Position numbers and translations under genes: made by a program. 64,000 bases of DNA. Source: Xanthobacter sp. YC-JY1 (GTDB taxonomy: Bacteria; Pseudomonadota; Alphaproteobacteria; Rhizobiales; Xanthobacteraceae). Below the pieces are notes generated by a model, which saw only the letters and a program-made list of their open reading frames with translations, ran no database searches and had not been told where the DNA came from. Of the stretch, positions 1-64,000 are shown piece by piece (the stretch's first letter is position 1; the number at the start of each line of letters is the position of its first letter). Where the stretch lies: assembly GCF_021730305.1 (NCBI RefSeq), contig NZ_CP032674.1:124001-188000 (forward strand), read 5' to 3'.

Positions 1-380
1 ACATGCGCATGTCCGGCTATCCCTCGCGGGTGAAGTCCTTCGCCTTCACCGCCGACGGCAAGTGGCTCGCCACCTCCGGCTCGGGCGAGGCCATCCTGTG
101 GCCCTTCCAGGCCAAGGACGGCCCCATGGGCAAGGAGCCGGCCATGCTGGCGCCATCGCCCACCTCGCGGGTGACGGTGGTTGCACCCCACCCCAAGGAC
201 CCGGTGATCGCCATCGGCTACGAGGACGGCATGGTGATGATGGTGCGCATCTCGGACGGCGCCGAGATCCTGCTGCGCGCCCCCGACACCGACCCCGTGA
301 CCGCCATCGCCTGGCATGGCTCCGGCGGTGCCGTTGCGTTCGGGACGGAAAAGGGCCAGGGCGGGCTGCTGGCCTTCTGA
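1..380 (+). CDS. WD40-repeat-like protein, C-terminal fragment
   Basis: The reading frame is already open at the left edge, so the gene begins outside the window; only about the last 125 residues are visible. They read as WD40-type beta-propeller blades: a segment ending in LATSGSGEAILWPF, a second with DPVIAIGYEDGMVMMV, and a third with DPVTAIAWHGSGGAVAFGTEKG. These are the alternating hydrophobic and Gly/Asp turns of a propeller. The protein stops at TGA 378-380. Such proteins are scaffolds, and no substrate can be inferred. The methionine at position 3 is probably internal. Confidence 0.7.
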   Translation, partial: MRMSGYPSRVKSFAFTADGKWLATSGSGEAILWPFQAKDGPMGKEPAMLAPSPTSRVTVVAPHPKDPVIAIGYEDGMVMMVRISDGAEILLRAPDTDPVTAIAWHGSGGAVAFGTEKGQGGLLAF

Positions 381-530
381 GCCGCGGCGCGGTACCCGCG
401 TGGCGCACCAAGTCCTTAGCCGCACAGGAAACTTGTGCTGCGGGCGGCTTTTCACGGGCGCGCGTCCGCTCTACCTTGGCGGCGTCCATTCGCAGGTGCG
501 AAACGGGACAAGCGCACGAGAGACCTGCCG

Positions 531-1280
531 ATGAAGATCGCCGACGTCCGCCGCACTGCCTACTCGATGCCGCTCACCAACCCCTCCTTCCCGCCGGGGC
601 CCTACCGCTTCATCGACCGCGAATACATGATCATCACCTACCGGACCGATCCGGAGGCGCTCGCGAAGGTGGTGCCCGAGCCGCTCGAGATCACCGAGCC
701 GGTGGTGAAGTACGAATTCATCCGCATGCCCGATTCCACCGGCTTCGGTGACTATACCGAGACCGGACAGGTCATTCCGGTCCGCTTCAACGGGCAGGAA
801 GGCGGCTACGTCCACTCCATGTATCTGGACGACGAATCCCCCATCGCCGGCGGACGCGAGCTGTGGGGCTTTCCCAAGAAGTACGCCCAGCCGAAGCTCA
901 AGGTGGAGACCGACACGCTGGTCGGCACCCTCCATTACGGCAGCGTGCTCTGCGCCTCCGCGACCATGGGCTACAAGTGGGTCGCCGGCGACAAGGAGAA
1001 GATCCTCGCCTCTCTGCTCACCCCGAGCTTCCTGCTCAAGATCATCCCGGACGTGGACGCCACCCCCCGCATCTGCGAGCTGGTGCGCTACTATCTCGTG
1101 GACGTCACGCTCAAGGAATGCTGGGTCGGGCCCGGCGCCCTCGGCCTGTTCCCGCACGCTCTGTGCAACGTCGCTGCGCTGCCGGTGCTGGAGGTTCTCT
1201 CCGCCGTGCACATCAAGGCCGACCTGACGCTCGGCCTCGGCGAGGTGGTCTACGACTACATGAAGGAAAACGGCGCCTGA
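531..1280 (+). CDS. adc: Acetoacetate decarboxylase
   Basis: This 249-residue protein matches the acetoacetate decarboxylase family in length and motifs. The family converts acetoacetate to acetone and CO2 through a Schiff base on lysine. The active-site stretch [14 protein letters not shown] lies at residues 110-123, with the adjacent lysines K116/K117 corresponding to the catalytic pair of the Clostridium enzyme. The start at ATG 531 gives the family's normal N-terminus ([16 protein letters not shown]). The gene is followed 71 bp later by a patatin-like gene on the same strand. That pairing suggests turnover of acyl chains or PHB-derived ketone bodies. Some members of this superfamily act on other beta-keto acids, so the exact substrate is inferred. 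Confidence 0.9.
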
Positions 1281-1351
1281 CGTCCGCCTTCCAGCGGCGG
1301 CGCAATGCGCGCCGCCGGTCGAGGGAAGCAACTTCAAGAAGGTGAGGGTCG

Positions 1352-2503
1352 ATGACCGAGGCAGCCAACCAGCGTTCCGCCGAACTGTGCGACATCATCG
1401 ACGAATACAAGCGCGTGGCGCTGGTGTTCCAGGGTGGCGGCGCGCTCGGTGCCTATCAGGCCGGCGTCTACGAGGCCCTGTCCGAGGTCGGGTGCGATCC
1501 GAACTGGATATCCGGCGTGTCCATCGGTGCCATCAACTCGGCCATCATCGCCGGCAACGCGCCGCAGGACCGGGTGACGAAGCTCCGGGACTTCTGGGAG
1601 ACCATCACCTCCCAGCGCATCCTGCCCTTCGACCTCGAAGGCGATATCTTCCGCCAGTGGCGGAACCAACTTAGCGCGACCCGCACCATCCTGCAGGGTC
1701 AGCGCGGTTTCTTCACGCCACGCTTTCCCAATCCCTGGATGCTGCCGTCGGGCGCCGCCGGGGCGACGTCTTTCTACGATACCGCTCCGCTCCGGGACAC
1801 GCTGCTGCGGCTGGTTGACTTCGATCGCATCAATTCCCGCGAGAAGCGCTTCTCGGTTGGGGCGGTGAACGTGCGCACCGGCAACTTCATCTATTTCGAC
1901 AATCAGGAGCACAAGATCGCGCCCGAGCACATCATGGCCTCCGGCGCGCTCCCGCCTGGCTTTCCCGCCGTGAAGATCGACGGCGAATATTATTGGGACG
2001 GCGGTGTGGTCTCCAACACCCCGCTCCAATTCCTGCTCGACCAGCCGGATCACCCCAGCGCCCTTGTGTTCCAGGTGGATCTGTTCAGCGCGCGCGGGCC
2101 GCTGCCGCGGGACATGTTCGACGTGTCCGAACGGCAGAAGGACATCGGCTATTCGAGCCGTACCCGCTACACCACGGACGTGTTTCGCCGGGTGCAGGAT
2201 CTCAGGTCCAAGCTCTATGACGCGCTCCAGCGCATCCCCGAGCAGCTGCGCACGGAAGAGGACATCGCCCTCATCGAGGATTATTCCAGCTCCGGCCCCG
2301 CCAACATTTGCCACCTGATCTATCAGGAGAAGGCCTATGAGCGGGAATCCAAGGACTATGAATTCTCGCAGACGTCCATGCGCGAGCACTGGCAGACCGG
2401 CTATGAGGACACGGTGAAGACGCTGCGGCGGACGGAGTGGCTGCGCAAGCCCGACGATTCCATCGGCATCGTCGTGCACGACATCCATCGCCTCTCCGAG
2501 TGA
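1352..2503 (+). CDS. Patatin-like phospholipase (with DUF3734-type C-terminus)
   Basis: This 383-residue protein has the full patatin catalytic set: the glycine-rich oxyanion loop FQGGGALGAYQAGV near residue 25, the nucleophile elbow GVSIG near residue 54, and the catalytic Asp in WDGGVVSNTPL near residue 215. The C-terminal third resembles the DUF3734 extension found in proteobacterial PHB-granule-associated patatins. It should hydrolyse acyl esters with a Ser-Asp dyad. A GGTGAGG ribosome site sits just before ATG 1352. It is probably cotranscribed with the upstream acetoacetate decarboxylase. No signal peptide is visible, so a cytoplasmic or granule location is likely. Confidence 0.88.
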   Translation: MTEAANQRSAELCDIIDEYKRVALVFQGGGALGAYQAGVYEALSEVGCDPNWISGVSIGAINSAIIAGNAPQDRVTKLRDFWETITSQRILPFDLEGDIFRQWRNQLSATRTILQGQRGFFTPRFPNPWMLPSGAAGATSFYDTAPLRDTLLRLVDFDRINSREKRFSVGAVNVRTGNFIYFDNQEHKIAPEHIMASGALPPGFPAVKIDGEYYWDGGVVSNTPLQFLLDQPDHPSALVFQVDLFSARGPLPRDMFDVSERQKDIGYSSRTRYTTDVFRRVQDLRSKLYDALQRIPEQLRTEEDIALIEDYSSSGPANICHLIYQEKAYERESKDYEFSQTSMREHWQTGYEDTVKTLRRTEWLRKPDDSIGIVVHDIHRLSE

Positions 2504-2515
2504 GAGGCGGCCGGC

Positions 2516-3304
2516 TCAGAGGAGGCCGCGCGCCAGCATGTAGGCGCCGAGCAGGCCGAGGCCGGAGAAGAAGATGCGCCGGAACATCTGCGGAGACGCC
2601 GCCCGGCGCACCATGGCGCCGAGCTGCATGCCGATGAAGGCCGGCAGCAATGCGGCTGCGGACGCGAGCGCGGTGGCCGGATCAGCCATCGCCCCGCCGC
2701 CGTCTCCGGGGTGGAACAGCACCACGGCGAGTGCGGTGGTGGAGACGATGAAGGTGAGGCCGAGAGCCTGCACCAGATCATCCCGCGCCAGCCCCAGTGA
2801 CTGGAGATAGGGCGCCGAGGGCATGACCGAGACGCCGGTGGTGCCGGTGACGAGGCCGGTGAGGAAGCCCATGAGCGGGGACAGCCACGGCTCGTGCCGC
2901 GGTGGCACCTTCAATTGCACCGAGGACAGGCCGAGCGCGCCATAGGCCAGCAGCGTCGCGCCGAGCACCGGCTGAGCGGCGGGCGAGGCGAGGCCGCCCA
3001 GCAGAAGGCCGCCAACGAGCGTGCCCGCCGCCACCATCACCATCATCCAGAAGAAGCGCCGGGCGATGGGCAGGATGTTCGGCCCGGTGAAGTATTGCCA
3101 GAAATTGGTGACGGTCGCGGGCAGGATGAGCAGCGCCGCCGCATCGGGCGGCGCCAGGAACACGCTGAGCAGGCCGATGCCGACCGTCGGCAGGCCCATG
3201 CCGATGACGCCCTTCACCATGCCCGCCAGCACGAGCACGGCGAAGCCGGCGGCGATCAGCCCCGGATTGACCGAGGCGACGGCGGCGGCCGCCGTTTCAA
3301 TCAC
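2516..3304 (-). CDS. TauE/SafE family sulfite/anion exporter-like permease
   Basis: This 262-residue protein is nearly all hydrophobic, with about seven or eight membrane segments. The N-terminal segment carries the GMVKGVIGMGLPTVG signature of the TauE/SafE (DUF81) family, and a second internal repeat starts near GFLTGLVTGTTGVSVMP. Members move sulfite, sulfonates or other anions across the inner membrane. The substrate cannot be told from sequence. It lies 15 bp downstream of the glutathione S-transferase gene on the same strand, so the two are probably one operon. A link to sulfur detoxification is possible but unproven. Confidence 0.85.
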   Translation of the reverse strand: MIETAAAAVASVNPGLIAAGFAVLVLAGMVKGVIGMGLPTVGIGLLSVFLAPPDAAALLILPATVTNFWQYFTGPNILPIARRFFWMMVMVAAGTLVGGLLLGGLASPAAQPVLGATLLAYGALGLSSVQLKVPPRHEPWLSPLMGFLTGLVTGTTGVSVMPSAPYLQSLGLARDDLVQALGLTFIVSTTALAVVLFHPGDGGGAMADPATALASAAALLPAFIGMQLGAMVRRAASPQMFRRIFFSGLGLLGAYMLARGLL

Positions 3305-3319
3305 CGGAAATCGGCCGCA

Positions 3320-3970
3320 TCAGAATTCGGCGTCCAGCTCTTCCAGCTCTTCCGGCTCGGACAGGGCTCCGTCGATCCATTCCTGCACCAGCGGCAGCGC
3401 CATGATGCGGGCGCGATAGGCCTCGCATTCCGGGTCGAGCTTCACGTCGTAGGTCGTGAAGCGCGAGCAGACGGGCGCATACATGGCGTCGGCCAAGGTG
3501 GGCGTCGCGCCCATCAGGAACGGACCGCCATGGGCAGTGAGGCAGCCGCGCCAGATGGCGGCGATGCGCTCGATGTCCGCCTGCGCGCCGGCCCAGACCT
3601 TGAAGCCCGGATAATGCGCCTTGATGTTCATCGGCAGGGCCGAGCGCATGTTGGCGAAGCCCGAATGCATCTCGCCGGAGATGGAGAGGCAGTGCGCGCG
3701 CACCGCGCGGTCGGCGGGCAGCAGCCCGGCCTCGGGGAAGACTTCATTGAGGAAGGCGGCGATGGCCAGCGTGTCCCACACCGTCACGTCCTCGTGCACC
3801 AGGCGCGGGACGAGGAAGGAGGGCGACAGCAAAAGCAGCTCCGCCTTGGCGTCTGGATCGTCGGTGGGCACCCGCTCCTCATCGAAGGAGAGGCCGGCCA
3901 TCTTGCACAGCAGCCAGCCGCGCATGGACCAGGAGGAGTAATTCTTGCTGGAGATGGTGAGCGTCGCCAT
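3320..3970 (-). CDS. Glutathione S-transferase family protein
   Basis: This 216-residue protein has a thioredoxin-fold N-terminus (TISSKNYSSWSMRGWLLCKMAGL) of the GST_N_3 kind, with the SSWSMR stretch where the glutathione-activating Ser would lie. The cis-proline region LVPRLVHEDVTVWDTLAIAAFL is present, followed by an all-alpha C-terminal domain ending in an acidic tail. It resembles YfcF-like bacterial GSTs. The start at 3970 is supported by the family-typical MATLTISSKNYSSWS beginning. It precedes the TauE-like permease by 15 bp. The physiological substrate is unknown. Confidence 0.85.
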   Translation of the reverse strand: MATLTISSKNYSSWSMRGWLLCKMAGLSFDEERVPTDDPDAKAELLLLSPSFLVPRLVHEDVTVWDTLAIAAFLNEVFPEAGLLPADRAVRAHCLSISGEMHSGFANMRSALPMNIKAHYPGFKVWAGAQADIERIAAIWRGCLTAHGGPFLMGATPTLADAMYAPVCSRFTTYDVKLDPECEAYRARIMALPLVQEWIDGALSEPEELEELDAEF

Positions 3971-4352
3971 GCCTGTCCCGTGCCTCGGATTTGCGATCCC
4001 TGACCTGACCGTTCCCCTCGACCCTTCCGCCCTTTGTTTCTTCTTGGCGCAGCCGGCGGCTTCGACTTTGGTCGGGCATCCGGCGCGGTCGCTCGGCCTT
4101 CAGCCCCACTGCTAAGGATGCGTGTTGCAATGCACCACGCATAGCTCCAATATCAACTTAACAGGTACATCCGTTCAGGCTTGCTGCAAAGCGGAAAGCT
4201 GGGCCTGCGACAACTACTTAATGCTTCCGCCGGCCGTCGGGGGCCGGGCGTGGGGGACGCGGAGCAGAAGGACCTTTCGGCATCATGCTGCAGACTTCTT
4301 CCAGGTTCATTCCTCCGGCACCGCGGTGCCGGACGGTCCGGCGCGCGCTGCC
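3971..4352. other. Divergent intergenic region between GST and phaZ
   Basis: These 382 bp contain no convincing gene and must hold the promoters for the GST gene (minus) and phaZ (plus). The most structured part is 4118-4142, where ATGCGTG and CACGCAT form an inverted repeat around TTGCAATGCAC. A second small TGC palindrome, TTGCTGCAA, lies at 4181-4189. Both resemble the TGC-rich sites bound by PhaR-type regulators of PHB genes. The assignment is tentative. Confidence 0.5.
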
Positions 4353-5570
4353 ATGATCTATTCCGCCTATCAGGCCCAGGCCGACCTCATGAGCCCGATG
4401 AGGTTCTTCGCCAGCCTCGCGCGGCAGACCCTCAACGGCCCCCTCGTCAATGGCTACGGCCATCTCGGCTTCCGTCAGCTCGCGGCCGCCTACGAGCTCA
4501 TCGAGCGCGCCGGCCTCACCCACGGCCGACCATCCTTCGGCATCAAAACGGTTGAAGTCGGCAATCGCGAAGTTCAGGTCACGGAGGAAAACGCCGCCGT
4601 CCTGCCCTTCGGCACCCTGTTGCGCTTCAAGAAGGACGTGGACGTCGCCCAGCCGCGCGTCCTCGTGGTCGCGCCCCTCTCGGGCCATTTCGCGACGCTG
4701 CTCGTCAACACCGTGAAGACGATGCTGCCGGATCACGACGTCTACATCACGGACTGGCACAACGCCCGCGAGGTGCCGCTCTCGGCCGGTCCTTTCGGCT
4801 TCGACGATTATGTCGAGCACGTCATCCGCTTCCTGGAGATCATGGGGCCCGGCTCCCATCTCGTGGCGGTGTGCCAGCCGTGCGTGCAGTCCCTCGTCGC
4901 CGCGGCGGTGATGGCGCAGGAGAAGAACCCGGCGGTGCCGGCTTCCATGACGCTCATGGCCGGCCCCATCGACTGCCGCATCAACCCCACCAAGGTGAAC
5001 GAGCTCGCCACCTCCAAGCCCATCTCCTGGTTCGAGAAGAACCTGATCTCGACGGTGCCGAAGGGTTTCGCCGGCTCGGGGCGGCGGGTCTATCCCGGAT
5101 TCCTCCAGCTTACCGCCTTCGTGAACATGAACCTCACGCGGCACATCAAGGCGCACCTCGACCTCTACAACGCCCTCGCCGAGGGTGACGAGGAGAAGGC
5201 GGAGACCACCAAGGCCTTCTACGACGAATACTTCGCCGTGTTGGATCTGGCCGCCGAGTTCTACCTTGAGACCGTGCGCTACGTATTCCAGGAATACCGT
5301 CTGCCCAAGGGCGAGCTGACCTATCGCGGCCGACCCATCGATTTCCGCGCCATCCGCAAGACGGCGCTGCTGACGGTGGAAGGCGAGCGGGACGACATCT
5401 GCTCCATCGGCCAGACCATGGCGGCGCAGGACATCTGCTCGGCGCTGCGTCCGCACAAGAAGCGCCATCACATGCAGGCCGGCGTCGGCCATTACGGCGT
5501 GTTCTCCGGCCGCAAATGGGCCTCTCAGGTCTATCCCATCGTCCAGAACCACATTCTGGCGAGCGATTGA
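4353..5570 (+). CDS. phaZ: Intracellular polyhydroxyalkanoate depolymerase
   Basis: This 405-residue protein matches the intracellular PHB depolymerase family in length and in its alpha/beta-hydrolase core. The nucleophile region reads VAVCQPCVQ, with C174 and C177. These enzymes use Cys in place of Ser, as in Ralstonia PhaZ1. The segment DVYITDWHNAREVPLSAGPF is also characteristic, and HHMQAGVGHYGVFSG near the C-terminus supplies the catalytic His. It releases hydroxybutyrate from storage granules in the cytoplasm. The open frame extends upstream to about 4122, but homologues begin with a short MIYSAYQ-like N-terminus, so ATG 4353 is chosen. The ribosome site is weak. Confidence 0.9.
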   Translation: MIYSAYQAQADLMSPMRFFASLARQTLNGPLVNGYGHLGFRQLAAAYELIERAGLTHGRPSFGIKTVEVGNREVQVTEENAAVLPFGTLLRFKKDVDVAQPRVLVVAPLSGHFATLLVNTVKTMLPDHDVYITDWHNAREVPLSAGPFGFDDYVEHVIRFLEIMGPGSHLVAVCQPCVQSLVAAAVMAQEKNPAVPASMTLMAGPIDCRINPTKVNELATSKPISWFEKNLISTVPKGFAGSGRRVYPGFLQLTAFVNMNLTRHIKAHLDLYNALAEGDEEKAETTKAFYDEYFAVLDLAAEFYLETVRYVFQEYRLPKGELTYRGRPIDFRAIRKTALLTVEGERDDICSIGQTMAAQDICSALRPHKKRHHMQAGVGHYGVFSGRKWASQVYPIVQNHILASD

Positions 5571-5734
5571 ACGGCGAGCATTTGAACCCTGCGTGAGCGG
5601 ACGCTGGGGCATGAGTTGCCAACCCCTGCCTGCGGCGGTACGCGGACGGGGTCCAACGCGCGTCCCGCCTTCGGACCTGCCACCCCGCGGACCTGCCCCG
5701 TGATCGTGCCCCCGCTCCGTCCCTTGCTGCCCTC

Positions 5735-6979
5735 GTGACCGCGGCTGCGTCTTCCGCCGAAATGCGGCTTCGGGATCATCCCGCCTTTGTGCTGTTCTGG
5801 ATCAGCCGCGTCTCCTCGGCGCTGGCCTTCCAGATGCTGGGGGTGGTGGTGGGCTGGCTGGTCTACAGCCTCACCGGCAGCGCTGCTGCGCTGGGCCTCG
5901 TGGGCCTCGCCCAGTTCCTGCCGATCCTGTGCCTGACCCTGCTGGTGGGCCATGCGGCCGACACCTTCGACCGGCGGCGCATCGTGCTGGCCTGCCAGAC
6001 GCTGTCTGCGCTCACGGTGGGGGCTCTCGCCCTCGCGGAAGGCTCCGGCCATGCCGGACTTCTGCCGATCTATGCCGCCGTCATCACGATCGGCGCCAGC
6101 CGCGCCTTCGAGGCGCCGACCATGGCGGCACTCCTGCCCCGCCTGGTTCCCGGCGAGGTGCTGCCGCGGGCGCTGGCGGTGGCCTCCTCCGCCATGCAGA
6201 TGGCGACCATCGCCGGCCCGGCCGTGGGCGGCTTCGCCTATGTCTTCGGCCCGGCCGTGCCGCTGACGCTGGCGGCAGCCTGCTATGCGGTGGCGGCCGG
6301 CTCCATGGCCTTCATCCGCCACGTGCACGCGCCCGGGCCGCGCAGCGCCATGACCCTCGAGACGCTGCTCTCGGGCCTTTCCTTCATCCGCCGCAGTCCG
6401 GTGGTGCTGGGCTCCATCTCCCTCGATCTCTTCGCCGTGCTGCTCGGCGGCGTCACCGCGCTCCTGCCCATCTATGCGGGCGAGATCCTGCATGTGGGAA
6501 CGCAGGGCCTCGGCGCCCTGCGCGCCGCGCCGGCGGTGGGGGCCGTGCTGATGTCCCTCGTGCTGGTGCGCCGGCCGCCCACCCGCCGGGTGGGACACGT
6601 CATGTTCGCCGCCGTGGCGGTGTTCGGGCTGGCGACGGTGGTGTTCGCGCTCTCCTCCAGCTTCCTTTTGTCGCTGGGCGCGCTGTTCGTGCTGGGCGCC
6701 GCGGACAATGTGAGCGTCGTCATCCGCTCGTCCCTCGTGCAGCTCTCCACGCCGGACGAGATGCGCGGGCGGGTCAGCGCGGTGAATTCCCTGTTCGTCG
6801 GCACCTCCAACCAGCTCGGGGAATTCGAATCCGGCATGGTGGCCGCACTCATCGGCGCGGTGGGTGCGGGGGTGGTGGGGGGCGTCGGCACGCTCATGGT
6901 CGTGGCGCTGTGGACGCGGCTCTTTCCCGCACTCTTCCATGTCGACGCGATGCCGGTGAAGGTTGAAACCCGGCGCTGA
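5735..6979 (+). CDS. MFS transporter, EntS/MFS_3-type exporter
   Basis: This 414-residue protein has about twelve predicted membrane segments. The MFS signature loop VGHAADTFDRRRIVL lies between helices 2 and 3. The N-terminus RLRDHPAFVLFWISRVSSALAFQM is typical of the MFS_3 (transmembrane secretion effector, EntS-like) group, which exports siderophores or drugs. The substrate is not determinable. Two starts are possible: GTG 5735 (used here) or ATG 5762, nine codons later, which leaves a typical N-terminus. It is flanked by phaZ and hss without evidence of an operon. Confidence 0.82.
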   Translation: MTAAASSAEMRLRDHPAFVLFWISRVSSALAFQMLGVVVGWLVYSLTGSAAALGLVGLAQFLPILCLTLLVGHAADTFDRRRIVLACQTLSALTVGALALAEGSGHAGLLPIYAAVITIGASRAFEAPTMAALLPRLVPGEVLPRALAVASSAMQMATIAGPAVGGFAYVFGPAVPLTLAAACYAVAAGSMAFIRHVHAPGPRSAMTLETLLSGLSFIRRSPVVLGSISLDLFAVLLGGVTALLPIYAGEILHVGTQGLGALRAAPAVGAVLMSLVLVRRPPTRRVGHVMFAAVAVFGLATVVFALSSSFLLSLGALFVLGAADNVSVVIRSSLVQLSTPDEMRGRVSAVNSLFVGTSNQLGEFESGMVAALIGAVGAGVVGGVGTLMVVALWTRLFPALFHVDAMPVKVETRR

Positions 6980-7228
6980 TCCAAACCCCGCCGCGCCCGC
7001 GCCGCTGCTTGGTTTGCCGGCTTTGCTCAAGCTCTTCGGTTGACGCCGGGCTGCGCTTTTCCCATGGTGCGCCCGCACGCGCTTTGGCGCTGCCTTTCCC
7101 CCGCCGCGCCCGAGCGCGGCATCGTATCCACGCCGCGCCGATGTCACGGGTTGCCCCGTTGTCGCGCGTCCCGTGACTTTCGCGGCGCCGTGACGAGCCG
7201 GCGCTGCCACCCCGAGGAGTGTTTCACC

Positions 7229-8659
7229 ATGAGCGACTGGCCGGTCCACGCAAAGATCGACGGCCCCATCGTGATGATCGGATTCGGCTCGATCGGCAGG
7301 GGCACCCTGCCGCTCATCGAGCGCCATTTCGATTTCGACCGCGAGCGCATGGTGGTGATCGATCCGGTGGCGGACCACCGCAAGCTGCTGGATTCCCGGG
7401 GCATCCGCTACGTCCAGTCGGAAGTGACCGCCGAGAATTATCGCGACCTGCTGACCCCGCTGCTCACCAATGGCGGCGGCCGCGGCTTCTGCGTGAACCT
7501 CTCCGTGGACGTGTCCTCGGTGGCGGTGATGGAGCTGTGCCGCGAGATCGGCGCGCTCTACATCGACACCGTGGTGGAGCCCTGGAAGGGCTTCTATTTC
7601 GATGAGGCGATGCCTACCGCCGCCCGCACCAATTATGCGCTGCGCGAGAGCCTGCTCGCCGCCCGTCGCCGCAATCCCGGCGGCACCACCGCGGTGTCCA
7701 CCTGCGGCGCCAATCCCGGCATGGTGTCCTGGTTCGTGAAGCAGGCGATGCTCAACATCGCCGCCGACACCGGCCTCGACCGGCCGGAGCCGAAGACCCG
7801 CGAGGAATGGGCGCAGTTTGCCCGCAGCCTCGGCATCAAGGGCATCCACATCGCCGAGCGCGACACCCAGCGCGCCCGCGAGCCGAAGGTGATGGGCCAG
7901 TTCTGGAACACCTGGTCGGTGGAGGGCTTCGTCTCCGAGGGCCTGCAGCCGGCCGAACTGGGCTGGGGCACCCACGAGAAGAGCCTGCCGGCGGACGGCC
8001 GCACCCACGAAGGGGGCTGCGGCGCGGCCATCTACCTGCTCTCCGCCGGCGCCGCCACCCGCGTGCGCTCGTGGACGCCGACGCCGCAGGCCCAGTACGG
8101 CTTCCTCGTCACCCACAACGAGAGCATCTCCATCGCCGACTATCTCACCGTCCGCGACGGCGACCAGGTGCTCTACCGCCCGACCTGCCACTACGCCTAC
8201 CACCCCTGCAACGACGCGGTGCTGTCGCTGCACGAGATGTTCGGCAATGGCGGGCACTTCCAGGAGAGCTGGAAGATCCTCGACGAGCACGAGATCGTCG
8301 ACGGCATCGACGAACTGGGCGTGCTCATCTACGGCCACGCCCGGAATGCCTACTGGTTCGGCTCCCAGCTCTCCATCGAGGAGACGCGCGAGCTCGCCCC
8401 TTACCAGAACGCCACCGGCCTGCAGGTGACCTCCGCCGTGCTCGCCGGCATGGTGTGGGCGCTGGAAAATCCCGAGGCCGGCATCGTCGAGGCCGACGAG
8501 ATGGACTTCCGCCGCTGCCTCGAAGTGCAGCTGCCCTATCTCGGCCCGGTGATCGGCACCTATACGGACTGGACGCCCCTCACCGGCCGGCAGAAGCTGT
8601 TCCCCGAGGACCTCGACCTCGAGGATCCCTGGCAGTTCAAGAACATCATCGTGCGGTGA
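7229..8659 (+). CDS. hss: Homospermidine synthase
   Basis: This 476-residue protein matches bacterial homospermidine synthase, which joins two putrescines to form sym-homospermidine with NAD as a tightly held cofactor. The Rossmann motif GFGSIGRG is at residues 18-25, and the N-terminus (DWPVHAKIDGPIVMIGFG) is nearly family-invariant. The length equals that of the characterised Blastochloris enzyme. A GAGGAG ribosome site precedes ATG 7229. The likely putrescine source, a type III ornithine decarboxylase, is encoded 1.3 kb downstream on the other strand. Homospermidine as the main long polyamine is common in Rhizobiales, which fits the rest of the window. Confidence 0.95.
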   Translation: MSDWPVHAKIDGPIVMIGFGSIGRGTLPLIERHFDFDRERMVVIDPVADHRKLLDSRGIRYVQSEVTAENYRDLLTPLLTNGGGRGFCVNLSVDVSSVAVMELCREIGALYIDTVVEPWKGFYFDEAMPTAARTNYALRESLLAARRRNPGGTTAVSTCGANPGMVSWFVKQAMLNIAADTGLDRPEPKTREEWAQFARSLGIKGIHIAERDTQRAREPKVMGQFWNTWSVEGFVSEGLQPAELGWGTHEKSLPADGRTHEGGCGAAIYLLSAGAATRVRSWTPTPQAQYGFLVTHNESISIADYLTVRDGDQVLYRPTCHYAYHPCNDAVLSLHEMFGNGGHFQESWKILDEHEIVDGIDELGVLIYGHARNAYWFGSQLSIEETRELAPYQNATGLQVTSAVLAGMVWALENPEAGIVEADEMDFRRCLEVQLPYLGPVIGTYTDWTPLTGRQKLFPEDLDLEDPWQFKNIIVR

Positions 8660-8695
8660 GGCCAGCGGAGGTCTCCCGTCCAAAGGAGACCTTCG

Positions 8696-9058
8696 ATGGC
8701 GGTCGATGCCGCGCGTGTCCGGGAGATGGCCCTCGCTCTGCCTGAGGCGAGCGAGGCGCCGCACGTCGATCGGCGTGCCTTCCGCACGCCACGCAAGATC
8801 TTTGCGACGTTGGGGCCGAGCGGGCTCGACCTCAATCTGATGTTCGATCCCGACCTGCGCGATTTCTACTGCGAGCAGGTGCCCGAGGCCTTCGCCCCGG
8901 TTCCGGGAGGATGGGGCAGGATGGGCGCCACCCGCTGCGACCTCACAATGGTGGACGCGGCGACGCTCGCCTCGGCGCTTCAGGCAGCGCACCGCCTCGC
9001 CGCACCCAAAGCCAAGTCGAAGCCGAAGCGGCGAACGGCTTCGGAATCTGAGGCCTGA
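8696..9058 (+). CDS. MmcQ/YjbR family protein
   Basis: This 120-residue protein begins MAVDAARVREMALALPEASEAPH, the typical opening of the MmcQ/YjbR (CyaY-like fold) family. The middle carries the conserved FRTPRKIFATL strand and the pattern ending GWGRMGATRCDLTMVD. The C-terminal 20 residues are Lys/Arg-rich (KAKSKPKRR), compatible with nucleic-acid contact. The family's biochemical role is not settled, although some members bind DNA. It follows hss by 36 bp on the same strand and is closed by the shared terminator at 9071-9102. Confidence 0.85.
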   Translation: MAVDAARVREMALALPEASEAPHVDRRAFRTPRKIFATLGPSGLDLNLMFDPDLRDFYCEQVPEAFAPVPGGWGRMGATRCDLTMVDAATLASALQAAHRLAAPKAKSKPKRRTASESEA

Positions 9059-9070
9059 CCCATAAACAAA

Positions 9071-9102
9071 AATCCCCGGCTCGATGGATCGAGCCGGGGA
9101 TT
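9071..9102. terminator. Bidirectional intrinsic terminator
   Basis: AATCCCCGGCTCGAT at 9071-9085 and its exact reverse complement at 9088-9102 form a 15-bp stem, flanked by an A-run on the left and TTTT on the right. It lies between the converging YjbR and GNAT genes and can serve both. Confidence 0.9.
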
Positions 9103-9142
9103 TTGTCGTGGGCTGTCTCGACGTTGGCGCGTCGCGGACGCG

Positions 9143-9697
9143 TCAGGCGGACTTCAGCAGCGCCGGCGCCAGAAGCTCTGCCAGCGAGGGCAGGGCGATG
9201 CGGGTGCCCGTGGGGCTGATGAGGCCGCGGGCGCCATCCAGCGCACCGGCTTTCAGCTCCAGCGCGAGCAGCCGGTTGCGGTCATAGGCGCCGGGCATCC
9301 AGAGCTGCCCAGTCTTCTCCGCGGAGAAGCCGAAGCGCTCGTAATAGGCCGCATCGCCCACCAGCAGGATGGCGCCGTGGCCCTTGGCCCGTGCCGCCGC
9401 GATGGAGGCGCGCATCATGTCGCCGCCCAGGCCGCGGGTGCGGAACCAGGGATGGACCGCGAGCGGGCCGAGCAGCAGAGCCGGACGGGCGGGGCCCGCC
9501 GTCACGTTCCACAGCCGCACGGTACCGGCCAGACGGCCGTCCGGGCCGTGGGCGGAGAAGGCGAGGCCTTCCGCCGGCAGGCGGCCCTCGCGCAGACGCT
9601 CGGACGACTTGGCCTTGCGCCCCTCGCCCATGGTGAGGTCGAGCAGGGCCTCGCGGGGGGCCACATCTTCCACGGATTCAAGCACGATCTCGGTCAT
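9143..9697 (-). CDS. GNAT family N-acetyltransferase
   Basis: This 184-residue protein has the GNAT core: strand 4 with LLLGPLAVHPWFRTRGLGGDMMRASIAAAR, where RTRGLG is the acetyl-CoA pyrophosphate loop, followed by GHGAILLVGDAAYYERFGFS, the usual beta-5/alpha-4 element. It resembles the YhbS-type predicted acetyltransferases. The frame is open further upstream, but AGGAG sits properly before ATG 9697 and the protein then begins MTEIVLESVEDVAPREALLD, as homologues do. The substrate is unknown. It is read in the same direction as the decarboxylase gene 270 bp upstream, so polyamine or amino-acid acetylation is conceivable but unsupported. Confidence 0.85.
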   Translation of the reverse strand: MTEIVLESVEDVAPREALLDLTMGEGRKAKSSERLREGRLPAEGLAFSAHGPDGRLAGTVRLWNVTAGPARPALLLGPLAVHPWFRTRGLGGDMMRASIAAARAKGHGAILLVGDAAYYERFGFSAEKTGQLWMPGAYDRNRLLALELKAGALDGARGLISPTGTRIALPSLAELLAPALLKSA

Positions 9698-9912
9698 CGG
9701 CAGCTCCTGCGCCAACGTGAGAGGTGAAGAAGCCCGTCCCGGCTGCATCACAGCCAGGAAAATACCTTCGGGGCGATCGCCTTCGGGGACGGGTGCGGAA
9801 GACGAGGGGACACATCCCCTCCTCACGCCCCGGACGGCGGGAAGCCGATGCCGGGGGACCTTCTGCGGCCGGGTCGCGGAATACGCTCGGGCGCCGCGCG
9901 GGCGGTCTCTGC

Positions 9913-9934
9913 GTGGCTCCGCTCAGGGAGCCAC
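9913..9934 (-). terminator. Hairpin downstream of the decarboxylase gene
   Basis: GTGGCTCC (9913-9920) and GGAGCCAC (9927-9934) form an 8-bp stem with a 6-base loop, about 35 bp after the decarboxylase stop codon. A smaller GGCGG/CCGCC hairpin sits directly after the stop. No clear U-run follows, so termination is only probable. Confidence 0.4.
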
Positions 9935-9967
9935 GGGAGCTTGGATCTTTCGGCGGCGGAAGCCGCC

Positions 9968-11098
9968 TCAGATCACGTAGGACTTCAGCGGCGGGAAGCC
10001 GTTGAACGCCACCGCCGAATAGGTGGTGGTGTAGGCGCCGCACGCCTCGATGATGATCTTGTCGCCGATCGAGAGCGAAAGCGGCAGCTCGACCGGGGTC
10101 TTCTCATACATCACGTCGGCCGAATCGCAGGTCGGGCCGGCCAGCACGCAGGGGGCGGTGTCGTCGCCGTCGCGCGGGGTGCGCAGCGGGTAGCGGATCG
10201 CCTCGTCCATCGTCTCGGCGAGGCCGCCGAACTTGCCGATGTCGAGATAGACCCAGCGCATGGCGTCCTGCTCGGACTTCTTCGAGATGAGGACGACCTC
10301 GGTCTCGATCAGGCCGGCATTGCCCACCATGCCGCGGCCCGGCTCCATGATGGTCTCGGGAATCGCGTTGCCAAAGTGGCGGCGCAGGGAGGCGAAGATC
10401 GCCTCGCCATAGGAGATGGCGCCCGGCACGTCCTGCAGGTAGCGGGTGGGGAAGCCGCCGCCCAGATTGACCATGGACAGCGAGATGCCCCGCTCGGCGC
10501 AGGCGCGGAAGATCGCGGCGGCAGAGGCGAGCGCGCCGTCCCAGGCGTGCACGTTCTTCTGCTGCGAGCCCACGTGGAAGGACACGCCATAGGCAGCGAG
10601 GCCGAGGCGATGGGCGTGCTCCAGCACGTCCGCCGCCATCTCCGGCTCGCAGCCGAACTTGCGCGACAGGGGCCATTCGGCGCCGGCACCGTCGCAGAGG
10701 ATGCGGCAGAACACCTTGGCGCCGGGGGCGACGCGGGCGATCTTCTCGACTTCCTCGTAGGAATCGACCGCGAACAGGCGCACGCCCAGCTTGAAGGCGC
10801 GCTCGATGTCGCGCTCCTTCTTGATGGTGTTGCCGAAGGAGATGCGGTCGGCGCCCGCGCCGGTGGCGAGCACCATGTCGATCTCGCCGGTGGAGGCGCA
10901 GTCGAACGAGGAGCCGAGCTCCTCCAGCGCCGTCAGGATGGCGGCATCGGGATTCGCCTTCACGGCATAGAACACGCGGGTGTCCGGCAGCGCGCGGGCG
11001 AACGAGAGATAGTTGGTGCGGACCACGTCGAGGTCCACCACCACGCAGGGGCCATCCTCTCGTCGGGTACGCAGGAATTCGCGGATGCGATCGGTCAT
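9968..11098 (-). CDS. Type III (DAP-decarboxylase fold) ornithine decarboxylase
   Basis: This 376-residue PLP enzyme has the alanine-racemase-like fold of eukaryote-type ornithine decarboxylases. The PLP-binding lysine is K47 in FYAVKANP. HVGSQ (175-179) and the glycine loop NLGGGFPTRY (211-220) bind the cofactor phosphate. C324 in GPTCDSADV is the family's catalytic cysteine, and CDS is the substrate-specificity motif. It would decarboxylate ornithine (possibly also lysine) to putrescine, which Hss can use. Start ATG 11098 is chosen because GGGGAGG lies just upstream and the protein then begins MTDRIREFL. A long conserved-looking leader precedes it. Confidence 0.92.
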   Translation of the reverse strand: MTDRIREFLRTRREDGPCVVVDLDVVRTNYLSFARALPDTRVFYAVKANPDAAILTALEELGSSFDCASTGEIDMVLATGAGADRISFGNTIKKERDIERAFKLGVRLFAVDSYEEVEKIARVAPGAKVFCRILCDGAGAEWPLSRKFGCEPEMAADVLEHAHRLGLAAYGVSFHVGSQQKNVHAWDGALASAAAIFRACAERGISLSMVNLGGGFPTRYLQDVPGAISYGEAIFASLRRHFGNAIPETIMEPGRGMVGNAGLIETEVVLISKKSEQDAMRWVYLDIGKFGGLAETMDEAIRYPLRTPRDGDDTAPCVLAGPTCDSADVMYEKTPVELPLSLSIGDKIIIEACGAYTTTYSAVAFNGFPPLKSYVI

Positions 11099-11460
11099 GG
11101 ATACCTCCCCGTGACCTGAAGCCTCGTGAAGCGCAGGGAACTGCGCGACGACAGGACGGACGCTCCTTCTGGGAGAGCCCGGGGCACGCGCTCGCATTCG
11201 CCCGGCGATGTGGACACGCCGACCGTCTGCGGGCCGTACCCGCTTCGCCGGGGCTTTACCCGGCCGCATCATCGGACCGAACGGCAGCAGAACCGCCCGC
11301 TTGGCCAAAGGGCTAAGCAGGGTGGAGACGACTGCGCACGATTGGAGAGGGGATATCCCGCTCCGCACGGCCGGCAAGATGTAGTGCCTCTTTAGTAACG
11401 CCGACCTTTGGAGGGCCGACCGAGACCAAAAAAGCCCTTACGTCGTTGCTTCAAGTCACG
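11099..11460 (-). ncRNA. Candidate speF-type leader RNA upstream of the decarboxylase
   Basis: More than 300 bp of non-coding DNA separates the decarboxylase start from the divergent hemA region. An alphaproteobacterial leader RNA (the speF motif) is known upstream of this same gene class. On the minus strand the region has a T-run (CTTTTTT, plus-strand 11430-11436), a CCCCGC/GCGGGG hairpin just upstream (11463-11482) and a stretch around 11364-11386 containing GCACTACATCTTGCCGG that looks conserved. A 76-codon frame (11392-11622, minus) ends immediately before it. I could not align it to the covariance model, so the boundaries are approximate. Confidence 0.45.
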
Positions 11461-11833
11461 TCCCCCGCATTGAGGAGCGGGGTGGGCCGGTTCCCTCCGG
11501 CTTGTCGATCGTCCTGGCAGCTTTCCGGCCTCTTGTCCGGAGATCCTACCGACCGACACGCGACCACAGGCACGTGCGAATTTGGGCAACGCGGATTTAG
11601 GGGATTCGCCCCGCCCGTGCAAGAGGCAATTTGATGAAAATCAGTGCGCCGGCGCAGGGCAGGTCTGACAAGATTGCGCAGGTCGCGGCGTGATCCGCCG
11701 GAAGCCGCCATTTTCACGCAAGCTGCACGGAAGGCCGTTGCCCTACCTTGCTTCCGCACGGCCTGTTGCGGTGCGGCATTTGTGCAGTTCCTGCACGGGG
11801 TTGCGCCGGATCGCCGCGCGTCGCGCTCAGCCC

Positions 11834-11847
11834 TTGATTGGCATCAA
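11834..11847 (+). promoter_or_regulatory. FNR/FixK box of hemA
   Basis: TTGAT-TGGC-ATCAA is a perfect FNR/FixK recognition site. A plausible -10 element, CATAAT, lies at 11868-11873, which puts the box centre at about -41, the class II activator position. hemA starts at 11927. Oxygen-responsive control of hemA by FixK/FnrL is known in Bradyrhizobium and Rhodobacter. Confidence 0.85.
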
Positions 11848-11926
11848 TACAAGGAGCAAGCTTGCAGCATAATCTTAGAACAATGAGGATCCACCCGCGA
11901 TCCCGTCTGCCGCCGCAGGGTTCGGA

Positions 11927-13210
11927 ATGACCTACGACACCTTCTTTGCCGACGCCATCGACGCCCTGCGCAAGGAGCGCCGCTATCGCACCTTCGCCGA
12001 GATCGAGCGCGACGCCTCGCACTTCCCGCGGGCGGTGTGGCACTCGCCGGGCGGTCCGCGTGACATCGTGGTGTGGTGCTCCAACGACTATCTCGGCATG
12101 GGCAGCCATCCCGACGTGGTCGCCGCCATGTGCGACGCGGCCAAGGCGCGCGGCGCCGGGGCCGGCGGCACCCGCAACATCTCGGGCAACAGCCATGAGA
12201 TCGTGATGCTGGAGCGCGAGCTCGCCGACCTGCACGGCAAGGAATCCGGCCTCGTCTTCACGTCGGGCTACATTTCCAACGCCACCGGCATCTCCACCAT
12301 CGTCAAGCTGATCCCCGACTGCGTGGTGATCTCGGACGAGCTGAACCACAATTCCATGATCGAGGGCGTCCGCCACGGCGGCCGGCAGAAGGCGATCTTC
12401 CGCCACAACGACCTCGACCATCTCGAAGAGCTGCTGAAGGCGGCGGGCGACCGGCCCAAGCTCGTGGTGTTCGAGAGCGTCTATTCCATGGACGGCGACA
12501 TCGCCCCCATCGGCGCCATCTGCGACCTCGCCGAGCGCTACGGCGCCATGACCTATCTCGACGAGGTGCACGCGGTCGGCATGTATGGCGAGCGCGGCGG
12601 CGGCGTCGCCGAGCGTGACGGCGTGATGCACCGGGTGGACGTGATCGAGGGCACGCTGGGCAAGGCCTTCGGCGTGGTCGGCGGCTACATCACCGGCAAG
12701 CGCCTCGTCATCGATGCCGTGCGCTCCTATGCGCCGGGCTTCATCTTCACCACCGCGCTGCCGCCGGCCGTTGCTGCCGCGGCCACCGCCTCGGTGCGCC
12801 ACCTCAAGAATTCGCAGGCCGAACGCACCGGCCAGCGCACCCAGGTGGCCAAGGTCAAGGCGGCCCTCGCCGCCGCCGGCCTGCCGCAGATGGAGACGCC
12901 GACCCACATCGTTCCGGTGATGGTGGGCGACGCCAAGGCCTGCAAGATGGCTTCGGACCTGCTGCTCGCCGAGTACGGCATCTATATCCAGCCCATCAAC
13001 TACCCCACCGTGCCGCGCGGCACGGAACGCCTGCGCATCACCCCCACCCCGTTCCACGACGACGCGCTGATCGCCCATCTGGCGACCGCTCTGTCGGACG
13101 TGTGGGAGCGGCTGGAGCTGCCCTATGCGGACCGGGTGACGCAGCACACCGCCTCGCGCAGCACCGCGGCCGGGGCGGCGCCCATCCCGCTGCCGATGGC
13201 TGGCGGCTGA
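11927..13210 (+). CDS. hemA: 5-aminolevulinate synthase
   Basis: This 427-residue enzyme condenses glycine with succinyl-CoA to 5-aminolevulinate, the first step of haem and corrinoid synthesis by the Shemin route used in alphaproteobacteria. The PLP lysine is K246 in [14 protein letters not shown]. The substrate-binding N-terminal sequence [17 protein letters not shown] and [16 protein letters not shown] are diagnostic. The length is a little over the usual 400-410 because of a short Ala/Thr-rich C-terminal tail. The FNR/FixK box upstream predicts induction at low oxygen. That fits the haem demand of microaerobic respiration and of the hydrogenase cytochrome encoded later in the window. Confidence 0.97.
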
Positions 13211-13229
13211 CCCGATCTCTCCCCGACTG

Positions 13230-13257
13230 AAAAGCCCCGGCTGTGCCGGGGCTTTTT
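13230..13257. terminator. Bidirectional intrinsic terminator after hemA
   Basis: AAAAGCCCCGGC (13230-13241), a TGT loop and GCCGGGGCTTTTT (13245-13257) form a strong hairpin with A- and T-tracts on its two sides, between converging hemA and the phosphodiesterase gene. Confidence 0.92.
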
Positions 13258-13268
13258 GTTTTTGAGGC

Positions 13269-14093
13269 TCAGCCCAGCGTGCCGATGGCCTTGCCGTCCG
13301 GCCGGAAGAAGGGATGCGGGCCGGAAAAGCTGCCGATGAAGCTGCGGTGGGTCACCAGGCGCCCGTCTTTCAACAGGTGCAGCGACAGGCTCGGCGGCTC
13401 CATGTGGAAGGTCGGCGGCGCGTCCGGGTCCAGCGCGAGGCTGACCGAATGGGCCGGGGCTGGCGCGATGGTGGCGGCCATGCCGGCGAAGGTGGTCGTC
13501 ACCGCCCGATGCACGTGGCCGCAGGTGAAGCCCAAGACCTGCGGATGCCGCCGCAGCACCGCCTCCAGCGCCGGAGCATCGAACAGGTTCTGCACGTCCA
13601 TGTGGCGGATGCCGGTGAGGAACGGCGGATGGTGGGTTGAGACCAGCGCCGGCCGGTCCGGCGCGGCGGCGAGCGCGGCATCGAGGAAGGCGAGGCCCTC
13701 GTCGCCCAGCGTGCCATGGGGGCGGCCGTAGACGGTGGAATCGAGCATCACCAGCCGCAGCGGGAAATCCTCCACCACATAGTTCACCCGCCCGCCCGCG
13801 CAGCGCGCGGCGATCTCGGGAAAGGCGGCCAGCAGCCCGGCGGAACTGTCGTGATTGCCGGGAATGGGAAACAGCGGCAGGCCGAGGGGCGCGACGATGG
13901 CGCGGAAGCGGGCGAATTCTTCCGGGTCGTCGAAATCGGTCAGGTCGCCGGTGACGATCACCGCATCGGGGCGCGGGTCCAGGGACAGGATGTGCGCCAC
14001 CGCAGCTTCCAGATAGGTCGCGGTGTCCACTACCCCGTAAGCGAGCGTGCCGGGGCGGCGGATGTGGGTGTCGGTGAGCTGGGCGATCAGCAT
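13269..14093 (-). CDS. Metallophosphoesterase (CpdA/GpdQ-type phosphodiesterase)
   Basis: This 274-residue protein carries all class III phosphodiesterase metal motifs in order: DTHI near residue 8, GDLTD near 48, GNHD near 80, THHPP near 150 and CGHVH near 190. Relatives hydrolyse cyclic AMP (CpdA) or glycerophosphodiesters (GpdQ). It is the last gene of an ABC importer operon, 3 bp after the ATPase gene. That placement favours cleavage of an imported phosphodiester over housekeeping cAMP turnover. This substrate idea is inference from context. The start at 14093 gives the typical MLIAQLTDTHI opening. Confidence 0.85.
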   Translation of the reverse strand: MLIAQLTDTHIRRPGTLAYGVVDTATYLEAAVAHILSLDPRPDAVIVTGDLTDFDDPEEFARFRAIVAPLGLPLFPIPGNHDSSAGLLAAFPEIAARCAGGRVNYVVEDFPLRLVMLDSTVYGRPHGTLGDEGLAFLDAALAAAPDRPALVSTHHPPFLTGIRHMDVQNLFDAPALEAVLRRHPQVLGFTCGHVHRAVTTTFAGMAATIAPAPAHSVSLALDPDAPPTFHMEPPSLSLHLLKDGRLVTHRSFIGSFSGPHPFFRPDGKAIGTLG

Positions 14094-14096
14094 GGG

Positions 14097-15137
14097 TCAG
14101 GCCAGAATGTAGCGGTTGGCGTCGAGGACGAGGCCGATGGCGGTGCCGGCGCTCAGGGGCAGGTCGGCGGGCGCCTCGGCGATGATGCGTGTTCCGTCGC
14201 CCGCATTCAGCGTTACCCGCTGGCGCGGCCCCTGAAACTCCACCTGCGTCACCTGAAACACCAGCGTCGCGTCGGCCGGGCTCACGAGGCGCACGGCCTC
14301 GGGGCGGAACAGGAGACGCGCCTTGGCGCGGTCCGGCGCCGCGACGCGCAGGATGCCGGCGGCAGTCTCGAAGCGGCCGTTGCGCACGATGCCCTCCAGC
14401 CGGTTGGTGATGCCGACGAAGCCGGCGACATAATCGTCCGCAGGCTGGAAGTACACCTCCCGCGGCGTGCCCACCTGGGCGATGGCGCCGTTCTTCATCA
14501 CCACGATGCGGTCGCCCAGCGCCAGCGCCTCGGCCTGGTCGTGGGTGACGTAGACGGCGGTGATGGCGAGGCGGCGCAGCAGCGCGTCGATCTCGCTGCG
14601 CAGATGCTCGCGCAGGGCGGCATCGAGGGCGGTCAAAGGCTCGTCCAGCAGCAGCACGCGCGGCCGCACGGCGAGCGCCCGGGCCAGGGCGACGCGCTGG
14701 CGCTGCCCGCCGGACAATTGGTCGATGCGCCGCTCGGCCAGCGCCTCGATGCGCATCATGGCGAGCACGGAGGCCGCCTGCGCCCGCCGCGCGTCCGTTG
14801 CCACGCCGCGCACGCGCAGGCCATAGGCCACGTTGTCGATGACGCTCATGTTGGGGAACAAAGCGTAGGACTGGAACACCATGCCCACGTTGCGCTTCTC
14901 GATGGGCAGGGCCGTCACGTCCGCGCCGTCGAAGGCGATGCGCCCGCCGACGTCGGGCGTCTCCAGCCCGGCGATGAGGCGCAGGAGGGTGGTCTTGCCG
15001 CAGCCGGAGGGGCCGAGCAGCACCAGCGTCTCGCCCGCCTTCACCTCCAGATCCACCGGCGAGAGCGCCCGCGTGCCGTCCGGATAGGTCTTGCCGCAGC
15101 CGGCGATGGAAATGGCGGCGCCGGTGGGGGCGGTCAT
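14097..15137 (-). CDS. ABC transporter ATP-binding protein
   Basis: This 346-residue ATPase has Walker A GPSGCGKT near residue 43, the Q-loop in FQSYALFPNMSV, signature LSGGQRQRVALARAL near 140, Walker B VLLLDEPLTALD, and the switch His in THDQAEAL. A TOBE/OB-type C-terminal domain follows, as in the CUT1/POTT group of importers. The ATG at 15137 overlaps the stop of the upstream permease by 4 bp (ATGA), indicating translational coupling. The reading frame is open far upstream, but only this start fits the family. It powers uptake through the two permeases encoded just before it. Confidence 0.93.
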   Translation of the reverse strand: MTAPTGAAISIAGCGKTYPDGTRALSPVDLEVKAGETLVLLGPSGCGKTTLLRLIAGLETPDVGGRIAFDGADVTALPIEKRNVGMVFQSYALFPNMSVIDNVAYGLRVRGVATDARRAQAASVLAMMRIEALAERRIDQLSGGQRQRVALARALAVRPRVLLLDEPLTALDAALREHLRSEIDALLRRLAITAVYVTHDQAEALALGDRIVVMKNGAIAQVGTPREVYFQPADDYVAGFVGITNRLEGIVRNGRFETAAGILRVAAPDRAKARLLFRPEAVRLVSPADATLVFQVTQVEFQGPRQRVTLNAGDGTRIIAEAPADLPLSAGTAIGLVLDANRYILA

Positions 15138-15925
15138 CGCGCGCTCCCCGTGGTGCGGCCGAACAGCTGGAGGGCGAGGAGCAGGGGCACGATCATGACG
15201 AAGAAGACCAGCGTGTAGGCGCTCGCGATTTCGAGTCGCATGGAGGCGTAGCTGTCGGCGAGGCCCACCGGCAGCGTCTTGGTCAGCGGCGTGTGCAGCA
15301 TCCAGGTGAGGTTGAACTCGCCGATGGAGAGCGTCACCACCATCAGCGCCCCGGCGAGGATGCCGCCCTTCGCATTGGGAAGCACCACATGGAAGAAGCG
15401 CTGCAGCGGCGAGGCGCCCAGCGACGCCGCGCCTTCCTCCAGCGAGCGGATATCGACGGCGGCGAGCACCGCCATCACCGAGCGCAGCATGAAGGGCAAA
15501 GTGTAGAGCACGTGGCCGGTGAGGATGAAGGCCGGGCTCATGCGGAACTCGCGGATGGCGCCGTAGGCGAGGATGAGCGCCAGCGCCAAGGCAAGGCCGG
15601 GCACCGCGACCGGCAGCGTCACCACCTCTTCCACGATGCGGGCAAGCCGCGAGGGGCGCCGCACCAGCGCCCAGGCGGCAGGTACAGCGAGGACGAGGGT
15701 CGCCGCGAGGGTGCCGAGCGCGATGCCGATGGAAAGCCAGATGGTGTCCGAATAAAGCGCCAGCACCTGCTTCACCCAATCCAGGGTGAGGCCGGAGGAG
15801 ACGCCGCGGAAATAGTTGGCGGTGAAGCCGGCGAGGATGGAGGCGCCGGCCGGCACCATCAGGAAGGCGGCCGCCAGCAAGGTGACGAACAGCTGGAAGG
15901 CGAAGGTGAGGCGATGGGTTTTCAT
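15134..15925 (-). CDS. ABC transporter permease (second)
   Basis: This 263-residue inner-membrane protein has about six membrane segments and the EAA coupling loop EEGAASLGASPLQRFFHVVLP near residues 170-190, which contacts the ATPase. The N-terminus is a short cytoplasmic KTHR stretch followed by a long hydrophobic helix. It belongs to the two-permease type found with iron, spermidine/putrescine and 2-aminoethylphosphonate importers. Its stop overlaps the ATPase start by 4 bp and it lies 9 bp after the first permease, so the genes form one operon. Confidence 0.9.
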   Translation of the reverse strand: MKTHRLTFAFQLFVTLLAAAFLMVPAGASILAGFTANYFRGVSSGLTLDWVKQVLALYSDTIWLSIGIALGTLAATLVLAVPAAWALVRRPSRLARIVEEVVTLPVAVPGLALALALILAYGAIREFRMSPAFILTGHVLYTLPFMLRSVMAVLAAVDIRSLEEGAASLGASPLQRFFHVVLPNAKGGILAGALMVVTLSIGEFNLTWMLHTPLTKTLPVGLADSYASMRLEIASAYTLVFFVMIVPLLLALQLFGRTTGSAR

Positions 15926-15934
15926 GGATCGCCC

Positions 15935-16753
15935 TCAGCCCGCCGCCGCCACGCCGGAGCCGGCGAGGTTGCGCGAGAGGGCGAGCACCGCCCAGGTGAT
16001 GAGGCCGAGGGCGATGGAGAGCGCCGCCGCCGTGGCGAAGTTCGCGTTGAGGGTAAACTCCGTATAGATGGTCATCGCCAGCACATCGATGCGCGTCGCC
16101 AGCGTGAAGGCGGTGCCGAACGCCCCCATGGCCGTGGCGAAGGCGATGGCCCCGGAAGCCATCAGCGCCGGCGCGATGCCCGGCAGGGTCACGTCCCTGA
16201 GCACCTCGAAGCGCCCTGCGCCGAGCGAGCGGGCCGCCTCCTCCAGCGCCGGATCAAGCTTCTCCACGGCGGCCATGAGGGTCACGAGCACCCGCGGCAA
16301 AGAGAAATAGACATAGCCCGCGAACAGGCCGGCCATGGAATAGGCGAACACCCATCGCCCCATGCCGAGGCCCATGGAGAGGCTGGCGAGCAGCCCCTGC
16401 CGGCCGGCGAGCAGGATCACCATGAAGCCCACCACCACGCCGGGAAAGGCCAGCGGCAGGGTGAGGCACGAGACCAGCAGCGGCCGGCCCCAGAAGCGGT
16501 TGCGGGCGAGGAACAGGGCGACGACGGTGCCGATGGCGAGGGTCGCCGCCGTCACCGCCGCCGAGAGCAGCAGCGTCGCGACCAGCGTCGCGACGTAGCG
16601 CGGGTTGGTGAGGATGGCGACATACTCCGCCATCCCGTTGGGGCCGGACCCCGCCACACCGATGAGCCGCACCATGGGCAGCAGGAAGAAGGCCGCCACG
16701 AACAGGAAGAGCGGCAGCAGGAACAGGCGGGCGAGGCGATCGGCGCTGTGCAT
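15935..16753 (-). CDS. ABC transporter permease (first)
   Basis: This 272-residue membrane protein has about six membrane segments and the coupling motif EEAARSLGAGRFEVLRDVTLP near residues 183-203. It is the PotB/PhnU-like partner of the second permease. The start at 16753 gives a short cytoplasmic N-terminus (MHSADRLARLF) leading into the first helix. It is 21 bp downstream of the binding-protein gene. The substrate is unknown; phosphodiesters or phosphonates are suggested only by the phosphodiesterase at the operon's end. Confidence 0.9.
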   Translation of the reverse strand: MHSADRLARLFLLPLFLFVAAFFLLPMVRLIGVAGSGPNGMAEYVAILTNPRYVATLVATLLLSAAVTAATLAIGTVVALFLARNRFWGRPLLVSCLTLPLAFPGVVVGFMVILLAGRQGLLASLSMGLGMGRWVFAYSMAGLFAGYVYFSLPRVLVTLMAAVEKLDPALEEAARSLGAGRFEVLRDVTLPGIAPALMASGAIAFATAMGAFGTAFTLATRIDVLAMTIYTEFTLNANFATAAALSIALGLITWAVLALSRNLAGSGVAAAG

Positions 16754-16774
16754 GGCGTCAGGCGCGAGCCCGCC

Positions 16775-17800
16775 TCACTTCACGTTGTTGAGGTAGGCGT
16801 CGGAGAAGGCCTTCTGCGCCGTCTCCATGCGAGCATAGTCCACGGGCTTCGCGCGGGCATAGTCCGCGGCCGGCAGGAAGCGGCTGGCGATTTCCGGCGG
16901 CAGCGCGATGTTGCGGGCGGGGCGCAGATAGGCCTTGGCCCACATGGCCTGTCCCTTGTCGGAGAGCACGTAGTCGAGCACCTTCTTGGCCGCCTCGGGG
17001 TGCGGCGCGCCCTTCACCATGGTCATCACATAGGGGACGACGACCGAACCCTCGCAGGGGATGACGAAGGCGAAGTTGCCCTTCTCGTTGTACTTCGCGC
17101 GATAGGCGTTGAAGTCGTAGTCGAACAGGATCGGGATCTCGCCGGAAACCACGCGGGCGTAGGACGTCTGCTTGGGCACGATGGGCTGGTTGGCCTGGAG
17201 CTTCTTGAAGTATTCGATGCCCGGCTTGAAGTCCTCGAACGAGCCGCCCATGGCGCCGTTCACCGCCACCGCGCCCACATAGCCCACGAAGGCGGAGGTG
17301 GGGTCGAGATAGCCGACGAGGCCCTTGTATTCGGGCTTCAGCAGGTCGGCCCAGCAGGCCGGCACCGGCGCGCCGCCCAGCGCATCCTTGTTCACGAACA
17401 GGCCGAGCGTGCCGGAATGGATGGTGAACCAGTTGCCGTCCTTGTCCTTCAGGCCTTCGGGAATGTCGGCGAAGCCCTTGGGCTCATAGGGCTGGGTGAC
17501 GCCGGCGTCCTTCGCCTTGATGCCGAAGGTGACGCCGAGATAGGCCACATCCGCCACCGGGCTCGCCTTCTCCGCCAGGATCTGGGCGAGGGACTGGCCG
17601 GAATTCTTGTTGTCCTGCGGAACGTCGATGCCGGTGTCGGCCTTGATGGCCTTCAGCATGGCGCCCCAGTCGGCCCATTCGGGCGGGCAATTGTAGCAGA
17701 TGGCGTCCGCCGCCGCGGCCGGCCGGGCGGGCGCGACGGCGACGGCGGCGAGGGTCAGGACGGAAAGCGTCACGGCGGAGAGGGTCTTGAGGTGGCGCAT
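16775..17800 (-). CDS. Periplasmic solute-binding protein of the ABC importer
   Basis: This 341-residue protein has a clear signal peptide (MRHLKTLSAVTLSVLTLAAV, cleavage probably after PARPAAA near residue 31). The mature part is a family 1 extracellular solute-binding protein: DVAYLGVTFGIKAKDAG, NKDALGGAPVPACWADLLKPEYKGLVGYLDP and PHPEAAKKVLDYVLSDKGQ are typical of the Fe3+/putrescine/phosphonate-type clade. Two Cys (CYNCPPEW) occur at the mature N-terminus and could form a disulfide. It delivers an unidentified ligand to the two permeases. It is the second gene of the LacI-controlled operon, 9 bp after the regulator. Confidence 0.88.
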   Translation of the reverse strand: MRHLKTLSAVTLSVLTLAAVAVAPARPAAAADAICYNCPPEWADWGAMLKAIKADTGIDVPQDNKNSGQSLAQILAEKASPVADVAYLGVTFGIKAKDAGVTQPYEPKGFADIPEGLKDKDGNWFTIHSGTLGLFVNKDALGGAPVPACWADLLKPEYKGLVGYLDPTSAFVGYVGAVAVNGAMGGSFEDFKPGIEYFKKLQANQPIVPKQTSYARVVSGEIPILFDYDFNAYRAKYNEKGNFAFVIPCEGSVVVPYVMTMVKGAPHPEAAKKVLDYVLSDKGQAMWAKAYLRPARNIALPPEIASRFLPAADYARAKPVDYARMETAQKAFSDAYLNNVK

Positions 17801-17809
17801 GGCTGGGCC

Positions 17810-18871
17810 TCACGTGTTGGGCAGGGACGGCGGGGTAGGTTCCTGTCGGCGGGGCGGCTTCGGCGCGGCGGCAAGGGTGCCGCCGGACCGCAGGCCGAAG
17901 GGCAGCCGCTCCACGCGGGGGGCGGCGCCGGTCTCGATCATCTCGAACAGCAGCTCCACCGCCTGTTCGCCCATGCGGCGGGTGGGGGTGTCCACGGTGG
18001 CGAGGCTCGGGCTCATGGCGCGGCCGAGGGCGATGCCGTCGAACCCGGCCACCGAGACGTCATCCGGCACGCGGATGCCGAGGTCGCGCAGCGCGCCGGT
18101 GACGGAGAGGGCCAGCAGATCGTTGGAGCACAGTGCGGCGGTGGGGGCGGATATGCCCCCGAACAGCCCGGCGAGCGCGGCGGCGTGGCTCGGCGCGTCG
18201 CCCAGATAGTCGAGTTCCAGCGGCGCGGCGGCATGGAGCCCGGCCTTCTCCATGGCCGCGCGATAGCCCTCATAGCGCCTGAGCGAGCGGTCGGAGGTGG
18301 CGAAGCGGCCGGCGAGATAGGCGATGTTGCGGTGGCCGGCTGCGATCATCGCCTCCGTCAGGGCGGAGGTGGCAGCCGCATTGTCCACGCACACGGCGGC
18401 GCGGGCATCGCCCTCCGGCTCGTTGTGGACGAGCACGAAGGGAATGCTCTCCGCCTCCAGCAGGTCGAGCGTCGCGTTGTGGCCGGCGCAGGCGACGGTG
18501 AGCACGAGGCCGGCGACATTCTGCGCCACCAGCGTTTCCACCAGCTCCGCCTCGGCGGCGGGCTCGTAGTCGGTGGCGGTGAGGAGCAGGGTGTGGCGGC
18601 GCTCGCGGGCGGCCGCCTGCATTCCCGCCACGGAGGCGGCGAAGACCGGATTGGTGAGGCTCGGAATCAGGACGCCGACGGTGCGGGTCTTGAGCGTCTT
18701 CAGCGCCCGGCCGATCTCGCTCGGGCGGAAGCCCAGCTCGTCGATGGCCGCACGGACCCGGGCCTCCACTTCGGCGCTGGTGGGAGCCGAGCGGTTGATG
18801 ACGCGGCTGACCGTCGCGATGGAGCAGCCCGCCCGTTCGGCGACGGTCCTGATGGTGACGATGCGCGGCAC
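17810..18871 (-). CDS. LacI family transcriptional regulator
   Basis: This 353-residue regulator has the LacI HTH and hinge at residues 5-55 (VAERAGCSIATVSRVINRS) and a periplasmic-binding-protein-like effector domain with VGVLIPSLTNPVFAA and DVSVAGFDGIALG. Its effector is presumably the transported solute or a breakdown product. It is the first gene of the operon with the binding protein, two permeases, ATPase and phosphodiesterase. A LacI-type operator lies 30 bp upstream of its start, so it probably represses itself and the transporter. The start at 18871 gives the standard short leader before the HTH. Confidence 0.92.
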   Translation of the reverse strand: MPRIVTIRTVAERAGCSIATVSRVINRSAPTSAEVEARVRAAIDELGFRPSEIGRALKTLKTRTVGVLIPSLTNPVFAASVAGMQAAARERRHTLLLTATDYEPAAEAELVETLVAQNVAGLVLTVACAGHNATLDLLEAESIPFVLVHNEPEGDARAAVCVDNAAATSALTEAMIAAGHRNIAYLAGRFATSDRSLRRYEGYRAAMEKAGLHAAAPLELDYLGDAPSHAAALAGLFGGISAPTAALCSNDLLALSVTGALRDLGIRVPDDVSVAGFDGIALGRAMSPSLATVDTPTRRMGEQAVELLFEMIETGAAPRVERLPFGLRSGGTLAAAPKPPRRQEPTPPSLPNT

Positions 18872-18900
18872 GTCCGACCCCGGTGGGCTCCAATGGAGCG

Positions 18901-18914
18901 TGAAACCGTTTTCA
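18901..18914 (-). promoter_or_regulatory. LacI-family operator
   Basis: TGAAACCGTTTTCA is a CG-centred near-palindrome (six of seven half-site positions match) of the form bound by LacI-family repressors. It lies 30 bp upstream of the lacI-type gene, where it would overlap the promoter. Confidence 0.7.
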
Positions 18915-18976
18915 GATCAATAGGTGCAACGCGCGACAGGCGTGTGACGGGCTGGGAGGGGACGGGAAATGCGGAC

Positions 18977-19002
18977 AGCGGGCGTGCCGAGGCACGCCCG
19001 CT
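18977..19002. terminator. Strong hairpin downstream of the Spy-like gene
   Basis: AGCGGGCGTGCC (18977-18988) and GGCACGCCCGCT (18991-19002) form a perfect 12-bp stem with a GA loop. It is 50 bp past the Spy-like stop codon. The following bases on the minus strand are only weakly T-rich, so it is a probable rather than certain terminator. Confidence 0.55.
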
Positions 19003-19052
19003 GCGGGGAAGGGAAGATCAAGGGCGGCGAGATTCCCTTCCTTCTCGTGGCC

Positions 19053-19652
19053 TCACGGACGCGCGGGTGGCGGCGTGGGGCGATCGGGGTGGCCGCCGAA
19101 CGGCACGCCGGGGGGCGGCGGAGGCGGCGGCAGAAGTGCGAATTCGAGGCGGCCCAGCTTCTCGATCTGGTCGGGCGAGAGGCGCGCCTTCAGGGCGTCC
19201 ACGGCCTTGAGGAGCCGGGTCCCGGCTTTGCCGGCCTCCTCGCTGCGCACGCCGAACGCGGTGACGAGGGAGAGCGGCGCAGCGCCGGGCTGAGGGGGCG
19301 GCGGCGGGGGCGGCAAGGCCTCCTGCAGCGCATCGGTGAAGTCGCGCCAGGCGTCCAGCTGGTTGGCGCGGATGCCGAGGGCGGTCTCGGCGGCGGCAAG
19401 GTGGCGGGCGAGGGTCAGCGGACCACCGATCGGTCCACCCCCCGGGCCATGGGGCGGGCCGAAGGGCATGGGCGGCGTATCCGGCCCGGCCGCGAACTGG
19501 TCCTGCGGGGGCATGTGGTCGTCCACCTTGGCGTATCCCGGCGAGGACACGATGAAACCGGCGACGGCCAGAATGCCGAGGGTCGCCCCGGCGAGAATGA
19601 GGGCCCGGAAACTCTGGCGCGGCGTCTTCCGTATCGGTGCGTTGCACGTCAT
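19053..19652 (-). CDS. Spy/CpxP-like (LTXXQ) periplasmic protein
   Basis: This 199-residue protein has an N-terminal membrane or signal segment ([18 protein letters not shown]). Its exported part has two LTXXQ-like helices: [18 protein letters not shown] and [16 protein letters not shown]. These repeats define the Spy/CpxP family of periplasmic chaperones and metal sensors. Three proline runs (PPPPPPP type) are unusual. AGGAGG is placed correctly before ATG 19652, which decides the start over the ATG at 19670. It is divergent from an OmpR-type regulator/kinase pair, an arrangement matching cpxP/cpxRA. It may therefore be target or accessory sensor of that system. Confidence 0.75.
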
Positions 19653-19851
19653 GGCGTGCCTCCTGTCCATCAGGTTGCCGCGAGGATGGAGGCGGCTCGT
19701 AGCCAAATGAGGTCCGGGAGGTATCGCTACTTGTCCCGCCGGGCGGAATTTGTAACGCAATGTTGCCGGGCGCCCCGTGGCAATGCTGGGAAGCATGGAT
19801 GCGTGCGGCGGCGGGGGAGGCGGGATAGCATCGGTCCGAACGGAGGAACCG

Positions 19852-20574
19852 GTGCAACAGGACGGTCCGCATATTCTCGTCGTCGACGACGATCTCGAAA
19901 TCCGCAAGCTGCTCAGCCGCTATCTCGCCGCGCAGGGCTTCCGCGTGACCGCGGCCGGCGACGGGCGGGAGATGGACGAGAAGCTTACCACCCAGCGCAT
20001 CGATTTCGTGGTGCTGGATTTGATGCTGCCCGACGCCTCCGGCCTCGACCTCTGCCGTGCCCTGCGCGCCCGCTCGCGGGTGCCGGTGATCCTGCTCACC
20101 GCCCTGAAGGAGGACGTGGACCGCATCATCGGCCTCGAGATCGGGGCGGACGACTATCTCGGCAAGCCGTTCAATCCGCGGGAGCTGGTGGCCCGCATCC
20201 GCGCCGTCCTCAGGCGCACCAGCGTCACCGATCCCACGTCCTCCGCCGTGCGCGCCTACGGCTTCGCCGGCTTCCGCGCCGAGCCGGACCTGCGCCGCGT
20301 CACGGCGGCGGACGGCTCGGAGGTGCCCCTCACCGGGGCCGAGTTCGACCTGCTGATGGCGTTTCTGGAGCGGCCCGGCCGCATCCTCTCCCGCGATCAG
20401 CTGCTCGACATCACCCGCGGGCGGGAGGCCGGCCCGTTCGACCGCTCGGTGGATGTGCTGGTCAGCCGGCTCAGGCGCAAGCTCGGCGACCAGGGCGCGT
20501 TCCAGATCCTGAAGACGCTGCGCAACGGCGGCTACCAGCTCTCCGTGCGGGTGGACATCGAGGAGGCGCCGTGA
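19852..20574 (+). CDS. OmpR/PhoB-type response regulator
   Basis: This 240-residue regulator has a receiver domain with acidic pocket D12-D14 (VDDD), phospho-acceptor D56 (VVLDLMLP) and the conserved Lys in [10 protein letters not shown] winged-helix Trans_Reg_C domain follows ([24 protein letters not shown], then [14 protein letters not shown]). The likely start is GTG 19852, because GGAGGA sits 4-9 bases before it and the receiver fold begins at once; an upstream ATG at 19777 has no such site. The stop overlaps the kinase GTG by 4 bp. It probably controls the divergent Spy-like gene. Confidence 0.9.
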
Positions 20575-21920
20575 GGACCCTGCGCGCCCAGGTCACCGCC
20601 ATCCTCGTGGTGGCGGTGCTGGTGGTGATCGCGCTGGCGAACGGAGCGTCCTTCTTCATCGCCCGCCCCCAATGGCCGCCCTTCGGCGACCATGGCACCC
20701 ATGCCGCCGACCTGCTCCTCATGGCCGATCTGGCGGCAGCCGTTCCGCAGGGCACCGAGGTCCGGTCGCAAATCGGCGCGGCGCTGCTGCGGCACGACCC
20801 GCCCGCGGGCGACATCGATCCGGTTGAGACGCGGCTGATGAGCGAGGCGCTGGCTCGGCTCGGCTCCACCTTGCCCGTCCAGGTGCTGCGTCGCCCACCG
20901 CCGTCCGGGCCGCCGGGTTCCGCCCCTCCTGACGATCCCGGCCCCGACGGCGCGGCGGGGGTTACGGCTCTGCGGTTGCCGGACGGGCGTTGGCTGGTGG
21001 TGGATGGCCGCCGGCCGCCCCGTCCGCCGCCCGGCCCGCCTGGCGGTGCGGTGGGCTTTGCGGTGTGGCTTGCCTTCATGATCCTCGGCGTCACCGGGGT
21101 CGTCATCCTCGCCGTGCACCGCCTCACCCGTCCGCTGGCACTGGTGGAGGAGGCGGCGCGGCGCATCGGTCCCGATGGCGAACTGCCCGTGCTGCCCGAA
21201 CGGGGGCCGACCGAGGTGCGCGCCGCGGCCGCCGCCATCAATCGGCTCTCGGCGCGGCTGAAGGCCTCCATGGACAGCCGGATGCGCATCGTCGCCGGCG
21301 CGGCCCATGATCTGCGCACGCCCCTCACGCGCATGCGCCTGCGCGCCGAATTCATCCCGGATGAGGAGGAGCGCGCCCAGTGGCTCTCCGACCTCGCGGA
21401 GCTGGACCGCATCGCCGACAGCGCCATCCGCCTCGTGCGCGAGGAGGTGGAGGGCGGCACGCTGGAGACGGTGCGCATCGACCGCCTCGCCGCCGACGTG
21501 GCGATGGAATTGAAAGAGATCGGGCTCGCCGTCGCCCTCCTCGCCGCGGTGCCGGCCTATGTGGCGGGGCGGCCATTGTCGCTCAAGCGCGCGGTGCGCA
21601 ACCTCGCGGTCAATGCCGCCACCCATGGCGGCGGCGCGCGGCTCGCCGTCAGCGCCGATGCGGAGCGGGTGGTGCTGGTGATCGAGGATGATGGCCCCGG
21701 CATTCCCGAGGCCTTGATGGGGCAGGTGTTCGAGCCGTTCTTCCGGGTCGACCCGGCGCGGCAGGTGAAGATCCCCGGGGCGGGCCTGGGCCTTGCCATC
21801 GCCAACGAGATCATCGGCCGCCATGGCGGGCGGCTCACCCTCTCGAACCGTCCCGGGGGCGGCCTGTTGCAGCGGGTGGAATTGCCGGCGGCCGAGGCGG
21901 GGCAGGACGCCGACGCGTGA
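20571..21920 (+). CDS. Sensor histidine kinase with proline-rich periplasmic domain
   Basis: This 449-residue kinase starts with GTG inside the regulator's stop (GTGA overlap). Its layout is an N-terminal membrane helix (VTAILVVAVLVVIALAN), a periplasmic domain of about 140 residues with two proline-rich stretches (RRPPPSGPPG and PPRPPPGPPGG), a second membrane helix and HAMP region. Then come HisKA (AGAAHDLRTPLTRMRL) and HATPase_c with N, G1 and G2 boxes (NLAVNAATHG, DDGPGIP, GAGLGLAIANEI). It should phosphorylate the OmpR-type partner. The stimulus is unknown; periplasmic stress or metal is suggested by the neighbouring Spy-like protein. Confidence 0.9.
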   Translation: MRTLRAQVTAILVVAVLVVIALANGASFFIARPQWPPFGDHGTHAADLLLMADLAAAVPQGTEVRSQIGAALLRHDPPAGDIDPVETRLMSEALARLGSTLPVQVLRRPPPSGPPGSAPPDDPGPDGAAGVTALRLPDGRWLVVDGRRPPRPPPGPPGGAVGFAVWLAFMILGVTGVVILAVHRLTRPLALVEEAARRIGPDGELPVLPERGPTEVRAAAAAINRLSARLKASMDSRMRIVAGAAHDLRTPLTRMRLRAEFIPDEEERAQWLSDLAELDRIADSAIRLVREEVEGGTLETVRIDRLAADVAMELKEIGLAVALLAAVPAYVAGRPLSLKRAVRNLAVNAATHGGGARLAVSADAERVVLVIEDDGPGIPEALMGQVFEPFFRVDPARQVKIPGAGLGLAIANEIIGRHGGRLTLSNRPGGGLLQRVELPAAEAGQDADA

Positions 21921-21927
21921 TCGGGCG

Positions 21928-21982
21928 CCCGGCCGCCTTCGGCCGGGGCTGATATCAGGGGAGAGGCCGGGCCGACCTCTCC
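21928..21982. terminator. Two hairpins between converging kinase and hbd genes
   Basis: CCCGGCCG/CGGCCGGG (21928-21947, loop CCTT) and GGAGAGG/CCTCTCC (21960-21982) lie in the 72-bp gap between converging genes. Neither has a long U-tract, so they are plausible but not certain terminators. Confidence 0.45.
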
Positions 21983-21992
21983 ATCCCGAGCC

Positions 21993-22874
21993 TCAGCGGG
22001 TGGGGACGGGCTTCTCGCCGCGATAGTCGTAGAAGCCGCGCTGCGTCTTGCGGCCGAGCCAGCCGGCCTCGACATACTTCACCAGCAGCGGGCAGGGCCG
22101 GTACTTGGAATCGGCGAGGCCCTCGTGCAGCACCTGCATCACCGCGAGGCAGGTATCGAGGCCGATGAAGTCGGCGAGCTGCAGCGGACCCATGGGGTGG
22201 TTCGCGCCAAGCTTCATGGCGCGATCGATGGAATCCACCGAGCCCACGCCCTCATAGAGGGTGTAGATCGCCTCGTTGATCATCGGCAGCAGGATGCGGT
22301 TGACGATGAAGGCCGGGAAGTCCTCGGCCACCGCATAGGTCTTGTGCAGGCGGGTGACGAAGGTCTTGGAGGCCTCGAAGGTCTCGTCGTCGGTGGCGAT
22401 GCCGCGCACCAGCTCGACCAGCTCCATCAGCGGCACCGGATTCATGAAGTGAATGCCGATGAAGCGCTCCGGCCGGTCGGTGGCGGCGGCGAGGCGGGTG
22501 ATGGAGATGGAGGAGGTGTTGGAGGCGAGAATCGCCTCCGGCTTCACCACCTGGCACAGCGCGGAGAAGATCTTGCGCTTCACCTCTTCCCGCTCGGTGG
22601 CCGATTCGATCACGAGGTCGCAGTCGGCGAGGTCCTCGGTCTTGTCCGCGGCGACGATGCGGGCGAGGGCTTCCTGCCGGTCGGTCTCGGACACGGAGCC
22701 CTTCGCCACCTGCTTGGCCATGTTGCCATTGATGGTGGCGAGGCCGGAGCGGATGCGGTCGGGGTCCGCGTCGTTCAGCGCCACGTCGTAGCCGGCGAGC
22801 GCGCACACGTGCGCGATGCCGTTGCCCATCTGGCCTGCGCCGATGACCCCGACCTTCTTGATCTCGAGCGGCAT
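21993..22874 (-). CDS. 3-hydroxybutyryl-CoA dehydrogenase
   Basis: This 293-residue NAD-dependent dehydrogenase has the Rossmann motif GVIGAGQMGNGIAHVCALAGYDV at the N-terminus and the family signature HFMNPVPLMELVELVRG near residues 140-157. The catalytic His is in that signature. The C-terminal domain carries NHPMGPLQLADFIGLDTCLAV. It interconverts acetoacetyl-CoA and 3-hydroxybutyryl-CoA in butyrate or PHB-related metabolism. It is 90 bp downstream of etfA on the same strand, and electron-transfer flavoprotein next to an acyl-CoA enzyme is a common arrangement. A hairpin in the gap may reduce read-through. Confidence 0.93.
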   Translation of the reverse strand: MPLEIKKVGVIGAGQMGNGIAHVCALAGYDVALNDADPDRIRSGLATINGNMAKQVAKGSVSETDRQEALARIVAADKTEDLADCDLVIESATEREEVKRKIFSALCQVVKPEAILASNTSSISITRLAAATDRPERFIGIHFMNPVPLMELVELVRGIATDDETFEASKTFVTRLHKTYAVAEDFPAFIVNRILLPMINEAIYTLYEGVGSVDSIDRAMKLGANHPMGPLQLADFIGLDTCLAVMQVLHEGLADSKYRPCPLLVKYVEAGWLGRKTQRGFYDYRGEKPVPTR

Positions 22875-22926
22875 GATTCTCTCGTTTCGCCTTGTTTGCC
22901 GGTGACCGGGGCGGGCATCCCCGAAA

Positions 22927-22953
22927 CTGCGGCCGGTGGTTCTCCGGCCGCAG
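22927..22953 (-). terminator. Hairpin downstream of etfA
   Basis: CTGCGGCCGG (22927-22936) and CCGGCCGCAG (22944-22953) form a perfect 10-bp stem. On the minus strand it is followed by TTTCGGGG, so it is a moderate intrinsic terminator between etfBA and the dehydrogenase gene. Confidence 0.55.
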
Positions 22954-22964
22954 CCAGAATGATC

Positions 22965-23909
22965 CTATCCCTTAACCTTGGCGATTTCCGCCTTGAGTTC
23001 GGGGATGACGGTGTTGATATCGCCGACGAGGCCGTAGTCGGCCACCTGGAAGATGGGGGCCTCCTCGTCCTTGTTGACGGCGACGATGACCTTGGAGTCC
23101 TTCATGCCGGCGAGGTGCTGGATGGCGCCGGAGATGCCGAGGGCGATGTAGAGCTCGGGGGCGACGACCTTGCCGGTCTGGCCCACCTGCCAGTCGTTCG
23201 GGGCATAGCCCGCATCCACCGCGGCGCGCGAGGCGCCCACCGCCGCGCCCAGGGCGTCAGCCAAAGGCTCGATCAGCTCGGCGAACTTCTCCCGCGAGCC
23301 CACCGCGCGGCCGCCCGACACGATGATCTTCGCGGCGGTCAGCTCGGGACGGTCGGAGGCGGCGATGCTCTCTTCCACGAAGGTGGAGAGCGCCGGATCG
23401 GACGCCGCGCCAACGGTCTCGATGGCGGCCGCGCCGCCCTCGGGCGTGGCGGCGAAGGAGGCGGTGCGCACCGTCACGACCTTCTTCGCGTCGTTGGACT
23501 TCACCGTCTGGATGGCGTTGCCGGCATAGATGGGCCGTTCGAACGTGTCGGGCGCCACCACCTTGATGATGTCGGACACCTGCATCACGTCCAGCAAAGC
23601 GGCGACGCGCGGCAGCACGTTCTTGGCGCTGGCGGTGGAGGGGCCGACGATGGCGTCGTAGGACCCGGCCAGCGAGACGACCAGCGCCGCCAGCGGCTCG
23701 GCGAGACGGTGGGCATAGAGCGCGTCGTCGGCGAGCAGCACCTTCTCGACGCCCGAGAGCTTCGCGGCGGCCTCGGCCACGCCCTTGGCGTTCTGGCCGG
23801 CCACCAGCACGTGCACGGGGGACCCGAGCGCGGCGGCGGCGGTGAGGGCCTTGGCGGTGACGCCGTTGAGGGCCGAATTGTCGTGTTCGGCAATGAGCAG
23901 AACGGCCAT
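22965..23909 (-). CDS. etfA: Electron transfer flavoprotein, alpha subunit
   Basis: This 314-residue subunit begins [29 protein letters not shown], typical of ETF-alpha. Its C-terminal FAD domain includes [71 protein letters not shown], the standard FAD-binding region. With the beta subunit it carries electrons from acyl-CoA dehydrogenases to ETF-quinone oxidoreductase. The length and sequence fit the housekeeping group 1 proteins rather than FixB. Its ATG overlaps the etfB stop by one base (TGATG). Confidence 0.95.
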
Positions 23910-24664
23910 CAGATCACCCCCGCCTCGTCCTTGAGCTTCGCCACCAGCTCGGCCACCGAGCCCACCTTCACGCCCGCCTTGCGGCCGGCCGGCTCCTGGG
24001 TCTTCAGCACCTCGAGCCGCGGGGCGACGTCGACGCCGTAATCGGCCGGCGTCTTCTCGCCGATGGGCTTCTTCTTCGCCTTCATGATGTTGGGAAGCGA
24101 GGCGTAGCGCGGCTCGTTGAGGCGCAGGTCCGTGGTGACGATGGCCGGGCCGTTGAGCTTGAGGGTCTGCAGGCCGCCGTCGATCTCGCGGGTGACGACC
24201 ACGCCGCCGTCTTCCACCACGACCTTGGAGGCGAAGGTGGCCTGAGGCCAGCCGAGCAGCGCCGCCAGCATCTGGCCGGTCTGGTTGCAGTCGTCGTCGA
24301 TGGCCTGCTTGCCGAGGATCACGAGGCCGGGGGCTTCCTCGCCCACCACGCCCTTGAGGATCTTGGCGACGGCGAGCGGCTCGACCACGCCATCGGTCTT
24401 CACCAGAATGCCGCGATCGGCGCCCATGGCCAGCGCCGTGCGCAGCGTCTCGGAGGCCTGGGCCGGTCCGATGGACACCGCCACAACCTCGGTCGCCTTG
24501 CCGGCTTCCTTGAGGCGCAGCGCCTCTTCCACCGCGATCTCGTCGAACGGGTTCATGGACATCTTGACGTTCGCAAGCTCCACGCCCGACCCGTCAGACT
24601 TCACACGAACCTTAACGTTGTAATCCACCACCCGCTTAACGGGCACCAGGATCTTCATCGACAC
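23909..24664 (-). CDS. etfB: Electron transfer flavoprotein, beta subunit
   Basis: This 251-residue subunit starts [25 protein letters not shown] after a one-residue-shifted initiator (MSMKIL). It contains the AMP-binding region [27 protein letters not shown] and the recognition-loop segment [21 protein letters not shown]. It pairs with EtfA in electron transfer from fatty-acid oxidation. It is first in the etfBA transcript, and the 126-bp gap before the rhomboid gene presumably holds its promoter. Confidence 0.95.
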
Positions 24665-24790
24665 ACGCTCCCCGTTCCCGAAATCTCGACCGGCGGTCGC
24701 AAAATCCGCCGATGATCGTGACTTCCGCTCTTATCCCTGCATTGCAGCATTTCTTGCGGGCGGGCAACGTAGGAGGGGCCAGAAAGTGTG

Positions 24791-25522
24791 TCAACGCTCG
24801 CTCCGGCGCGGCGTTCGGACGCTCGGCACGCCGGAGGGATCGCGATCGAACAGGGCGACGCCCGGCCGGCGCATCAGCGCCACCAGCACGGCTCCGGCGA
24901 GAAAGCCGCCCACGTGCGCCCACCACGCCGTCTCCTGGTCCGAGCTCGACAAGATCTGCCACACCTGAAGGCCGAACCACGCGCCGATGGCCCAGTAGGC
25001 GGGTACCCGCAGCGGGATCTTCATCAGCACCAGCGCCCACAGGCGGATGTTCGGGTGCAGCACCAGATAGGCCGCGATCACCCCGGCCACCGCCCCGGAC
25101 GCCCCCACCAGCGGCGCCTCCGACCCCGGTTCGGCCACCACATGGACCAGCCCGGCGACGACCCCGCACAGCAGGTAGAAAATGAGGAAGCGGCCATGGC
25201 CCATGGCGTCCTCCACATTGTCGGCGAACACCAGCAGGAAGGCCATGTTGCCGATAAGGTGGAGCCAGCCGCCGTGCAGGAACATGTAGCTGACGAGGGT
25301 GAGGGCCGGCGGCAGCCGCTCATAACCCTCGGGCAGGATGGCGATGCCGCTCACCACGGCGGGAATGGCGCCGAAGCCGAGCACGCCGGCCTCGCTCACC
25401 GGCCCGAACGCACCACGCTGGAGCGCGACGAACACGAACACGTTCAGCGCGACGAGCCCCCACGTGACGTAGGGGCGGCGCACATGCTCCAGCGGGTTGG
25501 CATCGGCGATTGGAACGAACAT
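24791..25522 (-). CDS. Rhomboid family intramembrane serine protease
   Basis: This 243-residue membrane protein has about six helices. The first helix follows HVRRPYVTWGLVALNVFVFVAL. The loop-2 motif HGGWLHLIGNMAFLLVFADNVED is the rhomboid HxxxN region. The catalytic Ser sits in VGASGAVAGVIAAYL and the catalytic His in WWAHVGGFLAGA. All key residues for intramembrane proteolysis are present. The C-terminus is a basic cytoplasmic tail. The substrates are unknown. It lies between etfB and a repeated palindrome without close operon partners. Confidence 0.92.
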   Translation of the reverse strand: MFVPIADANPLEHVRRPYVTWGLVALNVFVFVALQRGAFGPVSEAGVLGFGAIPAVVSGIAILPEGYERLPPALTLVSYMFLHGGWLHLIGNMAFLLVFADNVEDAMGHGRFLIFYLLCGVVAGLVHVVAEPGSEAPLVGASGAVAGVIAAYLVLHPNIRLWALVLMKIPLRVPAYWAIGAWFGLQVWQILSSSDQETAWWAHVGGFLAGAVLVALMRRPGVALFDRDPSGVPSVRTPRRSER

Positions 25523-25580
25523 CAGACGGTCCCGGGGACTCGTCTGCCGCCCGCGGCCGTCCTGTCCCGTTACGGCAAGC

Positions 25581-25650
25581 TTAGAGCATTTTCGCGCGAA
25601 GTGGATACCGGCGCGCGTGGAGAAAATGCGTCAACTCAATACCCTAGAGC
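25581..25650. repeat. Rhizobiales-type intergenic palindromic repeat
   Basis: The stretch TTAGAGCATTTTC at 25581-25593 and its partner GAGAAAATGCG at 25620-25630 enclose GAAGTGGATACCGG. The outer TTAGAGCA is echoed by CTAGAGCA at 25643-25650. This AGAGCATTTTC...GAAGTGGATACCGG...GAAAATGCG form is a common dispersed intergenic element in Rhizobiales genomes. Only one copy is seen in this window. Confidence 0.7.
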
Positions 25651-25680
25651 AGGGGGATCGCTGCGGTGACCGGGGCGGCG

Positions 25681-26277
25681 TCAGGTCCGGCTCGCGCCCG
25701 GCACCCACAGCACGTCCGCGGCGCCGCGCGCATTGGCGTAGCGGCCGGCGACGAACAGGAGGTCCGACAGCCGGTTCACGTAGTGCAGCGCCGGCGCACC
25801 CACCGCGCCCTCTCCCACCGTGCCTTCGCCCTGGTGCGACAATGCGACCATGATGCGCTCGGCCCGCCGGCAGATGGTGCGGGCGAGGTGGAGGTGGGCG
25901 GATGCGGCCGTTCCCGCTGGCAGCACGAAGGAGGTGAGGGGGGAGAGTTCAGCATTGAGGAGGTCGATGTCGTCCTCCAGCCGCTTCACCTGCGCCGGCA
26001 CGATGCGCAGGCTCGCGCCCTGCTCCTCGTTGGCCGCGGGCGGCACGCAGAGGTCGGCGCCGAGATCGAACAGGTCGTTCTGGATGCGCACCAGGATGGC
26101 TTCGAGCAAAGGCTCGCCGGAGAGGTGGAGCCGGGCGATGCCGAGGGCGGCGTTGGTCTCATCCACCGCGCCATAGGCCTCGACGCGCAGGTCGTATTTG
26201 GGCACGCGCTTGCCGGTGCCGAGGCCCGTGGTGCCGTCATCTCCGGTGCGGGTGTAGATCTTGTTCAGCTTGACCAT
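25681..26277 (-). CDS. Cob(I)yrinic acid a,c-diamide adenosyltransferase, PduO type
   Basis: This 198-residue protein adds the adenosyl group of ATP to cobalamin, making coenzyme B12. The N-terminal ATP loop KIYTRTGDDGTTGLGTGKRVPK is diagnostic of the PduO family. AVDETNAALGIARLH and the C-terminal helix ARTICRRAERIMVALSHQGE (with RRAER) complete the active site. LHYVNRLSDLLFVAGRYAN is also conserved. It lies 5 bp downstream of a small membrane-protein gene. The corrinoid pathway shares 5-aminolevulinate, made by hemA above. Confidence 0.94.
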   Translation of the reverse strand: MVKLNKIYTRTGDDGTTGLGTGKRVPKYDLRVEAYGAVDETNAALGIARLHLSGEPLLEAILVRIQNDLFDLGADLCVPPAANEEQGASLRIVPAQVKRLEDDIDLLNAELSPLTSFVLPAGTAASAHLHLARTICRRAERIMVALSHQGEGTVGEGAVGAPALHYVNRLSDLLFVAGRYANARGAADVLWVPGASRT

Positions 26278-26282
26278 GACCG

Positions 26283-26477
26283 TCAGCGACCCATGGCGAA
26301 GATGGTGGCCATGACGATGATGATGGCGAGGAACTGGAACAGCACGCGCATCTGCATCAGCTTCTGCGAGCGTTGCGGCGAGCCGCCCGAGGCGAAGTTG
26401 AACAGGCCGAGGAAGAGCACGCCGGCCACCAGCGCCAGCGCGAGCGGGATGAACAGAAAGACCGACCAGTGCACCAT
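26283..26477 (-). CDS. Small twin-transmembrane (HIG1-like) protein
   Basis: This 64-residue protein has two membrane helices (FLFIPLALALVAGVLFLGLF and VLFQFLAIIIVMATIFAMG) joined by a loop with QRSQKLMQMRV. The pattern of a short Gly/Ser turn, SxxLMxxRV and then the second helix fits the HIG1-like twin-transmembrane proteins of alphaproteobacteria. Relatives associate with respiratory oxidases. GGGAGGAAA precedes ATG 26477, so the in-frame upstream methionine at 26522 is rejected. It lies between the tspO-like and adenosyltransferase genes, all on the minus strand. Confidence 0.75.
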   Translation of the reverse strand: MVHWSVFLFIPLALALVAGVLFLGLFNFASGGSPQRSQKLMQMRVLFQFLAIIIVMATIFAMGR

Positions 26478-26496
26478 CTTCGTTTCCTCCCGGCGC

Positions 26497-27003
26497 TCAG
26501 TTGAGCACGGCGATGCCGGCATTGAGCGTCGAGGCGTAGCACACCCAGACGAGATAGGGCACCAGCAGCCAGCCGGCCGTGCGGTCCAGCGGGAAGGTGG
26601 CGCGCAGCGTCAGCGCCAGCAGCACGACGAGGCCGATGATGATGACGAGCCCCGCGTGGATCGCGTGCAGGCCGAAGAATACCGGTGACCAGATGAAATT
26701 GAGCGCCAGCTGCGCCAGGAACAGGCCGATGGCCACGGTGCGCGCGGAGGAGGGGGGCACCTTGTCCCACAGCCGCCAGAGGCTCACCGCCATCATCAGA
26801 TAGAGCAGCGTCCAGACGATGGGGAAGGCGGCGTTGGGGGGCGTCCAGCCCGGCTTCACCAGACCTTGATACCAGGCGGGGATGGCCGGCGAGGTCACCG
26901 CCCCGCCGACAGCGCCCACTCCCAGCATCAGCGCGAGGCAGCCGAGCAGCCGCAGCCGGGAGACGGCGCAGGGCGAGAGCGAGCGGGGGGACGTCATGGA
27001 CAT
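26497..27003 (-). CDS. tspO: TspO/MBR family protein
   Basis: This 168-residue membrane protein has five predicted helices and the TspO hallmarks: WYQGLVKPGWTPPNAAFPIVWTLLYLMMA and LALNFIWSPVFFGLHAIHAGLVII. Tryptophans line the presumed porphyrin or ligand cavity. In alphaproteobacteria TspO affects tetrapyrrole export and oxygen-dependent gene expression. That is interesting next to hemA and an adenosyltransferase, though 15 kb away from hemA. The start is uncertain between ATG 27003 (GGAAAGGTG upstream, chosen) and ATG 26997. Confidence 0.9.
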   Translation of the reverse strand: MSMTSPRSLSPCAVSRLRLLGCLALMLGVGAVGGAVTSPAIPAWYQGLVKPGWTPPNAAFPIVWTLLYLMMAVSLWRLWDKVPPSSARTVAIGLFLAQLALNFIWSPVFFGLHAIHAGLVIIIGLVVLLALTLRATFPLDRTAGWLLVPYLVWVCYASTLNAGIAVLN

Positions 27004-27115
27004 GTGGAAGCACCTTTCCACCGCCGGCCATGCGGGCGGCAGCTTCTCCTTATCCGAACGCCACACCCCGGCGGATCGTTTCGCCTGCCGGGGCCACGGC
27101 TCAGGTGGCCAAGGC

Positions 27116-27562
27116 TCAGGTGGCGATGTGGCTGGCGATCTCGTCCACCGGGAGCTTCACCAGATCCTTGGCGATCTCGCCATCCACCAGCGGCTTGACG
27201 CGGTGGGACAGCGCCTCCCGCAGCACGCCCAGCGCCTTGGGCGGGGCGACGAGGAGGATGCGGGCCGGGGCCTCGCCCGAGGCCACCAGCGCATCGAGCC
27301 TTCCTGCGACCCGGGCGATGAAGGCCGCTTCCGCCTGGGCGTGCAAATCGGTGGTCTCCACCGCGCTGCGGGCGACGGTTGCGGATTCATGCACCCGGCC
27401 GGGACGATCCGTGCCGAGGGCGGCGGTGCCGGGATGGGGCTCGCTGAAGCTCTCGATCACAGACAGGCGCGGCGCCGGGGCGATGCCGGTATCGGCGAGC
27501 AGGACGGCCTTGGCGCCGTCGCACACCACCACGAGGCGGTTCATCTTGTCGGCCTTGGTCAT
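27116..27562 (-). CDS. Host-attachment family protein
   Basis: This 148-residue protein belongs to the host-attachment (AtsE-like) family first noted in plant-associated alphaproteobacteria. Visible family features are the start MNRLVVVCDGAKAVLLADTG after a short leader, the central region GTDRPGRVHESATVARSAVETTDLHAQAEAAFIARVAGRLD, and the end RILLVAPPKALGVLREALSHRVKPLVDGEIAKDLVKLPVDEI. The fold resembles archaeal release-factor-like domains, and the true biochemical role is unknown. No signal peptide is present. An alternative start lies six codons in (MNRLVVV). Confidence 0.85.
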   Translation of the reverse strand: MTKADKMNRLVVVCDGAKAVLLADTGIAPAPRLSVIESFSEPHPGTAALGTDRPGRVHESATVARSAVETTDLHAQAEAAFIARVAGRLDALVASGEAPARILLVAPPKALGVLREALSHRVKPLVDGEIAKDLVKLPVDEIASHIAT

Positions 27563-27649
27563 GTCCCTGTCTCCCTGATCGTATGACGCCCGAAGGCGCC
27601 GTCTGGGGCCGGTGGTCAGGCCTTTGTGTCACATGGGTGGGGCCGGGGC

Positions 27650-27665
27650 TTTGTCCAGAGACAAA
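27650..27665. promoter_or_regulatory. Palindrome in divergent promoter region
   Basis: TTTGTC-CAGA-GACAAA is a perfect 6+6 inverted repeat in the 270-bp gap between the divergent host-attachment gene and a small membrane-protein gene. Its position suits a regulator site, but no factor is recognised. Confidence 0.35.
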
Positions 27666-27832
27666 CGCGGCGGCAGCATCTGCGACCTTGTGACGACGGG
27701 CGGGCGCTTGTCCCACGGGAAGTGGCGTGAGACGCTTCGATCAAAGAGGTCTGCGGCTATCGGCGATCCTTCAGGCGATCCGGCGCGGTGCGCGCCATCG
27801 CCAGCCGCCCAGCCCTGCCGAGGAATACCGCC

Positions 27833-28171
27833 ATGCCGTTCCTGGTTCGCTTCCTTCTCCGCCACGCCGCCATCGGCATCGGTGTCGCGGCCGTGTTCGT
27901 GGCGCTTCTCGTCGCCTTCGACGTGGCACACCTCGCCAGCCTGTTCGCGCATTCTCCGGATGGATGGCTCGCTCTGGGCGTTCTCACGGTGGCGCTGGGC
28001 ATCACCTTCGGCAGCGTGCAGATGGGCTTCGCCGTCATGCTGATGGACGACGAGGACGGCCCGCCCTCCGGCCGCCGCGCCCGCCTGACGCGCCTCGTGC
28101 CCAAGCTCGCGCGGGTCCACGCCCGGGCGCTGACGCTTCCGTCTCTGATTGCAGAAGCGGCCGGGCCCTGA
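27833..28171 (+). CDS. Small membrane protein of unknown function
   Basis: This 112-residue protein has two membrane segments (AAIGIGVAAVFVALLVAFDVAHL and LGVLTVALGITFGSVQMGFAVML) and a basic C-terminal tail (GRRARLTRLVPKLARVHAR). A GAGGAA ribosome site precedes ATG 27833. The frame continues 15 codons upstream, but that part lacks a good start. The gene ends inside the loop of an intrinsic terminator. I do not recognise a family beyond a likely conserved hypothetical inner-membrane protein. Confidence 0.7.
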   Translation: MPFLVRFLLRHAAIGIGVAAVFVALLVAFDVAHLASLFAHSPDGWLALGVLTVALGITFGSVQMGFAVMLMDDEDGPPSGRRARLTRLVPKLARVHARALTLPSLIAEAAGP

Positions 28172-28184
28172 GCCCGGCCGTTTT
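28158..28184 (+). terminator. Intrinsic terminator overlapping a stop codon
   Basis: CGGCCGGGC (28158-28166) and GCCCGGCCG (28172-28180) pair around a CCTGA loop that contains the TGA stop of the small membrane-protein gene, followed by TTTT. Confidence 0.8.
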
Positions 28185-28193
28185 CGTTTGGGC

Positions 28194-30578
28194 CTACTGG
28201 CCCTTGCGCCGCATGGCCTCGGCCAGTGCCGCGCCGAAGGCGCCTTGCCCACCCTTGTCGCCGCCCTTGTCCCCCGGCTTCCCCGGCTGCGGGCGGCGAG
28301 CGTCGGTGCCTCGGAAATCGTTGCCGCGGCCGTCATTGCGCGGCTGGTCCGGCCGGCCTCCGGCGGGGCGGGAGGCGCCGGCATCGTCCTTGCGCATGGA
28401 GAGGGCGATGCGCTTGCGCTTCACGTCCACTTCCACCACGCGCACCTTCACCACATCGCCCGCCTTCACCACCTCGTGCGGGTCCTTCACGAAGCGGTCG
28501 GCCAGCGCCGAGACATGGACCAGCCCGTCCTGGTGGACGCCGATGTCCACGAAGGCGCCGAAGGCGGCCACATTGGTCACCGTGCCTTCCAGCACCATGC
28601 CCGGCTTGAGGTCGCTCATCTCGTGAACGCCCTCGGCGAAGGTTGCGGTCTTGAAGGCCGGGCGGGGGTCGCGGCCGGGCTTTTCCAGCTCCGTGAGGAT
28701 GTCGCGCACCGTGGGCAGGCCGAAGCGCTCGTCCACGAAGGCGCGCGGGTCCAGCGCCTTCAGCGCCGCCGTGTCGCCCATGATCTGGCGCACGTCGCGC
28801 CCGCAGGCGGCGACGATCTTCTTGGCCACCTCATAGGCTTCCGGATGCACGGCGGACGCATCCAGCGGCTCGGCACCGTCCGGGATGCGCAGGAAGCCGG
28901 CGGCCAGCTCGAAGGTGCGCGGGCCGAGGCGGGAGACCTTCAGCAGTTCCTTGCGGGTCTTGAACGCACCCACCGAATTGCGATGGGCCACGATGGCCTC
29001 CGCCAGCGAGGCGCCGAGGCCGGACACGCGGGCGAGCAAGGAGGCCGAGGCGGTGTTGAGGTCCACGCCCACGGCGTTCACCGCGTCTTCCACCACCGCG
29101 TCCAGGGCTTTGGCGAGGCGGGCCTGATCCACGTCGTGCTGGTACTGGCCGACGCCGATGGCCTTGGGCTCGATCTTCACCAGCTCCGCCAGCGGGTCCT
29201 GCAGGCGGCGGGCGATGGAGACGGCGCCGCGGATGGACACGTCGATGTCCGGCATCTCGGCGGCGGCGGTGGCCGAGGCGGAATAGACCGAGGCGCCGGC
29301 CTCGCTCACCACCACCTTGATGGGCTTCCGGCCATTGGCGTCCGGCGGCAGCGCGGCAATCATGTCTGCGGCGAGCTTGTCGGTCTCGCGGCTGGCGGTG
29401 CCGTTGCCGATGGCGATCAGCTCCACATTGTGCCGGCGGATGAGGTGCGCCAGCTCCGCCATGGCGCCCTGCACGTCGTTGCGCGGCTGGAAGGGATAGA
29501 CGGTGGACGTGGCGATGAGCTTGCCCGTGCCGTCCACCACCGCCACCTTCACGCCGGTGCGGATGCCCGGATCGAGGCCCATGGTGGCGCGCGAGCCGGC
29601 CGGGGCGGCCAGCAGCAGGTCCTTGAGGTTGCGGGCGAAGACGCGGATGGCCTCTTCTTCCGCCCGCTCGCGCATCTCGCCCATCAATTCGACGGTGAGG
29701 TGGAGCGAGAGCTTCACCCGCCATGCCCAGCGCGCCACCTCCAGCAGGAAGCCGTCCGCCGGCGCGCCATTGGCGAGGGGGATGTCGTAGGCCTCGGCCA
29801 CGATGCGCTCGGCCGGCTTCACCGGGGTGGTGGCATCCTCGTCCACCACGAGGTCGAGGGTCAGCATCTCCTCGTTGCGCCCGCGCAGCATGGCGAGCAC
29901 GCGGTGGCTCGGGGCGGTGGCCCATTTCTCCGAATGGTCGAAATAGTCGCGGAACTTGGCGCCCGCCTCCTCCTTGCCCTCGGCCACCTTGGCCTTGAGC
30001 ATGGCATTGGCCTTGAGGTGTCCACGCAGGCGGCCCACCAGCTCGGCATTCTCGGCGAAGGTCTCCACCAGAATGTCGCGGGCGCCGTCCAGCGCTGCCT
30101 TGATGTCCGCCACCTGCTCGTTGAGGAAGGCGGCCGCGCGCTCGGCCGGAGCGACGGAGCGGTCGGCGAGGATCGCCTCGGCCAGCGGCCCGAGGCCCTT
30201 CTCGCGGGCGATTTCCGCCTTGGTGCGGCGCTTGGGCTTGTAGGGGAGGTAGAGGTCTTCTAGCTCCGCCTTGGTGGTGGCCGCCTCGATCTTGCCGCGC
30301 AGCTCGTCGGAGAGCTTGCCCTGCCCGTCGATGGAGGAGAGCACGGCGGCGCGGCGGCTTTCCAGCTCGCGCAGGTAGGAGAGGCGCTCTTCCAGCGTGC
30401 GCAGCTGGGTGTCGTCGAGGCCGCCCGTCACTTCCTTGCGGTAGCGGGCGATGAAGGGAACAGTGGCGCCTTCGTCGATGAGGGAGACCGCGGCCGTGAC
30501 CTGCGCCGGGCGGGCATTGATCTCGGCGGCGATGAGGCGGGCGATGGCGTCTGCGTTGCCCTGCGGTGCGGCGGCCAT
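28194..30578 (-). CDS. tex: Tex family RNA-binding S1-domain protein
   Basis: This 794-residue protein matches Tex, a conserved nucleic-acid-binding factor. In order it shows the N-terminal helical region ([34 protein letters not shown]), a YqgF/RuvC-like domain ([21 protein letters not shown]), helix-hairpin-helix segments ([31 protein letters not shown]), and an S1 domain ([36 protein letters not shown]). The last 70 residues are an Arg/Gly/Asp-rich tail. Tex influences transcription and RNA turnover. It is a single gene facing the small membrane-protein gene across the terminator. Confidence 0.96.
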
Positions 30579-30717
30579 GGGGTCTCATCCTCTCCTGCGG
30601 TGACGGGGGCACGCCCATAGCCGAGCAATGGGGCGCTGTCACGTTACGGCTGGGGAAAGAACCGTTCGTGTGCCCCTCATCTGTCGTCCGCTCATCGTGA
30701 TGGGTCATCGTTGCGTG

Positions 30718-30818
30718 TCATCGCCCGGCTTGTCCGGGCGATCCACCCATCCGCCTGCGCGCTGTCCGGAAACCCGAACCCGTCCAACCGTGGATCGCCC
30801 GGATAAGCCGGGCGATGA
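30718..30818. repeat. Nested intergenic palindrome, copy 1
   Basis: A 29-base arm at 30718-30746 and its reverse complement at 30790-30818 match at 28 of 29 positions. Each arm is itself a hairpin (ATCGCCCGG...CCGGGCGAT). The element fills the gap between tex and a kinase-like gene. It belongs to the same family as the element at 35136-35241. Confidence 0.85.
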
Positions 30819-30842
30819 CGGCGGTGCAAGGGGCCAGGATGG

Positions 30843-31823
30843 CTACCCCCGCCGCGTCAGAAAATCCTCGGCCAGCGCGAGCGTCCCGGCGGTATAAGGC
30901 GCGCCCATCGCCTGGGCGGTCGGCGTCTCGGCGTGGGAGGCGACCCAGGCGGTGAGCAGCATCCGGCGCAGCATCACGAACACGTCGAGCTGCGCGTCGG
31001 CATCCGCCGGCAGGGGGGCGAGGGTGCGGTAGCCGTCCGCCCACGCATCCTTCAGGGCCGGCACCAGCGGCGAATGCTCCATGAAGGAGACGGCCGAGGC
31101 GAAGTCGTAGAGGAACCAGGAGAAGCCGCAGTCGTCGAAATCGATGAGGGTCAGGCTGTCGCCGTCCGCCAGCAGGTTGGCGAGGCGCAGGTCCGCATGG
31201 ATGAGGCCGAAGCTATCCGGTGTCGTGAGCGGCGCGAGCCGGTCCTTCAAGGCAAGCGCCGTGCGCTCCAGCAGCGCGCGGCCGGCCGCATCCAGCCCCA
31301 GCGCGGCGCGGAAATCGCCCCAGAGCGGGCGTTCGCCCAGCGTGCTCTCGAAATCCCACACCTTGCGGGTGAAGCCCTCCGGTCGCCGCCAGCCTTTGGC
31401 GTGGGCGTGGAGCCGGGCGTGGAAGGCGCCGAGGCGGCGGAACCAGCCCGGCAGGTCCGCGCCCTCCTGCGGCTCGCCGCCGGGCACGAAGGCGAAGGCG
31501 GCCAGCCGGCGCGGGGCGCCGTCCTGCCCGACCTCGTTGAGGAGGTGGCCATCGCGTGTGGGGAGAATGGCGGGGGTCGGGACCACCTCGTCGGCCCGCA
31601 GCGCGGCGATCCAGGCGAGTTCGGAGCGGATCTCCGCCGCCTCGTGATAGCCCGGCCGGTAGACGCGGACCACGATGTCCTGCGGGCCGGCGGTGGCGCG
31701 GAAGGTGGCGTTCTCGGAGATGGAGAGGAGCTGGAGCGCCGCGTCCGGCGGCAGGCCCCAGTCCGGCAGATGGGCGCGAACCATCTCTTCGGTCCGCGCC
31801 AGATATGCCTCGTCGTACAGCAC
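30843..31823 (-). CDS. APH/SrkA-like phosphotransferase family protein
   Basis: This 326-residue protein has the aminoglycoside-phosphotransferase/choline-kinase fold. It has the N-lobe strand ENATFRATAGPQDIVVRVYRPG with its ATP-binding Lys replaced by the VVRVYR Arg environment. The catalytic loop is LIHADLRLANLL (D in HAD) and the metal motif is LIDFDDCG. The overall pattern is closest to the YihE/SrkA and homoserine-kinase-like group rather than resistance enzymes. The substrate is unknown. It is downstream of hupE on the same strand but separated by 114 bp, so a hydrogenase role is not implied. Confidence 0.82.
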   Translation of the reverse strand: MLYDEAYLARTEEMVRAHLPDWGLPPDAALQLLSISENATFRATAGPQDIVVRVYRPGYHEAAEIRSELAWIAALRADEVVPTPAILPTRDGHLLNEVGQDGAPRRLAAFAFVPGGEPQEGADLPGWFRRLGAFHARLHAHAKGWRRPEGFTRKVWDFESTLGERPLWGDFRAALGLDAAGRALLERTALALKDRLAPLTTPDSFGLIHADLRLANLLADGDSLTLIDFDDCGFSWFLYDFASAVSFMEHSPLVPALKDAWADGYRTLAPLPADADAQLDVFVMLRRMLLTAWVASHAETPTAQAMGAPYTAGTLALAEDFLTRRG

Positions 31824-31937
31824 CCGTCCGGCCTCTCAAGCGTGTCGGACGGGCGCTATAGCATGTTGGAGGGCGCGCACCATCGGGGCCGGCCTGCGAC
31901 CGGCGCCGATTGGCTTCGCTCAGGCGCCGCGCGGGGC

Positions 31938-32537
31938 TCAGACGAGCCCGGCGAGGATGCCGACGCCGGCCACCGCCACCGCCGCGCCCGCGCCGCGCAC
32001 GAACTTCTCGCCATGCAGCTCGCCGAAGCGGCCGATGGCCATGCCGAGTCCGAGGCCGGCCACGTGGAGGAGCGCGGTGGCCGACATGAAGCCGAGGCCG
32101 TAGGCAAGGCCCGAGGCGTCCGCCGGCATCTCGGCGCCGTGGGCGTGACCGTGGAAGATGGCGAAGAAGCCGACCATGGCCATGGCCGCCGCCAGCGGCG
32201 CCTTGACGCCGAAGGCCACTACGCCGCCGAGCACGATCACCGAGAGCGCGATGCCCAGCTCCACGAAGGGTACGTCGATGCCGGAGATGCCGAGCGCGCC
32301 GCCCACGGCCATCAGGCCGACGAAGGTGGCGGGCACCGCCCACACGGCGCGACCGCCCAGCTGCCAGGCGAAGATGCCCACAGTCACCATGGCGAGCAGG
32401 TGATCGAGGCCGCCGAGGGGGTGGGCGAAGCCGTGGCTGAAGCCGTGGACGTCACCGACGCCGGTATGGGCGAAGGCGAGCTGCGGCAGGAGGGTCAAGG
32501 CTGCAGCGGCGGCTGCCGTGCGGATTGTGCGGTGCAT
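31938..32537 (-). CDS. hupE: HupE/UreJ-type nickel permease
   Basis: This 199-residue protein has a signal-like first segment (TAAAAAALTLLPQLAFAHTG), about six further membrane helices, and the two HupE metal motifs: HPLGGLDHLLAMV near residue 39 and FHGHAHGAEMP near residue 128. HupE is a nickel facilitator for hydrogenase. It follows hypE by 36 bp at the end of the maturation operon, rather than sitting between hupD and hupF as in Rhizobium leguminosarum. This suggests nickel supply is co-expressed with the maturation genes. Confidence 0.93.
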   Translation of the reverse strand: MHRTIRTAAAAAALTLLPQLAFAHTGVGDVHGFSHGFAHPLGGLDHLLAMVTVGIFAWQLGGRAVWAVPATFVGLMAVGGALGISGIDVPFVELGIALSVIVLGGVVAFGVKAPLAAAMAMVGFFAIFHGHAHGAEMPADASGLAYGLGFMSATALLHVAGLGLGMAIGRFGELHGEKFVRGAGAAVAVAGVGILAGLV

Positions 32538-32573
32538 GAAAGTCTCCCCGGTGTTTGAAGGTTTGAAAAGGGT

Positions 32574-33656
32574 TCAGCAGATGCGGGGCAGTTGATCGCC
32601 GACCAGCATGTCGACGATGCGCTCGCCCCCGAAGCGCGTTCTCATGACGACCCGGCCGGGCCGCTCGGACGTGACCTCGCCGATCACCGCCGCCTCGCGG
32701 CCCAGCGGATGGGCGCGGAGCGCGGCCAGCGCCGCCTCCGTCTCCCCGGCGGGCACCACGGCGAGGATCTTGCCCTCATTGGCGAGATAGAGCGGGTCGA
32801 GGCCGAGGATCTCGCAGAAGCCCATCACCTCCGGCCGCATGGGCAGGCTCAGTTCGTCGAGCCGCACGCCGACCTTGCTCGCCTCGGCAAGTTCATTGAC
32901 CACCGCCGCGATGCCGCCGCGCGTGGCGTCGCGCATCATGCGCAGGCCGGGGGCGGCGGCGATCAGCGTGTCGATGAGGCCGTTCAAGGGCGCGCAGTCG
33001 CTCGCGATGGCGGTTTCGAGGGCGAGATCACCGCGGGCGTTGAGGATGGCGGCGCCGTGGTCGCCTAGCAGGCCGTTGACGATCACCCGGTCGCCCGGCC
33101 GCGCCTTCGTCACGCCCACGTCGAGGCCGGCGCGGATGACGCCGATGCCGGTGGTGGTGATGAAGAGCTTGTCGCAGGCGCCGCGCGCCACGACCTTGGT
33201 GTCGCCGGTGGCGATGTCCACCCCCGCCGCATGGGCCGTCTCCGCCATGGAATGGACGACGCGGCGCAGCGTCTCCACCTCCAGCCCCTCCTCGATGATG
33301 ATGGCGCAGGAGAGCGCCACGGGCTTCGCCCCGCCCACCGCGAGGTCGTTCACCGTGCCGCACACGGCGAGCTTGCCGATGTCGCCGCCGGGAAAGAACA
33401 GGGGGTCCACCACGAAGCCGTCGGTGGTGAAGGCGAGCCGGTCGCCCCGCGCCATCAGGGCGGCGAGGTCGAAGCGGGCCTGATCCTCCGGCGCGGCGCG
33501 ACCCGCGCCCGAGAAGGCGGAGAGGAACACGTCATCGATGAGATCACGCATGGCGCTGCCGCCGCCGCCATGGGCGAGCGTCACGATCTTCTGCGTCAGC
33601 GGCCGCCGGCGCGCGGCAGCGGGGGGTGCGACGGGGATGGCGGTCGAGATGTTCAT
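32574..33656 (-). CDS. hypE: Hydrogenase maturation protein HypE
   Basis: This 360-residue protein is the PurM-like ATPase that dehydrates a carbamoyl group on its own C-terminal cysteine to thiocyanate, making the CN ligand of the NiFe site. The C-terminus is PRIC with the essential terminal Cys, and TLAHGGGGSAMRDLI near residue 26 is the N-terminal signature. ATG 33656 overlaps the hypD stop by 4 bp, which fixes the start; the frame open upstream is hypD antiframe. HypE needs HypF for carbamoylation, and hypF is not in this window. Confidence 0.96.
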   Translation of the reverse strand: MNISTAIPVAPPAAARRRPLTQKIVTLAHGGGGSAMRDLIDDVFLSAFSGAGRAAPEDQARFDLAALMARGDRLAFTTDGFVVDPLFFPGGDIGKLAVCGTVNDLAVGGAKPVALSCAIIIEEGLEVETLRRVVHSMAETAHAAGVDIATGDTKVVARGACDKLFITTTGIGVIRAGLDVGVTKARPGDRVIVNGLLGDHGAAILNARGDLALETAIASDCAPLNGLIDTLIAAAPGLRMMRDATRGGIAAVVNELAEASKVGVRLDELSLPMRPEVMGFCEILGLDPLYLANEGKILAVVPAGETEAALAALRAHPLGREAAVIGEVTSERPGRVVMRTRFGGERIVDMLVGDQLPRIC

Positions 33657-34777
33657 GCGGCCTCTCCCCGTATACCGCCATATTGATAGTAAGCCGCGCA
33701 AGAACCTTCGGACGACACCATCAGCGCGCCGAGCGGCGTCTCCGGCGTGCAGCCCTTGCCGAACTCCGGACAGGCCCACGGCTTTGCGGCGCCGGTGAGC
33801 ACCTCGCCGCAGCGGCACTGGGCGGGATCGGCCACCTTGATGTCCGGCACGGAGAAGCGCTTTTCCGCATCGAAGGCCGCATAGGGCGCCGTCAGCCGCA
33901 CGCCCGAGCCGGCGATGGAGCCGAGGCCGCGCCACTCGAACGTCTCGCGTGGCTCATAGACCTCCTGAACCGCCCGGAGCGCGGCCGGGTTGCCGTGCTC
34001 CGGCACGACGCGGGCATACTGATTCTCGATCCGCGCCTGACCGGCCTCGATCTGCCGGAGCACCATGAGCAGGGATTGCAGGAGGTCGATGGGCTCGAAG
34101 CCCGACACCACCAGCGGCCGGCCGAACTCTTCCGCGATGAAGCGATAGGGCGCCGTGCCGATGACCATGGAGACATGCCCGGGCCCGATGAAGCCGTCGA
34201 TGCCGAGGTCCGGCTGCTCCAGCAAAGCGCGCAGCGTCGGGATGATGGTGATGTGGTTGCAGAAGAGGGAAAAGTTCGTCACGCCCTCGCGCAGGGCCCG
34301 CTGCACGGTCAGCGCCGTGGAGGGCATGGTGGTCTCGAAGCCGAGGCCGAAGAACACCACCTCGCGGTCGGGGTTGCGCTTGGCCAGCGTGAGCGCATCC
34401 AGCGGCGAATAGACCATGCGCACGTCGGCGCCGTCGGCCTTGGCCTGCAGCAGGCTCTTCTTCGAGCCGGGCACGCGCATGGCGTCGCCGAAGGTGGTGA
34501 AGATCACCTCCGGCCGCTCGGCGATGTCCACGCAATCATCCACCCGGCCCATGGGCAGCACGCAGACGGGGCAGCCCGGGCCGTGGACGAATTCCACGAG
34601 GTCGGGCAGCAGGCCTTCCAGCCCATAGCGGAAGATGGCGTGGGTGTGCCCGCCGCACACCTCCATGATGGCGAAGGGCTTGTCGCGTCCGCGCTCGAGG
34701 CGGGCGGCGATGGCGCCGATCTCCTTCACCAGGGCCGAGGCGAGGGCGGGGTCGCGGAACTCGTCGACGAAGCGCAT
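33653..34777 (-). CDS. hypD: Hydrogenase maturation protein HypD
   Basis: This 374-residue iron-sulfur protein is the scaffold on which the Fe(CN)2CO group is assembled with HypC. MEVCGGHTHAIFRYG carries the conserved Cys near residue 41, GPGCPVCVLP follows near residue 68, and GFETTMPSTAL and FIGPGHVSMVIG are family blocks. C-terminal cysteines (QCRCGEVLTG...WACPEFGKGCTPETPLGACMVS-like) bind the 4Fe-4S cluster, here with LGALMVSSEGSC. The start at 34777 lies 11 bp after hypC. The end overlaps hypE by ATGA. Confidence 0.96.
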   Translation of the reverse strand: MRFVDEFRDPALASALVKEIGAIAARLERGRDKPFAIMEVCGGHTHAIFRYGLEGLLPDLVEFVHGPGCPVCVLPMGRVDDCVDIAERPEVIFTTFGDAMRVPGSKKSLLQAKADGADVRMVYSPLDALTLAKRNPDREVVFFGLGFETTMPSTALTVQRALREGVTNFSLFCNHITIIPTLRALLEQPDLGIDGFIGPGHVSMVIGTAPYRFIAEEFGRPLVVSGFEPIDLLQSLLMVLRQIEAGQARIENQYARVVPEHGNPAALRAVQEVYEPRETFEWRGLGSIAGSGVRLTAPYAAFDAEKRFSVPDIKVADPAQCRCGEVLTGAAKPWACPEFGKGCTPETPLGALMVSSEGSCAAYYQYGGIRGEAA

Positions 34778-34788
34778 GTCCGTCCTCC

Positions 34789-35088
34789 TCAGCGCGGGGT
34801 GGAAAGCAGCTCGACGCTGCCTTGGGTGAGCGCTTCCATCTCGGCCGCCGCCTCGCCGATCTCGGAGAGCACCTTGAGGGTGGCGGCGGCCTCCTCCTCG
34901 TCGATGCGGCTCATGGCGAAGCCCACATGGACCAGCACCCAGGCGCCCACGAGGTCGTCCAGCGGCGCGCCGGGCTCGGCCACGCACACCACGTCCACGG
35001 TGCGCCGGACGCCGGAAACGTCCACCACGCACAGCATGGCCTCCGCGTCGGCGACGGCGACGATCTGTCCGGGAATGCCGAGGCACAT
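34789..35088 (-). CDS. hypC: Hydrogenase assembly chaperone HypC
   Basis: This 99-residue OB-fold chaperone begins MCLGIPGQIVAV, where the Cys2 after Met removal is the iron-transfer residue. GAWVLVHVGFAMSRIDEEEAAATLKVL is the standard C-terminal part. It shuttles the Fe(CN)2CO unit from HypD to the large-subunit precursor. A second paralogue, HupF, is encoded 6 kb upstream in the same cluster. The gap of about 200 bp to hoxA is filled by a nested palindrome. Confidence 0.95.
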   Translation of the reverse strand: MCLGIPGQIVAVADAEAMLCVVDVSGVRRTVDVVCVAEPGAPLDDLVGAWVLVHVGFAMSRIDEEEAAATLKVLSEIGEAAAEMEALTQGSVELLSTPR

Positions 35089-35135
35089 GGGCTGGCTCCT
35101 ACTGGCGAGGCGGGGGAGGGGTTACGAACAATCCG

Positions 35136-35241
35136 TCATGGCCGGGCTTGTCCCGGCCATCCACGTGGATCGGCCGGGCACAAAGGACGAACAGGTACGC
35201 AGTCGGGTCGACGTGGATGCCCGGCACAAGGCCGGGCATGA
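35136..35241. repeat. Nested intergenic palindrome, copy 2, between hoxA and hypC
   Basis: A 31-base arm at 35136-35166 and a reverse-complement arm at 35211-35241 match except at four positions. The differences are compensatory G/C exchanges, so each arm keeps its own stem (ATGGCCGGG...CCCGGCCAT and ATGCCCGGC...GCCGGGCAT). It interrupts the hydrogenase maturation operon and could act as an RNA stability or attenuation element. Confidence 0.85.
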
Positions 35242-35285
35242 CGGCGGCTTCGGCTTCATCGACGTTTGCGTCCATCCCCATCCCC

Positions 35286-36761
35286 TCAATGCTGGCCAAA
35301 CGCCCCACCGCGGGCGATGCCGTAGCGGTCGAGCTTGGCGCGCAGGCCAACGCGGGAGAGGCCTAGCTCCTCGGCCGCGCGGCTCTTGTTCCAGCGGCAG
35401 CGCACCAGGGTTTCGGTGAGGATGGTGGCCTCCATGCGCTCGATGCGGTCCTTCAGCGGTCCGCTGTCGGGCAAGGAGATGGAGGAATTGGCCAGCGTCT
35501 CCGGCGCCCGCGTCTCGGCCGCGGCGGCGCGCACCACGTGGGGGGAGAGGAGATCGGCGGAGAGGCTGTCGCGCTCGGCGAGCACCAGCATGCGGGTGAT
35601 TTCGTTCTGCAATTCGCGCACGTTGCCCGGCCAGTCATAGGCGGACATGCAGGCGAGGGTCTCCTCGCTGAAGCCGCGCACGCGCTTGCCGTGCTGGCTG
35701 GAGAGCGCATCGAGCACGCTCTGGGCGAGGACCGGAATGTCCGCCCGTCGCTCGCGCAGCGCCGGCAGGGTCAGCACCATGGCCGAGAGGCGATAATAGA
35801 GGTCTTCGCGGAAGCGGGCACGGGCCACCTCGCCCTTGAGGTCGCGATGGGTGGCGGCGAGCACGCGGACATTCACCCGCTTCGCCTCGTTGGAACCCAC
35901 GGGGCGGATCTCGCCCTCCTGCAGGAAGCGCAGCAGCTTCACCTGGAAGGCGGGGGAGACGTCGCCGATCTCGTCGAGAAAGATGGTGCCTCCGTCCGCC
36001 TGGTCGAGCAGGCCGATGCGGGTCACGTGGGCGCCGGTGAACGAGCCCTTCTTGTGGCCGAACAGCTCGGATTCCAGCAACTCGTCCGGGATCGCCCCGC
36101 AATTCACCGCGAAGAAGGGCCGGTCCGAGCGCAGGCTGGAATAATGGATGGCGCGGGCGAGCAGTTCCTTGCCGGTGCCGGTCTCGCCATGGATCAACAC
36201 GGGCACGTCGAAGGTGGCCACCTGAGCCGCGCGGGTGCAGACCTGCGAGAGCGGGCTGCCGGGGGCGCGCACCAAGGTGTCGAAGTGGAAATTCTGCTTC
36301 ACCCGCGCTTCCAGCGCGCCGAGGCGGGCCTCGGCATTGGAGGCGGTGAGCTTCATCTCCAGATTGAGCCGCTCATGGTCGCGCTGGAGCTGGAACAGGT
36401 GCGCGGCATTGCGCGCGGCCAGCAGCAGCTGGTCCGGATGCCAGGGCTTGGGGATGAACTGGTAGATGCCGGCGTCGTTGATGGCGCCGATCATGTCCTC
36501 CGGCTCCGTGTAGCCGGTGACGATGATGCGCAAGATGTCCGGCCAGCGCTCGCGCACTTCGGTGAGCAGCGCGACGCCGGAGGTCTGCGGCATGCGCTGG
36601 TCGCAGAAGATCACCTGGATCCACTCATTCTCCAGGATGCGCCGCGCCTCCTCCGCATTGAGGGCGGTGAAGACGTCGAACTCCTCGTCCAGCACGCGGG
36701 CGATGACCTCCACCGAGCGCGGCTCGTCATCCACAACGAGGATGGCCGGGCGCCGGTTCAT
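35286..36761 (-). CDS. hoxA: NtrC-family hydrogenase regulator HoxA/HupR
   Basis: This 491-residue regulator has a receiver domain (acidic pair D11-D12, phospho-acceptor D54 in [10 protein letters not shown]105) and an AAA+ domain. Walker A GETGTGKE is at 192-199 and the sigma-54 contact loop GSFTGA at 239-244. A Fis-type HTH follows near the C-terminus ([24 protein letters not shown]). It lies between hypB and hypC and overlaps hypB by 4 bp (ATGA). HoxA/HupR proteins activate hydrogenase structural genes from sigma-54 promoters. The matching promoter is seen upstream of hupS. No partner kinase HupT or sensory hydrogenase HupUV is in the window. Confidence 0.94.
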
Positions 36762-37747
36762 CGCGCGCCTCCCGCCGCCGCGCGCAGGGCCGAAGCTTCC
36801 GCTTCGCGGGCGCTCGCAAGGTCGTTGAGGCGGACGGCGCGGGCGGCTTCGAGCCAGGCGATCCAGCGGGCGAGGCCGATCTCGCCGCGGGACGAGGTGG
36901 TGAGGATGTCCGCCGTCGGGTTGATGCGGCGGATGTTGGCCTCCAGCGTCGCCATGTCCGCATCCACATAAGGCGCAAGGTCGGCCTTGGTGATGAGGAC
37001 GAGGTCGGCACCCTCGAAGATGTCGGGATATTTGAGCGGCTTGTCCTCGCCCTCGGCCACCGAGATCAACGTGACGCGCTTGGTCTCGCCGAGGTCGAAG
37101 GCGGCGGGGCAGACGAGGTTGCCCACATTCTCGATGAAGAGCACGCCGCCGGGCGGCAAGGGCAGCTTTTCCAGCGCGTGGCCGACCATGTGGGCGTCGA
37201 GGTGGCAGCCCTTGCCGGTGTTGATCTGCACCGCCGGGGTGCCCACCGCGCGGATGCGGGCGGCGTCGTTGTCGGTCTGCTGGTCGCCCTCGATGACGGC
37301 GCAGGGGATGCGGCCGGAAAGCGCCTTCAACGTCTCCACCAGAAGGGTGGTCTTGCCGGCGCCGGGGCCGGAGAGGAGGTTCAGCGCCAGCACGCCCGCA
37401 GCATCGAGCCGGGTGCGGTTGCGGCCGGCATAATCGTCGTTCTTGGCGAGGATGGAGGTCTCGATCTCCACCATGCGCGCCTGGGAGAGCCCCGGCGCAT
37501 GGGCGCGGGCGGGGCCGGTGCCATAGTCCAGCGTGCCGGCGTCGGGCGCGGGGGCGTGATCGTCGTGGTGATGATGGTGGTGACCATGGTCGTGGTCATG
37601 CCCATGGCCGTGATCGTGCCCGTGCGCATGGCTGTGGGTGGTGCCATCCGCATGGGTGTGGGTGTGCGGATGGGCGTGATCGTGGGAATGGCCGTGGGCC
37701 TCGGAAATGGTGGCGCCGTCGCCGCTGCAGCCGCAGACCGTGCACAT
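36758..37747 (-). CDS. hypB: Hydrogenase nickel-incorporation GTPase HypB
   Basis: This 329-residue GTPase inserts nickel into the large subunit with HypA. The N-terminus MCTVCGC is the high-affinity nickel motif. Residues about 18-66 are a long His/Asp/Gly-rich region ([20 protein letters not shown] and more) that stores nickel. The G-domain has GPGAGKTT (P-loop), [23 protein letters not shown] and the metal-site [19 protein letters not shown] 37747 overlaps the hypA stop by one base. The low-complexity DNA at 37545-37690 is this coding His tract, not a repeat element. Confidence 0.97.
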
Positions 37748-38088
37748 CACATCACCTCCAGGTCTTTGATCTTCATCTCGGTGCCGCCATTGGGCACGAG
37801 CCGTTCCCCGCCGCATTTTGGGCAGGGGGCGAGGCGGTGGGCCAGCGGCACGGTGTCGGAGCAGTCGAAGCACCAGGCGGTGCCGTCCTCCTCCAGAACC
37901 ACCAGCTCGGCGCCGTCCGCCAGCGAGCCTTTCGTCACCACGTCGAAGCCGAAGCGCAGCGCTTCCACCTCGATGCCGGCGAAGCGGCCGATGGCGAGGC
38001 GCACGCGGGTGACGCGCGAGAAATTCTGCGCCTTCGCCGCCTCTTCCATTGCCGAGAGCAGGCTCTCGCACACGGCCATCTCATGCAT
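37747..38088 (-). CDS. hypA: Hydrogenase nickel-incorporation protein HypA
   Basis: This 113-residue metallochaperone begins [11 protein letters not shown], where the MHE motif binds nickel, and carries a zinc-binding pair of CxxC motifs (WCFDC and CPKC) with [16 protein letters not shown] at the end. It works with HypB. The start at 38088 lies inside the end of hupK (8-bp overlap). An in-frame extension upstream exists but would add 24 residues that the family lacks. Confidence 0.95.
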
Positions 38089-39055
38089 AAGCGGGCTCCG
38101 TGGCGAAGGAGAGGGTGACGGGCACGCAGGGATTGATGGCGCAAACGAGCAGCGGCGCAAGCCACCGCGTCCGCCAGCCGGGGGAAAGGGCGGCGAAGGC
38201 CCGCTCCAGAAGTCCGCCCGGGGCGAGGTTCCAGGCGCTGGGGGAGAGGATGCGATAGGCCTTCACGCGCCCAGCCTCCACCGCCGCCCGATGCCCGAGC
38301 AGCCCGCGCGCGGCCGGCGCAATGCCGGCCGGAAGGGGCGGCGCAGGGCGGGGGGCGAGATGGGCAAGGCCATCCACCAGCCGGGCAAGGAGGCGCACGA
38401 ACAGGCTCGGCCCTTCCGACGCGAGCAGCGCGGCCATGAGCGGCGTCGCCGCGACGCGCCCCAGCGCCCCGGTCTCGCGGTGGGAGCCGATGGCGGCGGG
38501 GGGCCGCGTGAGGGTGGCCGCGAGCACGTCCGCGCTCAGCTCCGGCAGATGCACGCGCCCTTCCGCGGGATCGGCCTCGCGGATGCGGGCGAAGACGCGG
38601 GCGGTGGGCGTCGGCGCCGCGGCGAGCCACGTCTCCAGCTCGGCGGGGGAGAAAGAGGACAGGTCGCTGGCGTCCCCCACCAGAGCCGCATGGAAGGCGG
38701 CGCCGTCCGGCCGGGCGAGGAGGGCCAGCGCAGTGCGGTCCGGCGCCATGCCCAGCGCCACCGGCAAGGTGTGGAGAAGGGCGAGCGCGTGGTCGCGCAC
38801 CGTCTCGCGCGCCATCATCGCGGCATCGGCTGCGACGGGCAGGCCGAGCGCGGAGCGGGCGGCGAAGGCATGGGCCGCGCCGCACAGGTTGAAGACGAGG
38901 GGGGCGAGCCGCGCCGCCTCCTCCGGCGTGCGGCCGATAAGGGCCGCTGCGGGGTCCGGCCCCTCCTCCCGCGCCACGCGCCAGCCGCCCGCGCGCCCGT
39001 CCGGCACGAGGGTGAGGCTGCGGAGTGCGCGGGGCAGGGGCGCGCGCGAGTTCAT
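38081..39055 (-). CDS. hupK: Hydrogenase accessory protein HupK
   Basis: This 324-residue protein is the degenerate relative of the hydrogenase large subunit known as HupK/HoxV, a scaffold for active-site assembly. The near-C-terminal CAINPCVPVTLSFA mimics the large-subunit DPCxxC region with one cysteine kept. NLCGAAHAFAA near residue 57 echoes the N-terminal CGxC box with a single Cys. It overlaps both neighbours (4 bp with the HupJ-like gene, 8 bp with hypA), which fits the usual hup order. Confidence 0.88.
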   Translation of the reverse strand: MNSRAPLPRALRSLTLVPDGRAGGWRVAREEGPDPAAALIGRTPEEAARLAPLVFNLCGAAHAFAARSALGLPVAADAAMMARETVRDHALALLHTLPVALGMAPDRTALALLARPDGAAFHAALVGDASDLSSFSPAELETWLAAAPTPTARVFARIREADPAEGRVHLPELSADVLAATLTRPPAAIGSHRETGALGRVAATPLMAALLASEGPSLFVRLLARLVDGLAHLAPRPAPPLPAGIAPAARGLLGHRAAVEAGRVKAYRILSPSAWNLAPGGLLERAFAALSPGWRTRWLAPLLVCAINPCVPVTLSFATEPAYA

Positions 39056-39942
39056 GCCGCGCCGTCCCGCATTTCTTCCGCGCGCAGGTCTTCCGTGCCA
39101 GCGCGGGGGCCGAGGATGAGCGAGCGGCGGGACAGTTCCGCCGGCGCCTCGCGGCGGGGAGCCTCGGTCTCCGGGGCGGCCGCGGCCGTCTCGGCCGCGA
39201 CACGGGCGGCTTCCTCGGCCTCCGCCCGGCGGCGGATTTCGCCGGAGCGGGTGCCGTCCTCCCGGTTGCCGGCATCGAGCAGGCCGGGCATCACCGCCTC
39301 GGCCGTCTCCACCGCCTGCAGCATGGAGGAGAAATCGAACATGGGGGAGAACAGCGAGCAGGCCTTGTAGGGACCGGTCTCAGGCCGGTTGGCGGCGAGG
39401 AACTCGTAGGTGCCCGAGGGAAAGTCGATCAGCTCCTTCTCGCCGGTCCTCAGCTGCGACCAGTCGTCGGCGGCGTTGGGCAGGAGCACGATGTTCATGA
39501 ACCAGGGCGTCACCAGCACGCCCATCACCCGCCCTGCATGGATGCGGAAGCCCACCGCCTTCACCCCGAGGGTGCCGTTGACGAAGGGCACGCCCTTCAT
39601 CTTCGCCGCATGGATCTCGCGGAACACCGCCTCGAACAGGCCGGGCGCCTCGGCGAGCTGGCGCTCCAGCGCCGGATCGACCAGCGAGGGGCGCATCACG
39701 GCCGGCAGGTCCGGCGTGCCGCCATCGAGCACCATGAAGGCATCACGGGCGCCGTCGCAGACCGGGCAGCGCCAGTGATCAGGCAGCGCGTTGAACGGCG
39801 TGCCGGGGGGAATCTGCCACGCCTCGCACCCCTCGGCGGGGTCGTAGACGTGCCAGCAGACCTTGCATTCCAGCCGCGCGGTGGGGGCAAGCCGCGCGCG
39901 ATCGCCGAGATAGGAGCCGTCGAAGAAGCTGTGCTGGGACAT
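39052..39942 (-). CDS. hupJ: Rubredoxin (HupI)-HupJ/HybE fusion protein
   Basis: This 296-residue protein joins two hydrogenase accessory proteins that are separate genes in Rhizobium and Bradyrhizobium. Residues about 20-75 are a rubredoxin like HupI, with CKVCW (27-31) and CPVCD as the iron-binding CxxC pairs and WQIPPGTPFNALPDHWRC between. Residues about 85-225 are the HupJ/HybE chaperone domain (GVPFVNGTLGVKAVGF, VTPWFMNIVLLPNA, FPSGTYEFLAA). An Ala/Glu-rich low-complexity tail follows. The start at 39942 precedes the rubredoxin fold directly. It ends in a 4-bp overlap with hupK. The fusion would tether the redox and chaperone roles. Confidence 0.88.
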   Translation of the reverse strand: MSQHSFFDGSYLGDRARLAPTARLECKVCWHVYDPAEGCEAWQIPPGTPFNALPDHWRCPVCDGARDAFMVLDGGTPDLPAVMRPSLVDPALERQLAEAPGLFEAVFREIHAAKMKGVPFVNGTLGVKAVGFRIHAGRVMGVLVTPWFMNIVLLPNAADDWSQLRTGEKELIDFPSGTYEFLAANRPETGPYKACSLFSPMFDFSSMLQAVETAEAVMPGLLDAGNREDGTRSGEIRRRAEAEEAARVAAETAAAAPETEAPRREAPAELSRRSLILGPRAGTEDLRAEEMRDGAA

Positions 39943-39950
39943 ATCTTGCC

Positions 39951-40805
39951 TCACCGCATGGCCGCCAGCACCTCGACGAGGCGCTCGGCGGAATCGGCGA
40001 TGTCCTCGCGGGCGGCGCAGGCCACTTCCGGCACCTCGCTCACCTCGATGGTGTCGAGGATGAGCATGTCCTGCGAATTGTAGAAGCGCACCCGCCAGAC
40101 GTGCCGCGTGCCCGTGGCGTCGATGCGGCAATTGCCGTAGCCGCGCGAAAGCACGGTGGTCGCGCCGGGGCCGAGGCGCGCGTCCAGCATGGCGAGGTCT
40201 TCCGGCGTGTGCGGCAGCAGGGAGAGGTTGATGACGTGGGCGCCATCGCCGGGCTGGCGGTTGCGGGAGCGGTCGTCGATCTCCACCAGCAGAGCCGGGG
40301 CGTTGAAGATGCCGGGGGCGGGCACATCGAGGCCGGAGAGGTCGATGCCCGCGCCACCACCGAACGCCCGCACCAGCGCACCGCGCGGGAAGGCGCCGAT
40401 CTCGATGCGGTCGGTGCCCGCCGCGCCGCGCAGGCGCCAGACACCGGCGAAGGTGGCTTCCTGGATCTCCATGGCGCGGGCATCGCCGCGGCCTTCCACC
40501 TTCACCGCCACCTCACCCTCGCCCATGGCCTCGTCCACCAAAGCGACGTTGGCGGCGTCGAGATGGGCGAGGTCGATGATGCGGCTCTCGCCCGGCTGCC
40601 AGCTTTCCAGCGCGGCGATCACCTCCTCCAGCACGGCGAAGGCGGGGGCGTAGCGGTCCTTGTCCTCGACCTCGATGAAGGGCGCCTCGAAGGTGCGCAT
40701 GCCCGAGGGCATCTGGAGATAGGCGAGGCCCTCGTCCTCGGCGGTGGACTGGCTGCCGGGGCCGAAGCCGATGGGGGGCTGTGTGGCGAAGGGGGACGAA
40801 GACAT
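39951..40805 (-). CDS. hupH: Hydrogenase expression/formation protein HupH
   Basis: This 284-residue protein matches HupH/HoxQ/HyaF. Diagnostic blocks are YLQMPSGMRTFEAPF near residue 30, VINLSLLPHTPEDLAMLDARLGPGATTVLSRGYGNCRIDATGTRHVWRVRFYNSQDMLILDTIEV in the C-terminal half, and LAMLDARLGPG in particular. It is implicated in maturation of the small subunit or its iron-sulfur clusters under oxygen. It sits 12 bp after hupG and 8 bp before the HupIJ fusion. Confidence 0.93.
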   Translation of the reverse strand: MSSSPFATQPPIGFGPGSQSTAEDEGLAYLQMPSGMRTFEAPFIEVEDKDRYAPAFAVLEEVIAALESWQPGESRIIDLAHLDAANVALVDEAMGEGEVAVKVEGRGDARAMEIQEATFAGVWRLRGAAGTDRIEIGAFPRGALVRAFGGGAGIDLSGLDVPAPGIFNAPALLVEIDDRSRNRQPGDGAHVINLSLLPHTPEDLAMLDARLGPGATTVLSRGYGNCRIDATGTRHVWRVRFYNSQDMLILDTIEVSEVPEVACAAREDIADSAERLVEVLAAMR

Positions 40806-40817
40806 TGGGGGCAGCCT

Positions 40818-41222
40818 TCAGTGGGTGGCGGCGGAGGGGGCGGCGAGCAGGGCGCGGAGCTTGTCGAGATATTCGTCCCAGTCCCGCATGCGGGCGATGG
40901 CGCCCACCGGCTGGCCGGCGCGCAGCACCACGATGGCGGGGAGCGCGAGGCTCATGGTTTCCCGCAGCGCCGCTTCCGCCTTGGGACCGGCGATGGCGAT
41001 GCCGATGGCCTCCTGGCCGCCCAGCGCCTTCACCAGCTCGGGCAGCACCACGGCGATGTCCGGGCTCTCCAGATGCGCCTTGCCGTGGGAGGGCAGGAAC
41101 AGGAAATGGTCGCGGGCATCGAGGGTTGCGGCATCCTCCAGCGTCTCGACGGAGGGCCAGGCGCCGGCCTCGCTGAGGCGGCGGACGAGGGGGTGGAGAT
41201 CGGGGGCGGCGACCGGGGGCAT
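40818..41222 (-). CDS. hupG: Hydrogenase accessory protein HupG (HyaE/HoxO type)
   Basis: This 134-residue protein has the thioredoxin-like fold of the HyaE/HupG family without the CxxC motif. It shows LDARDHFLFLPSHGKAHLESPDIAVVLPELVKAL and LPAIVVLRAGQPVGAIARMRDWDEYL. In related systems it binds the Tat signal of the small subunit. ATG 41222 overlaps the hupF stop by one base. The frame remains open upstream through hupF antisense, which is not coding. Confidence 0.88.
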   Translation of the reverse strand: MPPVAAPDLHPLVRRLSEAGAWPSVETLEDAATLDARDHFLFLPSHGKAHLESPDIAVVLPELVKALGGQEAIGIAIAGPKAEAALRETMSLALPAIVVLRAGQPVGAIARMRDWDEYLDKLRALLAAPSAATH

Positions 41223-41554
41223 CAGGCTTCCTTTCGGCCGGCGGCGTAGGCCGCGGCGAGATGGGGCGGCAGGACCGGCTCGCGGTCCACGAGATCGGCG
41301 AAGGCGCGGTCGATGAGGGCGGTGTCGGCCTCCCCCGCCATGATGGCGGCGACGCCGGAGAGGGCTTCGGTGATCAACTGCGCCTCCTCCGCATCGAGAC
41401 GGCGGCGGGCGGTGCCCTGGAAGACGAGGACGTGATCGCCGACCCCGGCCTCGGGCACGAGGGAGAGATCCACCCGCTCCTCCCGCCCCTCGGCCGAGCA
41501 GAGCGCGTAGGGGCCTTCGAGGCGTTCGATGCGCATGGGCAGGCCGAGACACAT
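41222..41554 (-). CDS. hupF: HypC-family chaperone HupF
   Basis: This 110-residue protein starts MCLGLPMRIERLEG, the HypC/HupF motif with the metal-binding Cys2. VGDHVLVFQGTARRRLDAEEAQLITEALSGV is the usual core. It has a longer C-terminal tail than HypC, as HupF proteins do. In Rhizobium HupF protects the large subunit during maturation at higher oxygen. It lies 3 bp after hupD. Confidence 0.93.
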   Translation of the reverse strand: MCLGLPMRIERLEGPYALCSAEGREERVDLSLVPEAGVGDHVLVFQGTARRRLDAEEAQLITEALSGVAAIMAGEADTALIDRAFADLVDREPVLPPHLAAAYAAGRKEA

Positions 41555-41557
41555 GGC

Positions 41558-42184
41558 TCAGGCCTCACCCCGAACGAGCACGCGCGCATCGCCGATGCGG
41601 CAGGCGTCCTCGGCGCTCGGGCGCTCGGTCTCATAGGGATCGCGGGCGACTGCGGCGGTGACGAGCGAGCCTTCACCCGCGCGGGGTTCCGGCACGATGC
41701 CGAACTCGTCCTTGAGGATGGCGAGCACCTTGCGCGCGGCGGGCTCGATCTGCGCGGCGACGGTGGCGGTGAGGCCGCCGCCATAATCGTCCAGCACTTC
41801 CGGCTGCACACCCACCAGCACGATGCGGCCGGGTGTGTGGCCGCGCAGCGCGAGAAGACCGAGGATTTCCTGGAAGCCGGTCTGGTGCAGGCTCACCTTG
41901 CGGGCAGCGAGCACGGCCGGCACGTCGGCATCGGCGCGGATGTGGACGGTGCCCGGCGGGGAGCCGAAATCCACGGCATCGACGATGACGACGCCTTCAG
42001 CTTCTTCGAGATAGGGCAGGAGATAGAGGCCCTGGGTGCCGCCATCGAGCAGCGTCACCGGCTCGGGGAAAGTGTAGGCGCGATCCAGGGTTTCCAGAAC
42101 CCGCACGCCGAAGCCCTCGTCGGCCCACAAGATGTTGCCGATGCCGAGCACCAGAATGCGCGCGCAAATCCGTTCGCCGTCCAT
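41558..42184 (-). CDS. hupD: Hydrogenase maturation protease HupD
   Basis: This 208-residue endopeptidase removes the C-terminal peptide of the large subunit after nickel insertion. The metal-binding Glu and Asp are in GIGNILWADEGFGVRVLE (E near 23) and VDAVDF (near 70), with His in VSLHQTGFQEIL (near 100). It is the first gene of the second hydrogenase transcript and has its own FNR/FixK box 110 bp upstream. A tail of about 40 residues extends beyond the compact HybD-type fold. Confidence 0.94.
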   Translation of the reverse strand: MDGERICARILVLGIGNILWADEGFGVRVLETLDRAYTFPEPVTLLDGGTQGLYLLPYLEEAEGVVIVDAVDFGSPPGTVHIRADADVPAVLAARKVSLHQTGFQEILGLLALRGHTPGRIVLVGVQPEVLDDYGGGLTATVAAQIEPAARKVLAILKDEFGIVPEPRAGEGSLVTAAVARDPYETERPSAEDACRIGDARVLVRGEA

Positions 42185-42293
42185 GCGACGCCGCCCTCCC
42201 TGCGATGGCCTCCCACGACGGTCTGCCGCCGTCTGATTTCGAGTTCGACTAAATCAAGGACCGTGCCAATCCGGCTGGAAGCCGGCCAACCGG

Positions 42294-42307
42294 TTGATTC
42301 GGATCAA
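42294..42307 (-). promoter_or_regulatory. FNR/FixK box upstream of hupD
   Basis: TTGAT-TCGG-ATCAA is a perfect FNR/FixK site 110 bp before the hupD start. A class II arrangement would place transcription start near 42259; the -10 element there (GATTGG) is poor, so the exact start is unsure. Confidence 0.82.
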
Positions 42308-42529
42308 CAGTGGGCAGAGAGGGTGGGGCGGGGTTGCTGGCCGATATTGTAAGGAGTGTGATCGATATTGGCTGAAAATGGAATCTTGATTTCCATATTC
42401 CGCCATCCGGGATGGGTTTTCGCCGGTTCGGGAGAGGGCATGCCTGCGACGATCGTTAGCAGGTGCAGCGCGAAGTGGAATGCGTCGCACCATGTCTGCC
42501 GGCCGTCCTGCGCCGGAGCCCGGCCCACG

Positions 42530-42558
42530 AAAAAGGGCGCAGCCGAAGCCACGCCCTC
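42530..42558 (-). terminator. Intrinsic terminator after hupC
   Basis: Read on the minus strand, AGGGCG and CGCCCT enclose TGGCTTCGGCTG (itself with a GC-TTCG-GC tip), followed by TTTT. It lies about 40 bp past the hupC stop. Confidence 0.82.
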
Positions 42559-42594
42559 TTGTCGTTCTGGCCCTGTCCGGTCGGCCGTGGCCGC

Positions 42595-43350
42595 TCAGTC
42601 CGGATCGTCGTCCCGGAAGGTGCGGTGGCCGTTGGTGATGGCCGAGACCATGGACTGGCGGGACATGATGTCCTCGCGGATCACCGAATAGACGTGGATG
42701 ATGATGAACACGATGATCACCCACATGCCTAGGTGATGCAGCGTGTGCACCTGCATGGAGCCGCCCAGCAGCGGGATGACCCAGCCGAACAGCTTCGCCT
42801 GCCACGAGCCGAGCCCCGTGCCCTCCGAATAGAGGGCGAAGCCGGTGAGGATCATGAAGGCGAGGCCCAGCACCATCACGAAGAACAGGAACACCTGCGC
42901 CAGCGGATTGTGCCCCACGAACTTCAGCGGGCGCGGCTTGAGGAAGGCATACCACTGCACCTCGGTGAAGAAGCCCTTCCAGAAGCTCTTCCGCCAGAAG
43001 GGGAAGGTGAACAGCTCCCGGGAGTACTTGTTGCCGAAGAACGCCCAGATGATGCGCCCCAGGAAGCCCACGGCGAGGATATAGCCCGCCGCGAAGTGCA
43101 CGAAGCGGATTGTGCCCATGAGGTAATGGGCGCTCGCCTCGCCCGACAGGGTGGGGAAGGGCGAGCCGATGAAGTAGCCGGTGACGCACAGCACCAGGAT
43201 GGACAGGGCATTCACCCAGTGCCACAGGCGCACCGGCGCCTCATAGACATAGACGGTGGTCAGCTTCTTTCCACCGGCGATCACCCGCGCGACCTCGGTG
43301 GGGGGCGCCGCCGGAGGGGCGGTGCCGGGGGAGAGGGAGGTGTCCGTCAT
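42595..43350 (-). CDS. hupC: Hydrogenase b-type cytochrome subunit HupC
   Basis: This 251-residue membrane protein anchors HupSL and passes electrons to quinone through two haems b. VYVYEAPVRLWHWVNALSILVLCVTGYFIG gives the first haem-ligand His and helix, and HFAAGYILAVGFLGRIIWAFFGN gives the second. QVHTLHHLGMWVIIVFIIIHVYSVIREDIMSRQSMVSAITNGHRTFRDD is the conserved final helix and tail. About five membrane helices are seen. It is the last gene of hupSLC, 12 bp after hupL. Confidence 0.95.
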   Translation of the reverse strand: MTDTSLSPGTAPPAAPPTEVARVIAGGKKLTTVYVYEAPVRLWHWVNALSILVLCVTGYFIGSPFPTLSGEASAHYLMGTIRFVHFAAGYILAVGFLGRIIWAFFGNKYSRELFTFPFWRKSFWKGFFTEVQWYAFLKPRPLKFVGHNPLAQVFLFFVMVLGLAFMILTGFALYSEGTGLGSWQAKLFGWVIPLLGGSMQVHTLHHLGMWVIIVFIIIHVYSVIREDIMSRQSMVSAITNGHRTFRDDDPD

Positions 43351-43362
43351 GGCCGCCTCCCC

Positions 43363-45177
43363 TCAGCGCACGGTGACGCGCGCCAGCTCAGCCCCGTCGT
43401 CGGACATGACGTGGGTGGAGCAGGCGAGGCACGGGTCGAAGGAGTGGAGGGTGCGCAGGATCTCCACCGGCTCCTCGGGGCGCTGCATGGGCGTGTTCAT
43501 GAGGGAGGCCTCGAACGCGCCGATATTGCCCTTGGGATCACGCGGCCCGCCGTTCCAGGTGGTGGGCACCACGCACTGGTAGTTCTCGATCCGCCCGTCC
43601 TTGATCTTGATCCAGTGGCCGAGGCCGCCGCGCGGCGCCGCCACGGTGCCGACGCCCTTGGCCTCCTTCGGCCAGGTGGCGGGGTCCCACTTCTCCATGT
43701 TGGCGGTGGAGGTGTCGCCGGCCTTGATGTTGGCGATGAGGTGGTCGAAGTCGTCCAGCATCATCTTGGCGCAGTAATGCGCCTCCAGCGCCCGGGCGAG
43801 GGTGCGGCCGATGGTGGTCGGCAGCGCCTGCTTGGCGGTGAGGTTGGTGCCGGCGAGCGTGTTGAACGTGCCGAGCGCCTCGTCCACCTGCCCCTTCACG
43901 TAATCGACGCCCTGGGCATAAGCGAGGATGTAGCGGGCGAGCGGGCCCACCTCCACCGCATTGCCCTTCCAGCGCGGCGCCTTGATCCAGGAATACTTGG
44001 CGTTCTCGTCCACCGCCTCGATGTTGGTGCGGGTGCCCTTGGCGTTGGGGCCGAGCTTGTACTGCGGGTCGGTGACGCCGTCCCACGGATGCAGGCCCTT
44101 GTCGTTGTTGCCCTCGCCGTAGGTGTACCAGGAGTGCGCCACGAACTCCTGCACCTGCGCCGGGTCGCGCGGGTCGATGGGGTGCACCTCGTTCCAGTTG
44201 CCGTTGAGGATGACGCCGCCGGGCAGGCGGTCGGTCTTCTTCTGGCCCTGGATGGCTTCGTAATCGCCATAGTCCATGACGTTCTGGCCGGAGAGGCCGC
44301 CGCCATAGAGCCAGCCCTTGTAGAAGCTCGCGATGGCGATCACGTCCGGCACATAGACGTTCTGCGAGAACTCGAAGGCTTCCTGAAGCTTCAGCTTGAC
44401 GAAGTTCAGCCGCTCCATGTTGAGCGGGGCGCCGGCGGCCATGTCGCCGTTCATGTTGATGGCGCAGGGCACGCCGCCGACAAGATAGTTTGGATGCGGG
44501 TTCTTGCCGCCGAAGATGGTGTGGACCTTCACGATCTCGCGCTGGAAGTCGAGGGCCTCCAGATAGTGCGTCACCGCCAGCAGGTCCGCTTCCGGCGGCA
44601 GCAGATAGGCCGGGTTGTCCCAATAGCCGTTCTTGAAGATGCCGAGCTGTCCACTCTCCACGAACTTCTTCAGCCGGTTCTGCACGTCGCGGAAATAGCC
44701 GGGCGAGGACTTGGAGTGGGCGGAGATGGACTGCTGCAGCACCGAAGTCGCCTTCGGGTCCGCCTTGAGCGCATTCACCGGGTTCACCCAGTCCAGTGCG
44801 TGCAGGTGGTAGAAGTGGACGACGTGGTCGTGCCACTGCAGCACCTTGGCCATGATCTCGCGGATCAGGAAGGCGTTGTTGGGGATCTTGATCTGGAGTG
44901 CATCCTCCACCGCGCGCACCGAAGTGAGCGCGTGGCAGCCGGTGCACACGCCGCAGATGCGTTCCACGAAGGCCCAGGCGTCGCGCGGGTCGCGGCCCTT
45001 GAGGATCACTTCCAGCCCGCGCCACATGGTGCCGGTGGAGACCGCGTTGCGGATGATGTTGTTGGAATCGACATTCACCTCGCAGCGCATGTGGCCTTCG
45101 ATGCGGGTGACCGGATCGACGACGATGCGCTTGCCGGAGGTGTCGAGGGAAAAGCCGTTCGGCGTCTGGATGGTCAC
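43363..45177 (-). CDS. hupL: Uptake [NiFe]-hydrogenase large subunit HupL
   Basis: This 604-residue subunit holds the NiFe centre of a membrane-bound group 1 uptake hydrogenase. The N-terminal metal box is [10 protein letters not shown] with C75 and C78. The C-terminal box DPCLACSTH has C583 and C586, and HupD is expected to cut after H589, removing the 15-residue tail [15 protein letters not shown]. FxxRICGVC and the DPCLACSTH sequence are typical of the oxygen-exposed proteobacterial enzymes. The start overlaps the hupS stop by 4 bp. Confidence 0.98.
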
Positions 45178-46280
45178 TTCTCGCCTCCCTCGGTCTTCTG
45201 GGCACCGTCGGTGTTCTTGTGCTGGGCGCGCTTCAGCGCGCTGATGGCGGCATGGGCCGCGACGCCCGCGCCCACCGCGCCGGCGGCGATCAGGCCCACC
45301 TGGTCCGCATTGGCTTCCACGCCGAAGCCGGAGCCCTTCAGGTCAGCGAGGCGCGCATACCACGAGCCCTTGTCCCAGAAGCCGTCTTCCGAGCAGCCGA
45401 TGCAGCCGTGGCCGGCCTGGATGGGGAAGGAGACGCCGTCGTTCCAGCGCACGGTGGAGCAGGCGTTGTAGGTGGTCGGGCCCTTGCAGCCCACCTTGTA
45501 GAGGCAATAGCCCTTGCGCGCGCCCTCGTCGTCGAAGCTCTCGACGTACTGGCCGGCGTCGAAGTGCGGCCGGCGATAGCATTTGTCGTGGATGCGCTGG
45601 GAATAGAACATCAGCGGCCGGCCCTGGCGGTCGAGGGCGGGGAGCTGGTCGAAGGTGAGCATGTAGGTGATGACGCCGGTCATCACCTCGGCGATGGGCG
45701 GGCAGCCCGGCACCTTGATGATGGGCTTGTCGAAGATCACCTCGTGCACGGGCGTGGCGCGGGTGGGGTTGGGGCGCGCGGCCTGCACGCAGCCATAGGA
45801 GGCGCAGGAGCCCCAGGAGATGATGGCTTTCGCGTCCTTCGCCACCTTCTTCAGCTGGTCCACGAAGGGCTTGCCGCCGATGATGCAATACATGCCATCC
45901 TCGTTCAGCGGCGGGTTTCCCTCCACCGCGAGGATGTAGTTGCCCTTGTACTTGGTCATCACCTCGTCGAGGATCGCTTCCGCCTGATGGCCGGCGGAGG
46001 CCATGAGGGTGTCGTCATAGTCGAGCGAGATCATCGACAGCACCACATCCTTCACCAGAGGATGCGCCGAGCGGATGAAGCTCTCCGAGCAGCAGGTGCA
46101 TTCAAGGCCATGCAGCCACAGCACCGGGGTGCGCGGCTTGGTCTCCATGGCCATGGCGATCTGCGGCGCGAACTCCGGCCCGAGGCCGAGGGCCGCCGCC
46201 GTGAGCGAGCAGTATTTCAGGAACGAACGGCGGGTGATGCCCTGCCGCCGCATGACCTCATAGAACGTCTCGAGGGCCAT
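45174..46280 (-). CDS. hupS: Uptake [NiFe]-hydrogenase small subunit HupS
   Basis: This 368-residue iron-sulfur subunit has a twin-arginine signal (RRSFLK, residues 17-22) that exports the folded HupSL dimer. [16 protein letters not shown] contains the proximal-cluster cysteines, including the extra Cys pair of oxygen-tolerant types (CTCC, C61, C63, C64). [19 protein letters not shown] and [19 protein letters not shown] hold medial and distal ligands. A C-terminal hydrophobic helix ([20 protein letters not shown]) anchors it in the membrane. It is preceded by a sigma-54 promoter. Confidence 0.98.
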
Positions 46281-46349
46281 AAAGGCGTCCCCCCTTGGCT
46301 GACCTTGTCCTCCTCACCGACGTCGAGGCCGGGGGATTGGAACCGTTTC

Positions 46350-46365
46350 AGCAAGGGGTGTGCCA
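46350..46365 (-). promoter_or_regulatory. Sigma-54 promoter of hupSLC
   Basis: On the minus strand, TGGCAC-ACCCC-TTGCT matches the sigma-54 -24/-12 consensus exactly, with the required GG to GC spacing. Transcription would start near 46338, about 58 bp before the hupS ATG. HoxA, encoded at 35286-36761, is the likely activator. Confidence 0.9.
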
Positions 46366-46473
46366 GAGGGGGAGGGTGAGGGATTTCAGGGGGTTGGGTG
46401 CGGTGGTGGGGCGGAAGGGGTGGATGGGGGGTGAGCGGTTTGAGGGGGGAGGTGGAAAGGGGGTTATCGGGGC

Positions 46474-48051
46474 TTATAGATCGAGTTGTGCTGATCCAGC
46501 AAAAATACCGATAACGTCTGCAAGGGTCGCTGCATCCTCGGCCTTAAAACTGCCCTGGCAGCTGGGGCAAGTGATGTCGCCTTCAGCGGCGATCCGCAGG
46601 CTTTGACAATGAGGGCAAAGGACAAGAAAACTCTCAACAGCCTCCTCGAGACTAACGTCCGACACAGCAGCCACAGCCAGCCTTGGGTCAACGATCCCAT
46701 AGAGATATTGTGGCCTATTTCCGGGGTTTGGAACGTCTCCAATCTTAGAAACGGCACCAGATGCTTGCCATTTTTGAACCTTAGATCGGGCCGCTTGCTG
46801 CGATATACGAAAGACGTCGTTTGATAGCGTGCTAATTGTGAACGTTAAAAGATCAACTTTCTTTATATCAGAAAAATGCTCACCATACAGCTCTCGCGCT
46901 CGCTCAGCAGAAAATGCCATTATTGCCGATTTAATCGTCCGATACTCAATTTTAGAAGTAAATCTTCCCGTTCGGGTGTGTTCGTCGATTATTTTTTTGC
47001 AGATTCGGACCATATCTCTAGGAGAACCGTAGGCAAAATAAGCGACAAGCTTGTGCATGTTGTACGGTTGATTATCGGCCAACAGCTGATCGAGCCGACT
47101 GACTCGGCCGCCCGAGTAGCTTTCAAGGCGGCGTTGAAGTACCTTTTCCAACTCGTCGACTGACCAGTTGAGGGTATATTCCAGTAGGCGGTCTGGCCGT
47201 CCCCCGGCAGCTTGATAGTGCTCCTTCACCTTATCCCAAAGGAAGAATTTGAACGCAACCCCTGGTGTTTCGAGAAGTGGAAGATCAATTAAAACAGATT
47301 CGAGAAATTCAAATGCGCGCTCCGCATCGGTTGCTGTAAATGTTATTTCATCAACACGATCAACCAATATATAAACAGAAGTGAATCCTATCTTTCGAAC
47401 AAAAGCAACGAGCGACGAGAATTTGAACCGGATGCTCTCAGATGCCATTTTAACATCTGGTGCTATATTTTCAAGTTTTCCGAATTCATACTTAGCTGAT
47501 ATAGCATTAATCAAGCCGGTAATAGTTCCGCCATACTTCTTCCACAAGTCGTAAGCTATATCGTCCATTGACTTAATGGAGCTAATAGATTCCTTGAATT
47601 TTTCAGAAGTAAGTGGCCCCAAAAGCTCTCTTGATGTCTGCACCAGAAGCATTTTATCAGTTGCGTCTATTTGTGACGGATCAATCTTTCCCTTCTCAAT
47701 TTCAAGTAGAATTGCAATCAACAGAGTCCTAGATATATTGTTCAAATGGAACTCTACAGAGACTTTTTTCTCCCTTGGCAGGCTGTCAATCGGGAATGTG
47801 TCGTAAGATATGCACAAGAAATTTGATTCAGGCTCTGCGCTCTTCTTTTCAATCATAATCTTTTGCGCTGTCTTCCCGCCGCCACGGGGGGCAAAGACGA
47901 CGTTACTTTTTGGTGTTCTGGGGTCGCCGACGACTGCTGGAAAAAACGGGGGCTCAACAAAATATTGGTCGATGGTGGGCTCGTCCGCAGCATTCGTCGA
48001 TGCAAACGGGTCTTTGTCGAATCCGAAACCCGACAGGAACTCAGACGACAT
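46474..48051 (-). CDS. P-loop ATPase (Sll1717-like) with C-terminal zinc ribbon
   Basis: This 525-residue protein stands out by low GC and different codon use. Walker A is APRGGGKT (54-61) and the Walker B-like strand is VYILVDRVDE (226-235), as in STAND/AAA-related ATPases of the Sll1717 type. A winged-helix-like region follows (LLTFTISTLSNDVFRISQQAARSKVQKWQASGAVSK). The end holds a zinc ribbon with C479, C482, C495 and C498. The N-terminus (FGFDKDPFASTNAADE) is shared by that family. GGAGGGG precedes ATG 48051. It sits alone between the SRP RNA gene and the hupS promoter, consistent with horizontal gain. The function is unknown; a stress or phage-defence role is only a possibility. Confidence 0.8.
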   Translation of the reverse strand: MSSEFLSGFGFDKDPFASTNAADEPTIDQYFVEPPFFPAVVGDPRTPKSNVVFAPRGGGKTAQKIMIEKKSAEPESNFLCISYDTFPIDSLPREKKVSVEFHLNNISRTLLIAILLEIEKGKIDPSQIDATDKMLLVQTSRELLGPLTSEKFKESISSIKSMDDIAYDLWKKYGGTITGLINAISAKYEFGKLENIAPDVKMASESIRFKFSSLVAFVRKIGFTSVYILVDRVDEITFTATDAERAFEFLESVLIDLPLLETPGVAFKFFLWDKVKEHYQAAGGRPDRLLEYTLNWSVDELEKVLQRRLESYSGGRVSRLDQLLADNQPYNMHKLVAYFAYGSPRDMVRICKKIIDEHTRTGRFTSKIEYRTIKSAIMAFSAERARELYGEHFSDIKKVDLLTFTISTLSNDVFRISQQAARSKVQKWQASGAVSKIGDVPNPGNRPQYLYGIVDPRLAVAAVSDVSLEEAVESFLVLCPHCQSLRIAAEGDITCPSCQGSFKAEDAATLADVIGIFAGSAQLDL

Positions 48052-48146
48052 GGCCCCTCCGAATCATCGCATGGATTACTCGCATATTTCGATAGTGGCC
48101 GCTGGTTTGCAATCTTGAGAGCGTGAGTGCACACGCCGCCACCCCC

Positions 48147-48175
48147 TTGCATCCCACCCCTCCCCCTGCCATATA
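48147..48175 (+). promoter_or_regulatory. Sigma-70-type promoter of the SRP RNA gene
   Basis: TTGCAT (48147-48152) and CATATA (48170-48175) are separated by 17 bp, and the RNA starts 6 bp later. This is a good housekeeping promoter for a stable RNA. Confidence 0.7.
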
Positions 48176-48180
48176 GCGCG

Positions 48181-48280
48181 TGGGAGGTTGGCGGTGGACG
48201 AGCCACTCGCCAACCGGGTCAGGTCCGGAAGGAAGCAGCCCCAACGAGACCGGTCTCGGGTCTTCGTCCAGCCTCCCACC
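48181..48280 (+). ncRNA. ffs: Small signal recognition particle RNA (4.5S type)
   Basis: The apical SRP core GTCAGGTCCGGAAGGAAGCA (48219-48238) is the near-invariant Ffh-binding hairpin of bacterial SRP RNA. The ends pair as GGGAGG (48182-48187) with CCTCCC (48272-48277), giving one long hairpin of about 100 nt. It works with Ffh and FtsY in co-translational membrane targeting. A promoter with 17-bp spacing lies just upstream. Confidence 0.96.
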
Positions 48281-48376
48281 CCTTTCCTTAGAGAACACGC
48301 ACCGGCGCGCGGCCTTGATGGCCGTCGCGCCTGATGGCGTTTCGGGCGTCGGCCGCCGCGCGTCCGGGGGCGGGCC

Positions 48377-48431
48377 AAGCCCGCGCGGCGTTTGAGCGGT
48401 GCCCCCCTTAAGCCCGCGCGGCGCTTGAGCG
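48377..48431. repeat. Short direct repeat downstream of ffs
   Basis: Two 22-base copies at 48377-48398 and 48410-48431 differ by one base (core GCCCGCGCGGCG). A related stretch, inverted, occurs at about 31916-31937 next to hupE. It may be a small dispersed intergenic repeat. Confidence 0.5.
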
Positions 48432-48522
48432 AAGGCCACGAAGACACACCCCGTAAAACAACACCGCCGCCCTCCGGGGGGAGAGCGGCGGCGCCGGGTC
48501 GGGGCAGTAGGGCGGGATAGGT

Positions 48523-48951
48523 TCAGACGAGGCTGAGCTTCACGTCGATATTGTTGCGGGTGGCGTTGGAATAGGGGCACACCTCGTGCGCCTTGGCGAT
48601 GAGCGCCTCGCCGGCCGCGCGGTCCACGCCGGGCAGGGACACCGCCAGCGCGATCTCCAGGCCGAAGCCGCCTTCCGAGCGCGGGCCGATGCCCACGGTG
48701 GAGGTGACGGTCGCATCCGCCGGCACCTTCGCGGTGCCGCCCTGCGAGGCCACGAACTTCATGGCGCCGAGGAAGCAGGCCGCATAGCCGGTGGCGAACA
48801 GCTGCTCGGGGTTCACACCCTCGCCGCCGGGGCCGCCCAGCTCCTTCGGGGTGACGAGCTTGACTTCGAGATTGCCGTCCAGCGTGCCGGAGCGGCCATC
48901 GCGGCCACCGGTGGCGCGGGCGGAGGTGGAGTAGAGGACGTTGACGGGCAT
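48523..48951 (-). CDS. ohr: Organic hydroperoxide resistance protein Ohr
   Basis: This 142-residue thiol peroxidase reduces organic hydroperoxides with two cysteines. They are present in GYAACFLGAMKFVA (near residue 60) and HEVCPYSNATRNNIDV (near residue 125), the standard Ohr positions. The start at 48951 gives the usual MPVNVLYSTSARATGGRDG. It is divergent from an ohrR-type MarR gene, and a palindrome lies between them. Confidence 0.97.
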   Translation of the reverse strand: MPVNVLYSTSARATGGRDGRSGTLDGNLEVKLVTPKELGGPGGEGVNPEQLFATGYAACFLGAMKFVASQGGTAKVPADATVTSTVGIGPRSEGGFGLEIALAVSLPGVDRAAGEALIAKAHEVCPYSNATRNNIDVKLSLV

Positions 48952-48981
48952 GGAGCTCTCCTGTGGGTTATTAACTTGTGA

Positions 48982-49057
48982 ACGATTAAATCGTGTACGA
49001 CTTAAATAGCCGAGCCGATGGCGGCCGTCAAGCGGTTGCGATCCTATCGTGCGCGAT
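48982..49057. promoter_or_regulatory. Putative OhrR operators
   Basis: ACGATT-A-AATCGT (48982-48994) is a perfect palindrome 31 bp before ohr, followed by a similar half-site TCGTGTACGA. A second palindrome, ATCGTGCGCGAT, lies at 49046-49057 near the ohrR start. Their shared ATCGT half-site suggests one regulator binds both. Confidence 0.65.
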
Positions 49058-49087
49058 TTATCTGAAGGGGAGCCTACGAGGCCCGCC

Positions 49088-49585
49088 ATGTCCGAACAGA
49101 CGCCTGAACTGACACCCGAACCGACACCCCAGCTGACACCTGCTGAACCCGGACTGATCCCGGTGGAAAACATGGTGTGTTTCGCCTTCTATGCCGCGAA
49201 CCACGCCTTCAACCGGGTCTACAAGCCCCTGCTGGACGACCTCGGCCTCACCTATCCGCAATATCTCGCCATGGTGAGCCTGTGGACCGAGGACGACCGC
49301 ACCGTCGGCAGCCTCGGCACCGCTCTGGGGCTGGAATCCAGCACCCTCACGCCTTTGCTGAAGCGGCTGGAAGCCCTCGGCTACGTCTCCCGCCGCCGCG
49401 ACCCCGCCGACGAGCGGGTGGTGCGGGTGAAGCTCACCCCCAAAGGCCTGGCATTGCAGGAAAAGGCCCGCCACATCCCCAACTGCATCCTCGCCGCCAC
49501 CGGCCTAGACCTCGCCGACGTGGTCCGCCTCCAGCGCGAGGTCACCGCCCTGCGCGAGACGCTGGAGACGGCCGCAAAGGCCTGA
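49088..49585 (+). CDS. ohrR: MarR-family organic-peroxide sensor OhrR
   Basis: This 165-residue regulator has the MarR winged helix (LGTALGLESSTLTPLLKRLEALGYVSRRRDPADERVVRVKLTPKG). The peroxide-sensing Cys is in NMVCFAFYAANHAFNRVY near residue 31, matching the N-terminal reactive Cys of OhrR. On oxidation it would release ohr. The N-terminus has an unusual TPEPTPQLTP stretch. ATG 49088 is chosen; an earlier in-frame start at 49049 would overlap the proposed operator. Confidence 0.9.
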   Translation: MSEQTPELTPEPTPQLTPAEPGLIPVENMVCFAFYAANHAFNRVYKPLLDDLGLTYPQYLAMVSLWTEDDRTVGSLGTALGLESSTLTPLLKRLEALGYVSRRRDPADERVVRVKLTPKGLALQEKARHIPNCILAATGLDLADVVRLQREVTALRETLETAAKA

Positions 49586-49655
49586 GGCGGCTTCATTTTC
49601 GCTCTTGTATACGGTACACCGCATGCGGAAACGCCAGAATATCCGGGAGGCCGCC

Positions 49656-50357
49656 ATGCTCGATCCCCAACTCGCCGGCCATGTCACCTTCGCCCCCGCC
49701 GCGCCGGACCTGCCGCCCCTCGCCCCCGGCCATCACACTCTCGGCCTGTCGGCGGAGCGTGATGCGCTGCTGGTGGTGCCGGAGGGGCTGGAGCCGGGGC
49801 AATCCGTGCCGCTGATGGTGCTGTTCCACGGCGGCGGCGGCAGCGCGCACAAGATCCTGCCCATGATGGAGCAGCACGCGCTCACCCACCGCTTCCTGCT
49901 GCTGGTGCCGCAATCGGTCTTCCCCACCTGGGACATCGTGATCGCCGGCAACGGCCCGGACCGGGAGCGGCTGGAGACGGCGCTCGCCGTCGTCACCCGG
50001 CATTTTGAGATCGACCCCACGCGCATCTGCTTCGCCGGCCATTCGGACGGCGGCAGCTACACCCTCTCGCTGGGCCTCACCAACGGCCATTTCGTCACCC
50101 ACCTCATCGTCTCCTCGGCGGGTTTCATGTCCGTCCAGCGCCAGAGCGGGGCGCCGCGCGTCTTCATCTCCCACGGGGTGAACGACGAGCAGATTCCGGT
50201 GCAGCGCTCCGGCCGCGCGCACACGGCCCTGCTGAAGGAAGCGGGCTACGACGTGACCTACATGGAATACAACGGCCCCCACGCCTGGCAGCCGCCGGTG
50301 GTGGGCCTCGCGGTCGCCTTCTTCCTGGAGCCCGCCGCCGCGCCCGCCACGCCGTGA
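49656..50357 (+). CDS. Alpha/beta-hydrolase (esterase/phospholipase-like)
   Basis: This 233-residue hydrolase has the oxyanion strand LMVLFHGGGGSAHKIL, the nucleophile elbow CFAGHSDGGSYTLSLGL (Ser in GHSDG), an Asp in SHGVNDEQIPV and a catalytic His in NGPHAWQPP. It resembles poly(3-hydroxybutyrate)-depolymerase/feruloyl-esterase-like cytosolic hydrolases. No signal peptide is seen. GGGAGG precedes ATG 49656, so the upstream TTG at 49605 is not used. The substrate is unknown. Confidence 0.82.
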   Translation: MLDPQLAGHVTFAPAAPDLPPLAPGHHTLGLSAERDALLVVPEGLEPGQSVPLMVLFHGGGGSAHKILPMMEQHALTHRFLLLVPQSVFPTWDIVIAGNGPDRERLETALAVVTRHFEIDPTRICFAGHSDGGSYTLSLGLTNGHFVTHLIVSSAGFMSVQRQSGAPRVFISHGVNDEQIPVQRSGRAHTALLKEAGYDVTYMEYNGPHAWQPPVVGLAVAFFLEPAAAPATP

Positions 50358-50460
50358 GCCGGCTTTGATCCACCCGCTGGACAAGCCCCCTACGAAGTGA
50401 TGAGGTCGCTCCAAACAGAGCAAGAATGGCGGTTTCCGGTTGGGGGGCCGGGCGGGGATC

Positions 50461-53400
50461 ATGCTTCAGGCGTCGGTCGTCATCTTCGTGGCACTGGCCT
50501 ATATCGGCCTTCTGTTCGCCATCGCGAGCTATGGCGACCGGCTGCGCCCGGGCGCGGGCCGCGGGGCCGCGCGGCCGATGATCTATTCCCTGTCGCTGGC
50601 GGTCTACTGCACCTCTTGGACCTTCTTCGGCTCCGTGGGCCTCGCCACCACCCAGGGCTTCGACTTCCTCACCATCTATCTCGGCCCCATCATCCTGATG
50701 ACGGTGGGCGCGCCTTTGTTCCTGCGCGTGGTGCGGCTCGCCAAGGCCAACAACATCACCTCCATCGCGGACTTCATCGCGGCCCGCTACGGCAAGAACC
50801 AGGGCATTGCGGCGTTGGTCGCCATCGTCGCCATCATCGCCGCCATCCCCTACATCTCGCTGCAGCTGAAGGCGGTCTCGGCCTCGCTGGTGGCGCTGCT
50901 CGGGCATTTCGCCGGGGAGCACGGGCGCGGCACGCTGGTGGGCGACCTTGCGCTGTTCGTCGCCTGCGCCATGGCGGCCTTCGCCATCCTGTTCGGCACC
51001 CGCCACACCGACGCCACCGAGCACCAGAACGGCCTGATGCTGGCCATCGCCACCGAATCGCTGGTGAAGCTCGCGGCCTTCCTGGGCGTCGGCCTGCTCG
51101 TCACCTTCGTCATCTTCGACGGGCCGTTCTCGCTCTGGTACGCGGCGCGGGAGGCGAGCGCGGTGGCGCCGTTCGAGCGCGGGCTGTCGCTGGAAAACTG
51201 GCTCACCATGACCATCCTGTCCGGCGGCGCCTTCATGCTGCTGCCGCGCCAGTTCCATGTGGCCGTGGTGGAGAACAAGGGCGAGAGCGAGATCCGCCGC
51301 GCCCGCTGGCTGTTTCCGCTCTATCTCGTGCTCATCAACCTGTTCGTGGTGCCGCTGGCCCTCGCGGGCATGACTCTGTTTCCGCTCAACCTCGTGGACA
51401 GCGACGTCTACGTGCTCGCCGTTCCGCTCGCCGCCGGCTTCGACAGCCTCGCTTTGCTCGCCTTCGTCGGCGGGCTCTCGGCGGCCACCGCCATGGTGAT
51501 CGTCGAGTGCGTGGCCATCGCCATCATGGTTTCCAACGACCTCGTGATGCCGCTGGTGCTGCGCCGTCGCGCCGCCAAGCCGGAGGGCGAGCCGCGCGAA
51601 GACATGACCGGCCTGCTGCTGATGGTGCGGCGCATCTCCATCTTCGCCATCGTCCTGCTCGCCTATCTTTATTACCGCACCACCGGCGAGGCGCAGCTGG
51701 CGCAGATCGGCCTCCTCTCCTTCGCCGCCATCGCGCAGGTGGGGCCGGCCTTCGCCGCCGGGCTGATCTGGCAGCGCGCGACCGCGGCCGGGGCCATCGC
51801 CGGCATCGTCGTGGGCGGCGCCACCTGGGCCTATACGCTCATGATGCCGAGCCTTGCCGAGGCGGGTCTGATCTCCGCCGGCGTGCTCCAGAACGGGCCG
51901 TTCGGCATCTCCCTGCTGCGCCCCACCGCGCTCCTCGGCCTCACCGCCGGGCCGCTGGCCCACGGCGTCGCCTGGAGCCTCGGACTGAACACGCTGGTGC
52001 TGGTCATCGTCTCCTTCCTCACCCGCCCCTCGCAGATCGAGCGGACGCAGGCGCGCCTGTTCGCGGGGACAGGCGACCGGCCGCCGGCGCGACCCGCCTT
52101 CCTGCGCTGGCGCTCCTCGGTCTCCCTCGGCGAGCTGATGGCGACGGTGGAGCGCTATCTCGGCGCCGAGCGCGCCCGCGCCGCCTTCGACAGCTACGCC
52201 CGCCAGCACGGCTTTGCGCTCGATACCCACCGCGAGGCGGATGCGGGCATGGTGCGCCATGCCGAGCACCTGCTCGCCTCGGCTGTCGGCGCGGCCTCCT
52301 CCCGCCTCGTGCTCTCGCTGCTGCTGCGCAAGCGCGCGGTGTCCACCAAGGCGGCCCTGAAGCTGCTGGACGATGCCTCCGCCGCCATCCAGTACAATCG
52401 CGAGCTGCTGCAGAGCGCCATCGACCACGTGCGCCAGGGCATCGCCGTGTTCGACCGCGACCTGCGCCTCGTGTGCTGGAACCGCCAGTTCGGCCAGATG
52501 CTCGACCTCCCCGGCGAATGCTATGCGGTGGGCGTGCCGCTTACCGACATTCTCGCCGCCGCCCCCGCCGACGAGGACGTGGCGGGCGACATCTCGGCTC
52601 GCGTCGCCCGCTATGTGACCCCGGACCCTGATTTCTCCGAGCGCCTGCACCAGCGCGGCGCGGTCATCGAGGCGCGATCGGACCCCATGCCCGACGGCGG
52701 CATCGCCGTGACCTTCACCGACATCACCGCCAGCGTGGAGGCCGCGCTCGCTCTGGAGCGCGCCAACGAGACGCTGGAAAAGCGCGTGCGCGAGCGCACC
52801 GAGGAACTGGAGCGCCTCAACGGCGCGCTGGAGCTGGCCAAGGCCGAGGCGGACGAGGCCAATCTCTCCAAGACGCGCTTCCTCGCCGCCGCCAGCCACG
52901 ACATCCTCCAGCCTCTCAACGCCGCCCGCCTCTACGCCACCAGCATGGTGGAGCGGGCCAAGGGATCGGAGGAGGAACGCCTCGCCGGCAACATCGATGC
53001 CTCGCTGGAATCGGTGGAGGAGATCCTCGGCGCCCTGCTCGACATCTCCCGCCTCGATAGCGGCGTCATGCGCCCGGAATTCTCCGCATTCCGCATCGCC
53101 GACGTGCTGAAGCCGCTGGAGACGGAATTCGCCCCGCTGGCGCGGGAGAAGAACCTCGAACTCACCTTCCTGCCCTGTTCGCTGGCCGTGCGCTCCGACC
53201 GGCGGCTGCTGCGCCGCCTGTTGCAGAACCTCGTCTCCAATGCGGTGAAGTACACCCAGCGCGGCCGCATCCTCGTCGGCTGCCGGCGGGTGGGGGGTAA
53301 ATTGCGGGTAGAGGTCTACGATACCGGCGTCGGCATCCCGCGCTCCAAGCACAAGCTGGTGTTCCAGGAGTTCCAGCGCCTCGACCAAGGGGCGAAGGCG

Positions 53401-53964
53401 GCGCGGGGCCTCGGTCTCGGCCTCTCCATCGTCGAGCGCATCGCGCGGGTGCTGGAGCATCCGGTGGCGCTGCGCTCCACGCACGGCAAGGGCTCGGCCT
53501 TCACGGTGGAACTGCCGGTGGCGGTCTCCATGCCGGAGGAGCGCGAGGCGGCGCCCAGCCCCGCGCGCCGTGGGGCGCAACTGGACGGCCTCACCATACT
53601 CGCCATCGACAACGAGCCGACCATCCTCGAGGGCATGCAGATGCTGCTCACCGGATGGGGCTGCGACGTCATCACCGCCGCCAATGCGCAGGGCGCCATC
53701 GAGGCGGTCCGCCACCGCCGCAAGAAGCCCGACGTGGCGCTGGTGGACTACCATCTCGACGGCGGCCACGGCATCGAGGCGATCATGTCGCTGAGGTGGA
53801 AACTGGGGAAAATACCGGCCGTCCTCATCACCGCCGACCGCTCCAAGAAGGTGCGCGACGCGGCCCGCGCGGCGGACATGGAGATCCTCAACAAGCCGCT
53901 GAAGCCCGCGGCGCTCCGGGCGATTCTCGCCCACTGGCGCATCGCGCGCGCCGCCGCCGAATAG
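50461..53964 (+). CDS. Hybrid histidine kinase with sodium/solute-symporter-like sensor domain
   Basis: This 1167-residue protein starts with a 13-helix SSSF-like membrane region (residues about 1-530, with YSLSLAVYCTSWTFFGSVGLATTQGF and ITSIADFIAARYGKNQGIAALVAI). A PAS-like segment follows (DHVRQGIAVFDRDLRLVCWNRQF), then a coiled coil, HisKA with H813 (AASHDILQPLNAARL), HATPase_c (NLVSNAVKY, DTGVGIP, GLGLGLSIVERI) and a receiver with D1096 (VALVDYHLDGGHG). It belongs with CbrA/CrbS-type kinases that may sense nutrients during transport. No regulator gene is adjacent, so its partner lies elsewhere. Confidence 0.92.
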   Translation: MLQASVVIFVALAYIGLLFAIASYGDRLRPGAGRGAARPMIYSLSLAVYCTSWTFFGSVGLATTQGFDFLTIYLGPIILMTVGAPLFLRVVRLAKANNITSIADFIAARYGKNQGIAALVAIVAIIAAIPYISLQLKAVSASLVALLGHFAGEHGRGTLVGDLALFVACAMAAFAILFGTRHTDATEHQNGLMLAIATESLVKLAAFLGVGLLVTFVIFDGPFSLWYAAREASAVAPFERGLSLENWLTMTILSGGAFMLLPRQFHVAVVENKGESEIRRARWLFPLYLVLINLFVVPLALAGMTLFPLNLVDSDVYVLAVPLAAGFDSLALLAFVGGLSAATAMVIVECVAIAIMVSNDLVMPLVLRRRAAKPEGEPREDMTGLLLMVRRISIFAIVLLAYLYYRTTGEAQLAQIGLLSFAAIAQVGPAFAAGLIWQRATAAGAIAGIVVGGATWAYTLMMPSLAEAGLISAGVLQNGPFGISLLRPTALLGLTAGPLAHGVAWSLGLNTLVLVIVSFLTRPSQIERTQARLFAGTGDRPPARPAFLRWRSSVSLGELMATVERYLGAERARAAFDSYARQHGFALDTHREADAGMVRHAEHLLASAVGAASSRLVLSLLLRKRAVSTKAALKLLDDASAAIQYNRELLQSAIDHVRQGIAVFDRDLRLVCWNRQFGQMLDLPGECYAVGVPLTDILAAAPADEDVAGDISARVARYVTPDPDFSERLHQRGAVIEARSDPMPDGGIAVTFTDITASVEAALALERANETLEKRVRERTEELERLNGALELAKAEADEANLSKTRFLAAASHDILQPLNAARLYATSMVERAKGSEEERLAGNIDASLESVEEILGALLDISRLDSGVMRPEFSAFRIADVLKPLETEFAPLAREKNLELTFLPCSLAVRSDRRLLRRLLQNLVSNAVKYTQRGRILVGCRRVGGKLRVEVYDTGVGIPRSKHKLVFQEFQRLDQGAKAARGLGLGLSIVERIARVLEHPVALRSTHGKGSAFTVELPVAVSMPEEREAAPSPARRGAQLDGLTILAIDNEPTILEGMQMLLTGWGCDVITAANAQGAIEAVRHRRKKPDVALVDYHLDGGHGIEAIMSLRWKLGKIPAVLITADRSKKVRDAARAADMEILNKPLKPAALRAILAHWRIARAAAE

Positions 53965-54186
53965 TCTTTCGCCGGCTTTACGAGCGCCCTTTCCGCCACA
54001 TGCGCCCGCCTTCGCGATTAAGCCCTCGTTCATCCCCATGAACGCCCAATAAACGCCGCCTTCAGCCAGCGTTATGGGGACGTGCCATAGAAGCACGCCT
54101 CCGCTGCATGGAAGTGTTAACAGCTCGTTAAGATTTGTAACACTTCCACGCTTAACTCGACGCGCGAATACTTTTGGAGCGTGGCT

Positions 54187-54393
54187 ATGACGATCACGAT
54201 CAACGTTCCCGTCTTCCCGCTGCGGAAAGAGATCGACGCCCGCAAGCGCCGTCTCCGCTTCCCCCTGAGCTTCTCCTCGCGTGGCTGCAAGGCCGCGGAT
54301 GAGGCGCCGGCCAATTCCCGCTACACCGAGGCTGGACTCGAATTCGACGTGACCGGCATCGCCCGGCACCCCCGCGGCCCCAAGGGCAACTGA
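54187..54393 (+). CDS. Small hypothetical protein
   Basis: This 68-residue reading frame starts MTITINVPVFPLRKEIDARKRR and continues with a basic middle and no membrane segment. A GGAGC ribosome site precedes ATG 54187, and an in-frame GTG at 54181 is also possible. The surrounding DNA (53965-54180) is relatively AT-rich and promoter-like. No family is recognised. The spacing and codon bias support coding, but it could be spurious. Confidence 0.45.
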   Translation: MTITINVPVFPLRKEIDARKRRLRFPLSFSSRGCKAADEAPANSRYTEAGLEFDVTGIARHPRGPKGN

Positions 54394-54508
54394 CGCTTGA
54401 GGCCGGCCCCACAGGGCCGGTCCGGCTGCGACGCCGGCTTTATGGCGCCGTGCGGCATCATCCGATAAGGTCGCGCCCGAACGGCAACAGCGCGTGGCCA
54501 GAAACAAG

Positions 54509-55309
54509 ATGACGGACTTCAATTCCGCCCCGGCAACAGGCGACGAGACCCGCGGCACCTCGGCTGATACCCATTTCGGCTATCGCACGGTGCCCCTCGC
54601 CGAGAAGCAGGCGCTGGTGGACGATGTGTTCCACAAGGTGGCGCGGCGCTACGACATCATGAACGACCTCATGTCCGGTGGCCTGCACCGGGCGTGGAAG
54701 GATGCGCTGGTGTCCAAGGTACGCCCGCCGCAGGGCGCGCGACCCTTCCACCTGCTTGACCTCGCCGGCGGCACGGGCGACGTGTCCTTCCGTGTGGTCG
54801 AGGCCGGTGGCCCGGGCACCGAGGCCATCGTCGCCGACATCAACACCGACATGCTGGCGGTGGGCCGCGAGCGCGCCGAGAAGCGCGGCCTTGCCGATCG
54901 CGTCGCCTTCCAGGAGGCCAACGCCGAGGCGCTGCCCTTCCCGGACATGAGCTTCGACGCCGTCACCATCGCCTTCGGCATCCGCAACGTGCCACGCATC
55001 GACCTTGCCCTGCGCGAGATGCGCCGCGTGCTGAAGCCGGGCGGTCGCGCCTTCGTGCTGGAATTCTCCAAGGTGGACGTGCCGCTGCTGGACAAGGTCT
55101 ACGACGCCTTCTCCTTCCGCGTGATCCCGGAGATCGGCAAGCGCGTGGCGGGGGATGCCGAGCCCTACCAGTATCTCGTCGAATCCATCCGCCGCTTCCC
55201 CACCGCGGAAGCGTTTGCGGGCATGATGCGGGAGGCTGGGTTCGCCCGCGTCACCTTCACCCGCATGACCGGGGGCGTGGTGGCCCTGCATTCGGGCTTC
55301 CGCGTCTGA
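54509..55309 (+). CDS. ubiE: Ubiquinone/menaquinone C-methyltransferase UbiE
   Basis: This 266-residue SAM-dependent enzyme methylates the quinone ring. Motif I is [17 protein letters not shown], and the UbiE signature [41 protein letters not shown] is complete. [27 protein letters not shown] near residue 37 is the family N-terminal block. The start at 54509 is used, with an in-frame GTG five codons earlier. It lies 31 bp before ubiB, forming a quinone-synthesis pair. Confidence 0.97.
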
Positions 55310-55340
55310 TGGCGGTTCCCTGCGGCCGGAGGCTTCGGCC

Positions 55341-56912
55341 ATGATCTTCCTTCTCGTCGCCGATGCCTGGCGCCTCGCCCGCGCCGGCTATGTGCTCGCC
55401 CGCGAGGGCGTGCTCTCGCTCGTCTCGCCGGCCGCCGCGCCGCCGCTGGCGCGCCCGCTGCTTGATATCTCCAAGTTGATTGCCCGCAAGGATGCCGGCG
55501 ACCGGCGCGCGCGCTTCTCGGCCGCGCTGTCGCGCCTTGGCCCGTCCTATGTGAAGCTCGGCCAGTTCCTCGCCACCCGGCCGGACGTGGTGGGCGCCTC
55601 CGTGGCGCGCGACCTCGAGGTGCTTCAGGACCGCATGCCGCCCTTCGGGCAGGCCGTGGCCGAGGCGACCGTCGCCGACACGTTCGAGCGGCCGGTGAAG
55701 GACGTCTTCGCCGTGTTCGGTCCGGCCGTCGCCGCTGCCTCCATCGCCGAGGTGCACAAGGCGGAAGTGATCGAGCCGGACGGTGAGCGCCGCGTGGTGG
55801 CGGTGAAGGTGCTGCGGCCCGGGGTGAACCGCCGCTTCGCCTCCGACATGGGCACCTTCCGCCGCATCGCGGCCTTCGCCGAGCACAATTTCGCCGAGGC
55901 CCGCCGCCTGCGGCTGGAGACGGTGGTGGACACCCTCGCGCGCTCCGTCTCCATGGAGATGGACCTGCGCCTGGAAGCCGCGGCCTATGCGGAGCTGGCC
56001 GAGAACACGCAGGATGATCCGGAAGTCCATGTCCCCCGCGTGGACTGGGACCGCTCCGGCCGCGAGGTGCTGACCACCGAGTGGATCGACGGCATCAAGC
56101 TCTCCGACAAGGAGGCCATCATCGCCGCCGGGCATGATCCCAAGGAGATCGCCCGCATCGTCATGCAGACCTTCCTGCGGCAGGCCATGCGCGACGGCTT
56201 CTTCCATGCCGACATGCATCCGGGAAACCTGTTCGTGGATGCGCAGGGCCGCCTCGTGGTGGTGGATTGCGGCATCATGGGCCGGCTCGGCGTGAAGGAG
56301 CGGCGGTTCCTCGCGGAAATCCTCTACGGCTTCATCACCCGCAACTGGCGGCGCACGGCGGAAGTGCATTTCGAGGCGGGATACGTGCCCTTCCACCATT
56401 CGGTGGACGATTTCGCCCTCGCCATCCGCGCCATCGGGGAGCCCATCCACTCGCGCACCGCCGACCAGATCTCCATGGCGCGCCTGCTGGCGCTGCTCCT
56501 GGAAGTCACCGCCCTGTTCGACATGCAGACCCGGCCGGAGCTGCTGCTGCTGCAGAAGACCATGGTGGTGGTGGAGGGCGTCGCCCGCTCGCTGGACCCA
56601 CAGCTCGACATGTGGCGAACCGCAAAGCCGGTGGTGGAAGACTGGATCGCCGGCAATCTTGGCCCCATCGGCCAGTTGAAGCGCGCCGGCTCCGGCCTTG
56701 GCGAGATGGGTCATTTCGCCGCCACGCTGCCCGGCCTCCTCACCCGCACCGCGCGCGTGGTGGAGCAACTGGACGAGGCGACGCGGGACGGCATCCGCCT
56801 CTCTCCCGGCTCCCTGGAGGGCATCGGCCGCGCCGAGGCGAAGCGCGCCTTCTGGGGCAATCTGGCGCTGTGGGTGATCGCCGCGGCGCTGCTGGGCATC
56901 TGGATCGGCTGA
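55341..56912 (+). CDS. ubiB: Ubiquinone biosynthesis protein kinase-like UbiB
   Basis: This 523-residue ABC1/ADCK-type atypical kinase has KLGQFLATRPDVVG (the KxGQ motif), AAASIAEVHKAEV (the Ala-rich loop), VAVKVLRPGV (ATP Lys), ADMHPGNLFV and VVVDCGIMGRLG (catalytic and metal motifs). Two C-terminal membrane helices (LWVIAAALLGIWIG at the end) anchor it. It helps ubiquinone assembly. In many alphaproteobacteria coaBC and dut follow ubiEB; here a molybdenum-storage operon follows instead. Confidence 0.95.
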   Translation: MIFLLVADAWRLARAGYVLAREGVLSLVSPAAAPPLARPLLDISKLIARKDAGDRRARFSAALSRLGPSYVKLGQFLATRPDVVGASVARDLEVLQDRMPPFGQAVAEATVADTFERPVKDVFAVFGPAVAAASIAEVHKAEVIEPDGERRVVAVKVLRPGVNRRFASDMGTFRRIAAFAEHNFAEARRLRLETVVDTLARSVSMEMDLRLEAAAYAELAENTQDDPEVHVPRVDWDRSGREVLTTEWIDGIKLSDKEAIIAAGHDPKEIARIVMQTFLRQAMRDGFFHADMHPGNLFVDAQGRLVVVDCGIMGRLGVKERRFLAEILYGFITRNWRRTAEVHFEAGYVPFHHSVDDFALAIRAIGEPIHSRTADQISMARLLALLLEVTALFDMQTRPELLLLQKTMVVVEGVARSLDPQLDMWRTAKPVVEDWIAGNLGPIGQLKRAGSGLGEMGHFAATLPGLLTRTARVVEQLDEATRDGIRLSPGSLEGIGRAEAKRAFWGNLALWVIAAALLGIWIG

Positions 56913-57221
56913 CGCTGATACCGGCAGCCTGCCGCTGCGGGATGTGAATTCCTGCGTTTCGTGTCGTTCTTTCCGGACGTTCCGGAAACCGCGAATTCTT
57001 TCCGGAGACGGGGCAGCATCTGCGCCGTCTTGAGAACAACTCGCATATTTTTCGCGTATTGCTTTGTCCTTCCAGCAAAACTAATTCAGGCCCCAAGACG
57101 GCTCCGCTCCCGTTCAAGCATCCACTCCAACGGCTGCTTGCGCAGGGTCAGGAGCCCCGGACCGGCGCACCGCCTCTCGGGCGGGCCGAGGTCCACGGGC
57201 CAGCAAAGAAGGACATCTCAA
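56913..57221 (+). other. Promoter region of mosBA
   Basis: These 309 bp hold no gene. The middle is AT-richer (57040-57085, with GCATATTTTTCGCGTATTGC) and probably carries the promoter. A TTCCGG-rich set of short inverted repeats lies at 56968-57008. No confident ModE site is seen. Confidence 0.5.
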
Positions 57222-58034
57222 ATGGCGAACACGACGGCCGAGCTCGACGCGCTGCTGATGCAGCGCTCGCTGACGGACGCGGAGCTTCTGGCGGCGGCGG
57301 ACGCCGCGGCGGACTTCCGCATCCTCCCCGATGCCACCGTCATCAAGATCGGCGGCCAGAGCGTGATCGACCGCGGCCGCGCCGCGCTCTATCCGCTGGT
57401 GGACGAGATCGTCGCCGCCCGCGCCAAGCACAAGCTGCTGATCGGCACCGGAGCCGGCACCCGCGCCCGCCACCTCTATTCCATCGCGGCCGGCCTCAAC
57501 CTGCCGGCGGGCGTGCTCTCCCAGCTCGGCGCCTCGGTGGCGGACCAGAACGCCGCCATGCTCGGCCAGCTCCTCGCCAAGCACGGCATCTCCATGGTGG
57601 ACGGCGCCGGCATGTCGGCCGTGCCGCTCTATCTGGAGCAGGTGAACGGCGTGGTGTTCTCGGGCATGCCGCCCTACGGCCTGTGGACCCGCCCGGCGGC
57701 GGCCGGCGTGATCCCGCCCTATCGCACGGATGCGGGCTGCTTCCTGCTCGCCGAGCAGTTCGGCTGCAAGGCCATGATCTATGTGAAGGACGAGAACGGC
57801 CTCTTCACCGGCAACCCGAAGACCGACAAGTCCGCCACCTTCATCCCGAAGATCTCGGTGGACGAGATGCTCTCACGCGGCCTTGCCGACTCCATCCTCG
57901 AATTCCCCATGCTCGACCTTTTGAAGAAGGCGCGCCATGTGCGCGAGGTCCAGGTGGTCAACGGGCTCGTGCCCGGAAACCTCACCCGCGCCCTCGCCGG
58001 CGAGCACGTCGGCACCATCATCACCGCGAGCTGA
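57222..58034 (+). CDS. mosB: Molybdenum storage protein beta subunit
   Basis: This 270-residue protein is very close to Azotobacter vinelandii MosB in length and sequence. [14 protein letters not shown] near residue 13, [21 protein letters not shown] with the amino-acid-kinase P-loop-like [57 protein letters not shown] and the end [10 protein letters not shown] are characteristic. With MosA it forms a hexameric cage that stores molybdate as polyoxomolybdate clusters using ATP. It is the first gene of mosBA, 11 bp before mosA. Confidence 0.96.
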
Positions 58035-58045
58035 GAGGCACGATC

Positions 58046-58882
58046 ATGACCGAAGCTTCCACCATCAAGCACGTCGCCTCGCCGCTCGCGAGCCAGACCC
58101 TTCTCGACGGCTCGCTGACCCGGCCCGTCGCGGGCGTGCGCCCCATCCGTCTCCTGCCCTGGCTGCAGGTGGTGAAGATCGGCGGCCGGTCCATCATGGA
58201 CAAGGGCGCCGCCGCGATCCTTCCCATCGTGGAGGAGATCCGCAAGGTGCTGCCCGAGCATCGCCTGCTGATCCTCACTGGTGCCGGCGTGCGCGCCCGT
58301 CATCTCTACGGCGTCGGCCTCGACCTCGGCCTGCCGGTGGGCTCGCTCGCCCCGCTCGCCGCCACTGAGGCCGGCCAGAACGGCCATATCCTCGCCTCGC
58401 TGCTGGCGCCGGAGGGGGTCTCCTACATCGAGCACCCGACCATCGCGAGCCAGCTTGCCATCCACCTCACCGCCACCCGCGCGGTGGTGGGCAGCGCCTT
58501 CCCGCCCTACCATCACCACGAGTTCACGGGCAGCCGCCTCCCGGTCCACCGGGCCGATACCGGCGCCTTCCTGCTCGCCGATGCGCTGGGCGCGGCCGGC
58601 CTCACCATCGTCGAGGACGTGGACGGCGTGTACACCTCTGATCCCAATGGAGCGGAAGGGTCCAAGGCCGAGCTGATCGCCGAGACCAGCTATGCCGAGC
58701 TCGCGAAGGCCAACGGCCCGGCGACGCTGCCCTTCGACCGTGCGCTGGTCGAGGTGATGGGCACCGCCCGCCACATCGAGCGGGTGCAGGTGGTGAACGG
58801 TCTCGTTCCCGGCCGCCTCACCGCAGCCCTGCGCGGCGAGCACGTGGGCACGCTGGTTCACACGGCCGCCCGGCAGGGCTGA
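58046..58882 (+). CDS. mosA: Molybdenum storage protein alpha subunit
   Basis: This 278-residue subunit parallels Azotobacter Mos[30 protein letters not shown] opens the amino-acid-kinase fold, [39 protein letters not shown] contains the His cluster that contacts molybdate, and [24 protein letters not shown] closes it. Together with MosB it gives the cell a molybdenum reserve, useful for nitrogenase, formate dehydrogenase or CO dehydrogenase. A strong terminator follows 45 bp after the stop. Confidence 0.96.
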
Positions 58883-58927
58883 CCCTCACGTCCGGCCCCG
58901 CGGGCCAGACGATCTCCCCGGCAATGA

Positions 58928-58958
58928 CCCCGCGCAGCCCTGCTGCGCGGGGTTTTTT
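58928..58958 (+). terminator. Intrinsic terminator after mosA
   Basis: CCCCGCGCAG (58928-58937), a CCCTG loop and CTGCGCGGGG (58943-58952) form a 10-bp GC stem followed by TTTTTT. Confidence 0.96.
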
Positions 58959-58977
58959 CGCGCCGGGAGATCGGGGT

Positions 58978-59028
58978 GGGATGGCCATTTTGACCCTGCC
59001 TGCGAACGTCGGGATGGACATTTTGTCC
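58978..59028 (+). promoter_or_regulatory. Two palindromic upstream activator sites
   Basis: GGGATGGCCATTTTGACC (58978-58995) and GGGATGGACATTTTGTCC (59011-59028) are near-identical, 33 bp apart, about three helical turns. The second contains the perfect inverted repeat GGACA-TTT-TGTCC; the first matches in nine of ten half-site bases. They lie upstream of a sigma-54 promoter, as expected for an NtrC-type activator. Confidence 0.82.
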
Positions 59029-59082
59029 AGATCACCCCTGGCGTCTCCTATCAAGTCATTGAAATTCTGAATGTCTCCCCTT

Positions 59083-59098
59083 TGGCCCCGCCCTTGCT
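59083..59098 (+). promoter_or_regulatory. Sigma-54 promoter of the OFA transporter gene
   Basis: TGGCCC-CGCCC-TTGCT matches the -24/-12 pattern with correct GG-GC spacing, placing the start near 59109, about 70 bp before the ATG. The activator sites are centred near -88 and -122. Confidence 0.85.
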
Positions 59099-59178
59099 GA
59101 GGGAGCGGCGCCACGCGCGGCTCCGGCTGCGCGCAAAGCGCGCCAAGCCAATTGGCGCGGAAACACCGTGGAGGAGAC

Positions 59179-60879
59179 ATGAGCGTCACCACATTTGCGC
59201 CGCCGCCGTTCCTGAGCCGCGAGCGCACCATCGCCTCGGCCAGCTTCAACCGCTGGCTTGTGCCGCCGGCTGCCCTCGCCATCCATCTGTGCATCGGCAT
59301 GGCCTACGGCTTCAGCGTGTTCTGGCTGCCGCTGTCGCGCGCCGTGGGCGTCACCAAGCCGGTGGCCTGTCCGGCCGACATGAGCTTCGTCGCCGGCCTG
59401 TTCGCCACGTCCTGCGACTGGCAGATCTCCCAGCTCGGCTGGATGTACACCCTGTTCTTCGTACTGCTCGGCTCCTCCGCCGCCATCTGGGGCGGCTGGC
59501 TGGAGACGGCGGGGCCGCGCAAGGCGGGCCTCGTCTCGGCCTTCTGCTGGTGCGGCGGCCTCGTGATCTCGGCGCTGGGCGTCTATCTCCACCAGATCTG
59601 GATGCTGTGGATCGGCTCCGGCGTCATCGGCGGCATCGGTCTCGGGCTCGGCTACATCTCGCCGGTCTCCACCCTCATCAAGTGGTTCCCCGACCGCCGC
59701 GGCATGGCCACCGGCATGGCCATCATGGGCTTCGGTGGCGGTGCCATGATCGGCGCGCCGCTCGCCAACATGCTGATGCAGTATTTCGTAACCCCGACCT
59801 CGGTGGGCGTGTGGCAGACCTTCCTCGCCATGGCGGCCATCTATTTCGTCTTCATGGTCGGCGGCGCGCTGGGCTACCGGGTGCCGCGCGAGGGCTGGGC
59901 ACCGAAGGGCTGGACCCCGCCGGCCGCCTCCGCGAACGCCATGGTCACCCATCGCCATGTCCATCTCGACGTGGCGTGGAAGACCCCCCAGTTCTGGCTG
60001 CTGTGGGCGGTGCTCTGCCTCAACGTGTCGGCCGGCATCGGCGTCATCGGCATGGCCTCGCCCATGCTGCAGGAAGTGTTCGGCGGCAAGCTCATCGGCC
60101 TCGACCTCACCTTCTCGCAGCTCGATGCGGGCCAGAAGGCGCAGATCGCCGCCATCGCGGCCGGCTTCACCGGGCTGCTCTCTTTGTGCAACATCGGCGG
60201 GCGCTTCGCCTGGGCCTCCTTCTCCGACAAGCTCGGGCGGAAGATGACCTATGCGGTGTTCTTCGTGCTCGGCTTCGCCCTCTACGCCTCGATCCCCTCG
60301 CTGGCGCACATGGGCTCGGTGGTGCTGTTCGTCGCCGCCTTCTGCATCATCCTGTCCATGTATGGCGGCGGCTTCGCCACCATCCCGGCCTATCTCGCGG
60401 ACATCTTCGGCACCCATATGGTGGGCGCCATCCACGGCCGGCTGCTCACCGCCTGGGCCACGGCGGGCATCATCGGCCCGGTGCTGGTGAACTATCTGCG
60501 CGAATACCAGATCGCCTCGGGCATTCCCCAGCAGGCAGCCTACGACCAGACCATGTACATCCTCTCCGGCCTGCTCGTGGTCGGCCTCGTCGCCAACCTT
60601 CTGGTGAAGCCCGTGGCCGAGCATCTCTACATGAAGGACGACGAGCTGAAGAAGAAGGCAACCCAGGTGGCCCGCGAGGATGCCACCCACGCCGATTTCG
60701 AGGACTTCGAGGAAGAGGCCAAGGACGGTCCGCTCGCCGCCTCCGCCCGCTCCTCCACCCCCGTGGCGAGCGGCACCACCGCGCTGCCCGTGGTGGTGCT
60801 GGCCTGGCTGGTGGTCGGCCTGCCGCTGGCCTGGGGCATCTGGATCACCCTGCAGAAGGCGGTGATCCTCTTTCGTTGA
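59179..60879 (+). CDS. OFA-family MFS transporter (oxalate/formate antiporter-like)
   Basis: This 566-residue transporter has about twelve membrane helices with long hydrophilic insertions. The N-terminal FNRWLVPPAALAIHLCIGMAYGFSVFWLPLSRAVG and STLIKWFPDRRGMATGMAIMGFGGGAMIG are OFA signatures. An inserted loop with two Cys (PADMSFVAGLFATSCDW) and a charged tail segment before a last helix (LPVVVLAWLVVGLPLAWGIWITL) make it longer than OxlT. GGAGGAG precedes ATG 59179. Sigma-54 control plus the downstream NtrC-type pair suggests a carboxylate uptake or exchange system; the substrate is undetermined. Confidence 0.9.
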   Translation: MSVTTFAPPPFLSRERTIASASFNRWLVPPAALAIHLCIGMAYGFSVFWLPLSRAVGVTKPVACPADMSFVAGLFATSCDWQISQLGWMYTLFFVLLGSSAAIWGGWLETAGPRKAGLVSAFCWCGGLVISALGVYLHQIWMLWIGSGVIGGIGLGLGYISPVSTLIKWFPDRRGMATGMAIMGFGGGAMIGAPLANMLMQYFVTPTSVGVWQTFLAMAAIYFVFMVGGALGYRVPREGWAPKGWTPPAASANAMVTHRHVHLDVAWKTPQFWLLWAVLCLNVSAGIGVIGMASPMLQEVFGGKLIGLDLTFSQLDAGQKAQIAAIAAGFTGLLSLCNIGGRFAWASFSDKLGRKMTYAVFFVLGFALYASIPSLAHMGSVVLFVAAFCIILSMYGGGFATIPAYLADIFGTHMVGAIHGRLLTAWATAGIIGPVLVNYLREYQIASGIPQQAAYDQTMYILSGLLVVGLVANLLVKPVAEHLYMKDDELKKKATQVAREDATHADFEDFEEEAKDGPLAASARSSTPVASGTTALPVVVLAWLVVGLPLAWGIWITLQKAVILFR

Positions 60880-60896
60880 GCCTCCCGGCTCCCGCT

Positions 60897-60941
60897 GCGT
60901 GCTCCGTCGCCGGTCTTCCGGGCGGCGGGGCACGCCCTTTT
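60897..60941 (+). terminator. Intrinsic terminator after the OFA transporter gene
   Basis: A 15-bp stem (60897-60911 with 60921-60935, two G-U pairs) and a nine-base loop are followed by CCTTTT. It separates the transporter from the regulator gene. Confidence 0.78.
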
Positions 60942-61086
60942 CCGGTTTGCGGAGCCGGCTGATTTGCGCAATGGATGCGGTCGAGAACGGGCGAGGCGGC
61001 CGGGGACCTCAGGTCACGCCCATCGTCTTTCGCGGACGGCCTTTGTCGCGTGACGGCGAGGGTCCGAGACGGACGGCCGATTCAAG

Positions 61087-62499
61087 ATGCCCCCTCTGAT
61101 GCCCCCTTCCATCCCCGACCCCGCCGCACAGGGCGCGCCCGAGGCGTCGGAGGATGTCGCCTTCAGCCCGCATCTCGCCGGCGCCTCCATCCTAGTGGTG
61201 GACGACGAGCCGGGGATGCGGAACTTCCTCGTGCGCATGCTCCAGACGCGCTGCCGCCATGTCGCCGAGGCTGCCGATGTGGCCGCCGCCTCGCGGCTGC
61301 TGGAAGCGGCGCCGTTCGACCTCATCATCCTCGACAACATCATGGCCGGGCGCACCGGCCTGCAATGGCTGGAGGAGCTGCGCGGCTCCGGCTTCTACCG
61401 CGACGTGATCCTGATCACCGCCTTCGCCGACCTGGAGACCGCCATCACCGCGCTCCGGGCCGGCGCCGCGGATTTCGTGCTGAAGCCGTTCCGCTCCAAC
61501 CAGATCCTCAATGCCATCGCCCGCTGCCTCGATCGCGGCCGGCTGATGCGCGAGAATTTCGTGCTCCGCCGCGAGCTGAAGGCCATGCCCGGCGCCGCCG
61601 CCCCGCTGATGGCCGGCGACAGCGTTTCGACCCGCGCCGTGCGGGCCATGATCGAGCGCGTGGGCCCCATGCCCTCCACCGTCCTCATCACGGGGGAATC
61701 CGGCACAGGCAAGGAAGTCACCGCCCGCGCCCTGCACGCCGTCTCGGCCCGTGCGGCCAAGCCCTTCGTGCCGGTGAATTGCGCGGCCATCGCGCCGGAG
61801 ATCATCGAGAGCGAGCTGTTCGGCCATCTCAAGGGCGCCTTCACCGGCGCCGCCTCCTCCCGCGAGGGGCTGTTCTTCTATGCCCAGGGCGGCACGCTCT
61901 TCCTCGACGAGGTGGGCGAACTGCCGCCCGCCATGCAGTCGAAGCTGCTGCGCGTCATCGAGGACAGGAAGGTGCGCCCGGTGGGGGCGGAGCGGGAAAT
62001 CCCGGTGGACGTGCGCCTCGTCGCCGCCACCAACGCCAACCTCACGGCGCAGGTGGCGGCCGGCCGCTTCCGTCAGGACCTTTATTACCGGCTCAATGTG
62101 GTGAACATCCACCTCGCCCCGCTGCGTGAGCGGCCGGAGGATGTGGCGCCGCTGGCCCACCTGTTCATCGCCGAGCTGAGCGCGCGGCTCGGGGTGCCGC
62201 CCCTCGACCTCACCGAGCCGGTGCTCGCCTTCCTCACGCGCTATCCCTGGCCGGGTAACGTGCGCGAGCTGCGCAACGTGATCGAGCGCTCGCTCATCCT
62301 CGGCGACTTCCCGCGCGACGTGGTGCCCGAGGACGTCGCCGAGGAAGAGGACGCGCCCGGCACCGCCCTCGACGCGGTGGAAAAGGCGCACATGCTGAAG
62401 GTGCTGGCCGAAGCCGGCGGCAACCGGGCCGAGGCGGCGCGCCGCCTCAAGGTCTCGCGCAAGACGCTGGACCGCAAGCTGAAGGCCTGGAATGGCTGA
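61087..62499 (+). CDS. NtrC-family sigma-54 response regulator
   Basis: This 470-residue regulator has a Pro-rich 30-residue leader, a receiver with D83 (LIILDNIMAGRTG) and K133, an AAA+ domain with Walker A GESGTGKE (203-210) and the sigma-54 loop GAFTGA (250-255), and a Fis-type HTH (AGGNRAEAARRLKVSRKTLDRKL). It is the natural activator for the sigma-54 promoter upstream of the OFA transporter. Its stop overlaps the start of the following kinase. The start could be ATG 61087 or ATG 61099; the receiver begins about residue 34 in either case. Confidence 0.93.
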   Translation: MPPLMPPSIPDPAAQGAPEASEDVAFSPHLAGASILVVDDEPGMRNFLVRMLQTRCRHVAEAADVAAASRLLEAAPFDLIILDNIMAGRTGLQWLEELRGSGFYRDVILITAFADLETAITALRAGAADFVLKPFRSNQILNAIARCLDRGRLMRENFVLRRELKAMPGAAAPLMAGDSVSTRAVRAMIERVGPMPSTVLITGESGTGKEVTARALHAVSARAAKPFVPVNCAAIAPEIIESELFGHLKGAFTGAASSREGLFFYAQGGTLFLDEVGELPPAMQSKLLRVIEDRKVRPVGAEREIPVDVRLVAATNANLTAQVAAGRFRQDLYYRLNVVNIHLAPLRERPEDVAPLAHLFIAELSARLGVPPLDLTEPVLAFLTRYPWPGNVRELRNVIERSLILGDFPRDVVPEDVAEEEDAPGTALDAVEKAHMLKVLAEAGGNRAEAARRLKVSRKTLDRKLKAWNG

Positions 62500-64000
62500 G
62501 GCCGCCCGCACGCCAGCCCACAAGGGTGCCGATCCGCCGCGCGGCTTCCTCACACGGCTGCGTTCGGTGCGCGTGCGGCTCCTCGCCATCGCGCTTCTGC
62601 CCACGCTGATCATCCTGCCGGCGGTGCTGGCGCTGGTGGTCACTTGGTGGACGCGACAGTTCGACCGCCTCCTCATCTCCAAGGTCAACGGCGACCTCAC
62701 CATCGCCCGCCAGTATCTCGACCGGCTGCGGGAGCGCTCCGACGAGACGCTGCATGCGCTAGGGGATTCGGTGGCCTTTGCCCGCGTCACCGGGGCCGGC
62801 AACAGCGCGGCTCTCGCCGACTTTCTCGATGCCCGGCGCAAGGTGATGGGGCTCGATTTCCTTTATCTCATCGATGCCGACGGCCACAGCCTTGCCGCAG
62901 CGCCCGCCGGGGCCGCGCGCGAGGCACGGGAGATGTGGTCAGTGGAGCGTCGCGCGCTCGCCGGCACCGCTTCCACCGAGATAGACATCTTCGGCCCGCA
63001 GGAGCTGGAACGGCTCTCGCCGCAACTGGCGGAGCGCGCCCATATCGCCCTCGTGCCCACCCCCGGCGCCGTTCCGACCAGCCGGGAGGCGGAGGACAGG
63101 GGCATGGTGGTGCAGTCCGGCACGCCGGTGGAGATGCCGGGCGGCGGGCGTGCGGCGCTGGTGGGCGGCGTGCTGCTGAACCAGAACCTCGACTTCATCG
63201 ACACCATCAACGATCTCGTCTACCGCCCCGGCAGCCTGCCGGAGGGCTCGGCCGGCACCGCCACCCTGTTCGTGGACGACGTGCGCGTCTCCACCAATGT
63301 CCGCCTGTTCGAGGGAAGGCGGGCGCTGGGCACCCGCGTGTCGCAGGAGGTGCGCAACGCGGTGCTCGGCGAGGGCCGGGTGTGGCTCGACCGGGCCTTC
63401 GTGGTGAGCGACTGGTACATTTCCGCCTACGAGCCGGTGGTGGACAGCCACGGCAAGCGCATCGGCATGCTCTATGTGGGCTTTCTGGAAGCGCCGTTCC
63501 TCGCGCTCAAGCGGGCGAGCCTTGCCGCCGTGGCGGTGGGCTTCCTGCTGGTGGCGATGGTCGCGATCCCCGTTCTGTTGCGCTGGGCGGCGGCCATCTT
63601 CCGGCCGCTGGAGGCGATGAACGCCACCATCTCCGCAGTGGAGGGCGGCACCCTCTCCGCCCGCACCGGCGTCGCCGCCACCTCCGACGAGATCGGCCGT
63701 GTCGCCCATCATCTCGACGACATGCTGGACCTCCTGCAGGAGCGCGACGCGGAGCTGCGGCGGTGGACCGAAGAACTGGACCGCCGCGTCGCCGCGCGCA
63801 CCCGTGAGCTGGAGGATGCCAATGCCGAGCTGGCGGCCACCCAGCGCCAGCTCGTCATGTCCGAGAAGCTTGCCGCCATCGGCGAGATTACCGCCGGCGT
63901 CGCCCACGAGATCAACAATCCGGTGGCGGTCATCCAGGGCAATCTGGATGTGGCGCGCGATGTGCTGGGGTCGGCGGCGGGGCCGGTGAAGACCGAGTTC
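62492..64000 (+). CDS. Sensor histidine kinase (partial, cut by window end)
   Basis: This reading frame starts at ATG 62492 inside the regulator's stop (8-bp overlap) and stays open to the window edge, giving 503 residues. It has an N-terminal membrane helix (LLAIALLPTLIILPAVLALVV), a large periplasmic region of Cache type (FLDARRKVMGLDFLYLIDADG, then WYISAYEPVVDSHGKRIGMLYVGF), a second membrane helix, HAMP (IFRPLEAMNATISAVEGG), a coiled coil, and HisKA with H472 (EITAGVAHEINNPVAVIQGN). The ATPase domain lies beyond the window. The GVAHEINNP box resembles DctB/NtrB-like kinases, so it probably senses an external small carboxylate. Confidence 0.9.
   Translation, partial: MAEAARTPAHKGADPPRGFLTRLRSVRVRLLAIALLPTLIILPAVLALVVTWWTRQFDRLLISKVNGDLTIARQYLDRLRERSDETLHALGDSVAFARVTGAGNSAALADFLDARRKVMGLDFLYLIDADGHSLAAAPAGAAREAREMWSVERRALAGTASTEIDIFGPQELERLSPQLAERAHIALVPTPGAVPTSREAEDRGMVVQSGTPVEMPGGGRAALVGGVLLNQNLDFIDTINDLVYRPGSLPEGSAGTATLFVDDVRVSTNVRLFEGRRALGTRVSQEVRNAVLGEGRVWLDRAFVVSDWYISAYEPVVDSHGKRIGMLYVGFLEAPFLALKRASLAAVAVGFLLVAMVAIPVLLRWAAAIFRPLEAMNATISAVEGGTLSARTGVAATSDEIGRVAHHLDDMLDLLQERDAELRRWTEELDRRVAARTRELEDANAELAATQRQLVMSEKLAAIGEITAGVAHEINNPVAVIQGNLDVARDVLGSAAGPVKTEF

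Follow-up and report, generated by a model that had tools for sequence, protein, structure and literature searches.

Predicted sigma-54 promoters and a candidate HoxA enhancer in the hup–hyp cluster of Xanthobacter sp. YC-JY1

Durmowicz and Maier are said to have described, in 1998, a hup promoter of B. japonicum with both HoxA and FixK2 inputs. The promoter in question is reportedly the one of hupS, with the FixK region near the start; the locus described here is similar in that HoxA and FixK would converge on one hup promoter, but that promoter belongs to hupD and its box is at about −58. In Cupriavidus necator, HoxA works unphosphorylated with sigma-54 and IHF may participate (PMC10073562). 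Like the HoxA/HoxBC/HoxJ system of that organism, Xanthobacter sp. YC-JY1 has a response regulator predicted to act on sigma-54 promoters as well as genes for an H2-sensing hydrogenase and a histidine kinase, but those genes lie a long way from the hup cluster, and the promoter of its maturation unit has a dyad of its own (PMC10073562). The hup/hyp cluster of Rhizobium leguminosarum also combines a promoter of the sigma-54 type with one that carries an FNR-type box; there, however, hypB has the FNR-type promoter and hupSL are under NifA (PMC3534401), whereas in YC-JY1 the box lies within a predicted sigma-54 promoter upstream of hupD and no NifA site (TGT-N10-ACA, at most one mismatch, 400 nt) was found at hupS or hupD. 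Azorhizobium caulinodans, a close relative, likewise has hup, hyp and hoxA in one cluster, although its hupUV genes are reported to be part of the hupSL polycistronic operon, whereas in the Xanthobacter loci that we read they are elsewhere (PMC2443382, PMC2650096).

Two units and their predicted promoters

The window, i.e. the whole 64-kb stretch analysed (Table 1), carries hupSLC and, on the same strand, a second unit in the order hupD, hupF, HyaE-like (hupG), hupH, rubredoxin and HybE-like (hupI/J), hupK-like, hypA, hypB, hoxA, a small ORF, hypD, hypE and hupE-like. Close packing suggests that this unit is a single transcript; the small ORF, in the position of hypC, had no Pfam match. As the original prediction had it, hoxA is within this unit, after hypB, and its product has a receiver domain (Asp54 by position), a sigma-54 activator AAA domain with a GSFTGA loop and a Fis-type helix–turn–helix.

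Table 1. Features of the hydrogenase cluster, numbered from the first letter of the window
Feature	Position	Strand	Basis
Conserved half activator site CTTTCCA, 5' of hupS	46453..46459	minus	alignment of relatives
hupS −24/−12 (sigma-54) element TGGCACACCCCTTGCT	46350..46365	minus	motif search; relatives
Predicted hupS transcription start	near 46339	minus	from −24/−12 element
hupSLC	42595..46280	minus	NCBIfam TIGR00391, PRK10170 (below cut-off), TIGR02125
hupS	45174-46280	minus	profile search
hupL	43363-45177	minus	profile search
hupC	42595-43350	minus	profile search
Terminator-like GC hairpin and U-run after hupC	42530..42559	minus	fold; aligned in relatives
Perfect dyad TGGAAATCAAGATTCCA, proposed HoxA enhancer of hupD unit	42379..42395	minus	motif search
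FNR/FixK-type box TTGATCCGAATCAA	42294..42307	minus	motif search; relatives
IHF-like site AATCAACCGGTTG (assumed consensus WATCAANNNNTTR)	42287..42299	minus	motif search; relatives
hupD −24/−12 element TGGCACGGTCCTTGAT, A for C at −12	42253..42268	minus	motif search; relatives
Predicted hupD transcription start	near 42242	minus	from −24/−12 element
Short leader hairpin GACGG..CCGTC, predicted 5' UTR of hupD	42217..42233	minus	sequence
Second unit	31938..42184	minus	gene list by profile search
hoxA	35286..36761	minus	domain search

An exact −24/−12 element before hupS and a U-tailed terminator after hupC had also been noted, and both are present. The hupS element, which lies 85 nt ahead of the start of the gene, is equally exact upstream of hupS in L039, L041-L043, L045-L047, L051, L053 and L054 and, with the start positions used, absent in that form from L044, L048-L050 and L052. 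Allowing one mismatch, the motif occurs three times in the window against 1.56 expected (23 of 100 shuffles equal this), a count that is by itself close to chance and from which the hupS copy differs by being exact. The hairpin after hupC is unusually stable (z −3.9 for an 81-nt fold, matched by none of 200 shuffles), and an inverted repeat with a T-run follows hupC in 10/10 aligned rows; a generic terminator scan did not have this terminator among its listed sites.

Judged by TGGCAC-N5-TTGC(A/T) with exact GG/GC spacing, a sigma-54 promoter is predicted at hupS and, with A for C at −12 as the sole departure, at hupD. With up to two mismatches, the hupD element is present in all 11 Xanthobacter genomes examined, at a distance of 78–86 nt from the start; of 19 further loci read in the family, 10 have it, and TGGCA(C/T)-N5-TTG(A/T) holds its position before hupD across genera. 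Nine of the 30 family loci have no such element, seven of them with a hupC–hupD gap of 31–66 nt. A chosen set of 24 loci gave 23 with the element against 0.80 expected; these loci were hand-picked, as were the alignment rows for the hup upstream regions, and the set of 24 excludes the family loci L146-L154, in which the element is lacking, and some near-duplicates (L127, L138 and L140 among them). The motif definitions were drawn partly from the same sequences, so that the expectations for this set are no independent test. The one locus missed, L144, has an element that begins at 52 nt and was lost because the searched region ended at 40 nt. A single copy of rpoN was found in the genome, and upstream activator sites are present as a dyad at hupD and as a half site only at hupS, where the best full dyad has three mismatches (equalled by 45% of shuffles).

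According to a paper on M. loti, A at −12 is known from the strongly expressed, NifA-regulated nifH promoters of R. etli, R. leguminosarum and M. loti, which the hupD promoter resembles in this respect although we propose that it is regulated by HoxA, and occurs in 9/186 potential RpoN promoters of Rhizobiales (PMC3538637). The same text considers that possibly only a second RpoN reads this base (PMC3538637). The variant is rare, and the second RpoN thought possible for M. loti contrasts with the single rpoN found here.

The TGGAA-N7-TTCCA dyad

A perfect TGGAA-N7-TTCCA dyad lies 110 nt upstream of the hupD element. Two tests of this motif, a whole-genome search for the composite arrangement and a comparison of spacer lengths, we judge better than the 24-locus comparison. 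The composite (dyad, 95–125 nt, TGGCAY-N5-TTG) was sought in 198 family genomes, a sample that overlaps the genomes inspected earlier, and gave 12 matches in 11 genomes, 11 of them preceding hupD and one preceding hypF, divergent from hupT; the reversed control pattern gave none. When one mismatch was allowed, the spacer of 7 stood out, with 39/95 hupD and 29/73 hupS regions as against 0–8 regions for every other spacer length in the range 2–13, in a sample that counts divergent hupS/hupD loci in both sets and some species twice and includes distant taxa. The everted dyad with a spacer of 7 was somewhat frequent too (11/95 and 7/73, respectively). The dyad also recurs upstream of hupS in distant proteobacteria.

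Among the 11 Xanthobacter genomes, the hupD dyad is perfect in six, has two mismatches in three (L128, L132 and L133) and is poor in two (L126 and L134). In the 24-locus set it was found with at most two mismatches at hupD in 23 loci against 1.99 expected (17 perfect; the two-mismatch matches listed for L126 and L132 sit elsewhere), and the same kind of test at hupS gave 10/16 against 0.76. Taken alone as a genome-wide signal, the dyad is not enriched (4 sites vs 9 control sites); an earlier, tighter pattern missed the window's site and gave one site elsewhere in the genome vs two control sites. The dyad, which is associated with hup and hyp genes, is probably the HoxA site.

A decayed and inactive hupD element, with hupD transcribed by polymerase that runs on from hupSLC through the terminator, would fit the A at −12, the possible leakiness of terminators and the family loci that manage without an element. 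We regard such a relic as improbable, given the positional conservation of the element across genera, the hairpin in every aligned row and the joint occurrence of dyad and element before hupD in 11 genomes.

The FNR/FixK-type box and the IHF-like site

The perfect TTGAT-N4-ATCAA box noted before hupD (TTGATTCGGATCAA) is present, with its centre at about −58.5 relative to the sigma-54 start predicted for this gene. Such boxes are enriched, both in the window (4 matches with at most one mismatch vs 0.44 expected; 1 of 100 shuffles equal) and in the 5.39 Mb genome (14 perfect boxes vs 0 for the backwards pattern), which also encodes a FixK-like gene. At hupD the perfect box is confined to 3/11 Xanthobacter genomes, those of this species and of the two sampled relatives closest to it, of which L126 keeps it although many adjacent bases differ. 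With one mismatch allowed, the 24-locus set had four boxes against 0.27 expected, two perfect in the position seen in the window and two elsewhere.

The original prediction assigned the two units to different regulators, such that FNR/FixK at low oxygen would drive hupD–hypE and hoxA without sigma-54, and HoxA would then drive only hupSLC. The two units, the sigma-54 promoter at hupS, the box and the FixK-like gene all stand, but this division of labour is not supported. The enrichment of the box, its retention in two near relatives and the precedent of R. leguminosarum, which has NifA-dependent hupSL and FnrN-type hypBFCDEX promoters (PMC3534401), speak for it; the conservation of a sigma-54 element and of a dyad upstream of hupD itself and the lack of a full box in 8/11 Xanthobacter genomes speak against it, and we consider it very unlikely. 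No sigma-70-like promoter was found in 41500-46700, although no more than 0.8 would be expected there by chance. In class II FNR/FixK promoters the box is centred ∼41.5 nt before the start, with the −10 hexamer 22 nt further. At that distance the hupD box has at best a 2/6 hexamer, a weak point because 12/13 other boxes of the genome score only 1–4/6 (hemA has 5/6).

The box overlaps an IHF-like site, the two sharing AATCAA. This putative site matches WATCAANNNNTTR, which we take to be the IHF consensus, and lies between the enhancer and the −24 element, as in IHF-assisted promoters. It is perfect in 8/11 Xanthobacter genomes, has at most one mismatch in two more, always in the same position, and was found, with one mismatch allowed, in 11/24 chosen loci against 0.50 expected; by these counts it is better conserved than the FNR box. 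In five genomes with the IHF-like site the FNR box is two mismatches off, both in its left half. The box may be an accidental extension of the conserved IHF site, with no FNR-type protein acting at hupD, a reading that fits HoxA control of both units and that we hold to be a serious, if minority, possibility. Against it stands nifH, with an FNR-type palindrome 24–25 nt upstream of its −24 element in 10/11 Xanthobacter genomes; in 4/10 of these sites the palindrome is intact while the IHF consensus is two mismatches off. The middle bases vary, and the halves are constant because the search required perfect halves, the meaningful result being the 10/11. From this recurrence it follows that FixK may act on sigma-54 promoters in Xanthobacter. 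A bolder version, to which we give a small chance, is that a FixK-type protein bends DNA under the control of oxygen, in place of IHF or in competition with it, at the sigma-54 promoters of nifH and, in one sublineage that acquired the same arrangement, hupD. If this is true, enhancer looping for both nitrogenase and hydrogenase maturation would be tuned directly by low oxygen.

A probable single HoxA circuit

The lack of a visible HupUV/HupT sensor, part of the original prediction, holds for the window but not for the genome: hupT-hupU-hupV-hypF are on the same contig outside the window, HupT being identified by PAS and kinase domains and by its position beside hupU, so that regulatory hydrogenase, kinase and regulator occur in one genome and a missing H2 sensor is ruled out. 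HupU was found in 13/14 Xanthobacter genomes searched. The 581 nt before hupT held no FNR, −24/−12 or TGGAAR-N5-YTTCCA site with up to two mismatches.

We think it quite probable that HoxA serves the sigma-54 promoters of both units, with hoxA in a positive loop and FixK as a lineage-specific modifier. The model joins the elements, their positions and their conservation with the rpoN, hoxA, hupTUV and fixK-like genes present in the genome, and borrows its phospho-logic from C. necator. Without H2, HupT, under the control of HupUV, would hold HoxA inactive. With H2, unphosphorylated HoxA would bind the hupD dyad and, less strongly, a similar site before hupS, and DNA bending by IHF (at the IHF-like site) or a similar protein would carry it to the −24/−12 elements, from which RpoN polymerase would transcribe hupSLC and, as a separate unit, hupD through hypE. 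Since hoxA is in the hupD unit, it would raise its own expression. Where the perfect FixK/FNR-type box is present, in YC-JY1 and the two close relatives, it appears to extend the IHF-like site of the hupD promoter and would give this existing promoter a low-oxygen input, the sign of which we infer, instead of creating a second promoter. Points against the model are the missing full dyad at the window's hupS, the imperfect hupD dyad in five of the 11 Xanthobacter genomes, the rarity of A at −12, the family loci without a hupD element, the lack of genome-wide enrichment of the dyad alone and the frequency of its everted form.

The maturation genes appear to share their promoter type with the hydrogenase instead of answering to a separate low-oxygen switch; in a few close relatives, a site for an oxygen regulator is present in addition. 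For this H2-oxidising genus, the two-switch account gives way to a single testable circuit, the hydrogenase maturation genes now have a defined candidate for their enhancer motif and for their promoter, and an oxygen-regulator box is found lodged in the predicted sigma-54 promoters of nifH and hupD.

Two predicted sigma-54 promoters in the hup cluster

The source contig, of which the window covers positions 124001–188000, is a single one of 5.39 Mb. Xanthobacter autotrophicus DSM 432 and two further Xanthobacter records have a HupL with 97% identity to the one encoded in the window. The original prediction divided the hydrogenase genes between a sigma-54/HoxA unit (hupSLC) and an FNR/FixK unit (hupD onward). 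The underlying observation is real, but the partition is wrong. Motif searches recovered the –24/–12 element before hupS and the FNR-type box (TTGAT-N4-ATCAA) before hupD, the terminator after hupC is in place, and hoxA lies within the hupD unit, between hypB and an ORF in the hypC position; hupD, however, has a –24/–12 element of its own and a perfect TGGAA-N7-TTCCA dyad. Nor is a two-promoter model new in kind, as such a pair is already described for R. leguminosarum (PMC3534401).

The first sigma-54 motif search of the window gave a one-mismatch element, TGGCACGGTCCTTGAT, 84 nt upstream of hupD. HupD was found in 44 of the 198 Xanthobacteraceae genomes, and the upstream regions of 30 of these loci (11 from Xanthobacter and 19 from elsewhere in the family) were compared. 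With up to two mismatches, the element is seen in all 11 Xanthobacter genomes, 78–86 nt before hupD, and at 10 of the 19 other loci, at 52–84 nt; seven of the nine loci that lack it have a hupC–hupD gap of only 31–66 nt. Its deviation from the consensus is an A at –12. According to a paper on M. loti (PMC3538637), 9 of 186 potential RpoN promoters in Rhizobiales carry this base, as do the nifH promoters of R. etli, R. leguminosarum and M. loti, which are strongly expressed; for M. loti it is considered possible that a second RpoN alone recognises it. Since one rpoN was found in the window genome, the hupD element should be viewed with caution.

The predicted hupD leader contains a short hairpin, kept with altered bases in several relatives. 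Its covariation score was 0.244 versus 0.140 for shuffled alignments (0 of 500 shuffles reached 0.244), but pairs with both bases altered were no more numerous than in the shuffles (406 of 500 reached the count).

Features of the hup cluster and related sites (unprefixed positions refer to the window, C1: to the contig)
Feature	Position	Strand	Remark
hupS-hupL-hupC		minus	first unit, then gap before hupD
hupD-hupF-hupG-hupH-hupI/J-hupK-hypA-hypB-hoxA-(ORF in hypC position)-hypD-hypE-hupE		minus	second unit
Hairpin, hupD leader	42217–42233	minus	
Half dyad at hupS	46453–46459		CTTTCCA
ORF upstream of hupS	46474–48051	minus	
FNR-type box	11834–11847	plus	perfect
5-aminolevulinate synthase gene	11927–13210		
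nifH promoter with perfect FNR-type box (loci L029/L168)	C1:366952–367003		box 24 nt upstream of –24 element
FNR-type box (locus L034)	C1:3572173–3572186		perfect
hupT, hupU, hupV, hypF	C1:5026181–5032369		in this order
FixK-like gene	C1:5281970–5282797		

The dyad and the hydrogen sensor

Aligning upstream regions on the –24 element revealed the dyad, which is perfect in 17 of the 24 hupD regions chosen, the window included; among the 11 genus genomes, six have a perfect dyad, three have one that is two mismatches off and two have a poor one. The spacer of 7 is special. With at most one mismatch, it was found in 39 of 95 hupD and 29 of 73 hupS regions (many of the latter from beta- and gammaproteobacteria), whereas no other spacer between 2 and 13 exceeded eight; the everted dyad with spacer 7 occurred in 11 hupD and seven hupS regions. 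The strictest test, for a composite of the dyad, 95–125 nt and TGGCAY-N5-TTG, gave 12 matches in 11 of the 198 family genomes and none for the reversed pattern. Eleven lie upstream of hupD. The twelfth precedes hypF, is divergent from hupT and belongs to a genome outside the genus that also contributes one of the eleven hupD composites. The 33 of 44 HupD genomes without a composite have a degenerate dyad, a different spacing or no element. HoxA, with its sigma-54 domain and its gene inside the hupD unit, is the obvious candidate for binding the dyad. At the hupS of the window, originally taken as the side served by HoxA, the exact –24/–12 element is retained with only a half dyad, and the test for a full one failed (three mismatches, 45% of shuffles equally good); the better dyad of this genome is thus at hupD, the reverse of the earlier picture.

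The HupUV/HupT sensor, previously noted as not visible, is encoded elsewhere on the same contig, together with hypF, which is likewise outside the hup cluster, at a distance of about 0.5 Mb if the contig is circular. HupU was found in 13 of the 14 Xanthobacter genomes searched. In Ancylobacter, Zavarzinia, acetic acid bacteria and others (loci L044–L048, L051–L055, L066 and L075), hupTUV precedes hupS, in most cases with hypF between the two; it is not there in the three named Xanthobacter loci (L039, L042 and L043) with at least 8.8 kb of upstream sequence. The relay has been moved, not lost. The place that hypF and hupTUV have in other genera is occupied in the window by an ORF that is weakly ORC-CDC6-like (25.1 bits against a cut-off of 27), failed the high-GC3 filter and is possibly a later insertion.

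The FNR-type box at hupD and nifH

The window genome carries 14 perfect FNR-type boxes and none of the reversed pattern, so that the class is not noise; the nine neighbours scanned include hemA, nifH, nifB and ppk2. At hupD, two near relatives share the full box with the window genome; five genus genomes are two mismatches off at this position and three have no box there. The IHF-like sequence WATCAANNNNTTR at this position is better conserved (perfect in eight of 11 genus genomes, one mismatch off in two) and shares AATCAA with the box of the window. Two other Xanthobacter loci (L133 and L134) have instead a one-mismatch FNR-like box 65–66 nt before hupD, just downstream of –12, where it would rather block.

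When the 198 genomes were searched for a perfect box 12–40 nt upstream of TGGCAC-N5-TTG, 13 matches turned up in 10 genomes, all Xanthobacter, and none in the control. Besides the three hupD boxes, these are ten boxes before nifH, one apiece in 10 of the 11 genus genomes, the nifH loci inspected being those of these ten. The NifH frame downstream was confirmed in full, or over 43–44 residues for three shortened loci. The nifH boxes lie 24 or 25 nt from –24 and vary in their middle bases, the constancy of the halves being due to the search, which demanded perfect ones; four of the ten are two mismatches off the IHF consensus. This recurrence speaks against pure accident and suggests that the hupD box is probably a FixK-type input added onto a sigma-54 promoter, which could serve as an activator, a bender replacing IHF or a blocker of IHF. 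The FixK-like gene (233 bits against the FixK model, cut-off 300) is a candidate factor only, as the genome encodes further CRP/FNR-family proteins.

Two further boxes were noted. One, ~80 nt upstream of the 5-aminolevulinate synthase gene and accompanied by a good –10 (CATAAT, 5/6), is likely an ordinary FixK/FNR target; the other, at L034, is 3 nt upstream of the one-mismatch sigma-54 element TGGCACGCGCCCTGCA, inside a possible coding frame.

Proposed circuit

As judged from the sequence, the most likely circuit runs from H2 through HupUV/HupT and HoxA to both promoters, with an oxygen term from FixK. HupUV, on binding H2, would restrain HupT, and HoxA would stay unphosphorylated and active, by analogy with C. 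necator HoxA, whose unphosphorylated form is reported to be the active one (PMC10073562). Active HoxA would open the hupS and hupD promoters and, with hoxA inside the hupD unit, create a positive loop, to which FixK may contribute the oxygen term at hupD in the sublineage of the window species. Searches of a library of open-licence papers brought up none on the hupD promoter of Xanthobacter or on a FixK box at the nifH promoter of this genus; for novelty, this counts as weak evidence. Circuits of this kind are known; the twist here is the oxygen-regulator box set into the sigma-54 promoters of hupD and nifH.
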